Assembly: GCA_026387615.1 (NCBI GenBank)
Contig: JAPLLI010000032.1
Span: forward strand, 1-43,308
Origin: Nitrospirota bacterium
GTDB taxonomy: Bacteria; Nitrospirota; Nitrospiria; Nitrospirales; Nitrospiraceae
Reading direction: 5' to 3'
Length of the DNA: 43,308 bases
The position numbers were made by a program, and so were the translations under genes. A model generated the notes under the pieces. It saw nothing but the letters and a program-made list of their open reading frames with translations. It did no database searches and was not told where the DNA came from. Positions 1 to 43,308 of this stretch are shown here, piece after piece. Position 1 is the first letter of the stretch. Every line of letters starts with the position of its first letter.

Positions 1-2424
1 CATCTCGATTGTGGCAAGCTCGCTCATCGGGATCAGGGCGCCGGAAGCCGATTGTACCCGGATCTCCCCGATGGCGCCGATACTGTTGCGGGAAACTTCA
101 GGAAACCGCAGCGTCAGTTGAAAGCGCCGCTCCCCTTCGTAGACCTGCGTGGCCACCTTGCCGCCGATGGCGACAGTGATGATCTCCTGCACATCGGCTA
201 CGTTGATCCCGTAGCGGGCAATTTTCTGCCGATCGATATCGACCGTCAGGTAGGGTTGGCCGGCGATCTGCTCGACTTTGATATCTTTGACCCCCTGGAC
301 CTGCTGCATCAACGAGGCAATCTCTTCCGCCTTGTCGTGCAACACATCGAGATCCTCCCCGAAGAGCTTGATCGCACATTCCGTCCTGATGCCGGAGATC
401 AGATCATCCACCCGCTCTTGAATCGGCTGGCTCATGAGGACCGAAATGCCGGGTATCTCCGCCAACTTCCGTCTGATGGCATCGGTGATCGAGGCTTGGG
501 TCTGGCCGGCCTTCCAACTGCTCCGGTCGGACAGAGTGATGATGGGGTCGCTCTCGTTCATTTCCTCAGGCCCAGAAGCAATGTCCGGACGCCCGATCTT
601 GCTCACAGTGCGCATCACCTCCGGAAGCTCCAACATGGCTTTCTGGGCTTTCTTCTCCATCTCGATAGATTCCGACATCGAGACACTGGGAAGGCGCACG
701 ATCTGAGGCGTGAGAGCCCCTTCCTCCAAAATGGGGATGAACTCACGCCCCATGAGCGGGACAAGGAGGAAGCTGAGAAGCACGAGCGCCGTCGAGGCGA
801 CGAGCACGAGGCTGCGATGCCGGAGCGTCCAGGTGAGCACCGGCAGATACCGCCCCTTCATCCAGCGCGTCAGGCGCGTCTCCTCCGGATGGTCCCCGCG
901 CAACATCACGGCCGCCAGGACAGGCGAGAGCGTGAGCGTGACCACCACCGAGGCCAAGAGCGCGATCACCAGCGTGTAGGCCAGCGGCGCAAACATCTTC
1001 CCTTCCATGCCGTGGAGCGTCATGAGCGGCAGGAAAACGACACTGATGATGAGAATGCCGAAGAGAATCGGCCGGCCGACTTCTTTCGTGGCCTGAAGGA
1101 TCACCTCCGACGTGCTCTTCCGCGCCGGGCCATGGTTCTGCGCCAGGTGCCGATAGACGTTTTCCACCACGACCAGCGACCCGTCCGCGATCTCGCCGAT
1201 GGCGATAGCCAACCCGCCGAGCGTCATCAAGTTGGCCGAGAGCCCGAACCGTTCCATCACGATGAACGTAATCAGCGGCGTGACAATCAACGTGGCCGTC
1301 ACCACGACAGCGCTCCGCACATGGCCCAGGAAGAAAAAGAACACGAAGACGACCAGCACGATTCCTTCGATTAAGGCATTGCGCACAGTATGGATCGCCG
1401 CATTGATCAGCTCGATGCGGTCATAGAAGGGCAGGATCTTCGTGCCGGCCTGGAGGAGATGATTCTGTTGCAGATCTTCCATCTTCGCCTTGACCGCTTC
1501 GACCACCTGACGCGCATTGCCCCCGCGGAGCATGAGCACCGTGCCGGCCACGACCTCCCGCTCGCCGTTGAGCACCACCGCCCCATGGCGAACGGCATGG
1601 CCGATACGGACCTCCGCCACATCGCGGACGAAGACCGGTGTGCCGCCGGACTCCTTGACGATGATGGACTCGATATCGCTCAGGGTCTTGATCAGGCCCA
1701 GCCCTCGGACGATCGCTCGCTCGGAATGGCGCTCCAGCACATTACCGCCGGCATTGGCATTGTTCTTCGCCACCGCCCCGTAGATATCGTGGAGCGTCAG
1801 GTCAAACTTGCGGAGCTTGGCCGGATCGACCAGAACTTGATACTGCTTCACGAACCCGCCCATGCCGTTCACATCGATCACGCCCGGCACGCTCTTGAGC
1901 AGAGGACGCAGTATCCAATCCTGCAGCGTACGCTGATCCGTCAGCTCCGCCTCGGCAAGCTGGGGATCGGTCGCTGCCGCTTGGGGCCCTTCCACATAAT
2001 ATTGATAGACTTCGCCGAGCCCGGTACTCACGGGGGCCATCACCGGATCCAGCCCCTCGGGCAAGCGCTCTTTCGCCGCTATCATCCGCTCGAGCACCAA
2101 CTGGCGGGCAAAGTAGATATCGACGTCGTCCTTGAACACGACCGTGATCTGAGAGAGGGCGAATTTGGACAGGGATCGAATCTCCGCTAACCCGGGCAGG
2201 CCCGTCATCTGGAGTTCGAGCGGATAGGTGATGAATCGCTCGACTTCGACCGGCGAGAGACCCGGCGCGTCGGTCAGGACCTGCACCTGGATATTGGTCA
2301 CGTCGGGGTAGGCGTCGATCGGGATGGACTGAAAAGCAAAGACGCCGGCGACGGATAGGAGGCAGGTCAGGCCCAGGACCAGGATCCGTTGCCGCAGCGA
2401 GAATTCCAAAAGCGAAGCGATCAT
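1..2424 (-). CDS. CzcA/CusA-family heavy-metal RND efflux pump, C-terminus beyond window
   Basis: The frame is open for 808 codons from ATG at 2424 to the window edge, so the stop and the last part of the pump are missing. The N-terminus (first helix ending near SVAGVFAFQSIPIDAYPD) and the porter-domain text are typical of heavy-metal-efflux RND permeases. These are inner-membrane proton antiporters that export Cu/Ag or Co/Zn/Cd through a tripartite complex. The proton-relay helix region reads GEIADGSLVVVEN with the conserved Asp at residue 414, close to its place in CusA. The start overlaps the stop of the adaptor gene by 4 bp (ATGA), so the two are translationally coupled. Metal specificity cannot be read from the sequence. 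No outer-membrane channel gene is visible; it could lie beyond position 1. Confidence 0.93.
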   Translation of the reverse strand, partial: MIASLLEFSLRQRILVLGLTCLLSVAGVFAFQSIPIDAYPDVTNIQVQVLTDAPGLSPVEVERFITYPLELQMTGLPGLAEIRSLSKFALSQITVVFKDDVDIYFARQLVLERMIAAKERLPEGLDPVMAPVSTGLGEVYQYYVEGPQAAATDPQLAEAELTDQRTLQDWILRPLLKSVPGVIDVNGMGGFVKQYQVLVDPAKLRKFDLTLHDIYGAVAKNNANAGGNVLERHSERAIVRGLGLIKTLSDIESIIVKESGGTPVFVRDVAEVRIGHAVRHGAVVLNGEREVVAGTVLMLRGGNARQVVEAVKAKMEDLQQNHLLQAGTKILPFYDRIELINAAIHTVRNALIEGIVLVVFVFFFFLGHVRSAVVVTATLIVTPLITFIVMERFGLSANLMTLGGLAIAIGEIADGSLVVVENVYRHLAQNHGPARKSTSEVILQATKEVGRPILFGILIISVVFLPLMTLHGMEGKMFAPLAYTLVIALLASVVVTLTLSPVLAAVMLRGDHPEETRLTRWMKGRYLPVLTWTLRHRSLVLVASTALVLLSFLLVPLMGREFIPILEEGALTPQIVRLPSVSMSESIEMEKKAQKAMLELPEVMRTVSKIGRPDIASGPEEMNESDPIITLSDRSSWKAGQTQASITDAIRRKLAEIPGISVLMSQPIQERVDDLISGIRTECAIKLFGEDLDVLHDKAEEIASLMQQVQGVKDIKVEQIAGQPYLTVDIDRQKIARYGINVADVQEIITVAIGGKVATQVYEGERRFQLTLRFPEVSRNSIGAIGEIRVQSASGALIPMSELATIEM

Positions 2425-3599
2425 GGTGTAGGCTCGATCTTATGCCGTTCCATCTCAGACTTGAGGACAAACGATCCCTTCGTCACGACCGGCTCGCCCT
2501 CGCGCACCCCCTCCAGCACCGTCACCACCTCTCCCTGCTCGTGGCCCAACTTGACCATCCGTATTTCGAATTCGTTCGCTTCTTTTCGGACAAAGAGTAT
2601 TTTCCCAGCCGGCCCATTCTGAACTGCCGCGAGCGGCACAGTCAGCGCATCCGGGGTCGGTGCTGCATAGACACGGACTGTGGCAAACATTTCCGGTTTC
2701 AACAGCCGATCGGGGTTCGGCACCGTCACCCGCAGGCGCATCGTGCGGGTGGCCGGATCGAGCACATCGCTGATGTAGGTGATCGTGCCGGGAAAGATGG
2801 CGTGGGGATAGGCGGACACGACAACATCGACCCTCTGCTCCTTGCGGATATGCTGCACGTCCTTCTCCGGCACATTGCCGACCACCCACACATCCGAAAG
2901 ATCCGCCACGGTAAAGAACTTCTGGTTGGTTTCGACCACCTCGCCCCTGGTGATATTGCGCATGATGACCCGGCCGTCGAACGGGGCGCGCAAGGGCACG
3001 TCTGCCTTGATCGTATGTTCGCGATCCAGCCGCTCGATCTCCAGCCTGGGCACCCCGAGCAGTTCCAGCCGATTCTTCGTTTCGCGAGCCTCGGCCCGCG
3101 CCGTTTTCATCTCTGCCTCGCGCCGCTGCAACTCGGCCAGGCTCACCGCCTTATGTTCATGCAGATCCCTGGCTCGCTCATAGGCCAGTTCCGCTTCGTG
3201 CAGTTTGGCACCGGCCTTTAAGTAGGCCCCCTCCGCCACGCCGAGGTCCGTACTATGGAGCAGGGCCAACAGGGTGTCTTTTTTCACATCTTGACCGACA
3301 TCCACATGGACCTTCACCACCCGGCCCCTGATAAGCGTGGTCACCTCGGCCAGTTCATTTTCGTTGGATTGAACAGTGGCAGGAAATTCTCGAGGCGCTG
3401 GCAGCTGCCCACGGGTTACCGGCGCAACCTCGATGGCCGTCCGCCCAAGCTCTTCAGGCGTGAGGCGCAATAAACCACCAGTCTCACTTGCTGGCGCCTG
3501 CTTAACCTCAGGCGCTGGCTCAGGAGTTCTTTCACAAGCAACCAATCCAGCTGAAATCACGGTGACGAAGAACAGGAAGGGGGCGAATTTTTTCAGCAT
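2421..3599 (-). CDS. RND efflux periplasmic adaptor lipoprotein (CusB/HlyD family)
   Basis: This 392-residue membrane-fusion protein would link the CzcA/CusA pump to an outer-membrane channel. The start at 3599 gives MLKKFAPF, a hydrophobic stretch and a lipobox LVAC with Cys22, so it is probably a lipoprotein. An open frame continues upstream to 3653, but those 18 residues would bury the signal. After a short Pro-rich linker come the barrel-sandwich half (IRGRVVKVHVDVGQDVKKD), a coiled-coil hairpin rich in Ala/Glu/Arg near residues 110-175, and the second lipoyl and beta-barrel parts (PLRAPFDGRVIMRNITRGEV). No His-rich metal-binding extension is seen. It overlaps the pump gene by 4 bp and is the first gene of that pair. 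The start codon lies inside a copy of a repeat end that occurs again at 23156-23171. Confidence 0.92.
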   Translation of the reverse strand: MLKKFAPFLFFVTVISAGLVACERTPEPAPEVKQAPASETGGLLRLTPEELGRTAIEVAPVTRGQLPAPREFPATVQSNENELAEVTTLIRGRVVKVHVDVGQDVKKDTLLALLHSTDLGVAEGAYLKAGAKLHEAELAYERARDLHEHKAVSLAELQRREAEMKTARAEARETKNRLELLGVPRLEIERLDREHTIKADVPLRAPFDGRVIMRNITRGEVVETNQKFFTVADLSDVWVVGNVPEKDVQHIRKEQRVDVVVSAYPHAIFPGTITYISDVLDPATRTMRLRVTVPNPDRLLKPEMFATVRVYAAPTPDALTVPLAAVQNGPAGKILFVRKEANEFEIRMVKLGHEQGEVVTVLEGVREGEPVVTKGSFVLKSEMERHKIEPTP

Positions 3600-3715
3600 T
3601 CTGCTCAGAACTCCTGGCCTCATAGTCCTAGTACTCCATGAAAGATCCAGCATGAGACATGCCGCGCGAAACTCGTGATTTCCTGGAAGAAAATAGATGA
3701 CCTAGAAGCCTTTTG

Positions 3716-3740
3716 CCACGGTGCAGAAAAAAGACCGTGG
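3716..3740. repeat. Perfect 7-bp inverted repeat downstream of the DUF2238 pair
   Basis: CCACGGT (3716-3722) and ACCGTGG (3734-3740) flank an 11-nt loop that holds a run of six A (T on the minus strand). It lies between the end of the DUF2238 genes and the start of the efflux pair, all on the minus strand. There is no U-run after the stem in either direction, so a classic terminator is not supported. An operator for the efflux operon or a simple mRNA hairpin is possible. Confidence 0.4.
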
Positions 3741-3815
3741 TGAAATGCGACAGAGTAGGAGGAGCGGCAACGAAGGGGCAGGAGCCGATTGCCAAGTGGA
3801 AGGGATGAGCTTCTG

Positions 3816-4466
3816 CTAGTGAACGTTGCGCTTCCGACTAGGAAACTTGGACATCACGAAGGAGCCGCCGATCGTAAGCAGCGCGCCAGTGAAGGCCGCC
3901 GCCATGTCCTTCTGCGCATCCCATTCGTCACCCTGCGCCCCAAGATAGGTGCTCCCCAATTCTGGGCTCACACAGCTCGCGACCACCGCTTCCGCAATTT
4001 CAAAAAATCCGCTCTGGGCCAAGATGACCGAGATGGACAGGAACGGAGCCCAGAATCCCCGTACCCCGGCCCGACGCACAAGCAGTTCACGAACGGGATA
4101 GGCCAACAGGGCGCCATAGGCGAAATGGGCAATGCGATCGAAGGGATTGCGACTCAAGACAAGAAGGTCTTTGAGCCAAAAGCCGAAGGGCACTTCAGCG
4201 TACGTATAGTGCGCGCCGATGGCATGGAGCGTCAGGAACAGACCGATAAGACCGTAGGAGGTCACGGAAAACTGGAAGCGCCGGTACGTCAGGATCAAGA
4301 TGACGACAAGGGTCAGCGAGAGCAGATTTTCCAGCAGCCAATCGCGCCGATCGACCGGTGAGAAAGCCAACCAGCTCCAGAACAGCCCGTAGAACAGCAA
4401 CAGTCCTAGCAGCAGGCGCCCGCTTCCCCCTCGCGCCCCGCTCCTGTCCATGACGTTGTCTCTCAT
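3816..4466 (-). CDS. DUF2238 membrane protein (YjdF-like), copy 2
   Basis: This polytopic inner-membrane protein has about 216 residues and five or six hydrophobic helices. The conserved family text is clear: HAIGAHYTYAEVPFGFWLKD, RNPFDRIAHFAYGALLAYP, FFEIAEAV and TYLGAQGDEWDAQKDMAAA. The His, Glu and Asp residues inside these membrane-proximal motifs could be catalytic or metal-binding, but the family function is not established. The start at 4466 lies one base after the upstream paralogue's stop. An alternative ATG at 4451 (MDRSG) has a purine-rich stretch in front of it. It is a tandem paralogue of the next gene, and the two are almost certainly cotranscribed. Confidence 0.85.
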   Translation of the reverse strand: MRDNVMDRSGARGGSGRLLLGLLLFYGLFWSWLAFSPVDRRDWLLENLLSLTLVVILILTYRRFQFSVTSYGLIGLFLTLHAIGAHYTYAEVPFGFWLKDLLVLSRNPFDRIAHFAYGALLAYPVRELLVRRAGVRGFWAPFLSISVILAQSGFFEIAEAVVASCVSPELGSTYLGAQGDEWDAQKDMAAAFTGALLTIGGSFVMSKFPSRKRNVH

Positions 4467-4467
4467 G

Positions 4468-5109
4468 TCAGGCTGATTCGGAGGCGATCGACTGAAACTG
4501 ACAGTCGTCAGGCCTGCGCAGGCGACGCGCGATCATGAGCAGCGTCACGCAGAACAGCGCGCCATAGAACGCCGCGGCGATGTCTTTCTGGGCATCCCAC
4601 ACATCCCCCTGAGAACCCAGATAGGTGATACCCAGCTCCGGGTGCACGGAACTCGCGACCCAGAACTCGATAATTTCCCAAAGGCCGCTCAACCCCAGGA
4701 CGGTCATGACCGGCAGATAATAGAGCAGCCAGCCTCGCGCATGGGCCAGCAGCCTGAAGGCCTCCTCCATCGGATAGGCCAGGAGGAAGCCGAAGCTAAA
4801 ATGCACGACGCGATCGAAATGATTCCGCCCGAGGTGCCACGATTGATCCATCCAGGCGCCGATCGGCACCTCCGCATAGGTGTACCGCACCCCGATCGTA
4901 TGGAGGCTCAGAAACATGGTGATCAAGACGTACGAAGCCGTCGAGAGGGGCAGCCACCGGTGCAGGACAATCAATCCCGCCACCAGCAACGCCGGAAGGA
5001 TACTGGCGATAGCCCAGAACTCCCGATCCACCGGGCTATACGCGGTCCAGCCGGACAGGACCAGGTACCAGGCCAGCAGGCCCCATAACAGCGACTTGTT
5101 CTGAGCCAT
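4468..5109 (-). CDS. DUF2238 membrane protein (YjdF-like), copy 1
   Basis: This 213-residue membrane protein is paralogous to its downstream neighbour. The shared segments are YSPVDR near the N-terminus, HTIGVRYTYAEVPIGAW, RNHFDRVVHFSFGFLLAYP, LWEIIEFWVAS and TYLGSQGDVWDAQKDIAAAF. A good ribosome-binding site (AGGAGG, 7 nt before the ATG) supports the start at 5109. The C-terminus turns into a short basic, cytoplasmic-looking tail. The role is unknown. The gene pair sits between metal efflux and a PH-like membrane protein, and this context does not suggest a substrate. Confidence 0.87.
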   Translation of the reverse strand: MAQNKSLLWGLLAWYLVLSGWTAYSPVDREFWAIASILPALLVAGLIVLHRWLPLSTASYVLITMFLSLHTIGVRYTYAEVPIGAWMDQSWHLGRNHFDRVVHFSFGFLLAYPMEEAFRLLAHARGWLLYYLPVMTVLGLSGLWEIIEFWVASSVHPELGITYLGSQGDVWDAQKDIAAAFYGALFCVTLLMIARRLRRPDDCQFQSIASESA

Positions 5110-5292
5110 CCCTGCGCCTCCTGAAATCCTATTGTCGGTCTTCGATGCCCATTCCCTGCACGCGCCTCGATTACTCTACAAGGGAACCTCCCTACGTTCA
5201 AGCGCCGAGAGATAACGGCGACCGTTTTCGCGAATATCTGACGCTGGGCAAACAAGACTGCGATCCAGAGCCGGCGCTTACAGCGATATCGC

Positions 5293-5775
5293 CTAATGAC
5301 TAAGCGCCGAATGGCCCCTCGGCAGCAGCGCTTCAATACGGGTCTTGAGAACCTCCGGCTCGCTGACTCCGCGGAGAGACAGGAGCCGGTCCCCACTTAC
5401 AGCATGGAGGACGACTGTGCCGATGCCCAGGAACTGGGCGAGGGGACCCTGCATGATGGCGACTTCGCGAATATCGCTGATCGCCATGGTGTGAATCTCC
5501 CGGCCTGTGTACCAGTTCTTCACGATCACGCGCTGTGAGGTCAGCCGGTACTGAGCCCAATGACGCAGAACGGCGGCCACGACCAGGAGGATGGCAGCAC
5601 CGGCGAGCCACACTTCTCCTCCGACCACCCCAAACTGCAAAAATATCCAACCACGCAACCCGGTGATCAGGCTCAAGAAGTAGAGCCACGTGAACTGGCT
5701 CCATGCAGGATAGGCGCGCCACCGCTCCGTCTCCCCGGCCATCAGCGGCCCTGCCGTTTCGTCCGATGTGACCAT
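5293..5775 (-). CDS. Small membrane protein with bacterial PH-like domain
   Basis: About 160 residues. Two transmembrane helices (near residues 27-75) are followed by a segment typical of bacterial PH (bPH2/DUF304-like) domains: YRLTSQRVIVKNWYTGREI, then IREVAIMQGPLAQFLGIGTV and a C-terminal helix. Such proteins sit in the inner membrane with a small cytoplasmic beta-sandwich; their ligands are mostly unknown. The frame is open up to 5898, but that start would overlap the upstream gene by 50 bp and add a non-conserved, non-hydrophobic leader. ATG 5775 is therefore preferred, although no strong ribosome-binding site is seen. It follows the oxidoreductase gene on the same strand. Confidence 0.72.
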   Translation of the reverse strand: MVTSDETAGPLMAGETERWRAYPAWSQFTWLYFLSLITGLRGWIFLQFGVVGGEVWLAGAAILLVVAAVLRHWAQYRLTSQRVIVKNWYTGREIHTMAISDIREVAIMQGPLAQFLGIGTVVLHAVSGDRLLSLRGVSEPEVLKTRIEALLPRGHSALSH

Positions 5776-5848
5776 GGGTTCGACCGACACCTTGCCATCC
5801 CGCGCAGAACCGACAGAGAAGAGAGACCGGCACCGATCGACTGGATCA

Positions 5849-6757
5849 TTACAGCCATTCCCGCTCAGCCTGCTTACGCTGCTCCCCCCACAAGGCACTG
5901 AGCCGCAGATCCAGAAATGAATGGGCGCCCGGTTTCAGGTAGGGCAACGAGCGGGCCGCCGCGAGCATCATCTGCGCCGTCAGCAGCGCTTCATCGAACC
6001 GCGCTTCGAGCAGAAACTGCTGATGGCCCAGACGCCCTGGCGTCCCTCGCCGTTCGAGCAAGACCCCGCGCCCCTCCTGTTCAAGGGCCGCGATATCCTC
6101 AACCGGAAACACCAGGGTCTCGTCGCCGAGAAAGAGCGGATCGGCGCGGATCGCCTCGCTCACCCGCTCGGCGTCGATCCCCTGTTCCAGCTCCACATAG
6201 ACATAACGCTGCCGCCTGCCGTCCGTCGCACGCTGTTCGGTGCAGAGGGCTTCCTTGACGCCGGCAACCTGCCGGGCCATCGCCGTATGGTGGAGGTTGA
6301 CTCCGACGCGATGAGACGTCTCGTTAGAGCCGTCAGGAGCCAAGAGCGCAAAGAGGGACCGAACGAAGGACAAGGCCCCGGGATCCCAACCGGCGCCGAC
6401 AATGACGGGGACTTTGTGACGGAGGGCGAGCCGGTGCAGCTCCTCACGATGGGCCTGGAAGGCCTCGCCATGCAGGACGGAGGATTCGACGATGGGAATT
6501 TCATGTTGCACACATTCGTGCGCGGCATCCAAGACCTGTGGCAGAGGCACACAAAGAAGCGCGGCTTCTACCGTCTGCACTTGCGTCGCATGGGACACGA
6601 CCGGAATCGCCCTGAAGGGCTCGGGCAATGGCTGCGCCAAACTGTCCAGGCGTCGAACCACCGCCCCGAGAATAAGGTCCTGACTCTCGAGCAACAGGTC
6701 CGCACAGATCTTCCCCACTCTCCCGAAACCCACCACCGCCACACTCAATGGTTTCAT
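5849..6757 (-). CDS. Diaminopimelate dehydrogenase-like NAD(P)-dependent oxidoreductase, divergent
   Basis: About 302 residues. It starts with a Rossmann fold (VAVVGFGRVGKICADLL). The GWDPG motif near residue 125, the following SFVRSLFALL, the VAGVKEAL stretch and the RRQRYVYVEL segment follow the order found in meso-diaminopimelate D-dehydrogenase (Ddh). The Asn-Pro-Asp-Phe segment and the Tyr-Asp-Asn stretch that line the substrate site in Corynebacterium Ddh are not preserved, so the substrate may differ. The start at 6757 puts the Rossmann motif at the N-terminus as in the family; a further 53 upstream codons to 6916 look like leader. A GGAAGGG stretch lies 11 nt before this ATG. The neighbours give no lysine or peptidoglycan context. 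Confidence 0.7.
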   Translation of the reverse strand: MKPLSVAVVGFGRVGKICADLLLESQDLILGAVVRRLDSLAQPLPEPFRAIPVVSHATQVQTVEAALLCVPLPQVLDAAHECVQHEIPIVESSVLHGEAFQAHREELHRLALRHKVPVIVGAGWDPGALSFVRSLFALLAPDGSNETSHRVGVNLHHTAMARQVAGVKEALCTEQRATDGRRQRYVYVELEQGIDAERVSEAIRADPLFLGDETLVFPVEDIAALEQEGRGVLLERRGTPGRLGHQQFLLEARFDEALLTAQMMLAAARSLPYLKPGAHSFLDLRLSALWGEQRKQAEREWL

Positions 6758-7004
6758 GCTGCGTTGAGCCCTTCCCCCTGACACCGCTGTGATCCGTCCA
6801 ACAGGCGGCGCCTCCCGTTCTCGCTCTTCCGACAATCGGAGGCCTGCCACTTTTTGAATAACCGATGATAAGGGGACGTCACAGGAGAGAGTTCGATGAA
6901 CCGGCCCATTGACCAATCGCCCTCACCGGGTCAGGCAAGGCAGTGAGGCTGCGCCGATCATCGCTGGTTGACCGCAGGCCGCCGTCTGGCTTTTCAGCAC
7001 GTTC

Positions 7005-8399
7005 CTAACAAGAGCTCGGACGATCCGCTGCTTCAACCATACAGTCCGACGCATGGGGTTCAGATCCAGGACTGTAATCGAAACGGCACAACTGCTGCCT
7101 GAGCGGGATCAGTCGCTCAACCTGCCTGACAATGCTCTGGAGGGCCGCATGCGTGGAGGCATCCTCTGTCCGCTCCAACAGCAATTCAGCCTGCCCGAGG
7201 ATCACATTGAGCGGCGTCCCCATCTCTTGGGCCAATCCGGACACCTTCGCCTGGCAGGCCGTGAGTTGCGCCGCGAACATCAGATGTTCAGCCTGCCGCT
7301 GGGTTTTTTCTGCTACCTGTTTCTCCTGGGCAAGATCCATAGCCCTGCGCATCTCGCTCATGTCACGCCTGGCCGCCTCCACCCGGTCACAACCCTGCGT
7401 GAGGGATGCGCGCAACGCCACATCAAGATCAGAGAACACCACTTTCAGCAAGGCGCTCCAGACCGTCTGGTAGAAGCTGGGCCTCGTCCGAAAGGCGTCA
7501 CACAACAACGGCTGAAAGACCGTTAGAACCTGGGCGAAGGTGCGAAGGCGCCAGGCTGCGTCAAACCCCAACAACTCGCGAGAGTCTGCTGCCGGCGTTC
7601 CGCCTCTCCCGAGCGCCTTCGCGCGCACGTGATTCAACAGCGCACGCACACAATCTCGCTGCGCCCGTTTCATACGGACCACCTGAAGATCGTCCGACAA
7701 CAACCAGGCCATGTCGGGGTCGCTCACGAGGTGACGGGCCAGGACATCCAGAATTTGATCGAGGTGACGGGCGAACAACGGCTCCAACAAAGGAAGCGAA
7801 GCCTCCTCTTCCTGCGTGAGCCTCCTCCAATCGTCTGCTGAATGATTGCCGGCCTCCAACACCCGCTCCCCTCCAACACTCAAGCCTCGCAGCACCTGCT
7901 CTAGCTGATTCTGTAGCCTGCCACGGGGGGGAAGCGCCTGACGTCGATAGAGCTCAGGCTGATCCGGCCGCGCCTCGTCTCCCTCGGCAGCCGTCCAGTC
8001 CTTGCTCACCTCCAGCCCGATATAACAATCGCCGGCCAGCACATGCCGAATGGCTTGCGGCAGTTCGGCCACCGCGGACCGTTTCAGCAGATAGCCCCTG
8101 GCTCCCGCCTCGAAGGCCTGTGACACATAGACCGGCTCCCGATGGACCGTCAGAATAATCACCTTGCTCAGCGGAACGCAGGTCTGGAGCAGGCGAGTCG
8201 CATCAAGCCCGTTGAGCCCTGGCATCGAGATGTCCGAGAAAATCAGATCCGGCTTCAGCCGCTGCGCCGCTTCCACGAGCGCCTGACCGTCCATCACCGT
8301 GCCCACGACCTCACCCAGCCCGTCGGAGCCCAAGAGGTTCCGCAAGGTTTCCAGCACCTCTGGATGATCGTCGGCCAGCAAGATTCGTGGCTTCAGCAT
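7005..8399 (-). CDS. Response regulator: REC, globin-like sensor domain, degenerate HisKA segment
   Basis: 464 residues. Residues 1-125 are a complete receiver domain (acidic pair D10/D11, phospho-acceptor D56, T84, K106). Residues about 195-335 read like a protoglobin/globin-coupled-sensor fold: PLLEPLFARHLDQIL, HLVSDPDMAWLLSD, RMKRAQRDC and, later, RPSFYQTVWSALLKVVFSDL. The stretch that should carry the proximal heme His (residues 262-305) has no His, so heme binding is doubtful. Residues 388-398 (GLAQEMGTPLN) match the HisKA H-box, but Gln391 replaces the phospho-accepting His, and no ATPase domain follows. It may be a phosphorylation-controlled partner protein that senses by protein contact, like the non-heme globin part of RsbR. 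A three-box CTAG array and a candidate promoter lie just upstream. Confidence 0.8.
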   Translation of the reverse strand: MLKPRILLADDHPEVLETLRNLLGSDGLGEVVGTVMDGQALVEAAQRLKPDLIFSDISMPGLNGLDATRLLQTCVPLSKVIILTVHREPVYVSQAFEAGARGYLLKRSAVAELPQAIRHVLAGDCYIGLEVSKDWTAAEGDEARPDQPELYRRQALPPRGRLQNQLEQVLRGLSVGGERVLEAGNHSADDWRRLTQEEEASLPLLEPLFARHLDQILDVLARHLVSDPDMAWLLSDDLQVVRMKRAQRDCVRALLNHVRAKALGRGGTPAADSRELLGFDAAWRLRTFAQVLTVFQPLLCDAFRTRPSFYQTVWSALLKVVFSDLDVALRASLTQGCDRVEAARRDMSEMRRAMDLAQEKQVAEKTQRQAEHLMFAAQLTACQAKVSGLAQEMGTPLNVILGQAELLLERTEDASTHAALQSIVRQVERLIPLRQQLCRFDYSPGSEPHASDCMVEAADRPSSC

Positions 8400-8434
8400 G
8401 GTTACCAGCTATTATCCCTAGGAAATATGCAGAT

Positions 8435-8501
8435 ATCGTAGGCGTCTTGAGGGGAGAGTGAAACTAGGGACAACCCTAGCGCTGGAAAGCAATCCTACTA
8501 G
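8435..8501 (-). promoter_or_regulatory. Triple-CTAG array A with candidate promoter for the REC-globin gene
   Basis: Reading the minus strand, CTAG boxes start at 8501, 8479 and 8467, spaced 22 and 12 bp apart. The last two form the inverted pair CTAGGG-N4-CCCTAG. The third box runs straight into TTTCAC (8463-8458), and 17 bp further lies TACGAT (8440-8435), a plausible -35/-10 pair. Transcription would begin near 8428, about 30 nt before the ATG. The same spacing occurs at 15933-15970 and 17336-17373. The array is seen directly; the promoter assignment and an activator function are inferred. Confidence 0.6.
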
Positions 8502-8504
8502 AGG

Positions 8505-8612
8505 ACGACTGAACGATGAGCTATGAACGCAGAATGCTGAAGTGCCACCATTTCCTTGCTCATCATCCACCGCTCAGCGTTCATCGTTCAGCACTCAGCG
8601 TTTCCCGGCAGC
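8505..8612. repeat. Imperfect inverted word repeat downstream of the response regulator
   Basis: The left arm contains CTGAACGATGAGC and GCAGAATGCTGAA (8529-8541). The right arm repeats words such as CGTTCATCGTTCAGC and CTCAGCGTTTC. Related words recur at 23563-23601 and 28308-28333. The segment fills the gap between two minus-strand genes, on the 3' side of the LuxR-type regulator. It looks like a REP-type extragenic element able to form a long imperfect hairpin. Confidence 0.5.
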
Positions 8613-8624
8613 GGGCTTTTCAGA

Positions 8625-9266
8625 CTAGAGGCCGGTGATGCCGTGGGTAATCGCGTATTTCGTCAGGTCGGCAGTGGAATGGACGTCCAACTGCTCCATG
8701 ATACGGGACTTATGGAACTCGATCGTTTTCACCGAGACGCTCAGGATCGTGGCAATCTCTTTCGTGCCGCGGCCCTCGGCCACCAGCTGCAACACCTCCC
8801 GCTGGCGCGGGGTGAGGGCCTTGGACTGGCCTGGCTCCCGAACCGTTGGCTTGAGGACCGAGTCCAGCACCTCCTTGGTCAGCAAGGGCGTGAGATAACA
8901 TTGGCCCTGCAGGACGGACTGGATCGCCAGGCCGAGCTCTGACGCCGCGGAGCGTTTGAGGAGATAGCCGGAGGCCCCGACCTGGAAGGCCTCCATCGCA
9001 TACGTGGAACTGGCATGCATGGTGAGGAAGATCAGCTTGCTCTCCGGCACCAGGGTGCGGAGCTGTCTGGCCGCGTCGAGTCCGTTCAAGAGCGGCATCG
9101 AGATGTCCAGCAGGATCAGATCCGGCCGCAGCTTCTGCGCCTCCGCCACGAGGGTCCGGCCGTCTTCCGCCGTGCCCACCACCTCGCAGTCGGCCTCCAC
9201 CAGCTTCCGCAGCCCGGCGAGGATCAGGGAATGGTCATCGGCCATCAATACGCGCGGCTTCTTCAT
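8625..9266 (-). CDS. NarL/FixJ (LuxR-type) response regulator
   Basis: 213 residues. The receiver domain (D10/D11, phospho-acceptor D54, T82, K104) is followed by a LuxR-type helix-turn-helix from about residue 150: LTPRQREVLQLVAEGRGTKE then IATILSVSVKTIEFHKSRIM. It is a DNA-binding transcription regulator activated by phosphorylation. Its ATG overlaps the stop of the upstream sensor kinase by 4 bp (ATGA), so that kinase is the probable cognate partner. Family members bind paired short sites as dimers. The CTAG arrays in this window are candidate targets, but that is only inference from proximity. Confidence 0.95.
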   Translation of the reverse strand: MKKPRVLMADDHSLILAGLRKLVEADCEVVGTAEDGRTLVAEAQKLRPDLILLDISMPLLNGLDAARQLRTLVPESKLIFLTMHASSTYAMEAFQVGASGYLLKRSAASELGLAIQSVLQGQCYLTPLLTKEVLDSVLKPTVREPGQSKALTPRQREVLQLVAEGRGTKEIATILSVSVKTIEFHKSRIMEQLDVHSTADLTKYAITHGITGL

Positions 9267-11317
9267 GCACCCTCCTGAGAAAGAGGAATCCAGACACAGA
9301 CCTTCGTGCCCCCTTGCGGAACGGAATAGATCCGGAGAAACCCGTTCAAGACGCGCGCGCGCTCCTGCATGCTCACTAACCCGAGTCCTTTCACGCGAGC
9401 CTGTTTGCTCTCCAGATCGAATCCCCTGCCGTTATCGCACACCGATACGCCGATTCCCTTGGGCGACCCGACGAGCCGGACCGTGATCTCGGTCGCCTGG
9501 GCATGTTTGGCCGCGTTCTGCAGGCTTTCCTGCGTCACGCGAAACAGATTCGTGGCCACGTCCGGAGCAATCGTCTCCGGCACCGCACGCGCCAGAAAAG
9601 TCACGGGGAGCCTGGTGCGCTTCCTGAACTCGGCGATGTGGTCTCGCATGGCCACCTCCAGCCCGACATGTTCGAGCAGCGAGGGATGCAGCCGATAGGC
9701 CATGTTATGCAGGTCGTCCGAGAGCCGCCCGACCTGTTCACGGATCGCCGCGAGTTGCCGCCCGACCGGCTCCGCGGTCACGATCGGGGACCGCTCCAGG
9801 GTCTCCAGCTCCACCGACAGGGCCGCCAATCGTTGATTGAAGTCGTCATGCAATTCGCGCGCGATCCGCTTGCGCTCCTGCTCTTGGGCCTGGATCAGTT
9901 TCCCCGTCAGGGATTCCAGCTCCCGCCGCTGTTCGCCCAGCAGGAGCAGATGCTGCTCCAACGCCCGCGCCATCCGCACCCGCTCCGAAATGTCCATATG
10001 CGAAATGACGACACCCTGCGCCCCCTTCAGTGGCGTCACCCGCACCATGTACCAGCCCTCTTCCTCCGGCAGCGGCGCGCTATATTCGGTGCTAAAGCCC
10101 ACATGATGCCCGACCAACACAGATGCCACGCCGTTCAGAATGCCCTGGCCTGTCGACGCGCCGCCGGCGATGGCCTGGCGGCACAGCTCAAGATAATTGT
10201 CCCCGACCGCCCCCAGGGTGAAAGCCCCCTCCACCCGCTGCCGGACCAGCTCCGTCCAGGCATCGTTCGTCTTGAGGATCACGCCACCCGTATCCAACAC
10301 ACAGACCTGCGCGGGAAGCGAGTTGAGGACCGTGCGGGTAAAGGCGTCTCTGGCCTGCAAGGCCTCCTCCGCCACCTTGCTCTCGGTAATATCCCGCAGC
10401 ACGACGGTAAAGAGTTGCTTGCCCTCGACCCGGACATGGGAGATGGAAGCCTCGCTGGGGAATTCCTCTCCATTGGCTCGCAGGCCCCTCAGCTCTCGGA
10501 GTCGTTCGATCGAGGAGGGGGATGGAGCCGTCTTGGCGAAGCTCGCCATGCCACGGTGATGCGCGGCCCTGAACCGTTCCGGAATGAACCGATCGAGCGA
10601 TTGCCCGAGCACGTCGGCGGCCGGACAGAGAAACATCAGTTCCGCCGCGCGATTGAAGAGCACCACGCGCTCCTGCTCATCCACGGTAATGATGGCATCC
10701 ATCGCCGACCCGATAATCGCCTCCAGCTGTCCCCGCTGCGTCTCCAGCTCCAGCTCCGCCAATTTGCGATCGCTGATGTCCAGCAGGGCCGTCCGCCAAC
10801 GGGTAATACGCCCCGGCTGCTCGTGAACCGCCAGGCTCTCCAGATGGACCCACCGCACGCCGCCGGCCCCTTCCCTGAGACGCACCTCGCAGCTTTGCCG
10901 CAAGCCCGTCTGCACCACCGCCCGGCAATGGCGCTGGAACAGGTCCTCATCCTCCGCGGCGATGAATGGCGCGAGGGGTTGCAGGACCAGCTGGTCCCGA
11001 TCGAGACCGAGCAGCGCCCCCGCCCTCAAGTTGGCCTCTTCGATCAAGCCCTGACTATCCAGCGTGAGGTGGCCGGCCGGAGAAAAATCGTAAAGGCCCA
11101 CATAACGATCGCGGGCCGCCTCCAGCTCCGCCTGCACCCGGCGCAGCTCCTCGTTCTGCAACTCCAGCACGAGTTGCTGAACCTGCGATTTATGCACGAC
11201 CTGTTGTAACGCCTGGCCTGGCAAGGCGGCCACCTTGCGGGCCGAAGCAGGCAGCTTCGCTCCCGCTGGTCGGCGGGGTTCCGCAAGTTTCTTTGATCCG
11301 TCAGGTTTCTTGGCCAT
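9263..11317 (-). CDS. PAS-domain sensor histidine kinase, NarX/HisKA_3 type
   Basis: 684 residues, soluble, with no transmembrane segment. A charged N-terminal tail and coiled coil (residues 40-72) lead into three PAS domains (about 72-185, 197-315 and 325-445). A dimerisation/phosphotransfer region follows, with ERKRIARELHDD and H490 as phospho-acceptor. The HATPase has its N-box at ESLQNAAKH (601-605), DNGRGFD at 628-634 and GLGL at 644-647. The start MAKKPDGS at 11317 aligns with the N-terminus of the paralogous kinase next door (MPKKPDRS), which decides against the longer frame starting at 11446. It should phosphorylate the regulator encoded immediately downstream, whose start overlaps this stop. 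The signal is unknown; cytoplasmic PAS sensors often read redox state or small ligands. Confidence 0.93.
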   Translation of the reverse strand: MAKKPDGSKKLAEPRRPAGAKLPASARKVAALPGQALQQVVHKSQVQQLVLELQNEELRRVQAELEAARDRYVGLYDFSPAGHLTLDSQGLIEEANLRAGALLGLDRDQLVLQPLAPFIAAEDEDLFQRHCRAVVQTGLRQSCEVRLREGAGGVRWVHLESLAVHEQPGRITRWRTALLDISDRKLAELELETQRGQLEAIIGSAMDAIITVDEQERVVLFNRAAELMFLCPAADVLGQSLDRFIPERFRAAHHRGMASFAKTAPSPSSIERLRELRGLRANGEEFPSEASISHVRVEGKQLFTVVLRDITESKVAEEALQARDAFTRTVLNSLPAQVCVLDTGGVILKTNDAWTELVRQRVEGAFTLGAVGDNYLELCRQAIAGGASTGQGILNGVASVLVGHHVGFSTEYSAPLPEEEGWYMVRVTPLKGAQGVVISHMDISERVRMARALEQHLLLLGEQRRELESLTGKLIQAQEQERKRIARELHDDFNQRLAALSVELETLERSPIVTAEPVGRQLAAIREQVGRLSDDLHNMAYRLHPSLLEHVGLEVAMRDHIAEFRKRTRLPVTFLARAVPETIAPDVATNLFRVTQESLQNAAKHAQATEITVRLVGSPKGIGVSVCDNGRGFDLESKQARVKGLGLVSMQERARVLNGFLRIYSVPQGGTKVCVWIPLSQEGA

Positions 11318-11348
11318 AGCGATTTCGCACTGAGCGGACTCCGGACGA

Positions 11349-12752
11349 TCAATCCGTACGATTAGACGATTCATCCCCGATGATACAGAGCGAGGGAGAC
11401 CGGCAGAATGGGCAGGAACGCAGACCGTCCGGTAGGGACACGACATCGCCCTTGCTTCCTGCGCTGCGCCGTGATCCTTTGGCCGTCGACTTCAGATCGA
11501 CCCGCAAGGGACAGTCCCCCTGCCCGGCACGATCCTGCTGGCCAGTCTGCGTCGAGAGGTTGAGCGCCACGCAGGTGCCTTGCTGAGGCGCCGAGCGCAC
11601 AGACAGAGTCGCGCCGATATTGCGGGCGCGAGCTGCCATGCTGGCCAGCCCATAGCCAGTCCCGGATACATCGCTCCGGTCATAGCCGACGCCGTTGTCT
11701 CGCACCACGAGACAGACCTGGCCGTTCCGCCGAAGGAGCGAAACCCGTACCTCCGTGGCCTGGGCATGCCGTAAACTATTGCTGAGCGCCTCCTTGGCCA
11801 GCTTGAGGACCTCAAGGCTCTGCGCGGGCGACAGTCCGGCCGCGACGCCATAATCGACGGACACCTGAACCGGACTCCCATGGAACTGCGCCAAGGTCTC
11901 GGCCATGGTGCGGAGCGACATCGGCAAATCGCTCCCCATCAGGCCCTCCGTCTCCAGCCCCCCGATGAAAGTCCGCACCTCCTGCATCGCCACCCTCAAT
12001 TGGCCAATGCTTTGGGTCAGAAGAGCCGTGGTCTTCGCCGGGGCCTTCGACAGATCCAGCTTGCACCGTTCGAGGCTCAGGCCTATGGCATAGAGGGATT
12101 GAAGGATCCCGTCATGGAGATCATGGCCGATCCGCTCCCGCGCCTCCAGAGTCCGTTGCCACTCCAGCTTCTGCTGCCAGTCCTGAAAGGCCGCCGCTGC
12201 ACGGGTGCGCTCCGTGACGTCCAACAGGGTGGTGAGCTGACGGCTCAGCTGCCCCGCTTCATCCAGAACGACCACGCTTTCAAACCGGACCGTGAGACCG
12301 CTCTGTGCCGCAAGACCCGCTTCGCACGTTTGCTTCGTTCCTGCCGTAAACAGCTCGCGGCTGTGGCGCACAAGCGTCGGCTGATCCTTCGGCGCCACAA
12401 ACTGGACAAGGGATTTCCCCAGCAACGACTTCCGGTTCATGCCCAGTACAGCGCAGGCCGGCAGATTCGCTTCCAGAATGATCCCCTTGGAATTCAACGT
12501 CAGGTAGCCGGTGGGCGCAGCATCATAAAGGTCCGCATACCGGTCGCGCGCCGCTTCGAGCTCCACCTGAGCCCGGCGCAGCTCCTCGTTCTGCATCTCC
12601 AGCTCGATCTGATGCACTTGCAACTCATGCACCAGCCGTTGCACGTCAGGGACCGGCATGGCCGCGACCTCACGCTTCGTAGTGCGCAGCAAGGTTTCCG
12701 CCGGCCGGCGAAGCCCGGTGCGTTTCATGGATCTGTCTGGCTTCTTAGGCAT
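11349..12752 (-). CDS. PAS-domain sensor histidine kinase, HisKA_3 type
   Basis: 467 residues. A coiled coil near residues 40-72 and one PAS domain (about 73-185) precede the HisKA_3 helix pair containing IGHDLHDGILQS. The phospho-acceptor is the second His, near residue 213. The HATPase shows EALSNSLRHA, DNGVGYD and GYGLASM. It is a shortened paralogue of the kinase downstream (31 bp gap), so two kinases may feed the same LuxR-type regulator. The start is ATG 12752 with GGGGAA six bases upstream; a GTG at 12755 is less well placed. The last 65 residues after the ATPase are low-complexity, basic and Ser/Cys-rich, and are not part of the family. Confidence 0.9.
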   Translation of the reverse strand: MPKKPDRSMKRTGLRRPAETLLRTTKREVAAMPVPDVQRLVHELQVHQIELEMQNEELRRAQVELEAARDRYADLYDAAPTGYLTLNSKGIILEANLPACAVLGMNRKSLLGKSLVQFVAPKDQPTLVRHSRELFTAGTKQTCEAGLAAQSGLTVRFESVVVLDEAGQLSRQLTTLLDVTERTRAAAAFQDWQQKLEWQRTLEARERIGHDLHDGILQSLYAIGLSLERCKLDLSKAPAKTTALLTQSIGQLRVAMQEVRTFIGGLETEGLMGSDLPMSLRTMAETLAQFHGSPVQVSVDYGVAAGLSPAQSLEVLKLAKEALSNSLRHAQATEVRVSLLRRNGQVCLVVRDNGVGYDRSDVSGTGYGLASMAARARNIGATLSVRSAPQQGTCVALNLSTQTGQQDRAGQGDCPLRVDLKSTAKGSRRSAGSKGDVVSLPDGLRSCPFCRSPSLCIIGDESSNRTD

Positions 12753-12767
12753 CACAACTTCCCCGGC

Positions 12768-12853
12768 TAGGCTGAAGGCTGAAGGGGGTCAGGCCGAAGG
12801 TCACGGTTCGACGTTCCAAACACTTCAGCCTTCAGCCTTCGCCCCTTCAGCCT
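12768..12853. repeat. Inverted word repeat overlapping the cheR stop
   Basis: AGGCTGAAGGCTGAAGGGG (12769-12787) is mirrored by CTTCAGCCTTCAGCC plus a further CCCCTTCAGCCT up to 12853. The right arm overlaps the stop codon of the CheR-PAS reading frame (12852-12854). The unit is a near-tandem word GGCTGAA. It resembles, in position and style, the other word repeats at 3' ends of genes in this window. Confidence 0.55.
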
Positions 12854-15173
12854 ATTCTTCAACCTTCACCTCTTCCATGGCCAACAAGATTCGGCCTGGC
12901 TGCGAGACCTCCTGCTCCAGACGCCGGCCATTGAGGGCCAAGACCTTCCGGCCGATCTGCGGGAAGATCTGGTCCAGGCTGAAGTCCTGGAAGGAACGGT
13001 CCTGGGGCAGCACCTCTTCCAGCAGATGGCGCAAGGCGGGAAGGTTCCAGGCCCCGTTGCAGAGGTGGTAGAGAAGCTGCTGCTCGACCTCGCGCGGCTG
13101 CACCCGAAAGGTCCGGTAGAAGGACTGGTTGGCCGAGACGACGCGAAGCTGCTCGTCCAGCACGAGCAAGGGTTCGCGCATCGCCTCCACGATGCTGCTG
13201 GCCAGGCTGCGCGAGACCTGGACGGCCTGCTCCGCCTGCTTATTCTTGGTGATGTCCAGAAACGTCAGCACGAGCCCGTCGATGGTGTTCTTGGCGGTCC
13301 GATAGGGCAGGATCCGCATCAAGAACCAGCTCCCGTCGGCGGCCTGGACCTCCTGCTCCTTCACGACGAGCGTCTGGAGCACGGCCTGGGCATCCTCCAA
13401 CAGCCGGCCATAGGTCAGCTTCGACACAATGTCCGACAGGGGCCGCCCGACATCGACGGCGATCAGGCTGCTCACCCGCTTCGCCTCCAGCGTGAACCGC
13501 TTGATGCGCAGCTCGTTGTCCAGAAAGATGGTGGCAATCTCCGTGCTGTTTAAGAGGTTCTGCAAATCGTCGTTCGCGTCCGAGAGGTCATCGAGCTTGC
13601 CCTGGAGTTCGGCATTGACGGTCACCAGCTCTTCATTGAGCGATTGCATCTCTTCCTTCGCCGTCTCCAATTCTTCGTTGGTGCTTTGCAATTCTTCGTT
13701 GGTGCTTTGCAATTCTTCGTTGGTGGACTTCAGCTCCTCATTGGAGGTTTGCAGTTCCTCGACCGTCCGTTGCAACCGCTGCTTCGTAAACTCCAGTTCC
13801 TGCATGAGCCTGGCTCCCCTTTGTGTCTGCGGTTCGGCCCCTCGCACAGGCGCGCCCTTTCTGGCGGCAGGCTTCTTCTCTTCCTGCACCGTTTCAAACG
13901 TGACCAGGATCAGCCCCTGGAGGGCCTCCGGCTCGGCAATTTTCTTGACGCTCACGTTGACCAGGATGAAATGGCCGTTGGCCTTCACCCGCACGTCCCG
14001 GCGCAAGATATCCGTCCCCTTCTGCTCCACCTGATGCAGCGCGGTGGCCAGATCATGCTGCAACCCCTCCCGCGCCATCTCCAGCAGATGGTGGGTCGGC
14101 GGGCCTGGCGCCGGCTGCAGATAGGCGCCGGTCTGTCCATGGACGTAGACGACCTCGCCCCGGCCGTTGACCACGACCGATGCCGGTGCGAAGCGCGCGA
14201 CCAACAACTGCTGGATCAGCGTGGAAATGGAGGCGGGCCGTGCAGGAAAGAGCGGCGCCTCGGCCGCCGCATGGGTCGCGGGGGTCCCTTTCATCAATCC
14301 GCAAGGAAACCGTTCCAGATTGGGATAGGTGCCAGGCTCCGCCGTCCGTTTGAACAGCTTCCATTTCCGGTCGATGGTCATAAAGAGATGGTCGCAATCC
14401 CCGATCGTTTCGGAGGAACCGAGAAACAGAATGCCGTTCGGTTTCAAGGCATAGTGAAACAGGGGCAGAATTTTCCGTTGCGCCGGGGCGTCCAGATAGA
14501 TCAGGAGATTGCGGCAGGACAGGAGGTCCAGCTTCGTAAAGGGGGCATCGGTCAGGAGGTTATGGGTCGCAAAGACGACCAGATCACGGATTTCCTTCTT
14601 GACCCGGTAGTTGCCGTCTTCCTTGGTAAAGAACCGCTGCAAACGGGCCGGCGTCAGGTCCCCGGCGATGCCGACCGGGTAGAGGCCGGTGCGCGCCTGG
14701 TCAATGGCCCGGCTATCCAGATCGGAGGCGAAAATCTGGACGGTGAGCCGGAGATGTTTCTGGGCCAGATACTCCACGAGGAGGATGGCCAGCGAATAGG
14801 CCTCCTCGCCGGTGGAACAGCCGGCGACCCAGAGGCGCAGGGTCGCGCCCTCCTGCTTGCCCTCCACAAGAGCCGGTAGCACTTTCTGCTCGAGGAGCTC
14901 AAAGGCCTGCGGGTCACGAAAGAAGCTAGTCACCCCGATGAGCAGCTCCTGGAACAGGGCATCGAGTTCAGACGGATTCCCTTGGACAAACCGGAGATAC
15001 GACTTCAGATTTTCGATCTGGTGCACGTTCATCCGCCGTTCGAGGCGCCGCTGAATCGTATTCTCTTTATAGAGGGAAAAATCGTTCCCGGTCCGATCGC
15101 GCAAAAGGATAAAGATCTTCTGCAGCGTTTGCGAAACGTCTCGCTCAGGGAGCGGCAGGGCCGGCTTCGTCAA
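12852..15173 (-). CDS. CheR methyltransferase-PAS portion of a frameshifted CheB/CheR protein
   Basis: This frame encodes the CheR and PAS half of a CheB-CheR-PAS regulator. It starts around LPLPERDVSQTLQKIF, then shows the CheR N-terminal helices (NTIQRRLERRM), the methyltransferase SAM site LWVAGCSTGEEAYSLA and FATHNLLTDAPFTKLDLLSC. A long coiled coil rich in TNEELQS follows, then two PAS domains. CheR domains transfer methyl groups to receptor-type glutamates. The frame is +1 relative to the CheB frame at 15145-15732 and overlaps it. No good ATG or ribosome site opens it; TTG 15173 is the nearest weak option. It is translated only by frameshift or a weak start, or the gene is broken. Residues encoded upstream of 15173 in this frame are shadow of cheB. 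Confidence 0.75.
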   Translation of the reverse strand: MTKPALPLPERDVSQTLQKIFILLRDRTGNDFSLYKENTIQRRLERRMNVHQIENLKSYLRFVQGNPSELDALFQELLIGVTSFFRDPQAFELLEQKVLPALVEGKQEGATLRLWVAGCSTGEEAYSLAILLVEYLAQKHLRLTVQIFASDLDSRAIDQARTGLYPVGIAGDLTPARLQRFFTKEDGNYRVKKEIRDLVVFATHNLLTDAPFTKLDLLSCRNLLIYLDAPAQRKILPLFHYALKPNGILFLGSSETIGDCDHLFMTIDRKWKLFKRTAEPGTYPNLERFPCGLMKGTPATHAAAEAPLFPARPASISTLIQQLLVARFAPASVVVNGRGEVVYVHGQTGAYLQPAPGPPTHHLLEMAREGLQHDLATALHQVEQKGTDILRRDVRVKANGHFILVNVSVKKIAEPEALQGLILVTFETVQEEKKPAARKGAPVRGAEPQTQRGARLMQELEFTKQRLQRTVEELQTSNEELKSTNEELQSTNEELQSTNEELETAKEEMQSLNEELVTVNAELQGKLDDLSDANDDLQNLLNSTEIATIFLDNELRIKRFTLEAKRVSSLIAVDVGRPLSDIVSKLTYGRLLEDAQAVLQTLVVKEQEVQAADGSWFLMRILPYRTAKNTIDGLVLTFLDITKNKQAEQAVQVSRSLASSIVEAMREPLLVLDEQLRVVSANQSFYRTFRVQPREVEQQLLYHLCNGAWNLPALRHLLEEVLPQDRSFQDFSLDQIFPQIGRKVLALNGRRLEQEVSQPGRILLAMEEVKVEE
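13669..13725 (-). repeat. 21-bp tandem repeat inside the CheR-PAS coiled coil
   Basis: Two identical 21-bp units (13669-13689, 13690-13710) and 15 bp of a third encode repeated STNEELQ heptads. Exact repetition at the DNA level suggests recent duplication. Length changes here by replication slippage would stay in frame and alter coiled-coil length between CheR and PAS. Confidence 0.9.
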
Positions 15174-15732
15174 GCTCCGCGCGCAGGCCCACCGTGCCGT
15201 CGCTGCCGGTCCCGGACAGGACGATCCCCACCGCTCGTTGCTTCTGGTCTTCCGCCAGCGAACGGAAGAAGTAATCGATCGGCAGGGGCACCCGCTCCTG
15301 TACGTCAGGCTCCATGAGGTGCAGGATCCCGTGCAGAATTGCCACGTTGGTGCCGCCCGGCGCCAGATAGACGCGATTAGGCTCCACCTCCATCCCGTCC
15401 CTGGCCTCCAGCACCGGCATCGCCGTACATTTACTGAGGAGGCTCGGCAGGAGGCTGACATGGCCCGCATGCTGGTGCGACACCACCACGAAGGCCATGC
15501 CGCTAGTCGGAGGCAGGTGGCGGAAGACCTCTTCCATAGCTTCCAACCCGCCGGCGGAGGCGCCGATCCCGACGACCAGACAACCAGGCAGTTCTAGGGG
15601 AAGCAGGGCCGGTAGAGCGGCTGCCGCGGGGAGGCGCATCGGCTTTTTCGCAGGAGACCGCTTCACACCCTTGCGTGTAGAGCCGGTCTTCACAGAAACA
15701 GTCTTTTTCTTCGTCTTTCTTGTCGCAGCCAC
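15145..15732 (-). CDS. CheB methylesterase domain, truncated and frameshifted from CheR
   Basis: 195 residues from GTG 15732, which has AGGAG eight bases upstream; a TTG six codons earlier lacks one. A Lys-rich tail (residues 3-31) leads into a CheB catalytic domain with the expected triad: S59 in GIGASAGG, H86 in VVSHQHAGH and D178 in LSGTGSDGT. The frame stops soon after GLRAELDEAGPAAP. The usual last 60 or so residues, including the GMP-containing helix region, are missing, and the CheR part continues in the +1 frame. CheB domains demethylate chemoreceptor glutamates. In such fusions the output is often not chemotaxis, and no che operon is visible here. Confidence 0.8.
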   Translation of the reverse strand: MAATRKTKKKTVSVKTGSTRKGVKRSPAKKPMRLPAAAALPALLPLELPGCLVVGIGASAGGLEAMEEVFRHLPPTSGMAFVVVSHQHAGHVSLLPSLLSKCTAMPVLEARDGMEVEPNRVYLAPGGTNVAILHGILHLMEPDVQERVPLPIDYFFRSLAEDQKQRAVGIVLSGTGSDGTVGLRAELDEAGPAAP

Positions 15733-15804
15733 AAGGGCTTCTCCTAGCAAGGCAGAGACCGCGGCGCCGGGAAATGGCGCCAGCGGCTGAAAGTCTCAAC
15801 AGAT

Positions 15805-15834
15805 CTAGATTCTAGGCTTTTCCCCTAGGCCTAG
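15805..15834 (-). promoter_or_regulatory. Dense CTAG cluster upstream of cheB
   Basis: Four CTAG tetramers (15805, 15812, 15825, 15831) fall within 30 bp, 73-100 bp before the cheB start on the minus strand. The inner pair forms TCTAGG-N7-CCTAGG. The spacing differs from the triple arrays, so this may be a variant site or a separate operator. CTAG is otherwise scattered and rare in this window. Confidence 0.35.
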
Positions 15835-15932
15835 CAAGGAGAGCCCTCGCTGCCAGGCCGCCCGATTGCCCCGGCCCTACGGCCCCTTGGAGGGCTTGAG
15901 TCGTATTGTCTTCCGCAGATTATGACTATTAA

Positions 15933-15999
15933 CTAGTAATATCACCCAGCAGGACTAGGGCTCATCCTAGTATCCCTACCCAGATCCTTGCGTTACGTT
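15933..15999 (+). promoter_or_regulatory. Triple-CTAG array B upstream of the mini winged-helix gene
   Basis: CTAG boxes start at 15933, 15955 and 15967, spaced 22 and 12 bp as in the arrays at 8 kb and 17 kb. The last two form ACTAGG-N6-CCTAGT, a perfect palindrome with a 6-bp spacer. The first is CTAGTA, as in both other arrays. A -35-like hexamer follows the third box directly, and TACGTT lies 17 bp further at 15994. The array faces the plus-strand gene at 16095 but could also serve cheB. An inverted repeat CGGACAG/CTGTCCG (16001-16007, 16017-16023) follows. Confidence 0.55.
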
Positions 16000-16094
16000 G
16001 CGGACAGATCGTCCCGCTGTCCGTTGAGCCAGCTCGTCACAGATGAGGCGCAGGCCTTTCCTCACTCGTTACTTCGTTTTTTATGGGGCATGAC

Positions 16095-16322
16095 ATGGCA
16101 CAGAGATACTCGCTTGAATCGGCCATTCAGCAGCAACTCGCCCGGATCGGGACCTGTTCGCTGGAGGAACTGGCCGTCCTGCTGCCTGGCTATTCCTGGG
16201 CCCAAGTCTTTTCCGCCGTAGATCGGCTGACGCGGGAAGGCACCATCGCCCTCAAACATCCGGCTCCGTTCCGCTACCTCCTCTCGCTCGCGCCGCAACG
16301 ATCCGCCGGGGCAAGCGCCTGA
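16095..16322 (+). CDS. Small winged-helix-like protein, paralogue of the 33.7 kb gene
   Basis: 75 residues from ATG 16095, which has GGGG six bases upstream; an earlier in-frame ATG at 16083 is possible. The core CSLEELAVLLPGYSWAQVF followed by DRLTREGTIAL lines up with CSLEDIVFACPGLTWNQVF and DHLSRKGQVCL in the protein at 33689-33910. This is a shared pattern of helix, Pro-Gly turn, helix, then beta hairpin, as in a minimal winged-helix fold. It could bind DNA or act as a small adaptor; no family is recognised with certainty. An antiparallel 132-codon open frame (16062-16460, minus) is taken as shadow because the plus-strand protein has a paralogue here. A CTAG array lies upstream. Confidence 0.7.
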   Translation: MAQRYSLESAIQQQLARIGTCSLEELAVLLPGYSWAQVFSAVDRLTREGTIALKHPAPFRYLLSLAPQRSAGASA

Positions 16323-16596
16323 CACAGGGCTGAGCCACACAAGCCGATCGCCCAGGAGCATCATGCTGCCTCTGTTGCACAGAGCGACAGGGACGAAATC
16401 ACCCTGAGGCATTTGTCTCCAGAAAAAAACAGGACCCTTTCCCCCACCTGCTCTGTTCACGCTGCAAGCCCCTGCTAGACCAACAAGAATCCTCAGTAGC
16501 CCTCCATGAAGCAGTCAGGCATGTCGATTGCTTTAACGCAAACAAGTAAGGCAAACACCCCATGCATAGTCAGGTGACGGACAGAGAGGGCGCGCG

Positions 16597-16890
16597 ATGT
16601 CGCTACGGGAAACCAGGGAGCAGACGACCCATGAGGCGCCTGCCGCCCCCAGGAGTGAATCATACAGCTCGCCGACCTTGCTCACCGTTTGTTGCACCTG
16701 CGGACTCGTTCGAGACGAGACCGGATCTTCTCCTGGCCCTGAACGTTGGGGCACGAAGCAGACCTATCGAGAGATCTCCGGCCTGAACCAGGCCGATTTC
16801 CCCCTCACCCACGCCTATTGCCCAGCCTGCTTCACGAAGGTCCAGGAAGCGGTGCGGCAATATCTCCGTGAGATCGGAAAGGGCCCATGA
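16597..16890 (+). CDS. Small zinc-ribbon protein
   Basis: 97 residues. A disordered N-terminal third is followed by CCTCGLVRDETG, then a Trp-Gly and Tyr spaced as in the family (ERWGTKQTYREI), and THAYCPACFTKVQE. The two CxxC pairs about 47 residues apart should bind one Zn. Proteins of this type, with a W/Y core and a THxxCPxC end, occur alone or fused to PAS kinases and response regulators in Nitrospira-like genomes; their role is unknown. The ribosome-binding site GAGAGGG stands six or seven bases before the ATG. The gene stands between a mini winged-helix gene and a DUF2934 gene, all on the plus strand with large gaps. Confidence 0.75.
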   Translation: MSLRETREQTTHEAPAAPRSESYSSPTLLTVCCTCGLVRDETGSSPGPERWGTKQTYREISGLNQADFPLTHAYCPACFTKVQEAVRQYLREIGKGP

Positions 16891-16984
16891 CCTGCTCACC
16901 GGCTGGTCGAACATCGAGGCTCCGCCCTTCACCAAAACAGGCGCTTCCGTTGACCTGTCTTAATTGTCCCTTGCCTCCGTCCCG

Positions 16985-17296
16985 ATGATGGCCAAGCCAT
17001 TGAAATTTTCGTTACGTAATCCTCAGAAGGAGCCAGACCTGAAGCCGGTCAAAACTCGCTCGACAAAATCGGTCCGGAAGGCGCCGGCCCCCAAACAGCA
17101 ACAACCGCAACAGCCCAAAAAGCCGCCGGCGCAACACCCCCATCCGCTGCCTCCGTCCTGCTGCGATAGCCTGCAAGCCCTGATCGCAAAACGGGCCTAT
17201 GAACTCCACCTCGAACGAGAGGGCCGAGATGGATCTCCGCAGAATGATTGGCTTGTTGCGGAGCGGGAAATTCTCGGTCAGGTCCGGACGGTCTGA
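16985..17296 (+). CDS. DUF2934 domain protein
   Basis: About 103 residues from ATG 16985; ATG 16988 is equally possible and an upstream TTG frame start is unlikely. The first 55 residues are basic and rich in Lys, Pro and Gln (APKQQQPQQPKKPP), so probably disordered. The C-terminal 45 residues match DUF2934: LIAKRAYELHLEREGRDG, then DWLVAEREIL. The family is a short helical module of unknown function, common in soil and nitrite-oxidising bacteria. No ribosome-binding site is obvious. The stop is followed at once by the CTAG array that precedes the next gene. Confidence 0.75.
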   Translation: MMAKPLKFSLRNPQKEPDLKPVKTRSTKSVRKAPAPKQQQPQQPKKPPAQHPHPLPPSCCDSLQALIAKRAYELHLEREGRDGSPQNDWLVAEREILGQVRTV

Positions 17297-17335
17297 CAAA
17301 GCGCCAAGCAAGGCTCGCCTCACCCCTGGCATGCA

Positions 17336-17402
17336 CTAGTAAGATATTCGCCACGCACTAGTAGCGCCCCTAGTTTTACCGGCCGCTATTTGCCGGTAAA
17401 CT
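17336..17402 (+). promoter_or_regulatory. Triple-CTAG array C with candidate promoter
   Basis: CTAG boxes start at 17336, 17358 and 17370 (22 and 12 bp apart). The last two form ACTAGT-N6-CCTAGT. Aligned with array A, the shared text is CTAGTA(A/G)GAT at the first box and CCCTAGTTT(T/C)AC at the third. TTTTAC (17374-17379) and TAAACT (17397-17402), 17 bp apart, sit as -35 and -10 candidates exactly as in array A. The arrangement suggests an activator bound next to RNA polymerase. Recognition by the LuxR-type regulator of this window is a guess. Confidence 0.6.
17375..17400. repeat. Perfect 8-bp inverted repeat TTTACCGG/CCGGTAAA
   Basis: TTTACCGG (17375-17382) and CCGGTAAA (17393-17400) are separated by 10 bp. 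The repeat covers the spacer of the candidate promoter attached to CTAG array C. An operator for a dimeric repressor here would block that promoter. No second copy was seen in the window. Confidence 0.5.
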
Positions 17403-17419
17403 TATTTGGAAGTAATCCG

Positions 17420-17447
17420 TTCAACGTTTATCTTAAGTAAATATAAT
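17420..17447 (+). promoter_or_regulatory. Sigma70-like promoter upstream of the lone receiver gene
   Basis: TTCAAC (17420-17425) and a perfect TATAAT (17442-17447) are 16 bp apart in an AT-rich stretch. Transcription would start near 17454, leaving a leader of about 200 nt before the ATG at 17656. The leader holds a 32-codon open frame from 17454 of unknown meaning. Confidence 0.55.
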
Positions 17448-17655
17448 TTCAAAATGATCGCTTCGTTCCCATCGAACAGGCGAATACCGTATAGCGCAGG
17501 CCCTTTCAATCGAATCGACCATGCAACAGCCTTCCGCCTCAAGCAGTGTTAGTCCATACAACCAGTGGCTCACCTGAGCCCGTCACCGGTCGCTCAGAAA
17601 GCGCTCCGATGGACGTTGCGGCACGTTGGATGATTCCAGCAGGAAACGAACATCC

Positions 17656-18063
17656 ATGCAGATCTCTAACAAAAAGACGGGCCTGCGCGTCGTTGTTTTC
17701 TCTCCCGACCAGCACTTCGGCATGAGCCTGACCGATTGGCTGAATAATGCAGGACACCAAGCCATCTATGCGCAGGACCTGAAAGCGGTCTTCAAGAAAT
17801 TGACTGCGGACCGGCCTCATAGCATCCTCTTCGACCTCTCGCTCTCCGACACCTTTGGAATCGAGGCCTTCCACCTCATCCGCTCCCTCTACCCGGACCT
17901 GCCGGTCATCACGATGAGTGACATGAATCTGCAGACCTTGTCCTCGCTCTCGCTCTCGGCCGGCGCCCGCGCATCGTTCCTGAAACCGTTCGAATTCTCC
18001 AGGATGGGTGAGTTTTTACGGGGCGAACTGACTCCCGCAACCGAATCACCCCGCACACGTTAG
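17656..18063 (+). CDS. Stand-alone receiver-domain protein
   Basis: 135 residues, one receiver domain and no output domain. The phospho-acceptor is D60 (SILFDLSLSD), with K110 (SFLKPFE) and a Thr/Ser at 86-88. The usual acidic pair is reduced: VVFSPDQHF keeps D18 but has Ser16-Pro17 before it, which may weaken Mg binding and phosphorylation. ATG 17656 is chosen with AGGA 11 bases upstream; the frame is open to a TTG at 17626. It probably relays or sinks phosphate from one of the nearby kinases. Its long leader carries two candidate promoters and a CTAG array, so it is a regulated gene rather than a constitutive one. Confidence 0.82.
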   Translation: MQISNKKTGLRVVVFSPDQHFGMSLTDWLNNAGHQAIYAQDLKAVFKKLTADRPHSILFDLSLSDTFGIEAFHLIRSLYPDLPVITMSDMNLQTLSSLSLSAGARASFLKPFEFSRMGEFLRGELTPATESPRTR

Positions 18064-18468
18064 TCGCCGTGAATCACTACTCCTTCACCGCAAGTACGGA
18101 TTCGCCGAGGCCAGAGGCAAGTCCACAGTCGCCTCCCACAAACGATGGGGAACCCTGGCGGATTTTCGCCACAGCATAGTTGCTGGCCTCTGTAGCGGAT
18201 CTCCACAGATCTTAAGAGCATTTTTCATTAGTTAAGACCTACCGTCTGAATTTTCCACAAATGGACCTTGAACTGATGTCCCTGTGACCTGGCCCCGTTC
18301 TTGCCATGGCATCACTGTGCTCGCACCAAACTCATTGATTCTGGATCAACCTACAGTGACGCCCGTTGCGATTGAATCCAGAGGCTCACCTCACCGGAGA
18401 GTCACCGAGGCTACGGAGAAGCTAGCCGGAAGAACGGTCCTCAGGGGCTTTGCATGAAGGAGGGACTT
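18064..18468. other. Intergenic region without a recognised gene
   Basis: No credible coding frame is seen; the longest has 36 codons and no ribosome-binding site. A small TGGCG/CGCCA hairpin and a TCTGT/ACAGA hairpin followed by TCTTAAGAGCATTTTT (near 18210-18224) could end the receiver transcript. The last 30 bp hold the strong ribosome-binding site of the next gene. Confidence 0.4.
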
Positions 18469-19089
18469 GTGAAGAAACGTCGCACGTTGCTTATGTGCTG
18501 GATCAGTCTCATGACCTTGGCTGGATGCGCCGGGACTGGCGAGATTGTTCCGCTCCAGATCCATCCCCTTGCAACTGGGGCTGGGGTGGGCGCAACACAG
18601 AATGCCCCCCTGCGGGTGGCGATGGGGCCGTTCGAAGACAGTCGAAGCCATCACACCAATCTTGGAGTCCGGACCCATCTGTGGGGCGGTGTCAGTTATT
18701 TCGATGTCCCGGGAGGCAAACCAGCCGATGCGGTCGCCCTGGCCCTGGCCGACTACCTGACCGCGAAGGGCTGGCAGGTGGTCACACAAGAGGCCGGTGC
18801 GGCCGATGTCCTCATCACAGGACGAATCCTCGACTTGTCAGTTCACGCCAAGAGCCGGGTCGGCTTCACCGAAATCACGACGAACACAAAACTCTCGTTA
18901 CAAGCAGAGAATCTCGCGGACGGAAGCACCATCCGCCTGACACTGCACGGGAAGGGACGCAACGATGTCTTTTGGTTCGAACCGGAAGATGTCCAGTCGT
19001 TGCTGAATGATGTCTTGGGAGATACTTTCCGCAAAGTGATCCAGGACACGATCGTGGAGAACAAGCGGCTACGGCTGAAATACCCGTGA
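18469..19089 (+). CDS. Lipoprotein, YajG-like
   Basis: 206 residues from GTG 18469, set by AAGGAGG five bases upstream; that Shine-Dalgarno overlaps an earlier in-frame ATG at 18454, which is therefore unlikely. Basic KKRR, a hydrophobic stretch and LAGC with Cys20 make a lipoprotein signal. The mature part begins with low-complexity text. It then shows a VAMGPFEDSR segment, a GGKPADAVALALADYLTAKG helix and VLITGRILDLSV, which resemble the YajG/LPS-assembly-type lipoprotein fold. It is probably anchored in the outer membrane. It is monocistronic as far as can be seen; the next plus-strand gene is 115 bp away. The function is unknown. Confidence 0.72.
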   Translation: MKKRRTLLMCWISLMTLAGCAGTGEIVPLQIHPLATGAGVGATQNAPLRVAMGPFEDSRSHHTNLGVRTHLWGGVSYFDVPGGKPADAVALALADYLTAKGWQVVTQEAGAADVLITGRILDLSVHAKSRVGFTEITTNTKLSLQAENLADGSTIRLTLHGKGRNDVFWFEPEDVQSLLNDVLGDTFRKVIQDTIVENKRLRLKYP

Positions 19090-19204
19090 TCCCAACAGCT
19101 CATTCGACCAAACAGAAAGATTGAGGCGCGGGCGCGATTCAGGACTGGGAAGAATGAAACCCGGCATCGTTCGTCAGTCTGAATCTCGGCTTGCCTTCTA
19201 AATT

Positions 19205-20932
19205 ATGTACCGCCGCGTCATGGCCTTCGACTTCGACGGGACGCTCGCCGTCAACGGGAATGTCCCGGCTGAGGTCCATACAGCGTTGACACAATGCCGC
19301 AACAGCGGCCATGTGCTATTCCTGGTCACGGGACGCCGCTACGAGACCGTGGACCTGGGCAGCCTGCGAGATCTCTTTGCCGGCATCGTGTGGGAAAACG
19401 GCGCGGTCCTGACCCATACGGCCAGTGGCGAGACCTACCTCCCGTTCGGTCAACTGGATCCGCGACTGGTCAAGGCCATCGAGGAAGCGGGCATTCCGTT
19501 CGAGCGGGGGCTCGCCATTGCCGCCACCTGGACGCCCCATGACCAGGCCCTGTGGCATATCCTCAGTTCGCACGGCAGCAGTACCTCGATCGAGTACAAC
19601 AAAAGCGCGGTCATGGTGCTGCCACCAGGGGCGACGAAAGGCACCGGCCTGGAACGGCTGCTGACCTTGTGTGGTCTGTCGCCCAGAAACCTCGCGGCGT
19701 TCGGCGATGCAGAAAACGATCTCTCGATGCTGACCCTGGCCGAAGTCTCGGTCGCCGTGGCTGACGCCGTCCCCTCCGTCATCGAAACCTCCGACGTCCT
19801 CGCCACCGCCCCAGGCCCCCAAGGGGTCCTGGAAATTCTCACGCGCTATCCGCTCGGCGGACAGTTCCTGGATATCCCGCTCAAGCGAGAGCGGCCGATC
19901 CTGCTGGGACAGACTGAGTCTGGCACAGCCATTCACCTCCCCGCGGCGCAGCTCGCGGGGCGCAACCTGGGTGTCTTCGGTAATTCCGCCACCGGCAAGT
20001 CCTGGATGGTCGGCCTACTCGCGGAAGGACTGCACCACGAAGACTATCAGGTCCTCCTCATCGATCCCGAAGGAGACTTTCGCGGGCTCCGCGTCTTGCC
20101 GCGGTTCGTCTCAATCAGCGGCGACCAAGCCACCCTCCCTCCCCCCTCCGCCGTAGTGTCGCTCCTCGACGAGGGAGGCGTGTCCCTGGTCCTCGACCTG
20201 AGCCATTATCCGGTCAACTTACGGAGCCACTATCTTGGCGAACTGCTTCGGGCGATACGCCCAGTGCGTGAACGCAAATTCCGCCCCCATTGGATCGTGC
20301 TCGATGAAGCGCAGGAATTCTTGTTGGACGGGAGCGAGGTCGCGACCCTGCTCCAGCCCATGCTGGAGACCGGCGGCTGGACGTTCGTTTCTTATCGGCC
20401 GGACCGCCTCAGCCAGTCGGTGCTGGCCTCGCTCCACCACTGCCTCGTGACCCGCCTCACGGACCGTCAAATCGGGGACTCTCTCAGGGCCGCCTGCGCC
20501 GTCTGCGGGCTGCAACAGACATCCTTCGATCAAATCCCCATGGGGAGCGCCTTGCTCTGCAGTGGCGAGATCGTTCGCCTGCGCCCGGCCATCCGGCGCG
20601 TCCCTCACATCCGCCATCTCTATAAATATCTCGACGTGCCTCTCCCGCCGGGGAAACGGTTCTCTTTCCAAACCGAACAAGGCCCCCTGGGGATAGAAGC
20701 AGCCAGCCTGCACGAACTATCCGTTCTGATTCCAATCCTCCCGCTGAAGAGCCTCGAATACCACGACCGTCGAGAGGATTTTGTGAAATGGGCTGACTGG
20801 ACCCTCGGCGACGGGGGGCTCGCCGCGAGGCTCCGAAAAGTAGCGAGTCGCCGCTATCAGGGAGATGAACTTCGGGAAACACTCAATCAGGTTGTCTCCA
20901 ACCACTATGAAGAACTCCGGCAACTCCAATGA
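19205..20932 (+). CDS. HAD-family phosphatase fused to HerA/DUF87-like P-loop ATPase
   Basis: 575 residues. Residues 1-215 are a HAD-IIB (Cof-type) phosphatase: DFDGT (9-13), VTGRR (41-45), a Lys near 145 and GDAENDLSML (167-176), so the catalytic set is complete. Residues about 230-500 are an ATPase: the P-loop GNSATGKS (259-266), LLIDPEGDF (284-292), LVLDLSHYP (328-336) and Walker B IVLDEAQEF (364-372), in the style of HerA/DUF87 DNA-translocase relatives. The last 70 residues are helical. A phosphosugar- or phosphoglycolate-type phosphatase joined to a HerA-like ATPase is an unusual pairing. No NurA-type nuclease gene is adjacent. The substrate is unknown. The start ATG at 19205 lacks a clear ribosome-binding site, but the HAD motif begins at residue 9 as expected. 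Confidence 0.85.
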   Translation: MYRRVMAFDFDGTLAVNGNVPAEVHTALTQCRNSGHVLFLVTGRRYETVDLGSLRDLFAGIVWENGAVLTHTASGETYLPFGQLDPRLVKAIEEAGIPFERGLAIAATWTPHDQALWHILSSHGSSTSIEYNKSAVMVLPPGATKGTGLERLLTLCGLSPRNLAAFGDAENDLSMLTLAEVSVAVADAVPSVIETSDVLATAPGPQGVLEILTRYPLGGQFLDIPLKRERPILLGQTESGTAIHLPAAQLAGRNLGVFGNSATGKSWMVGLLAEGLHHEDYQVLLIDPEGDFRGLRVLPRFVSISGDQATLPPPSAVVSLLDEGGVSLVLDLSHYPVNLRSHYLGELLRAIRPVRERKFRPHWIVLDEAQEFLLDGSEVATLLQPMLETGGWTFVSYRPDRLSQSVLASLHHCLVTRLTDRQIGDSLRAACAVCGLQQTSFDQIPMGSALLCSGEIVRLRPAIRRVPHIRHLYKYLDVPLPPGKRFSFQTEQGPLGIEAASLHELSVLIPILPLKSLEYHDRREDFVKWADWTLGDGGLAARLRKVASRRYQGDELRETLNQVVSNHYEELRQLQ

Positions 20933-21226
20933 CACCAGTAAGCCGAGCGGGAACCTGTCGCCTATTGCACCAGTCACATTCCCAAAGTTGAGGCAGCCTG
21001 CTCAATCAAACAGAAGGGCAGCCCCCTCCTCCCTATCCCGCCACGTCAGGGCCCTCTGTTAGCAAGGCCCCTGTGAATCGGTTTGACAGGGGCTCCCGGC
21101 ACGGCGTTTGCTGTTCAACTGGGTATGATGCGAATCACGAGGCACCCGTTGCTGTTGAGGACTGCGGTCTCTCCATCGCCCACACCACAGCCACGCAATA
21201 CTTCAGCGAACAAAAGGAGCGTATTC
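20933..21226. other. Intergenic region with an 8-bp inverted repeat
   Basis: GCCCCTGT (21067-21074) and ACAGGGGC (21086-21093) form a perfect stem with an 11-nt loop. A TTGACA lies in the right part, but no -10 at normal distance was found. The rest holds no recognised gene. The hairpin could help end the HAD-ATPase transcript. Confidence 0.4.
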
Positions 21227-21700
21227 ATGACTCAGGTTCATTCGGCTATAGGCCGCACTGTTTCCGATGCCCTCGGCTGGAGCCTTGCCGGACTGGCCAT
21301 TCTTCTGGCCTCCGGCTGTGCCACCACGAAAGATCTTGAAACGGTCCAGGCCCAACTGAGCGAACAGGTGGCGACGGCGCGAACCGAAGCGGCGCAATCC
21401 CGCCAAGCCGTCGAAGCCGTGAAATCGGACATCCTGTTGCTCAAATCCCTCGGCATCGCCGTGGACAACCTGAAAGCCCGTTTCGATGCATCACAAGGGA
21501 CGCTGCAAGGAGTTGCCAAAGAAACCGACCGGCTTCGCCTGAGCGTCGGCTCGCTGGAGCAAGGCCTGTTACACGAGCTGCAGATGGAAATGACACTCGC
21601 ACGGGAACGGGTCAAACAACTGGAGCAGCTCCTTGACAGCATGAAGAAAAGCGGCCTAGCCGAAAAAGACAAGGAAGGGGCCGCAACGCCGAAACCGTGA
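21227..21700 (+). CDS. Small coiled-coil lipoprotein
   Basis: 157 residues from ATG 21227, which is placed by AGGAG seven to eight bases upstream; a longer open frame from 21083 has no ribosome site. A hydrophobic stretch ends in LLASGC with Cys31, a lipoprotein signal. The mature protein is almost entirely helical and rich in Gln, Glu, Ala and Leu with heptad spacing (residues 37-140), followed by a charged tail. It looks like a periplasmic or outer-membrane coiled-coil lipoprotein, perhaps an envelope spacer; no family is recognised. It is followed by dodecin after 63 bp. Confidence 0.7.
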   Translation: MTQVHSAIGRTVSDALGWSLAGLAILLASGCATTKDLETVQAQLSEQVATARTEAAQSRQAVEAVKSDILLLKSLGIAVDNLKARFDASQGTLQGVAKETDRLRLSVGSLEQGLLHELQMEMTLARERVKQLEQLLDSMKKSGLAEKDKEGAATPKP

Positions 21701-21763
21701 AGTAGCGTGCAATCTCTCAACCACCGCGCCCCTGCGCGCAATACACAATAGAGGAGGTGCGTT

Positions 21764-21964
21764 ATGTCCGTCGCGAAAATCATCGAGATCAGCGCCGAAT
21801 CGCCGAATAGTTTTGAAGCGGCCATTCAGGACGGGATCACCAGGGCATCGAAAACCATCCATGGCATCAAATCGGCTTGGGTAAAGGAGCAACATGTGGT
21901 GGTCGATAACGGCAAGGTCACCTTGTATCGCGTGGACCTCAAAGTCACCTTCGTGCTGGACTAA
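21764..21964 (+). CDS. Dodecin family flavin-binding protein
   Basis: 66 residues, the usual dodecin length. The pattern SVAKIIEISAESPNSFEAAI, then GIKSAWVKEQHVVV and YRVDLKVTFVLD, is diagnostic; the Trp in SAWVKEQ stacks on the flavin in known dodecins. Dodecins form hollow dodecamers that store or buffer flavins, or bind CoA, in the cytoplasm. A strong GAGGAGG precedes the ATG. The MlaC-like gene starts six bases after the stop, so the two are probably cotranscribed, though no functional link is known. Confidence 0.93.
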   Translation: MSVAKIIEISAESPNSFEAAIQDGITRASKTIHGIKSAWVKEQHVVVDNGKVTLYRVDLKVTFVLD

Positions 21965-21970
21965 CGAGTC

Positions 21971-22726
21971 ATGAGGATAGCCGAGCGAAAGGGGCGCGAC
22001 GGACGGGAAAGGCGAAACTGGGGAGGGATCTGGGTTCGACGTTCGAGGTTGTCGGAACATCGAACCGCGCACAGCGGAGCTCTCGCCTTGGCTCTATGGC
22101 TTGTGGCCCTGACGGGCGTTGTTGCGTTCGGCTCAACGAGCCAAGCTTCAGAAGCCCCTACGGAGGTGGTGCGCGTAACCATCAACAAGGTCTTCCACAT
22201 CCTCGAAGACGAGACACTCAAAGATCCGGCCAAGCTCATCCCGCGGCGGCATATGCTGGAAGAAGTCATCGCGGCCCGCTTCGACTACACGGAAATGTCG
22301 AAGCGGGCGCTCGCCGCCCACTGGGTCCCCCTCACGGCAGGCGAACGGACCGAGTTCGTCGAATTGTTCAAGAGCTTTCTCTCCGACCGCTATGCCGAAA
22401 AAATCGAAGGCTACTCTGGCGAGCAGGTCGCCTATCTCTCCGAACGGATCGAAGGGAACTATGCAGAGGTGCGGACCGAACTGAGGTCGAGCAAAGTCGA
22501 AATCCCGATGGATTACCGTCTGCACCTGAAAGATGGAACCTGGCATGCCTACGACATCGTCGCGGACGGGGTCAGCCTGGTCAAAAACTACCGCAGCCAG
22601 TTCGACAAGATCATCCGCGCCGACTCCTACCAGGAGCTTGTCCGGCGATTACGCGAACGCACCATCGGCGAGGAAAAGAAAAAGAACGCTTCACTCACAG
22701 CGAACCCCCACGGCCTCGCAGCCTGA
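21971..22726 (+). CDS. MlaC/Ttg2-like periplasmic phospholipid-binding protein
   Basis: 251 residues as read from ATG 21971. A long basic N-terminus precedes a signal-like segment (GALALALWLVALTGVVAFG), so the true start may be a later TTG near 22049. The mature part follows MlaC: helical text with DYTEMSKRALAAHWVPLTAG, then FKSFLSDRYAEKIEGYSGE and a final KNYRSQFDKIIRADSYQELV. MlaC shuttles phospholipid between the inner-membrane MlaFEDB complex and the outer membrane. No other mla gene is present here. It lies six bases downstream of dodecin. A free-standing RNA gene with its own promoter begins just after it. Confidence 0.85.
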   Translation: MRIAERKGRDGRERRNWGGIWVRRSRLSEHRTAHSGALALALWLVALTGVVAFGSTSQASEAPTEVVRVTINKVFHILEDETLKDPAKLIPRRHMLEEVIAARFDYTEMSKRALAAHWVPLTAGERTEFVELFKSFLSDRYAEKIEGYSGEQVAYLSERIEGNYAEVRTELRSSKVEIPMDYRLHLKDGTWHAYDIVADGVSLVKNYRSQFDKIIRADSYQELVRRLRERTIGEEKKKNASLTANPHGLAA

Positions 22727-22729
22727 CGG

Positions 22730-22757
22730 TTGACCTCTCGCGAAGTACGGTTATCTT
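22730..22757 (+). promoter_or_regulatory. Sigma70-like promoter of the 22.8 kb RNA
   Basis: TTGACC (22730-22735) and TATCTT (22752-22757) are 16 bp apart, immediately after the MlaC-like stop codon. Transcription starting six or seven bases later would begin at about 22764, exactly where the long closing stem of the RNA begins. Confidence 0.6.
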
Positions 22758-22763
22758 GTAGGT

Positions 22764-22916
22764 GAGCGGAGGCCTCGGTGAGAGGAACATTCAAGGGAAT
22801 CGAGGTCGAGCGCAGGGGTGGTGAGCAAGCCCGCCGACGGGTGGGAAGCCTAAAGCCCCTCTAAGACCTCCACAATACACACAGAGCTCTCTGACCCGCC
22901 CCCGCTCCGGTTTTTT
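22764..22916 (+). ncRNA. Probable structured non-coding RNA, about 150 nt, with closing stem and U-tract
   Basis: GAGCGGAGG (22764-22772) pairs with CCCCCGCUC (22899-22907) with one mismatch, and UUUUUU follows at 22911-22916. Inside are GAGGUC/GACCUC (22802-22807 with 22865-22870) enclosing AGGGG/CCCCU, an apical GCCCG/CGGGU hairpin with a CCGA loop, and an AUUC/GAAU hairpin. A promoter sits directly upstream. No open frame of note is present. I do not recognise it as tmRNA, RNase P, SRP, 6S or a known riboswitch. The genes on both sides are not positioned for cis-regulation: the upstream gene has ended and the downstream gene is convergent. Confidence 0.55.
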
Positions 22917-23045
22917 ATTCCCCCTCTTCACAAGCCCCCACGCGCGAACTCCAATTTATAGTGTGTGGTTTTCATGAGACCGTATCTCTGAGACTCGCTG
23001 CATGAACAGGCTCACTTAAAAATGGAAATGAGAACGCGTCACGTA

Positions 23046-23171
23046 GCAGAATGCTCAAAAAGCCAGCCAGCAAGGCCGCAGCCGACGAACGCACCGGAGG
23101 CGTAGCCCCTGGCTACGTTGAGGATGCGTTCAAGGCGAGAACGACGCTGGGTGGATTTTTCAGCATTCTGC
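23046..23171. repeat. 126-bp palindromic MITE/REP-like element with 26-bp terminal inverted repeats
   Basis: The ends 23046-23071 and 23146-23171 are inverted repeats with 23 of 26 positions identical, both starting GCAGAATGCT. The middle has a perfect CGTAGCC-CCT-GGCTACG hairpin (23101-23117). No transposase is encoded. Right after the right end, AAAAAGACGGCCCGC resembles the inner left end, suggesting a second partial copy. An open frame that starts inside it (23051-23509) is considered spurious. The terminal sequence recurs at 3589-3604 and, in part, at 8529-8541. Confidence 0.8.
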
Positions 23172-23590
23172 CCAAAAAGACGGCCCGCCCTTGCGTGGGC
23201 TACCGAACCTGCCATCCAAACAAGGTGACGTTCAGCACCCCTTCAGTCGCCTTCGCTGATTGCCCCGCGCCTCATTCTTTGTTCAGACTCGGACCTCCCG
23301 AGCCGTGCCTACTGGCACCGAGCATCGAAAGCGCGTCCCTCGAACCATCACCCCGCCACCGAAGCAGGAACAGCGCCCTTTGCACACTGGCTGCACAAGA
23401 GCGGGTCAAACTCGAATCAGGCTGCCGACCTCTCGAAGCGTTCCACCTCTCTCGCTTATCAGGTAATCACTCGCGTGAGGAAATCAACGAGCCTGTGAAG
23501 GCCACATGATGTGACAGACTGCGAAAAAACTCAGAACGCAACACGATAATACGCAAAGGGCTTCGTTGTTCATCATTCACCGCTCATCGT
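23172..23590. other. Intergenic region ending in a 3' word repeat
   Basis: No gene is recognised in this stretch. From about 23563 it contains CATCATTCACC, GCTCATCGTTCAGCG and TTTCTCAGG, related to the repeats at 8570-8602 and 28308-28333. The repeat runs into the stop codon of the malic enzyme gene and so contributes its last codons. Confidence 0.5.
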
Positions 23591-24928
23591 TCAGCGTTTC
23601 TCAGGTGGCGGTGCAATAACCCCTCCACTGATGAGGACATCGAGCGCCCTGCGCGCTTCTATGATTTTCCCTTCCGCGGACCGGCGCAGCTCATCGGCCG
23701 TTTTCCGCAACTGCGCAATTCCCTGCTCTTGCGCCTTCAAGGCTGTCGTCACCGCCACTCGCGGGACCACTTCCCACTCGTCCATGGTCGGCAGAATATA
23801 ATTCTCGCTGAGTCCCCTGGCCTCGGCACAGCTCGCCAACTCCTGTGCCGCAGCCATGGCCATCTCGTCCGTGATAGTGCGGGCCCGCACATCCAAAGCC
23901 CCGCGAAAGATGCCGGGGAAGACCAGCGAATTGTTCACTTGATTGGGAAAATCGCTCCGCCCCGTCGCCACGATCCTCGCCCCTGCCTCCTGCGCCTCCC
24001 AGGGCCAAATCTCCGGAACCGGATTCGCACAGGCAAAAACGATGGCATCCTTGGCCATCGTCTGAATCCACTCCGGCTTGATGATGCCCCCGGCTGAAAA
24101 GGCGACGCAAACATCCGCTCCTCGCAAAGTCTCGACAATCCCTCCCTGCAGGCCTGTCGGGTTGGTCTCCAGACAGATGTTCCACTGTTCTGCATAGGCT
24201 GGCTCTGCTTCATAGTCCCGCCTGTGGCGTCCCAACATTCCGCCCAAGTCGCAGGCCAGGATTGACGCGGGCAGGGCTCCGCTGGCTGTGAGAAACCGGT
24301 AGGTCGGTACGTTGGCCGCTCCCATGCCGATCATCGCGATACGAACCCTGCCCAGCTCCTTCCCCACGACCTTCAAGGCATTGAGCAGGCCGGCCAGGAG
24401 CACGGTCCCAGTTCCCTGCTGATCGTCGTGCCACACAGGGATGGCACTGGCTTTTCGACAGGCCTCAAGGATATGGAAACACTTGGGCATGGAGATATCT
24501 TCGAGGTTGATCCCTCCGAAAGAGGGCTCCAGGAGCTTGACCGTCCGAATGATCTCCGCTGGATCTTTGGTTCCGAGGCAGATCGGCACCGCATCCACGC
24601 CGCCCAGATACTTGAAGAGCAGCGCCTTGCCCTCCATGACCGGCAAGCCTGCCTCCGGGCCGATGTCGCCCAGGCCAAGGACTCTGGTGCCGTCCGAGAT
24701 GACCGCGATGGAATTGGCCTTGTTGGTATATTCGTAAACGAGGTCTGGTTGCCGCTGAATCGCGCGGCAGGGGGCTGCGACTCCCGGCGTGTACCAGATC
24801 GAGAAATCCTCGATGCCTCGAATCGGACATTTGAGCGATGTTTGGATCTTGCCTTTGTAATAGGCATGGAGCTTCAGCGCCTCTTCAGCCGGCTTCTGGG
24901 CCTTCGCCAACAATTCTTCCCGTGTCAT
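23591..24928 (-). CDS. NAD(P)-dependent malic enzyme (oxaloacetate-decarboxylating)
   Basis: 445 residues, the short bacterial form without a phosphotransacetylase domain. It converts L-malate to pyruvate and CO2 with reduction of NAD or NADP in the cytoplasm. The family text is clear: DFSIWYTPGVAAPCRAI, NSIAVISDGTRVLGLGDIGP, the signature VWHDDQQGTGTV, a Rossmann motif IGMGAAN, FACANPVPEI and TGRSDFPNQVNN. The ATG at 24928 has GAGGG a few bases upstream, and a perfect CCGCTAGCGG palindrome (24944-24953) lies just before that. The last residues PPPEKR are encoded by a repeat-like sequence. Its neighbours are a Zn-ribbon mini-protein and cpgS on the same strand, suggesting a small central-carbon group. 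Confidence 0.95.
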   Translation of the reverse strand: MTREELLAKAQKPAEEALKLHAYYKGKIQTSLKCPIRGIEDFSIWYTPGVAAPCRAIQRQPDLVYEYTNKANSIAVISDGTRVLGLGDIGPEAGLPVMEGKALLFKYLGGVDAVPICLGTKDPAEIIRTVKLLEPSFGGINLEDISMPKCFHILEACRKASAIPVWHDDQQGTGTVLLAGLLNALKVVGKELGRVRIAMIGMGAANVPTYRFLTASGALPASILACDLGGMLGRHRRDYEAEPAYAEQWNICLETNPTGLQGGIVETLRGADVCVAFSAGGIIKPEWIQTMAKDAIVFACANPVPEIWPWEAQEAGARIVATGRSDFPNQVNNSLVFPGIFRGALDVRARTITDEMAMAAAQELASCAEARGLSENYILPTMDEWEVVPRVAVTTALKAQEQGIAQLRKTADELRRSAEGKIIEARRALDVLISGGVIAPPPEKR

Positions 24929-25042
24929 AGGCTCCCTCTTTCTCCGCTAGCGGCTGACACAACATCCCGCGCGCGGCGCCGCAAGAAGGGGAGGCTACGC
25001 GAGCCCGCGATGACCGGAGAGACGATTCATGAACATTGCCGG

Positions 25043-25282
25043 CTAATTCAAACGGGATCGGCCAGAACCGGCAAACGTTTGCTCAGGTTCCTGCTGCGTT
25101 TCCCGATGTTGACGGTGAGCCATGATCACCTGATCGACCCGGTCACCGCAGGTCACACAATGCCATTCCACCGTCCCTGTGTCGGTCGAGAGCTCCGCCA
25201 CCATGAGTCCGCTGCAGCGATGGCAGCAATCGATCGCCCGCTGCCTGGCTTGCTTCGTCTTTGTCGTCGCAGTTCCTTTCAT
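25043..25282 (-). CDS. Small zinc-ribbon protein
   Basis: 79 residues with the pattern CCHRCSGLMV and, 18 residues later, WHCVTCGDRVD: two CxxC knuckles of a zinc ribbon. The rest is polar, with a Gln/Arg-rich tail. GGAGG five bases before the ATG fixes the start. Such mini-proteins are scattered through Nitrospira-like genomes; their function is unknown. It lies between cpgS (upstream, 49 bp gap) and the malic enzyme gene on the same strand. Confidence 0.8.
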   Translation of the reverse strand: MKGTATTKTKQARQRAIDCCHRCSGLMVAELSTDTGTVEWHCVTCGDRVDQVIMAHRQHRETQQEPEQTFAGSGRSRLN

Positions 25283-25331
25283 ATTCCCCTCCTTCTTTGA
25301 CTACATGAGAGGCAGCCGCCGCGAAAACGAT

Positions 25332-26663
25332 TCATCCTTTTTTGGCGTTGCGGATGATGTCCTGCAACACATCCATAAAACCTGGCCTCCCCTGCTCTTC
25401 AAGGCGATAGGTGGCACGGCAGGTGGGCTGCTTGATAGAGATGATTCGGGCCAAGTCAATCGGGGTTGCGATCAACACGACATCGCAAGGGACTCGATTG
25501 ATCGTTTCTTCCAACTCGCGGACCTGCGTCGCCCCATAGCCCATGGCTGGAAGCACGTTCCCGATATGGGGATACTGGACGAAAGTCTCTTGGATCGTCC
25601 CGACTGCATAGGGCCTTGGATCGACCAGCTCACGAGCCCCCTGCTCTGTCGCGGCAAGCACCCCGGCGCCGAAGCTCATGCCTCCGTGGGTGAGCGTCGG
25701 GCCATCCTCGATGACGAGCACCCGTTTCCCCTTGATCAAATCCGGCCGGTCGACGGTGACCGGCATCGTCGTGTCGAGCACCCTCGCCTTCGGATTGAAC
25801 TGCCGGATGTGCTCCCTCACCACCTGAATCTGCTCCGCGCTCGCCGAGTCCATCTTGGTGAGGACGAGGACCTCGGCGCGAAGGAGATTCACCTCGCCGG
25901 GAAAGTAGGCCAGTTCGTGGCCGGCCCGGTGCGGATCGAGCAAGACGATCTCCAGATCGGGGACGACGAACGGCGTATCGTTGTTGCCTCCGTCCCAGAG
26001 CAGCACATCCGCCTCACTGGCCGCCTCGCGGATGATCCGTTCGTAGTCCACACCGGCATAGACGACATCCCCCGCTGCAATATGCGGCTCATACTCCTCC
26101 CTTTCCTCGATCGTGCAATCCGCCGCGCGGAGATCGTCCAGACAGGCGAAACGCTGCACGGCCTGTTTGGTTAAATCCCCGTAGGGCATGGGATGCCGGA
26201 TGACCGCTACGCGAAGTCCTTCTTCGCGCAGCAGCGATGCGATCCTCCTGGTCGCAGGACTCTTGCCAGCCCCTGTCCGGACGGCACAGACCGACACCAC
26301 AGGCTTTGTCGCCTGCAGCATCGTGCGCCTCGCGCTCAAGAGACGAAAATCCGCCCCGGCCGCGAGCACGCACGAGGCTCGATGCATGACCTCCTCATGC
26401 GAGAGGTCGCTGTAGGAGAACACCACTTGGTCGATATTGTATGTCCGGATGAGCGACTCCAACTCGTCTTCCGGATAAATCGCAATGCCATCCGGATAAA
26501 GAGACCCGGCAAGCGCCGGAGGATAAACACGCCCTCCGATATTGGGAATCTGCGCCGCAGTAAACGCGACAACCCGATACTCAGGATGATCGCGAAAGAC
26601 CACGTTAAAATTATGAAAATCGCGGCCGGCCGCTCCCATGATCAAGACTCTCGTCACAGACAT
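25332..26663 (-). CDS. cpgS: Cyclic 2,3-diphosphoglycerate synthetase family protein
   Basis: 443 residues. The N-terminus VLIMGAAGRDFHNFNVVFRD is characteristic of this family, as are YPPALAGSLYPDGIAI, a P-loop-like RTGAGKSPATRRI near residue 130, WDGGNNDTPF and EDGPTLTHGGMSFGAG. In methanogens the enzyme makes cyclic 2,3-diphosphoglycerate from 2,3-diphosphoglycerate with ATP. Bacterial homologues are frequent but their product is less sure. The assignment is to the family; the activity is inferred. The start at 26663 has AAGGGAAA upstream. It may be cotranscribed with the Zn-ribbon gene and the malic enzyme gene. Confidence 0.88.
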   Translation of the reverse strand: MSVTRVLIMGAAGRDFHNFNVVFRDHPEYRVVAFTAAQIPNIGGRVYPPALAGSLYPDGIAIYPEDELESLIRTYNIDQVVFSYSDLSHEEVMHRASCVLAAGADFRLLSARRTMLQATKPVVSVCAVRTGAGKSPATRRIASLLREEGLRVAVIRHPMPYGDLTKQAVQRFACLDDLRAADCTIEEREEYEPHIAAGDVVYAGVDYERIIREAASEADVLLWDGGNNDTPFVVPDLEIVLLDPHRAGHELAYFPGEVNLLRAEVLVLTKMDSASAEQIQVVREHIRQFNPKARVLDTTMPVTVDRPDLIKGKRVLVIEDGPTLTHGGMSFGAGVLAATEQGARELVDPRPYAVGTIQETFVQYPHIGNVLPAMGYGATQVRELEETINRVPCDVVLIATPIDLARIISIKQPTCRATYRLEEQGRPGFMDVLQDIIRNAKKG

Positions 26664-26793
26664 AACAATGTTTCCCTTCTACCTGCCCTCTCGATACATA
26701 AAGCAACAGTGATGCCGCCTTCACAGAAAGATGCCCTGCATGGTTCGCCACTGCGATATTGAGCGACGGCCTTCTGGCTCTCGCGACCTCCCT

Positions 26794-27027
26794 TTAGATG
26801 AGCGGCCAGACGGCCCTGTCCTGCGCACATCGAACATACCCATTCTTATCCTGCCTGTTCTGCGAGTACGAAGAGCATCTGGCCGCTCCCTGCCCCACTG
26901 TAGCCATTTGCAGCAACCTGTTGTCCAACTTGTCGCTCATTGCCCGTTCAAAAACCCGTTCAATTCCGCGACATCCCTAATCAGCCTCCAGGCTCTTATT
27001 TTCCCAGTAGAGGTTCATATCGTTCAT
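26794..27027 (-). pseudogene. Small reading frame interrupted by one in-frame TAG
   Basis: ATG 27027 has AGGAG nine bases upstream and encodes MNDMNLYWENKSLEAD, then TAG (26979-26977). The same frame continues for 60 codons to TAA at 26794. Within it an ATG at 26940 opens a 48-residue peptide, MSDKLDNRLLQMATVGQG onward, with two Cys (RCSSYSQ and GYVRCAQ) and the ending AVWPLI. The whole would be 77 residues if the TAG were sense. It could be a decayed small gene, two overlapping mini-genes or stop-codon readthrough; the homologue is not recognised. It lies 131 bp upstream of cpgS on the same strand. The rest of the 26664-27155 gap holds nothing else I can call. Confidence 0.35.
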
Positions 27028-27155
27028 AGCTTAGGTCTCCTACTTGATATCAACATGGAAACTACGTATGCCCCTACATCTTGTGACTTGCATTGGCGGA
27101 TATAGGGACTTACGATAGAACAAGTCTACTAGAGAGAGATACTAGCATCCCGGAG

Positions 27156-27350
27156 ATGTCTGTGAGCCTCAAAGAGCCTCAGAAAGCTTCCGCACCGTTC
27201 ACCATGAGCCCTTCTCGGGCGTGCAACCATAGCCGCCTGATCTCGGATCATGTCTCGGACGAAGAACATGCAGCAGGCAAGGTGCGCTGTGTCGAATGCG
27301 GCGGCATCGTTCCCGATCCCTATCTCCAGCCAACAGACAAGAGAACCTAG
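27156..27350 (+). CDS. Small Cys/His zinc-ribbon protein
   Basis: 64 residues from ATG 27156. Alternatives are GTG 27162, which has GGAG six bases upstream, and ATG 27204. The frame is open up to 27093. The core is CNHSRLISDHVSDEEH followed by VRCVECGGIVPDPY, in which C, H and the CVECG pair can form a metal site. This places it with the other mini zinc proteins of this window. Two CTAG boxes (27129, 27142), spaced 13 bp, lie just upstream, in TACTAG repeats. The function is unknown. It precedes the Hsp20 gene by about 410 bp. Confidence 0.62.
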   Translation: MSVSLKEPQKASAPFTMSPSRACNHSRLISDHVSDEEHAAGKVRCVECGGIVPDPYLQPTDKRT

Positions 27351-27763
27351 TCCCGCTTTCTCCGCCCAATCCTTCTCGCAATTTATTGAAAATCCACGAC
27401 TCCCATTCTCACGCACGCAGGTTCCCCTGTTTCTTCCTGAGGTATTTGGCGGCAGATCCTGACTGATGACTGGCCCTAAATTCCTCAACTGACCATACAG
27501 TAGGTCCATCACCTTACTGTCCTGAATCCTGCAACTCTCTGCGCTACCGAACTTCTCCCACAATTCCGCAGGAACGCATCCTGTGGCACCAACGATGCAA
27601 TGCTGTTCCTGCAGAAATTCATTCCGTTCTTTTCAGGGTGGCGCATGGCTCAACGCACAACCATCGACAAGCACAGGACTGGAGAACCAAGACCTTCCTC
27701 CGACAGCAGCAAGGCCGCTCACAGCAATTATCACGTCCCTCTTACTCACAAGGAGATTATTTC
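27351..27763. other. Intergenic region upstream of hsp20 with an inverted repeat
   Basis: GCAGGAAC (27568-27575) and GTTCCTGC (27605-27612) form an 8-bp inverted repeat with a 29-bp loop; outer AATT sequences extend it imperfectly. No CIRCE element (TTAGCACTC) and no sigma32-like promoter was found. Open frames here on both strands have no support. The last 20 bp carry the AAGGAG of the Hsp20 gene. Confidence 0.4.
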
Positions 27764-28237
27764 ATGACGAACTTAACTCGCTGGGAACCGATGATGACGC
27801 GCTGGAACCCCTTCAAAGAATTAGAGGAGATGGAAAAACGCCTCTCAACCTATTTGAGTCGCCCGGCTCTTCGAACCGAGGCAGGGAAGGAAGCCATGAC
27901 CGTCGCCGAATGGTCGCCGCTCGTCGACATCACGGAAGATGAAAAGGAATACCTGATCAAGGCGGATCTGCCGGACGTGAAGAAGGAAGACGTCAAACTG
28001 ACGGTTCAGGACGACGTGATGAGCATCTCCGGCGAACGGAAATACGAGAAAGAAGAAAAGGGCAAGAAGTACCACCGCGTCGAACGGGCCTATGGGAGTT
28101 TTATGCGGAGCTTCACCTTGCCGGAGGATGCCGACGGCAGCAAGGTCAGCGCGGAATATAAAGACGGGGTCCTGAAAGTCCACTTGCCTAAGTCGGAAAA
28201 GGCGAAGCCGAAATCGATCGAGGTGAAAGTGTCTTAG
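27764..28237 (+). CDS. Small heat-shock protein, Hsp20/alpha-crystallin family
   Basis: 157 residues from ATG 27764, which has AAGGAG nine bases upstream; a longer frame from 27638 has no ribosome site. The N-terminal arm contains WNPFKELEEMEKRLSTYL. The alpha-crystallin domain spans about residues 48-150 (WSPLVDITEDEKEYLIKADL, then ISGERKYEKEEKGKKYHRVE, and AEYKDGVLKVHLPK). The C-terminal KSIEVKVS contains the Ile-x-Val anchor. It is an ATP-independent chaperone that holds unfolding proteins in large oligomers. It heads a plus-strand stress group with a membrane mini-protein, a phosphoribosyltransferase and a BCAM0308-family protein. Confidence 0.95.
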   Translation: MTNLTRWEPMMTRWNPFKELEEMEKRLSTYLSRPALRTEAGKEAMTVAEWSPLVDITEDEKEYLIKADLPDVKKEDVKLTVQDDVMSISGERKYEKEEKGKKYHRVERAYGSFMRSFTLPEDADGSKVSAEYKDGVLKVHLPKSEKAKPKSIEVKVS

Positions 28238-28307
28238 GGGCAACCGGAGAGGCTGCGAACGATACACGAGGGGCGATGAACGAGAAATGCGAAAAGAACG
28301 ACCGTAT

Positions 28308-28333
28308 CATCGTTCATAGTTCAGCGTTTCCGA
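28308..28333. repeat. Word repeat between hsp20 and the next mini-gene
   Basis: ATCGTTCATAGTTCAGCG followed by TTTCC belongs to the same word family as 8570-8602 and 23563-23601. It sits 70 bp after the Hsp20 stop, and GCGATGAACG just upstream gives a partial inverted partner. Confidence 0.45.
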
Positions 28334-28357
28334 CATCCCGAGGAAAGGGGGTATGCG

Positions 28358-28513
28358 ATGTTACGACATCCTCACTATCTGGAGGTTCCGTGGGACATTC
28401 ATTGGCAGCGCATGACCACGGAGCCTCAGCGCCATCTCTGGTGGCTGATCGCGCTGCTGGTGTTGTTCGCCATGTTTCTGATCGGTGTCAGCGTCACAAG
28501 CGGGATTACATAG
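28358..28513 (+). CDS. 51-residue single-pass membrane protein
   Basis: This gene falls below common ORF length cut-offs. ATG 28358 has AGGGGG six bases upstream. The protein starts MLRHPHYLEVPWDIHWQRM, then has one hydrophobic helix (residues 28-46, WWLIALLVLFAMFLIGVSV) and ends SGIT. The N-terminal half is rich in His and Trp and probably cytoplasmic. No family is recognised. It lies between Hsp20 and a phosphoribosyltransferase on the same strand, 36 bp before the latter, so it is likely part of the same transcript. It could be a small membrane stress protein. Confidence 0.65.
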   Translation: MLRHPHYLEVPWDIHWQRMTTEPQRHLWWLIALLVLFAMFLIGVSVTSGIT

Positions 28514-28549
28514 CCTCATCGGCAGGGAGATCCAGGGCAGGAGGAAGTC

Positions 28550-29230
28550 ATGTCAGGGACGTTCAAGGACCGTGAAGAAGCGGGCCGTCAGCTGGTGTCC
28601 AAGCTATTACACTATCGCGACGATCCGCAGGGGCTCATTTTGACCTTGCCCCGCGGCGGAGTGGCCGTCGGCTATCAGCTCAGCCTTGCGCTCCACCTGC
28701 CGCTGGATGTGTTCATTACGCGCAAGATCGGCGCGCCAGGCAACCCCGAATATGCCATTGGCGCGGTGACCGAAACAGGATCGCACTATCTGAACCAGGA
28801 AGCGATCAGCTCGTTCGGCTTATCCCGGCATGAGCTGGAGCGGATGATTGCTGCCCAAGAGAAGGAAATCGCCAGGCGCAGAGACCTCTACCGGCAAGGA
28901 CGCCCCCTTCCGCAACTGACAGGTCGGACCGTGCTGTTGGTCGATGATGGCATCGCGACCGGTTCGACGTTCATCGCTTCGGCCCTTGCGATTCGAAGCT
29001 TACAGCCCCACCGGCTGGTGGGAGTGATTCCGGTCGGCCCCCCGTCAACGATCCGTGACGTGCGATCCCATGTGGACGAGCTGGTGGTGCTCATGACACC
29101 GGATCCCTTCTACGCCGTGGGGAATTTCTTTATAGACTTCACGCAGGTCGAAGATCGCGACGTCGTGGAATATCTCAATCTGGCCGAGGAGGCGAGGCTC
29201 GAACGCACGACCGCCCCTCGCGCCTCGTAA
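28550..29230 (+). CDS. Phosphoribosyltransferase-domain protein, copy 1
   Basis: 226 residues. The PRT fold is visible: ILTLPRGGVAVGYQLSLAL, DVFITRKIGAPGNPEYAIGA, and the PRPP loop VLLVDDGIATGSTFIAS at about residues 126-142. The family occurs in stress and low-oxygen loci beside Hsp20, universal stress proteins or esterases; its substrate is unknown and a true nucleotide-salvage role is doubtful. ATG 28550 starts MSGTFKDREEAG; an AGGAGG lies a few bases upstream. A second copy is at 33907-34578, with the same core but different ends. Confidence 0.88.
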   Translation: MSGTFKDREEAGRQLVSKLLHYRDDPQGLILTLPRGGVAVGYQLSLALHLPLDVFITRKIGAPGNPEYAIGAVTETGSHYLNQEAISSFGLSRHELERMIAAQEKEIARRRDLYRQGRPLPQLTGRTVLLVDDGIATGSTFIASALAIRSLQPHRLVGVIPVGPPSTIRDVRSHVDELVVLMTPDPFYAVGNFFIDFTQVEDRDVVEYLNLAEEARLERTTAPRAS

Positions 29231-29267
29231 AATCTCTTGTCCGTAAAGAAGGAAGGTACCAACCGAC

Positions 29268-29768
29268 ATGTCCACACATTCCAAGATTCCAGCAGGATTG
29301 GGCGCTCGCAGAGACCGGACCGTTCAAGAGAACGAACACGATACCTACAAGCTGAAAGGCAAACTGAAGGAACCGACGATCTGCACCGAATGCGGAGCCC
29401 TCTTCCATAAGGGCCGCTGGACCTGGAACCCGAAACCAGCAGGAGCCGACGAAATCATCTGCCCGGCCTGTCTCAGGATTCGAGACAAGTACGCCAAAGG
29501 GTTTCTGACGCTGAGCGGGTCCTTTCTCACGGCACACAAAGAAGAGATCATGGGAGTAGTCCACAATACAGAAGCCAAGGAAAAGGCCGAACACCCCCTC
29601 TCCCGCGTCATGGGATACGAACAACAGGCCGCAGCCCTGATGATCTCCACCACGGATACGCATCTTCCCCGGCGCATCGGCGAAGCCCTTCACCATGCCT
29701 ACCAGGGAGAGCTCACCGTCCACTACGACGAAGGAGAGGAGTTTATCCGGGTCTCCTGGGCCCGGTAG
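29268..29768 (+). CDS. BCAM0308-family zinc-ribbon protein
   Basis: 166 residues. After a short disordered start, TICTECGALFHKGRW and EIICPACLRIRDKYAKGF form a zinc ribbon. The rest has HKEEIMGVVHNTEAKEKAEH, HLPRRIGEALHHAYQGEL and a final EEFIRVSWAR. This order matches the family named after Burkholderia cenocepacia BCAM0308, which lies in the low-oxygen-activated locus of that species; the fold resembles the N-terminal zinc part of NMD3. The molecular role is unknown. It follows the phosphoribosyltransferase by 37 bp and precedes a 324-bp gap. Confidence 0.85.
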   Translation: MSTHSKIPAGLGARRDRTVQENEHDTYKLKGKLKEPTICTECGALFHKGRWTWNPKPAGADEIICPACLRIRDKYAKGFLTLSGSFLTAHKEEIMGVVHNTEAKEKAEHPLSRVMGYEQQAAALMISTTDTHLPRRIGEALHHAYQGELTVHYDEGEEFIRVSWAR

Positions 29769-30092
29769 TCCCGACAGCCCCGAATAAACACCTGAACAAA
29801 CCGCCGCCAGGCGGTCCGGCGCACAGCGCACAACCGGAATGGAGCAGGGCACTGCGGCAGCCACCCTGTGCCATGTCATGATTCGAACGGCCGAGATCAT
29901 CGATCATCCGCGCTAGGTCGCGGATGATCTCCCGCCCAAACTGGCCGAATCCACGGTCAGGCCCCAGCCAACGCACCAGCAGGGCAAGGCTCGCCGCGAA
30001 CATCCGGCGAGCAAACGGTTCGAAAAAACATTTGCCGCAAGCCCGCCGCCGCCCTATACTACTCCCGCAACTTCGATACACCCACATCGCTG
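29769..30092. other. Intergenic region with an 11-bp perfect palindrome; possible minus-strand ORF
   Basis: GATCATCCGCG (29902-29912) and CGCGGATGATC (29919-29929) are perfect inverted repeats with a CTAGGT loop, a very stable hairpin without a U-tract. On the minus strand 29743-30087 is open for 114 codons (including RMFAASLALLVRWLGPD and REIIRDLARMIDDL). It has no ribosome-binding site and no recognised family, so it is not called as a gene. Its end would overlap the end of the BCAM0308-family gene. Confidence 0.4.
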
Positions 30093-30482
30093 ATGGAATT
30101 TATGACGCAGCCAGACGCACGAGTCCTCCTGATCGTCGATGACAGCCGTGTCTCGCGCATGGTGATCCGCACCCTCGTGCTCGCCAAGCACCCGCAATGG
30201 ATCATCATCGAAGCCGCCAGCGGCGACGAAGCGCTGACCATTGTAGATCGCGACACCCCGAACTATTGCACGATGGACATCAACATGCCCGGCATGATCG
30301 GCACCGAGGCCGCAGCCCAGATCCTGGCCAAGCATCCCGGCACCCGCGTCGCCATCTTCTCCGCCAACATTCAGGAAACCCATCAAACCCGCGCGGCCGC
30401 CATGGGCGCATGTTTTGTCGCCAAACCCGTCACAGGGAAAACCGTGGCCCAGGCCCTCGATTTTTTTGAAAGCGCCAGATGA
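30093..30482 (+). CDS. Stand-alone receiver-domain protein
   Basis: 129 residues, one complete CheY-like receiver: D16/D17 (LLIVDDSRVS), phospho-acceptor D62 (CTMDINMPGM), S90 and K111 (FVAKPVTGK). There is no output domain. The start may be ATG 30093 or ATG 30102; neither has a clear ribosome-binding site. The stop overlaps the start of the CheC-like gene by 4 bp (ATGA). A receiver coupled to a CheC-type phosphatase implies that its phosphorylated form is switched off by the next protein. The output probably works through the third gene, a diguanylate cyclase. Confidence 0.9.
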   Translation: MEFMTQPDARVLLIVDDSRVSRMVIRTLVLAKHPQWIIIEAASGDEALTIVDRDTPNYCTMDINMPGMIGTEAAAQILAKHPGTRVAIFSANIQETHQTRAAAMGACFVAKPVTGKTVAQALDFFESAR

Positions 30483-31099
30483 ACACACTGGACCAGCTGT
30501 CCGAGCTGCAGCTTGATGCGCTGACCGAAATTTTCAACATCGGCACGGGTCGCGCCGCGGCGAGCCTCAGCGACATCGTCGGCAGTGAGGTCGTGCTGTC
30601 CGTCCCGCGCATTCAGTTCTTCCAGTCCTCCGAGGTCAACGCAGCCCTCCTGTCGCTCAACAGCCCGCGCATCGGCGCCGTCCGGCAAATCTTTAGCGGA
30701 TCGGTGAACACCAACGCCCTCTTGCTGTTCACCGAAGATCGCGCGCTGGAAATCGTGCGTGACATGATGGGCTCTCAACTCAGCACGGAAGAGCTGGTCG
30801 AGTTTGAACAGGAAGCTCTGAGCGAATTAGGCAACATTATCCTGAATGCCTGCATGTCGGCCATGTCGGACCTGCTGCACTTCACCCTGCACAGTTCACT
30901 CCCCACCTATTCGACCGGTCCCACCGAGACGATGCTGCGACAGATCATCGCGCAAACCGATCAACCGACGATGCTGCTGTTGCACATCGACCTCACCATC
31001 GAAAAGCACCAGTCGCAGGGCCAGCTGATCTTCATCCTCAGCTCCTCGTCATTCCATGAGCTCCTCGCTCATGTCGATCAATTCATTGCCAACATCTAG
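30479..31099 (+). CDS. CheC-like phosphatase for the neighbouring receiver
   Basis: 206 residues with two copies of the CheC/CheX active-site pattern. The first is ALTEIFNIGTGRAAASLSDI followed by Pro in VLSVP; the second is EALSELGNIILNACMSAM. CheC-family proteins dephosphorylate CheY-like receivers, with Glu and Asn of each motif as catalytic residues; both are kept twice here. It starts within the stop of the receiver gene, so the two proteins are made together. A diguanylate cyclase gene starts 12 bp after the stop. No other chemotaxis gene is nearby, so the module probably tunes c-di-GMP signalling rather than a flagellar motor. Confidence 0.9.
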   Translation: MNTLDQLSELQLDALTEIFNIGTGRAAASLSDIVGSEVVLSVPRIQFFQSSEVNAALLSLNSPRIGAVRQIFSGSVNTNALLLFTEDRALEIVRDMMGSQLSTEELVEFEQEALSELGNIILNACMSAMSDLLHFTLHSSLPTYSTGPTETMLRQIIAQTDQPTMLLLHIDLTIEKHQSQGQLIFILSSSSFHELLAHVDQFIANI

Positions 31100-31111
31100 G
31101 CTTGTCCTGCT

Positions 31112-33295
31112 ATGAGCCCACGCATCCCCAACGACACAGTCAACTGGACGCAGATCTGGGACACCGTAAACTCCGGCTTGATCCTGATCGATGCGGACGG
31201 CGCGGTCCGACTCTGGAACGACTGGGTCGCCGACCATAGCGGGATTCCTGCCGCATCCGCCCTGGGACACCCGCTCGAATCATTATTTGCGACAGAGGCG
31301 AGCCAGGCATTCAAGGACGCGATTCAGAACGCATTGGCGCATAAGCTGCCGATTGTGCTCTCCCATGCGCTCCATCGCGCACCGCTGCCGCTCTATCCCC
31401 TGCCCTTCACGCCACAACAGCCACGGCTCCAACAGTCGATCACGATCACCCCCCTGACTGACCACAATAGATTTCACTGTTTGGTTCAGATTGCCGATGC
31501 CAGCATATGGCTGACACGCGAAAACATGCTCGCGGAACAATCTGAACGCCAAAAACGCATGGCGCAGCGCTTGCGGGTTCTCTTCGAACAGGCATCGGTG
31601 GGCGTCGCGGAGATCGACACGGCGACGGGCCGCTTTCTCCAAGTGAACCATAAATACAGCGAGATCGTCGGCTACGATCAAGAGGAGATGCTCGCGCTCG
31701 ACTTCATGACCATCACCCACCCGGACGACCTTGCGCCGGACCTTGCGCAGATGGCGCGGCTCACGCGAGGCGAATTACGCGAGTTCACGCTAGAGAAACG
31801 ATTGCTGCACAAAAACGGCTCGACCGTCTGGGTGGACCTTTCCGTCTCGCCTCTGTGGGGACCGGGCGAGTCTCCGACGCAACATATCGCCATCGTGAAA
31901 GACATCACCGAGCGCATGCAGGCGGAAATGGAGCGCCGGAACGCCCTGACATTGCTGACGAACGTCATGAACACCACGCCGGATTTCATCTTTGTGAAGG
32001 ATCGGGATCTGAGGACGATTCTGTGCAACAACGTGTTCGCGCAATCCATCGGAAAAACTCCGAGGGACATGATTGGTCATACCGACATTGAAAACGGATG
32101 GGACCCTGAATTGGTGCAGGGGAACCCCGCCAAGGGTATCCGTGGATTCGAACTCGATGACCGGGAAGTCTTGCATGGGCGGACCATCCACATCCCCGCC
32201 GAACCCGTATCCGTGTGTGGCGAAATCCTGACCTTCGAAACCGACAAGGTGCCGTTGCTCAGCGATACCGGGGAAGTGATGGGGGTGCTTGGCATTGCCC
32301 GCGACATCACCGCACGCAAACAGGCGGAAACGAAAATCGCCCAGACGATCGAACGACTGAATTTAGCCACGAGCGCGGCGCAGCTCGGGGTATGGGACTG
32401 GGACATTGCGAACAACGTCTTGGTCTGGGACGACCGGATGTTCGCCCTGTTCGGCCTACAACGCGAAGAGGTTTCCGACACCCACGATGCCTGGCTAGCT
32501 GGCGTACATCCTGACGACCAGGCACGGTGCGAGACCGCGCTCCTGCAGGCGCTGCGGAAGGAGCAGCCCTATGAGGTCGAGTTTCGTATCCGTTGGCCCA
32601 ATGGCAACGAGCGCGTCATCAAGTCCGTCGCGACGGTGGGCTGGGATACGGACGGAACCCCGCTGCGGGTCACGGGCGTCAATGTCGACATCACCGAGCA
32701 GAAGCTGGCACAACAACGCATCCTGCAAATGGCCTTCCACGACATGCTGACCGACTTGCCCAATCGCCGGTTATTACAAGACCGCATCGCCCAGGCGCTC
32801 GCCCATGCCCGCCGCAACAAGAATAAGATCGCGGTGCTGTTTATTGACCTGGACCATTTCAAGCCTATCAATGATTTAATGGGGCATGATGCGGGCGATC
32901 TGTTGCTCAAAGAAGTCGCAGCACGACTGACCGCCTCGGTGCGCGCGGAAGATACGGTGGCGCGGCAGGGCGGAGATGAGTTCATCGTCCTGCTCTCGAA
33001 GATCACCAACCCCCAGGATGCGGAAACGGTGGCCGGGAAGATCCTGGCTCGGTTGACCGAACCGTTCCAGATCAAGGGCAAGGAGCTGCAGATCGGCGGA
33101 AGCCTCGGCATCGCCCTGTTCCCGTCCGACGGAGAGGACGCAGACACCTTGCTGAAAAACAGCGATACGGCCATGTACTATGCGAAACAAAACGGACGCA
33201 ACAACTATCAGCTATACCGGGCGGGAATGAACAAGCTGGCGACGGAAGGCCATTCCATGCAAGCGCAATCTGCGCCAGATATCTCGCATCAGTAA
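31112..33295 (+). CDS. PAS-GGDEF diguanylate cyclase
   Basis: 727 residues. A degenerate PAS-like N-terminus (10-130) is followed by three PAS/PAC units (about 155-275, 283-410 and 413-545). A GGDEF domain follows, with HDMLTDLPNRRLL, FIDLDHFKPINDLMGHDAGD and GGDEF at 620-624. It makes c-di-GMP from two GTP. RAED (611-614) stands five residues before GGDEF, so the product-inhibition I-site is present. There is no EAL domain and no membrane segment. ATG 31112 has no strong ribosome site, but the gene follows the CheC-like gene by 12 bp and belongs to the same transcript as the receiver. PAS signals are unknown. Confidence 0.95.
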   Translation: MSPRIPNDTVNWTQIWDTVNSGLILIDADGAVRLWNDWVADHSGIPAASALGHPLESLFATEASQAFKDAIQNALAHKLPIVLSHALHRAPLPLYPLPFTPQQPRLQQSITITPLTDHNRFHCLVQIADASIWLTRENMLAEQSERQKRMAQRLRVLFEQASVGVAEIDTATGRFLQVNHKYSEIVGYDQEEMLALDFMTITHPDDLAPDLAQMARLTRGELREFTLEKRLLHKNGSTVWVDLSVSPLWGPGESPTQHIAIVKDITERMQAEMERRNALTLLTNVMNTTPDFIFVKDRDLRTILCNNVFAQSIGKTPRDMIGHTDIENGWDPELVQGNPAKGIRGFELDDREVLHGRTIHIPAEPVSVCGEILTFETDKVPLLSDTGEVMGVLGIARDITARKQAETKIAQTIERLNLATSAAQLGVWDWDIANNVLVWDDRMFALFGLQREEVSDTHDAWLAGVHPDDQARCETALLQALRKEQPYEVEFRIRWPNGNERVIKSVATVGWDTDGTPLRVTGVNVDITEQKLAQQRILQMAFHDMLTDLPNRRLLQDRIAQALAHARRNKNKIAVLFIDLDHFKPINDLMGHDAGDLLLKEVAARLTASVRAEDTVARQGGDEFIVLLSKITNPQDAETVAGKILARLTEPFQIKGKELQIGGSLGIALFPSDGEDADTLLKNSDTAMYYAKQNGRNNYQLYRAGMNKLATEGHSMQAQSAPDISHQ

Positions 33296-33688
33296 CGACT
33301 CCTCACCAGCCGATCCACGCTCCTAGGCTCACGAACGCCGACAGCCCGAACCTGTTCTCTGACCCGGCACAGAACCCTCCATGACCTGGCAGGTGAACCA
33401 GCAGCTGGTGCATTCCAGGCACTGTGTACAACTTGCCACCATTGATCCAAGCCTGAAGTCACTCCAAATAAACAAAACTTCGTGAAGGGGCTGCGGAAAG
33501 AGGCGACAGTGCCTCCAGACTCCTCTGTCCCATAATGCCCCAACAGCAACCTGCCCAGATCCAACGATATTGAGCAAACGACCCTTCCACTGCGAGGTTG
33601 CAAGGATCTCTATCCTTAGCCTCAGCCTGGCATTACCGATGCATTCAATATGAAATGAACAGGCCGCAAACCGAAAAGAAGGACTCTA
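33296..33688. other. Intergenic region with small palindrome and a Cys-rich minus-strand mini-frame
   Basis: AAGGAT-CTCT-ATCCTT (33602-33617) is a perfect 6-bp inverted repeat 72 bp before the winged-helix gene and could be an operator. On the minus strand, ATG 33442 opens 37 codons ending at 33329 with a CxxCxxCxxCxxxC pattern (see findings); it lacks a good ribosome-binding site. Nothing else is recognised. Confidence 0.4.
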
Positions 33689-33910
33689 ATGACCCTGTCG
33701 CCAACGACCACGAACCAAATTCTGGATGTCATGGCCCGTTCCTCAGGGTGTAGCCTGGAGGATATTGTCTTTGCCTGTCCTGGACTGACCTGGAACCAGG
33801 TCTTTCTGGAAGTCGATCATTTGAGTCGAAAAGGACAGGTCTGCCTGACCTTGCAGCGGCCAGGCCACTATGTCGTTACGCCATCAACAACCGTTAAAGG
33901 CCTATCATGA
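33689..33910 (+). CDS. Small winged-helix-like protein, paralogue of the 16.1 kb gene
   Basis: 73 residues. The core CSLEDIVFACPGLTWNQVF followed by DHLSRKGQVCLTLQRPGHYV matches the small protein at 16095-16322 in length, order and spacing, which supports both as real genes. The pattern of two helices and a beta-wing suggests a minimal winged-helix DNA- or protein-binding module. AAGGA six or seven bases before the ATG fixes the start. Its stop overlaps the start of the second phosphoribosyltransferase by 4 bp, so the two are translationally coupled. It may be the local regulator of the phosphoribosyltransferase/universal stress protein unit. Confidence 0.75.
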   Translation: MTLSPTTTNQILDVMARSSGCSLEDIVFACPGLTWNQVFLEVDHLSRKGQVCLTLQRPGHYVVTPSTTVKGLS

Positions 33911-34578
33911 TTTTTCGCGATCGTGCCCATGCCGGGGTGTTACTGGCCAAGGAGTTGGCAGCTTACCGGGGCGATCCGCAGGCCGTGATCCTGGCCCTTC
34001 CGCGCGGCGGCGTGGTCGTCGGCTACGAATTGAGTGTGGCGTTGCACCTGCCGATGGAAGTCTTCCTGACGCGCAAGCTCCGCACCGCCAATAACCAGGA
34101 CTCTGCAGTCGGTGCGGTCAGCGAGACCGGGGCTCTATACGTGAACCAAGACGCGCTCACGGCCCTTCATCTCTCCACGGAAGATATCGAGGAGCTGGTG
34201 TTGGGGGAAGAAGGGGAACTCAAGCGACAACAGGCTCTCTACCGCCAGGGACGGCCGCTGGCCTCTCGGGCCAACCGCACGGTCATCCTGGTCGCCGACG
34301 GCATCGCCACGGGAGCGACGCTTTTCGCGGCGATCACGTCCATGGCCGCGCTTGCTCCGCGCCGTGTGATCGTCGCCATTCCGATCGCGCCGTCTGACGT
34401 AGGGGCGCGGATACGTCCGCTCGTCGACCACTGTCTGATCCTCACCACGCCGGCGCCCTTCTCGACCGTCGGAGCCCTCTATACAGATTTCGAGGAAGTG
34501 ACTGACTCCCAGGTGCTGGCCCTCCTGAAAGCGGCCCATCGTGAATGCGCCAAACCTCCGTCATTATCGTGGATCTAA
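33907..34578 (+). CDS. Phosphoribosyltransferase-domain protein, copy 2
   Basis: 223 residues, paralogous to the protein at 28550-29230: ILALPRGGVVVGYELSVALH, EVFLTRKLRTANNQDSAVGA and VILVADGIATGATLFAA. In the PRPP loop this copy has VADGIATGAT where the first has VDDGIATGST. The first acidic residue of the loop is thus replaced by Ala, which may reduce or change PRPP binding. It starts inside the stop of the winged-helix gene (ATGA) and is followed after 27 bp by the universal stress protein gene. The role is unknown; the family is typical of stress loci. Confidence 0.88.
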   Translation: MIFRDRAHAGVLLAKELAAYRGDPQAVILALPRGGVVVGYELSVALHLPMEVFLTRKLRTANNQDSAVGAVSETGALYVNQDALTALHLSTEDIEELVLGEEGELKRQQALYRQGRPLASRANRTVILVADGIATGATLFAAITSMAALAPRRVIVAIPIAPSDVGARIRPLVDHCLILTTPAPFSTVGALYTDFEEVTDSQVLALLKAAHRECAKPPSLSWI

Positions 34579-34605
34579 CGCGAACGAACTAGGGAGACAT
34601 CTCGG

Positions 34606-35466
34606 ATGATGAAAATCGTCGCTGGAGTGGATTGGTCGGACGAAGCCTTCGCCGCCGTGAAACAAATCGGCTTGCTCTACCGCCCGAACGAAGTCGTCCT
34701 CGTGCATGGCGTGGATCTCGGCATGTTCCATTATCCGATCGTGGCCGAAGCCGCGAATGTGCAGGGATACGATGAGTTCCGCCAGGCCTTGATGGAGGCC
34801 GGTCGTCAGGCCGTTGAACAATGTCGCACCCTGCTCCCGACTGAAACTCCCTCGATCAAGACCCTCTGCGAAGTCCAGCATCCCGCCTCCTTCCTTCTCG
34901 ATAGCGCGGCGGCGGGAAAAGCCGATCTGATCGCCCTGGGTACGCACGACCATAGCCGTGTAACGGAAGTCTTTGCCGGCAGCATTTCACACCGCGTCCT
35001 GCTCCATGCCACGCTGCCGACCTTAATCGTAAAGGGAGAGGCCCGGCCCGTCACCCGCGTCCTCCTGGCGGTGGAAGGCCGCGAGGATGCGATCCGACTC
35101 CAGAAGTGGCTGACGTCGCACCCCTTCAAGAACCCCGTCGCCATCACCATCCTCTCGGTCGTCCCGACGCTGCTGGTGGCAGACCCGCATGTGCTGGCGG
35201 GACTCGGGGACTGGTCCGAGCAACAGAAACGGCATGCCGAACAGGTCCTGAGGGACACGGCCCAGGCCTTGGCAAGCCCGCAATTCACCGTCGCGACCGA
35301 GGTGCGCCAGGGCGATCCCGTGACGACCGTCTGCGAGGCGGGAACCGCCTATGACCTGATCGTGGTCGGCTCCCATGGACGCAAGGGGCTCGATCGATTC
35401 TTGATGGGGAGCGTGTCCCACGGGATCGTGCATCGGGCCGGCTGTTCGGTGCTTGTGGTGCGCTGA
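34606..35466 (+). CDS. Universal stress protein, tandem UspA domains
   Basis: 286 residues with two Usp domains (about 1-142 and 147-286). The second ends with the full ATP-binding motif GSHGRKGLDRFLMGS, fitting G-x2-G-x9-G-S. The first has GTHDHSRVTEVFAGS, in which the second Gly is missing, so only the C-terminal half is predicted to bind ATP. Tandem Usp proteins help survival under energy, oxygen or oxidative stress. GGGAG lies nine bases before ATG 34606. It belongs to the run winged-helix, phosphoribosyltransferase, Usp, cytochrome c. Confidence 0.93.
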   Translation: MMKIVAGVDWSDEAFAAVKQIGLLYRPNEVVLVHGVDLGMFHYPIVAEAANVQGYDEFRQALMEAGRQAVEQCRTLLPTETPSIKTLCEVQHPASFLLDSAAAGKADLIALGTHDHSRVTEVFAGSISHRVLLHATLPTLIVKGEARPVTRVLLAVEGREDAIRLQKWLTSHPFKNPVAITILSVVPTLLVADPHVLAGLGDWSEQQKRHAEQVLRDTAQALASPQFTVATEVRQGDPVTTVCEAGTAYDLIVVGSHGRKGLDRFLMGSVSHGIVHRAGCSVLVVR

Positions 35467-35500
35467 CACCCCACGATTGCGGCAAGAAAGGATGCAGGCC

Positions 35501-35863
35501 ATGGACGTTCGCGTGATCCTGAGTGCCCTCGTACTGGTAATGGGATGCAGCACATGGGTCGCCGCACAGGCCATGCGCAGCAACCCTCAAACAGGCCAGG
35601 CAGTCTATGCAAAACATTGCCTGGGCTGTCATGGCGAGAAGCTAGACGGGGCCGGGCTGGACGGGCAATATCTGATCGTCCGCCCCGCAAACCTCCAGTC
35701 CTCCGCCTCGCGCGCAAAAACAGACTGGGAACTCTTGATGACCATCTCGCACGGAGCCGCCTTTACCCCCATGCACGGGTTCCGGGGAAAGTTGACCGAC
35801 CAGCAAATGCTGGACGTGTTGGCCTATGTGCGGATGATGGCGCCGTTCGACCAACTCAGTTGA
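35501..35863 (+). CDS. Small soluble mono-heme cytochrome c
   Basis: 120 residues from ATG 35501, which has AAAGGA eight bases upstream; ATG 35492 is an alternative. A signal peptide (residues 1-23, VILSALVLVMGCSTWVAAQA) is followed by one heme site CLGCH (C40, C43, H44) and a likely axial Met91 (FTPMHGF). Class I cytochrome c, exported to the periplasm as an electron carrier. The cysteine inside the signal is not in a good lipobox. The next gene, 22 bp away, encodes a thioredoxin/CcdA-like protein, which fits a redox pair. Confidence 0.9.
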   Translation: MDVRVILSALVLVMGCSTWVAAQAMRSNPQTGQAVYAKHCLGCHGEKLDGAGLDGQYLIVRPANLQSSASRAKTDWELLMTISHGAAFTPMHGFRGKLTDQQMLDVLAYVRMMAPFDQLS

Positions 35864-35885
35864 CCTCCTGCGTGGTGGCGAAATC

Positions 35886-37091
35886 ATGATCGCCCACCGG
35901 CTCGTTCTCCTGGCGTTTCTCCTGACCGCGCTGGCTTGCCCGCTTGAGAGTACCGCCACTGAGCCGTCGCATGCGCCGACAGACCTCGAGGTCTTTGTCC
36001 GCCAAGACTGTCCCCGTTGCATGGAGGCCAAGCAGTTTCTCGACAACCTTCAGCGAGAGCGGCCCACCCTTCGGATCCTGCTGCGCGATGTCGGACAAGA
36101 CCTAACAGCCTTGCACCGACTGCAGGAATTGGCTGCCCGATATGGCATCCAAACCATAGGGGTGCCGGCCTTTCATCTGCGCGGCAACCTGCTTATCGGC
36201 TACGCCGGCGCGGAATCGACCGGCGCCAACATCACGACGCTCCTCGATCAGCCTCTCCCTGAAACAGCCGGGAGCTTGGCTCAAGAGGCCTGCCGGATTG
36301 AAACCGACTCTTCCTGCATCGATACGACGCGCCCTGCACCACAACCGGCTGACAGTATTCAGACTCGCTGGTTCGGCCCTTTCAGTGCCGGCGAGCTGGG
36401 CCTCCCGCTGTTCACCGTCGCCATCGGGCTCCTGGACGGGTTCAACCCCTGCTCGATGTGGGTCCTGCTATTCATGCTGTCATTATTGGCAGGCCTGGCC
36501 AATCGAACGAAGATGTTGCTGATTGCCGGGACATTCGTCGCCGTCGAAGGCATTGCCTATTTTGCGTTCATGGCGGCATGGCTCAACGTGTTCTTCTTGA
36601 TCGGTCTTTCCCGCATCACCCAACTGATCTTGGGAAGCATCGCCGGACTGGCCGGAGCGATCAACATCAAAGACTTTTGGGCATTCCAGCGTGGCATATC
36701 TCTCAGCATCCCCGATGCGGCAAAACCAGGCCTCTATGCGAGGATGCGACGAATCATCCAGGCCGAAAACATCGTCGCCGCGCTCCTAGGAACCGTGATG
36801 CTCGCCGTGCTCGTGCAAGCGCTCGAGTTGGTCTGCACGGCGGGGCTGCCCGCTCTCTACACAGGCATGTTGACGATGCGGCAGCTTGACCGGTGGGCCT
36901 ATTATGGATACCTGGCTCTCTACAATATGGCCTACATGCTGGACGATGTGCTGGTGCTGACAATCGGGGTCGTGACCATGAGCCATTATAGGCTGCAAGA
37001 ACGGGAAGGCCGCTGGCTGAAGCTCATCAGTGGGCTCGTGATGGTCGGCTTAGGCGCGGCCTTGCTGCTTCACCCCACGTGGCTCATCTAA
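35886..37091 (+). CDS. Thioredoxin-like domain fused to a CcdA/DsbD-like membrane domain
   Basis: 401 residues. A signal peptide (1-24) leads to a periplasmic thioredoxin/glutaredoxin-like domain with CPRC (C42, C45) and a cis-Pro stretch GVPAFHLRG. A linker with two Cys precedes about six transmembrane helices beginning near residue 170. Two membrane cysteines, C189 (DGFNPCSMW) and C317 (LELVCTAGLPALY), stand in the CcdA/DsbD positions that move electrons across the membrane. Here the thiol donor domain is N-terminal and fused. It may supply reductant for cytochrome c maturation or for periplasmic disulfide repair, consistent with the cytochrome gene just upstream. The ribosome site is weak. 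Confidence 0.85.
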   Translation: MIAHRLVLLAFLLTALACPLESTATEPSHAPTDLEVFVRQDCPRCMEAKQFLDNLQRERPTLRILLRDVGQDLTALHRLQELAARYGIQTIGVPAFHLRGNLLIGYAGAESTGANITTLLDQPLPETAGSLAQEACRIETDSSCIDTTRPAPQPADSIQTRWFGPFSAGELGLPLFTVAIGLLDGFNPCSMWVLLFMLSLLAGLANRTKMLLIAGTFVAVEGIAYFAFMAAWLNVFFLIGLSRITQLILGSIAGLAGAINIKDFWAFQRGISLSIPDAAKPGLYARMRRIIQAENIVAALLGTVMLAVLVQALELVCTAGLPALYTGMLTMRQLDRWAYYGYLALYNMAYMLDDVLVLTIGVVTMSHYRLQEREGRWLKLISGLVMVGLGAALLLHPTWLI

Positions 37092-37123
37092 CTTATGCGC
37101 GGAGAGGAACGGTCCCTTTAACC

Positions 37124-39298
37124 ATGTCTCACGCCCCTCACCATTCCACCGTTGAGTCGCTGAAACCATTTTTCCATCCTCGTGCTGTCGCGGTCATCGG
37201 CGCGTCGCGCCATCACACGCACATCGGCTACCGGCTGATCGAATCTCTACAGGAAGGCCGCTTCGCCGGCACGATCCTCCCGGTCAATCCACAGGCCACC
37301 GAGATTGCAGGGCTCCCGGCCTTTCCCTCGCTGCAATCGATTCCCGGCCCGGTCGATCTTGCCCTCATCGCGGTGCCGCCCAACGCCGTCCTCGGCGTCA
37401 TCGACGACTGCGCCGCCAAACACATTCCGGCAGCCATCCTCATCACAGCAGGATTTGCCGAAACCGGTCCATTGGGAATTTCGCTCGAACAGGAACTACG
37501 GGAAAAAGTCCGCCAGCATGGGATTCGCCTGATCGGCCCGAACTGCTTCGGGCTCATGAACCTCGATCCCGCCGTTCGTCTGAATGCGACCTATACGCCG
37601 ATCGTCCCTCCCGCCGGTCGCGTCGCCATCGCCTCAGAAAGCGGCGGCCTCGGACTCGCCGTGGTGACGGCAGCCAGCCGGTTGAATCTGGGCCTCTCCA
37701 GCTTCGTCAGCGTCGGCAACCATGCGGACGTCACCGTCAACGATCTTTTAGAGTACTGGGAGCAGGACCAGGCCACCGATGTGATTCTGCTCTATCTCGA
37801 AACCCTCGTCGAACCCCAACGATTCAGACAGATCGCCGAACGAGTGGGAAGGAAGAAGCCGATCGTCGTCTTGAAGGCAGGCCGGACATCGGCTGGACAA
37901 TCTGCGGCCGGCTCGCACACCGCGGCCCTGGCCACGAACGACACAGCGGTTGACGCGCTATTCAATCAATGCGGCGTCATCCGGGCGAAAACCTTGGAGG
38001 AGTTTCTGGCATTGGCCACCGGCCTGTCTGCCCAGCCGCTCCCTGCCGGTCTCCGCGTCGGCATCCTGACGAATTCCGGCGGCCCTGGCGTCCTCTGCGC
38101 TGACAGTTGTGCAACAGAAGGACTCACGGTGCCGAAATTGTCCGAGCAGACGCAATCCGCACTCGCGTCCTTTCTTCCTCCCACAGCGGCGCTCAGAAAT
38201 CCTGTTGATGTGATCGGCTTCGCCACAGAAGCGCAACATGCGCAGGCCGTCGAGACTCTCCTTACTGCCGACGAAGTGGACGCACTTATCATCGTGCACG
38301 TATCGGTCAGACCGGAGGACAATGGGCCGGTCGCAGCCGGGATCATCCGTGGCATTCGCGCAGCTCGCCAGACGATCGGGGATAAGAAGCCGATCTATAT
38401 CTGCTGGATGGCTGAAAGAGACTTGGAGCGGACATTTACCGTCGAGGGAGAAACCCTTCCCACCTACCAACACCCTGAGGTCCCAGCCCTCATCATCAGC
38501 CGCGCCGTGGTCTATGAAACTTGGCGGCGACAACCGAGTGGACAGGTACCGAGCTATACGGATGTCAATTTCTTGAAGGCTAAGGCAATTTGTACGAAGG
38601 CTTTATCCGAGCGCGGATCTGGCTGGCTCACCACAGAAGAGACCCATGCCCTTCTCGGAGCGATGAAGCTACCTCTTGTCCAAGGTTCAGTGGTAACCAG
38701 CGCAGAGGAGGCTGTGAAACTGGCATGCAATATTGGCTTTCCCGTAGCGGTGAAACTCGCCTCGCGTCAGATCGTGCACAAGACCGAGATCGGCGCGGTA
38801 CGTTTGAATCTGGCTGATGAGCACGCAGTTCGCGACGCCTTTGAGGCGATCCGATCCAGACTCGCGCAGGATCACAAACTGGATGCGATGGAAGGCGTGC
38901 TCGTGCAACCGATGCTGTCAGGCGGGGTGGAAATAATGGTCGGTATGAGCCGAGATCCTCTCTTCGGCCCCCTGCTTGCCTTCGGGCTGGGCGGGATTCA
39001 TGTCGAAATCCTCGGCGACGTACAGTTCAGAGTCGTGCCCCTCACCGACCGTGACGCCACCGAGATGGTGCGCGAGATCAAAGGCTATCGATTACTACAA
39101 GGCTACCGGGGCCAACCGGCTGCTGACATCGATGCCATCGAGGACATCCTGCTGAGAATGTCCCGGCTCGTCGAAGACATTCCCGAGATCAGCGAACTGG
39201 ACCTGAATCCGGTCTTCACCCTCGCCCAGGGCCAGGGGTGCAAGATTGTGGATGCCAGAATCCGCGTTGAAGCGAGGAGAGCGCCCCCCACACGTTAA
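37124..39298 (+). CDS. ADP-forming acyl-CoA (acetate-CoA) synthetase, fused alpha-beta subunits
   Basis: 724 residues. It starts with a CoA-binding Rossmann domain (FHPRAVAVIGASRHHTHIGY), then succinyl-CoA-synthetase-like domains: IGPNCFGLMNLDP, SESGGLGLAV and the phospho-His loop AGSHTAALA with H265. From about residue 485 an ATP-grasp (beta) domain follows (GFPVAVKLAS, HKTEIGAVRLNL, SELDLNPV). It converts acyl-CoA, ADP and phosphate to acid, CoA and ATP, a substrate-level phosphorylation used in fermentation, and can run in reverse for acetate use. There is no C-terminal acetyltransferase domain. ATG 37124 is chosen; a GTG at 37079 overlaps the previous gene by 13 bp. Confidence 0.93.
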   Translation: MSHAPHHSTVESLKPFFHPRAVAVIGASRHHTHIGYRLIESLQEGRFAGTILPVNPQATEIAGLPAFPSLQSIPGPVDLALIAVPPNAVLGVIDDCAAKHIPAAILITAGFAETGPLGISLEQELREKVRQHGIRLIGPNCFGLMNLDPAVRLNATYTPIVPPAGRVAIASESGGLGLAVVTAASRLNLGLSSFVSVGNHADVTVNDLLEYWEQDQATDVILLYLETLVEPQRFRQIAERVGRKKPIVVLKAGRTSAGQSAAGSHTAALATNDTAVDALFNQCGVIRAKTLEEFLALATGLSAQPLPAGLRVGILTNSGGPGVLCADSCATEGLTVPKLSEQTQSALASFLPPTAALRNPVDVIGFATEAQHAQAVETLLTADEVDALIIVHVSVRPEDNGPVAAGIIRGIRAARQTIGDKKPIYICWMAERDLERTFTVEGETLPTYQHPEVPALIISRAVVYETWRRQPSGQVPSYTDVNFLKAKAICTKALSERGSGWLTTEETHALLGAMKLPLVQGSVVTSAEEAVKLACNIGFPVAVKLASRQIVHKTEIGAVRLNLADEHAVRDAFEAIRSRLAQDHKLDAMEGVLVQPMLSGGVEIMVGMSRDPLFGPLLAFGLGGIHVEILGDVQFRVVPLTDRDATEMVREIKGYRLLQGYRGQPAADIDAIEDILLRMSRLVEDIPEISELDLNPVFTLAQGQGCKIVDARIRVEARRAPPTR

Positions 39299-39361
39299 CC
39301 CAGCCCCCCACAAGCCGGATCCATTCATTTCCGGTTCAAGACTGACCAGGTCGGCTCTTCC

Positions 39362-39649
39362 TTACGCGGTCACCTGCACAGAAACCCTGCGCCCAAGCCT
39401 TGTCTCAAGAGTGATCAGCATCTCAAGGCTGAACTTGTCCCATTTGCCTCGCACCAGATCGGACACGCGAGATTGCGAAATGCCGAGGCGCTTGGCCACC
39501 TCAGCCTGAGTAAGCTGTTGCGTCTCGATGTAGCGGCGAAGATCGCTCATGAGATTGACGCGCATCTGCAGCACGAAGGCCTCGGCCTGGTTAAACCCAA
39601 GATCGACAAACCTACGCCCGCTGGGCTTGCTCGTAGTCTTCTTCATCAT
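39362..39649 (-). CDS. XRE-family HTH protein, HigA-like, without visible toxin
   Basis: 95 residues. The segment FNQAEAFVLQMRVNLMSDL, then LTQAEVAKRLGISQSRVSDL and FSLEMLITLETRLGRRV, is the pattern of HigA/HTH_37-type regulators, usually antitoxins of type II modules. AAAGGA lies about 10 bases before the ATG. The stretch upstream on the same strand (39650-39817) has no HigB-like frame and no recognisable toxin remnant, and downstream is the end of the acyl-CoA synthetase. It is therefore an orphan regulator or a solitary antitoxin. It is convergent with the synthetase gene. Confidence 0.85.
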   Translation of the reverse strand: MMKKTTSKPSGRRFVDLGFNQAEAFVLQMRVNLMSDLRRYIETQQLTQAEVAKRLGISQSRVSDLVRGKWDKFSLEMLITLETRLGRRVSVQVTA

Positions 39650-39817
39650 CGAAGAACCGTCCTTTCTCCACCTCGGATCCCACCACTGCGAATCCCCTGC
39701 TCAACTGCCCAATCCTGGCGCACAGGCTCAGGAGTGGTATCGTCCTTTCTCTTGACGAACCTTCGCCCTATCCAGCCATTTCGCCACCGTGACGCCTGCC
39801 TGGCAGCACCTTCCGGA

Positions 39818-40204
39818 TCACGGCAACGTCTTCAGCCAGGCCTGAATGTCGGCCATCTGTTGCTCCGTCACAGCATCCCGTAAGGGCGGCATCACATGGC
39901 GCCCATCATGCAGGGTCGTCCAGAATGCCTGCTCGTTCGACAACACGGGATTACCCGCCAATCGAGGGCCGATACCTCCTGTCGCTCGTGGACCATGACA
40001 GACGACGCAACTGGCGTTGTAGAGTCCCTCGCCTCGTGTGTTGTCCCCCGTGGGATGCCTCGAAGCCATCCCGCTCGAACTATTTTTATCAGCGCCCTGT
40101 GGCCCACCGTCGCTCGCCCAAGCGAGATGCCGGTCCCCGTTGATGGAGGCTCCCAGGAACAACATAGAGACGGCACAACAGATCAACAATTTTTGCATGG
40201 GCAT
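39818..40204 (-). CDS. Small mono-heme cytochrome c
   Basis: 128 residues from ATG 40204; ATG 40198 and the coupled ATG 40246 are alternatives, but only the later starts put the signal peptide at the N-terminus. After the signal (QKLLICCAVSMLFLGAS), one heme site CVVCH (C66, C69, H70) and a Met in RHVMPPLRD form a class I cytochrome c. It is periplasmic. The upstream gene, another small cytochrome c, overlaps it by its stop codon, so the two are a pair that probably passes electrons in series. Neither has a catalytic subunit beside it. Confidence 0.9.
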   Translation of the reverse strand: MPMQKLLICCAVSMLFLGASINGDRHLAWASDGGPQGADKNSSSGMASRHPTGDNTRGEGLYNASCVVCHGPRATGGIGPRLAGNPVLSNEQAFWTTLHDGRHVMPPLRDAVTEQQMADIQAWLKTLP

Positions 40205-40242
40205 GGCTCCATTTCCCTTCCCCCCATTACGGAAGTACTGCA

Positions 40243-40710
40243 TCATTTGCGTTTCGCGGAACCTTCCTTCCTGAGGAGAGCCAGATACACCAACGTGTCG
40301 GTGAGCTCCTGAGCCGTCATCGTGGTGTCGGGAAACATGCCTGTACCGGGATGGCCTTCACGTATGGCGTTGAAGCGGGCTTTGTCGGTGGTCAATCGGA
40401 GCGTCTTCCGATTCCTGAGGTCTGGCGGTGACGGATTGAGCTGATCAATGAGCGCCGCGGTCTCGGCGGCCAGTTGCGGCCGTTGATTCCTGTTCCCATC
40501 GATACCATGGCAATAGAAGCACACGCCCTTCCCGTTGAAAACCTCACGGCCTCGAACCGCATTGCCCTGCACCGTCACGCTCTTGGCCGACGATCGGGCG
40601 CCGGCCCAAACAGGCATCTCAGACATCGGCGTGCAGGGAATCCCCAGCCAGCCCATGAGAAGGACGCCAACCAGAGAGAGTCCCCTGCAAATCTTGCCCG
40701 TCCCAGTCAT
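40243..40710 (-). CDS. Mono-heme cytochrome c
   Basis: 155 residues from ATG 40710 (GAGAGG 10 bases upstream; GTG 40713 is possible). The signal peptide is residues 1-36. One heme site CFYCH (C64, C67, H68) follows GREVFNGKGV, and Met residues in GTGMFPDTTM are the likely sixth ligand. The protein ends with a Lys/Arg-rich tail. It is a periplasmic electron carrier, coupled to the next small cytochrome gene. The hemerythrin gene ends 31 bp upstream on the same strand, so hemerythrin and the two cytochromes may form one transcript. Confidence 0.9.
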   Translation of the reverse strand: MTGTGKICRGLSLVGVLLMGWLGIPCTPMSEMPVWAGARSSAKSVTVQGNAVRGREVFNGKGVCFYCHGIDGNRNQRPQLAAETAALIDQLNPSPPDLRNRKTLRLTTDKARFNAIREGHPGTGMFPDTTMTAQELTDTLVYLALLRKEGSAKRK

Positions 40711-40740
40711 CACGTCACGCCCTCTCAATCTCAATCTCCG

Positions 40741-41220
40741 TCACTGCTGCCCGCCACAGACCTTGTAGCGGTCCTCTGGAATATTCTTCATACCTCGAAA
40801 GACCGTTTCGCGCTCTTCCGCACTGGTTACCTGATCGATGGAGGGATAGAGCACCCGCTCTTCTTTCATATTGTGGGAGCCGAGCAGATTCAACAGCGCC
40901 TGCTCTTCTTGATCGCTGTCGGGATTCTGCTCCGCCACTTTTCCATGAATGGCTTCGAGCTGCTGCCCGATCTGGCGATGCTCGTTCCGCATCACGGAGG
41001 TCGGCCCGCCTTCGGACATGCCGGTTTTCTCTTCCCACAGAGGAAAGAGCAGATCCTCTTCCCACACGATATGGCGCTGCAAGCCGAACTTAAATTCTTC
41101 GAACGCTTCCTTAGCCTTGGCGAAATCGGACCGCTTCAACTGTTGAAAGGTCTTGAACAACTCATCCAACCGGTCATGGTCCTGCTCATAGAATGCGCTA
41201 ATCGTCTTCTGCTCACTCAT
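40741..41220 (-). CDS. Hemerythrin-domain (HHE) protein
   Basis: 159 residues from ATG 41220, set by AAGGAGG six bases upstream. It is a four-helix bundle with the di-iron ligand pattern H15 (YEQDHDRL), H50 and E54 (LQRHIVWEED), H81 (NEHRQIG), and H116 and E120 (SHNMKEE). Bacterial hemerythrins bind O2 or NO, store iron-oxygen species or protect from them. The C-terminus has a Cys (YKVCGGQQ). It lies just upstream of two cytochrome c genes on the same strand. That fits oxygen or NO handling in a low-oxygen setting, though the exact role is not shown. Confidence 0.92.
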   Translation of the reverse strand: MSEQKTISAFYEQDHDRLDELFKTFQQLKRSDFAKAKEAFEEFKFGLQRHIVWEEDLLFPLWEEKTGMSEGGPTSVMRNEHRQIGQQLEAIHGKVAEQNPDSDQEEQALLNLLGSHNMKEERVLYPSIDQVTSAEERETVFRGMKNIPEDRYKVCGGQQ

Positions 41221-41230
41221 GATGCCTCCT

Positions 41231-41440
41231 TGTTCCTGCAAGCACGCGCATATGGCATATAGCTGATAGCGTATGGTTCTGCACAAGAGCAAATAGCCGA
41301 TGGCTTATGGCAGGTAGCATGCAGGCCACACAAAGAGCGTTCCCTCGTTCAGGCTATCAGCAATCAGCCATTCGCTATCAGCGCCTACTCCCTACCATCA
41401 GCTATACGCCATCGGCCATACGCTCTTTTCCCCTAAGACG
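41231..41440. repeat. Imperfect word repeats between the hemerythrin and cytochrome genes
   Basis: Words such as GCATATGGCATATAGC, GCTATCAGC, ATCAGCTATACGCC and ATCGGCCATACGC recur in both orientations, with the best inverted halves at about 41250-41320 and 41350-41430. The whole gap between the two minus-strand genes is made of them. They differ in words from the repeats at 8.5, 12.8 and 23.6 kb but share position (3' side of a gene) and structure. Confidence 0.5.
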
Positions 41441-41444
41441 CGCC

Positions 41445-41963
41445 TCACGAACCGCTTTTGACTTTAAACTCTAGATGACAAGCCACACAGGCCTTCAGCA
41501 CGTTATTGAACTGTGGCAGGATCTGCTTCAGGTCTTTAGTCGGAATGATGCGCGCCAACTCTTCCGCCGCCGCGTGATGCGCCATGGCCAAGTCATGATA
41601 AGCCGGTGGAAAATTCTCCGGCTGCTGATGCGCCATCGCCTGCCGATGCATGAAGAAACCCAGGTGCGATTCGGTCAGACCTTTCGCCAACTCGTAGTCC
41701 TCTTCAACCAGCGCGTTCACGATCACCTGGATCGTTTCCAGATGCTGCAACATCACCGCGCGATGCTCTTTCCCGGCCGGTGACGACAGTGGAATGGGAT
41801 ACCTGGTATCGGAGGTCAGATAGGGATTGGACCGCTGTTCCCCATGGCGATGCTCAACCTCGCTGCAACCGGCTGATAACACAACACAAAGAACCCCCAG
41901 GGCAGCCCCGCCAAGGAGAACCTGTTTCCCTCTATATAATGGTAGAGATGAAATCCAAGACAT
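41445..41963 (-). CDS. Lipoprotein with C-terminal heme site, cytochrome c'-like
   Basis: 172 residues. The signal ends in LSAGC with Cys33, so it is a lipoprotein facing the periplasm. The mature part is helical and rich in His, and near the C-terminus carries CVACH (C159, C162, H163). A heme site in the last helix of a four-helix bundle is the layout of cytochrome c' (class II). Those proteins bind NO or CO and protect against nitrosative stress, or carry electrons. The family text elsewhere is weak. Starts other than ATG 41963 were not better. It is on the same strand as hemerythrin but separated by the word-repeat region. Confidence 0.82.
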   Translation of the reverse strand: MSWISSLPLYRGKQVLLGGAALGVLCVVLSAGCSEVEHRHGEQRSNPYLTSDTRYPIPLSSPAGKEHRAVMLQHLETIQVIVNALVEEDYELAKGLTESHLGFFMHRQAMAHQQPENFPPAYHDLAMAHHAAAEELARIIPTKDLKQILPQFNNVLKACVACHLEFKVKSGS

Positions 41964-42543
41964 TTTGAACCTCTCTCAATAAAATCAATCGGTTAATGCA
42001 ATCAGAGCAGATTTACGGCCCAGTGTCCTTATCTCAATCCTGTTCATAGCATTCCCGCCTTCCTCCACCCCATCAGACTGACGCCCGACCTATTCCCTAC
42101 GATAGTGAGCAATGGGCATGCCTCCGACCCGCGTATCGTCAGCACCTGTGATTGTCTTGCACAGACAACAACTTCATGGTCCGCCGCCAAGAGTGAGCAG
42201 GGAGAATGGGGTCAATTGCTCCAACAGTCCGAGCGGCGCTGGAGCACAATGCGACAACTGGAATCCCCGGCCCTGTCACTTTTTACTATTGAGCCGTTCC
42301 CTCGTAGGGGACGATTGTGACCGTGACGTAATTGGACAGAAGAAGGCATCACACGAATATGGAGAATACCTGGTCCCTGATCGAGATGGGAGTGCCGTCT
42401 CGAAGCGCAAGATCCTGCAGGTCAGTCGCATCGACGACATTCCGAGCGGATACCAGCGCTCCTTCCTTCGCCTGCGTTCATGGATGTTGAGGCGGGGCTT
42501 CTCTCTATGATTTTCGGGTCGCACAGGCGAGGTCCGGCGCGCG
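41964..42543. other. 580-bp region without a confident gene
   Basis: Plus-strand frames at 42105-42320 and 42112-42510 and a minus-strand frame at 42276-42647 are open but overlap each other, have no ribosome-binding sites and match nothing I know. The stretch around 42205-42300 (GGGGTCAATTGCTCC and TGAGCCGTTCCC) has the look of insertion-sequence flanking remnants, but no transposase or inverted ends can be shown. Confidence 0.4.
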
Positions 42544-43308
42544 CTACGGCTCGACAAGATTGAGCAACCGCTCGATGCCAATGGGCTCCTTGTCCTGCAT
42601 CGGCACGAGCGCGATGCGTGTGGCGTACCGGGTGCGCACCGCTTCAATCTGAGCCAGCTCGAACGCGGCCCGCTGCTTCAACAGGGGTGACGAGGTCAAC
42701 GCCGTGGACAGGCTGTTGTTGATCAGCCAGGCCCAGGGTTCGATACCGGCGCGGCGCAGTTCTTCCTGTAAATCGGCGGCTTCCAGCACCGGCGTGGTTT
42801 CCGCCAAGGTCACAATCATCACCTTCGTGCGCTCAGAATCCTGAAGTCGCATCATCGGCGTGGTGTGATGCAGATGTGAATCGATATGGCGGGTCGCTTC
42901 GCGGTGATAGGCTCCGGTAGCATCGAGCAGCAGCAGGGTGTGCCCGGTCGGCGCCGTGTCCATCACGACGAATTTCTTACCGGCCTCGCGGATAATGCGT
43001 GAGAACGCTTGGAACACCGCGATTTCTTCGGTGCAGGGCGAGCGCAAGTCTTCTTCCAGCATGGCCCGGCCTTCGGCATCGAGATCCTGGCCTTTGGTAT
43101 CCAGCACATGTTGCCGATAGCGGGTGATCTCAGCCTGTGGGTCGATACGACTGACGTCCAGATTGTCCATCGTTCCGGACAACGTGTCGGTCAGGTGTGC
43201 CGCGGGATCGGACGTGGTCAAATGCACGGGAAGCCCGCGTTGGGCCAGTGCCACCGCCACCGCAGCTGCAAGCGTCGTTTTACCGACACCGCCCTTGCCC
43301 ATCATCAT
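42544..43308 (-). CDS. arsA: ArsA-type arsenite-translocating ATPase, second (A2) half, N-terminal part beyond window
   Basis: Only the last 254 codons lie in the window; the frame continues past 43308. The segment begins at the A2 P-loop (GKGGVGKTT, residues 4-12 here) and matches the second half of two-domain ArsA. It shows HLTTSDPAAHLTDTL, EEDLRSPCTEEIAVFQAFSR with the metal-site Cys (C92 here, equivalent to Cys422 of R773 ArsA), DTAPTGHTLLLLDATGAYHR and a C-terminal ALVPMQDKEPIGIERLL. It hydrolyses ATP to drive the ArsB arsenite pump. Because a P-loop stands at the very edge, a single-domain ArsA cannot be excluded, but the sequence is A2-like. Adjacent ars genes would be beyond the window. 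Confidence 0.9.
   Translation of the reverse strand: MMMGKGGVGKTTLAAAVAVALAQRGLPVHLTTSDPAAHLTDTLSGTMDNLDVSRIDPQAEITRYRQHVLDTKGQDLDAEGRAMLEEDLRSPCTEEIAVFQAFSRIIREAGKKFVVMDTAPTGHTLLLLDATGAYHREATRHIDSHLHHTTPMMRLQDSERTKVMIVTLAETTPVLEAADLQEELRRAGIEPWAWLINNSLSTALTSSPLLKQRAAFELAQIEAVRTRYATRIALVPMQDKEPIGIERLLNLVEP

What the first reader, a model, noticed from the sequence alone, without database searches (positions are those of the whole stretch)
17336..17373. Triple-CTAG array with fixed 22/12 bp spacing at three promoters
CTAG boxes occur at 8501/8479/8467 (minus strand), 15933/15955/15967 and 17336/17358/17370 (plus). The spacing is 22 then 12 bp in all three. Flanks agree too: the first box is CTAGTA, the third box of A and C is CCCTAGTTT(T/C)AC, and the second and third boxes form palindromes with a 6-bp spacer (for example ACTAGG-N6-CCTAGT). 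The third box is followed directly by a -35-like hexamer and, 17 bp later, a -10-like hexamer (TACGAT, TACGTT, TAAACT). Each array points to a signalling gene (REC-globin, mini winged helix, lone receiver). I read this as a composite activator site overlapping -35, with about 2 and 1 helical turns between half-sites. The NarL/LuxR regulator at 8625-9266 is the obvious candidate binder; that link is a guess.
Basis: partly seen in the sequence, partly recalled or inferred. Interest (0 to 1): 0.8.

Follow-up and report, generated by a model that had tools for sequence, protein, structure and literature searches.

The report
Nitrospira response-regulator triple-CTAG promoter operator
A fixed three-part DNA switch found only in nitrifying bacteria of the Nitrospira order sits right in front of promoters and is almost certainly where a two-component regulator, usually encoded next door, binds to turn on signalling, stress and urea-uptake genes.

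Summary
CTAG-N18-CTAG-N8-CTAG occurs three times in the window, with 0 expected by shuffling, and these are the only copies in the 2.6-Mb assembly. It is a real cis-element. The same 22/12-bp array recurs across Nitrospirales in two families and in none of roughly 240 sampled genomes from other orders of the phylum. A 17-base version scanned over 84,980 species hit 44 records, 43 of them Nitrospira/Nitrospirota.

A -10 hexamer lies 23-24 nt after box 3. This puts the box 2/3 palindrome (CTAGGGA-NN-TCCCTAG, a NarL-type 7-2-7 site) at about -43.5, the place NarL uses at napF and yeaR.

Orthologues of the REC-GerE regulator (window 8625-9266) end within 420 nt upstream of the array, same strand, in 42 of 54 loci across three unrelated target classes. 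In the reverse test, 44 of 82 regulator genes have the array (<=2 mismatches) just downstream and none has it upstream. Presence and absence co-vary (p=2e-5). The sister family shows the same linkage.

Best reading: a phosphorylated NarL-type regulator activates promoters by contact next to -35. DNA binding, transcription starts and the signal are untested. I found no earlier description in the open-access papers searched.

The parts
8464..8501 (-). CTAG array A: box 1 8498-8501, box 2 8476-8479, box 3 8464-8467
   Evidence: Exact pattern; model E=2.6e-9; 123 nt downstream of the regulator stop codon, 64 nt upstream of the REC-globin start
8435..8440 (-). -10-like hexamer TACGAT, 23 nt after box 3 of array A
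   Evidence: Sequence; TAnnnT enriched at this offset in relatives
15933..15970 (+). CTAG array B: boxes at 15933, 15955, 15967
   Evidence: Exact pattern; model E=1.3e-7
15994..15999 (+). -10-like hexamer TACGTT, 23 nt after box 3 of array B
   Evidence: Sequence
17336..17373 (+). CTAG array C (the given finding): boxes at 17336, 17358, 17370
   Evidence: Exact pattern; model E=9e-8
17397..17402 (+). -10-like hexamer TAAACT, 23 nt after box 3 of array C
   Evidence: Sequence
8625..9266 (-). Proposed binder: NarL/FixJ-type response regulator (REC + GerE)
   Evidence: Pfam PF00072 and PF00196; linked to arrays across the order
9263..11446 (-). Proposed cognate sensor kinase (PAS repeats, HisKA_3, HATPase_c), overlapping the regulator gene by 4 nt
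   Evidence: Pfam; kept next to the regulator in most relatives
7005..8399 (-). Target of array A: REC-protoglobin-HisKA protein
   Evidence: Pfam
16095..16322 (+). Target of array B: 75-aa winged-helix protein of no named family
   Evidence: No Pfam/NCBIfam hit; AlphaFold2 model with winged-helix topology, pLDDT 79, resembling MarR/ArsR/Fur DNA-binding domains
17656..18063 (+). Target of array C: stand-alone receiver domain protein
   Evidence: Pfam Response_reg 6.7e-11

Best explanation
The array is the operator of a NarL/FixJ-type response regulator (window 8625-9266) and its paralogues. A regulator dimer, presumably phosphorylated by the PAS histidine kinase encoded beside it, binds the box 2/3 palindrome CTAGGGA-NN-TCCCTAG, centred near -43.5. 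A second subunit or dimer binds box 1, two helical turns (22 bp) upstream. Together they place the regulator against RNA polymerase at a promoter with a weak -35 and turn on the downstream gene. The usual module is kinase - regulator - array - target, and it has been duplicated for different targets: a small winged-helix protein, receiver or REC-globin proteins, and a porin plus urea-transporter operon. Shown by computation: the array, its spacing, the fixed -10 distance, linkage to and co-occurrence with the regulator, and restriction to Nitrospirales. Inferred: binding, phosphorylation, activation rather than repression, and the signal (perhaps oxygen or redox).
For: (1) Array-centred linkage: a regulator orthologue (60-86% identity) ends within 420 nt upstream, same strand, in 28/38 winged-helix loci, 7/7 receiver loci and 7/9 porin loci; the chance rate is about 5e-4 per site. 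The regulator is the shared DNA-binding protein of the three target classes. (2) Regulator-centred test: 44 of 82 regulator genes have the 22/12 array with <=2 of 12 mismatches in the 450 nt downstream (26 with <=1), none in the 450 nt upstream, shuffles average 4.2 mismatches. (3) Profile in the genus: 23 with both, 7 with neither, 1 and 1 discordant, p=1.8e-5. (4) The sister family keeps the order: arrays 28-43 nt after regulator genes of about 55-62% identity in complete genomes. (5) CTAGGGA-NN-TCCCTAG is 16 bp = 7-2-7, the arrangement NarL-type output domains bind as dimers; napF and yeaR have 7-2-7 sites at -49/-40 and -47/-38 (PMC4549865); here the heptamer centres fall at about -48/-39. 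(6) TAnnnT starts 23-24 nt after box 3 in 25 of 43 non-redundant class sites. (7) The GerE recognition helix (SVKTVEFHK) is nearly invariant over 122 regulators, matching the invariant CTAG.
Against: No binding, footprint or transcription-start data were available. Only 5 of 48 array sites outside the three classes have the regulator immediately upstream; some of these are chance CTAG triples, others would need regulation in trans. In this window arrays B and C are 6.7 and 8.1 kb from the regulator. A partner heptamer for box 1 is not clearly resolved: T9 and C12 of the unit are kept but the outer CTAG is not, and the best offset is ambiguous. One genome (G023) has arrays but no close regulator found; it is fragmented.
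Confidence: 0.87

Rival explanations
1. A Crp/Fnr-type regulator binds the palindrome. TAG-N8-CTA has the 3-8-3 geometry of that family, and a few arrays precede Crp genes.
For: CTAG-N8-CTAG also fits Crp-type spacing (general knowledge of the family); a Crp-like gene lies downstream of three array sites (cluster 38).
Against: Crp genes are not linked to the large array classes, whereas the REC-GerE regulator is. A published Crp/Fnr survey with a Nitrospira genome used an R. sphaeroides/enterobacterial NnrR matrix; the passages read report no CTAG operator (PMC8510549). The Crp-linked sites have an atypical third box (GCTAGG).
Confidence: 0.05
2. The box 2/3 palindrome is an intrinsic terminator of the kinase-regulator operon, or another RNA hairpin.
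For: It is an inverted repeat just after the regulator gene, and some sister-family copies are followed by T-rich DNA.
Against: Pairing of the variable stem positions is no better than in shuffles (84.5 vs 83.9% of cells; covariation reached by 131 of 500 shuffles). A T-run of 4 or more follows in only 2 of 43 sites. Box 1 and the -10 spacing are unexplained, and arrays B and C do not follow the regulator gene.
Confidence: 0.03
3. The small winged-helix protein, the most frequent downstream gene, is itself the binder and autoregulates; the linked regulator is coincidental.
For: 41 of 112 array sites precede a winged-helix gene; it has a DNA-binding fold.
Against: The receiver and porin classes put arrays in front of other genes while the REC-GerE regulator is still next door. 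In this genome array A precedes REC-globin, not the winged-helix gene. Regulator-centred arrays exist where no winged-helix gene follows.
Confidence: 0.04
4. The regulator binds but represses, or unphosphorylated protein does so, rather than activating.
For: A site touching the -35 region can also block polymerase; NarL represses frdA from a site near the start (PMC4549865).
Against: The site sits just upstream of -35 at a fixed distance from -10, as in NarL-activated napF/yeaR and DevR-activated promoters; the -35 is poor in this window, as expected for activator-dependent promoters.
Confidence: 0.1

Closest known systems
E. coli NarL/NarP operators (7-2-7 heptamers, e.g. napF, yeaR, engineered TACCCCTAAAGGGGTA)
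   Same: Inverted heptamers separated by 2 bp, 16 bp in all, centred about -43 to -45 next to -35; REC-GerE regulator; HisKA_3 kinase (PMC4549865).
   Different: Heptamer CTAGGGA instead of TACCCCT/TACYYMT; an extra strong half-site always 22 bp upstream; operator lies downstream of the regulator gene and drives the next gene; no nitrate sensor domain recognised by Pfam.
M. tuberculosis DevR/DosR and S. coelicolor OsdR promoters
   Same: NarL-family regulator; two or more closely packed sites, the proximal one overlapping -35, with cooperative binding (PMC3029386); OsdR consensus is also a 16-nt palindrome, AGGGCCGATCGGCCCT (PMC5069765); neighbouring genes here include USP, Hsp20 and phosphoribosyltransferases.
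   Different: Different consensus; spacing rigidly fixed here; no autoregulation of the kinase-regulator operon by its own array in this window; targets differ.
VraR/LiaR, DesR (closest solved structures)
   Same: Full-length REC-GerE relatives (5hev E=8e-35, 4ldz 9e-28).
   Different: Firmicute cell-envelope or membrane regulators; no evidence of shared targets or operator.
MctR (NCBIfam NF052445)
   Same: Best-scoring named family for the regulator (177 bits).
   Different: Well below the family cut-off (300 bits), so not a member.

Membership tests
NarL/FixJ (REC-GerE) response regulator - the proposed binder | N-terminal receiver domain plus C-terminal GerE/LuxR helix-turn-helix | tested here: met
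   PF00072 1.6e-26 and PF00196 1.1e-18, both above cut-off
NarL/FixJ (REC-GerE) response regulator - the proposed binder | Partner histidine kinase of HisKA_3 type | tested here: met
   HisKA_3 4.6e-12 and HATPase_c in the adjoining, overlapping gene
NarL-type 7-2-7 operator | Two inverted heptamers separated by 2 bp | tested here: met
   CTAGGGA at box 2 matches 6.05 of 7 and TCCCTAG at box 3 matches 6.14 of 7 on average over 43 sites
NarL-type 7-2-7 operator | Bound by a regulator dimer | not testable with these tools
   Needs EMSA or footprinting
NarL-type 7-2-7 operator | TACYYMT-like heptamer consensus of E. coli NarL | tested here: not met
   Consensus is CTAGGGA; so NarL-like geometry, not a NarL site
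DevR/DosR-like dormancy promoter | Proximal site adjoining or overlapping -35 | tested here: met
   -10 lies 23-24 nt after box 3, so box 3 covers about -39 to -36
DevR/DosR-like dormancy promoter | Second complete site closely packed upstream | tested here: inconclusive
   Box 1 is a strong left heptamer at a fixed 22 bp; its right heptamer is degenerate
DevR/DosR-like dormancy promoter | Induced by hypoxia or NO | not testable with these tools
   No expression data
Crp/Fnr operator | Linkage or co-occurrence with a Crp/Fnr gene | tested here: not met
   A Crp gene was recognised downstream of only 3 of 112 array sites; the REC-GerE regulator is linked in 47 of 102
Intrinsic terminator | Stem kept by compensatory change, followed by a T-run | tested here: not met

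The most novel reading that the evidence does not exclude
The array is the read-out site of an order-specific regulatory code in nitrifying Nitrospirales: one family of paralogous kinase-regulator pairs, all reading the same rigid three-box operator, that couples a low-oxygen or redox-type signal to persistence genes and, in the clade that includes comammox genomes, to urea uptake, with the module kinase-regulator-array-target copied and retargeted as a unit.
Probability: 0.35. Interest if true: 0.75.

Novelty: new variant of a known kind. Interest (0 to 1): 0.62.

Why it matters
Nitrospira species drive nitrite oxidation and complete ammonia oxidation. My literature searches found no described operator for a Nitrospira regulator (a limited search of open-access papers). 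This gives one with a named candidate binder, an order-wide list of target promoters (including porin plus urea-transporter operons) and a 38-bp probe, so it can be tested with purified protein without genetics in Nitrospira. It also gives a case in which operator, regulator and target have been duplicated together, useful for studying how response regulators keep or change DNA specificity.

Tried and rejected
A simple matrix trained only on exact CTAG sites found nothing further in the window. TrpR-type reading (CTAG half-sites) was dropped: TrpR spacing differs and there is no linked gene (inference). Terminator/hairpin reading rejected. Crp/Fnr reading disfavoured. A clean second 7-2-7 site at box 1 could not be shown; match to TCCCTAG is similar at offsets 9, 10 and 11. 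No conserved partner 12 bp upstream of box 1. Literature searches for a Nitrospira CTAG motif or regulator operator gave nothing relevant.

Full report
What was checked. They are the only exact copies in the 2.6-Mb assembly. CTAG is rare (42 in 43 kb), and chance predicts 8e-5 such triples in the window. After box 3 each has a -10-like hexamer 23 nt on (TACGAT, TACGTT, TAAACT). The supposed -35 hexamers are poor (2 of 6 matches to TTGACA).

It is a conserved element. A stricter pattern occurs in 17 of 32 genomes of the same genus, with 4 control hits in all. The 12-base pattern occurs in 78 of 175 family genomes; its reversed control is also frequent, because GATC is common, so alone is not the evidence. 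A 72-position sequence-only model built from 46 sites finds 24 of 32 genus genomes at E<=0.05 and 87 of 197 genomes of the order at E<=0.001. In a phylum-wide sample of 396 genomes a 14-base version hit 41 genomes, all in the window's order: three genera of its family and one genus of a sister family. A 17-base version scanned over 84,980 species hit 44 records, 43 of them titled Nitrospira, Nitrospirae, Nitrospirota, Nitrospiraceae or Nitrospirales, including comammox-lineage genomes such as CG24A, CG24B and UW-LDO-01; the other was a Clostridia record, plausibly chance. Contig lengths show that CG24A and Rifle clade B belong to the window's genus.

Anatomy. The consensus is CTAG(TA/GG)AnnTnnCC-N6-(A)CTAGGGAnnT(C)CCTAGT-N23/24-TAnnnT. 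TAnnnT starts at offset 23 or 24 in 25 of 43 non-redundant class sites and in 23 of 49 others; most other offsets have 0-2. With the -10 at -12 to -7, box 3 covers -39 to -36, the box 2/3 palindrome is centred at about -43.5 and box 1 at about -71.5. CTAGGGA-NN-TCCCTAG is 16 bp, i.e. 7-2-7. Box 1 is a strong left heptamer. In what would be its right heptamer only T9 (41 of 43) and C12 (30 of 43) are kept, and a full second site is not established.

Which protein. Nearly all of the 20-kb islands fetched around the arrays held an orthologue of the window regulator 8625-9266; the exceptions are contigs that end nearby. In 28/38 winged-helix, 7/7 receiver and 7/9 porin loci a regulator gene (60-86% identity) ends within 420 nt upstream on the same strand; in the mixed remainder it is 5/48. 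Starting from the regulator genes instead, 44 of 82 have the spaced triple with at most 2 mismatches of 12 in the 450 nt downstream, against 0 upstream; 10 have a 2-mismatch match on the opposite strand, expected from the palindromic boxes. Within the genus, presence of array and of a close regulator agree in 30 of 32 genomes (Fisher p=1.8e-5). In the sister family the order kinase - regulator - array - second regulator - array recurs, with arrays 28-43 nt after regulator genes. The regulator is REC-GerE, its neighbour a PAS-HisKA_3 kinase; the recognition helix SVKTVEFHK is nearly invariant in 122 copies. Closest solved relatives are VraR/LiaR, DesR, NarL and DevR.

Targets. In this window: REC-protoglobin-HisKA, a 75-aa winged-helix protein, a lone receiver. 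In relatives: the same winged-helix family in 41 of 112 sites, NarL-type receiver proteins in 14, and a porin in 9, with a urea-transporter gene urtA shortly downstream in most porin loci (UrtA confirmed for one by NCBIfam, 544 bits). Scattered stress-type genes (DpsA/bacterioferritin-like, CsbD-like, OsmY-like) follow some sites. The winged-helix family has no Pfam or NCBIfam hit; AlphaFold2 gives a winged-helix topology (pLDDT 79) similar to MarR, ArsR and Fur domains.

Mechanism. E. coli NarL output domains bind 7-2-7 sites as dimers, and the NarL-activated napF and yeaR promoters have such sites at -49/-40 and -47/-38 (PMC4549865). The array's heptamers fall at about -48/-39, between the two. 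DevR promoters likewise have a proximal site overlapping -35 and need cooperative binding to further packed sites (PMC3029386). I therefore infer that phosphorylated regulator dimers occupy box 2/3 and, cooperatively, box 1 two turns upstream, and activate. Shown: sequence, spacing, promoter position, linkage, co-occurrence, taxonomic restriction. Inferred: binding, phosphorylation, activation, signal.

Rivals. A Crp/Fnr binder fits the spacing but not the linkage. A terminator is contradicted by the lack of covariation and of T-runs. Autoregulation by the winged-helix protein does not explain the receiver and porin classes.

Novelty. The regulator family and the 7-2-7 principle are known. The operator sequence, the rigid three-box layout and the order-wide kinase-regulator-array-target module were not found in the papers searched (an open-access library only). 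I rate it a new variant of a known kind.

Noticed in passing
window 12852-15750 (-): A CheB-CheR-PAS gene is split between two frames (CheB part 15145-15750, CheR part 12852-15470): a frameshift or assembly error. Several relatives show CheB and CheR parts in the same order.
   Followed up: partly
window 15805-15834: Four CTAG in 30 bp (spacings 7, 13, 6) about 100 bp upstream of array B, in front of the divergent CheB gene; island relatives keep a CTAGGCC-type box about 50 bp upstream of box 1. Possibly an operator for the divergent gene.
   Followed up: partly
window 8418; L172 and L173: An extra CTAG 46-52 bp downstream of box 3 in the REC-globin leader, kept in relatives, near the expected transcript start.
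   Followed up: partly
window 27779-41292: A gene set recalling dormancy/hypoxia regulons: Hsp20, two phosphoribosyltransferases, universal stress protein, NDP-forming acyl-CoA synthetase, hemerythrin. None has a full array in front in this genome.
   Followed up: partly
L041, L309 and others; window 16095-16322: A family of about 75-87-aa winged-helix proteins with no Pfam or NCBIfam name, the commonest gene after the array.
   Followed up: partly
L317-L335 (sister family): Several arrays per locus, two tandem regulator paralogues each followed by an array, plus separate arrays (L324, L330, L331, L333, L335) in front of another conserved promoter whose gene was not identified.
   Followed up: partly
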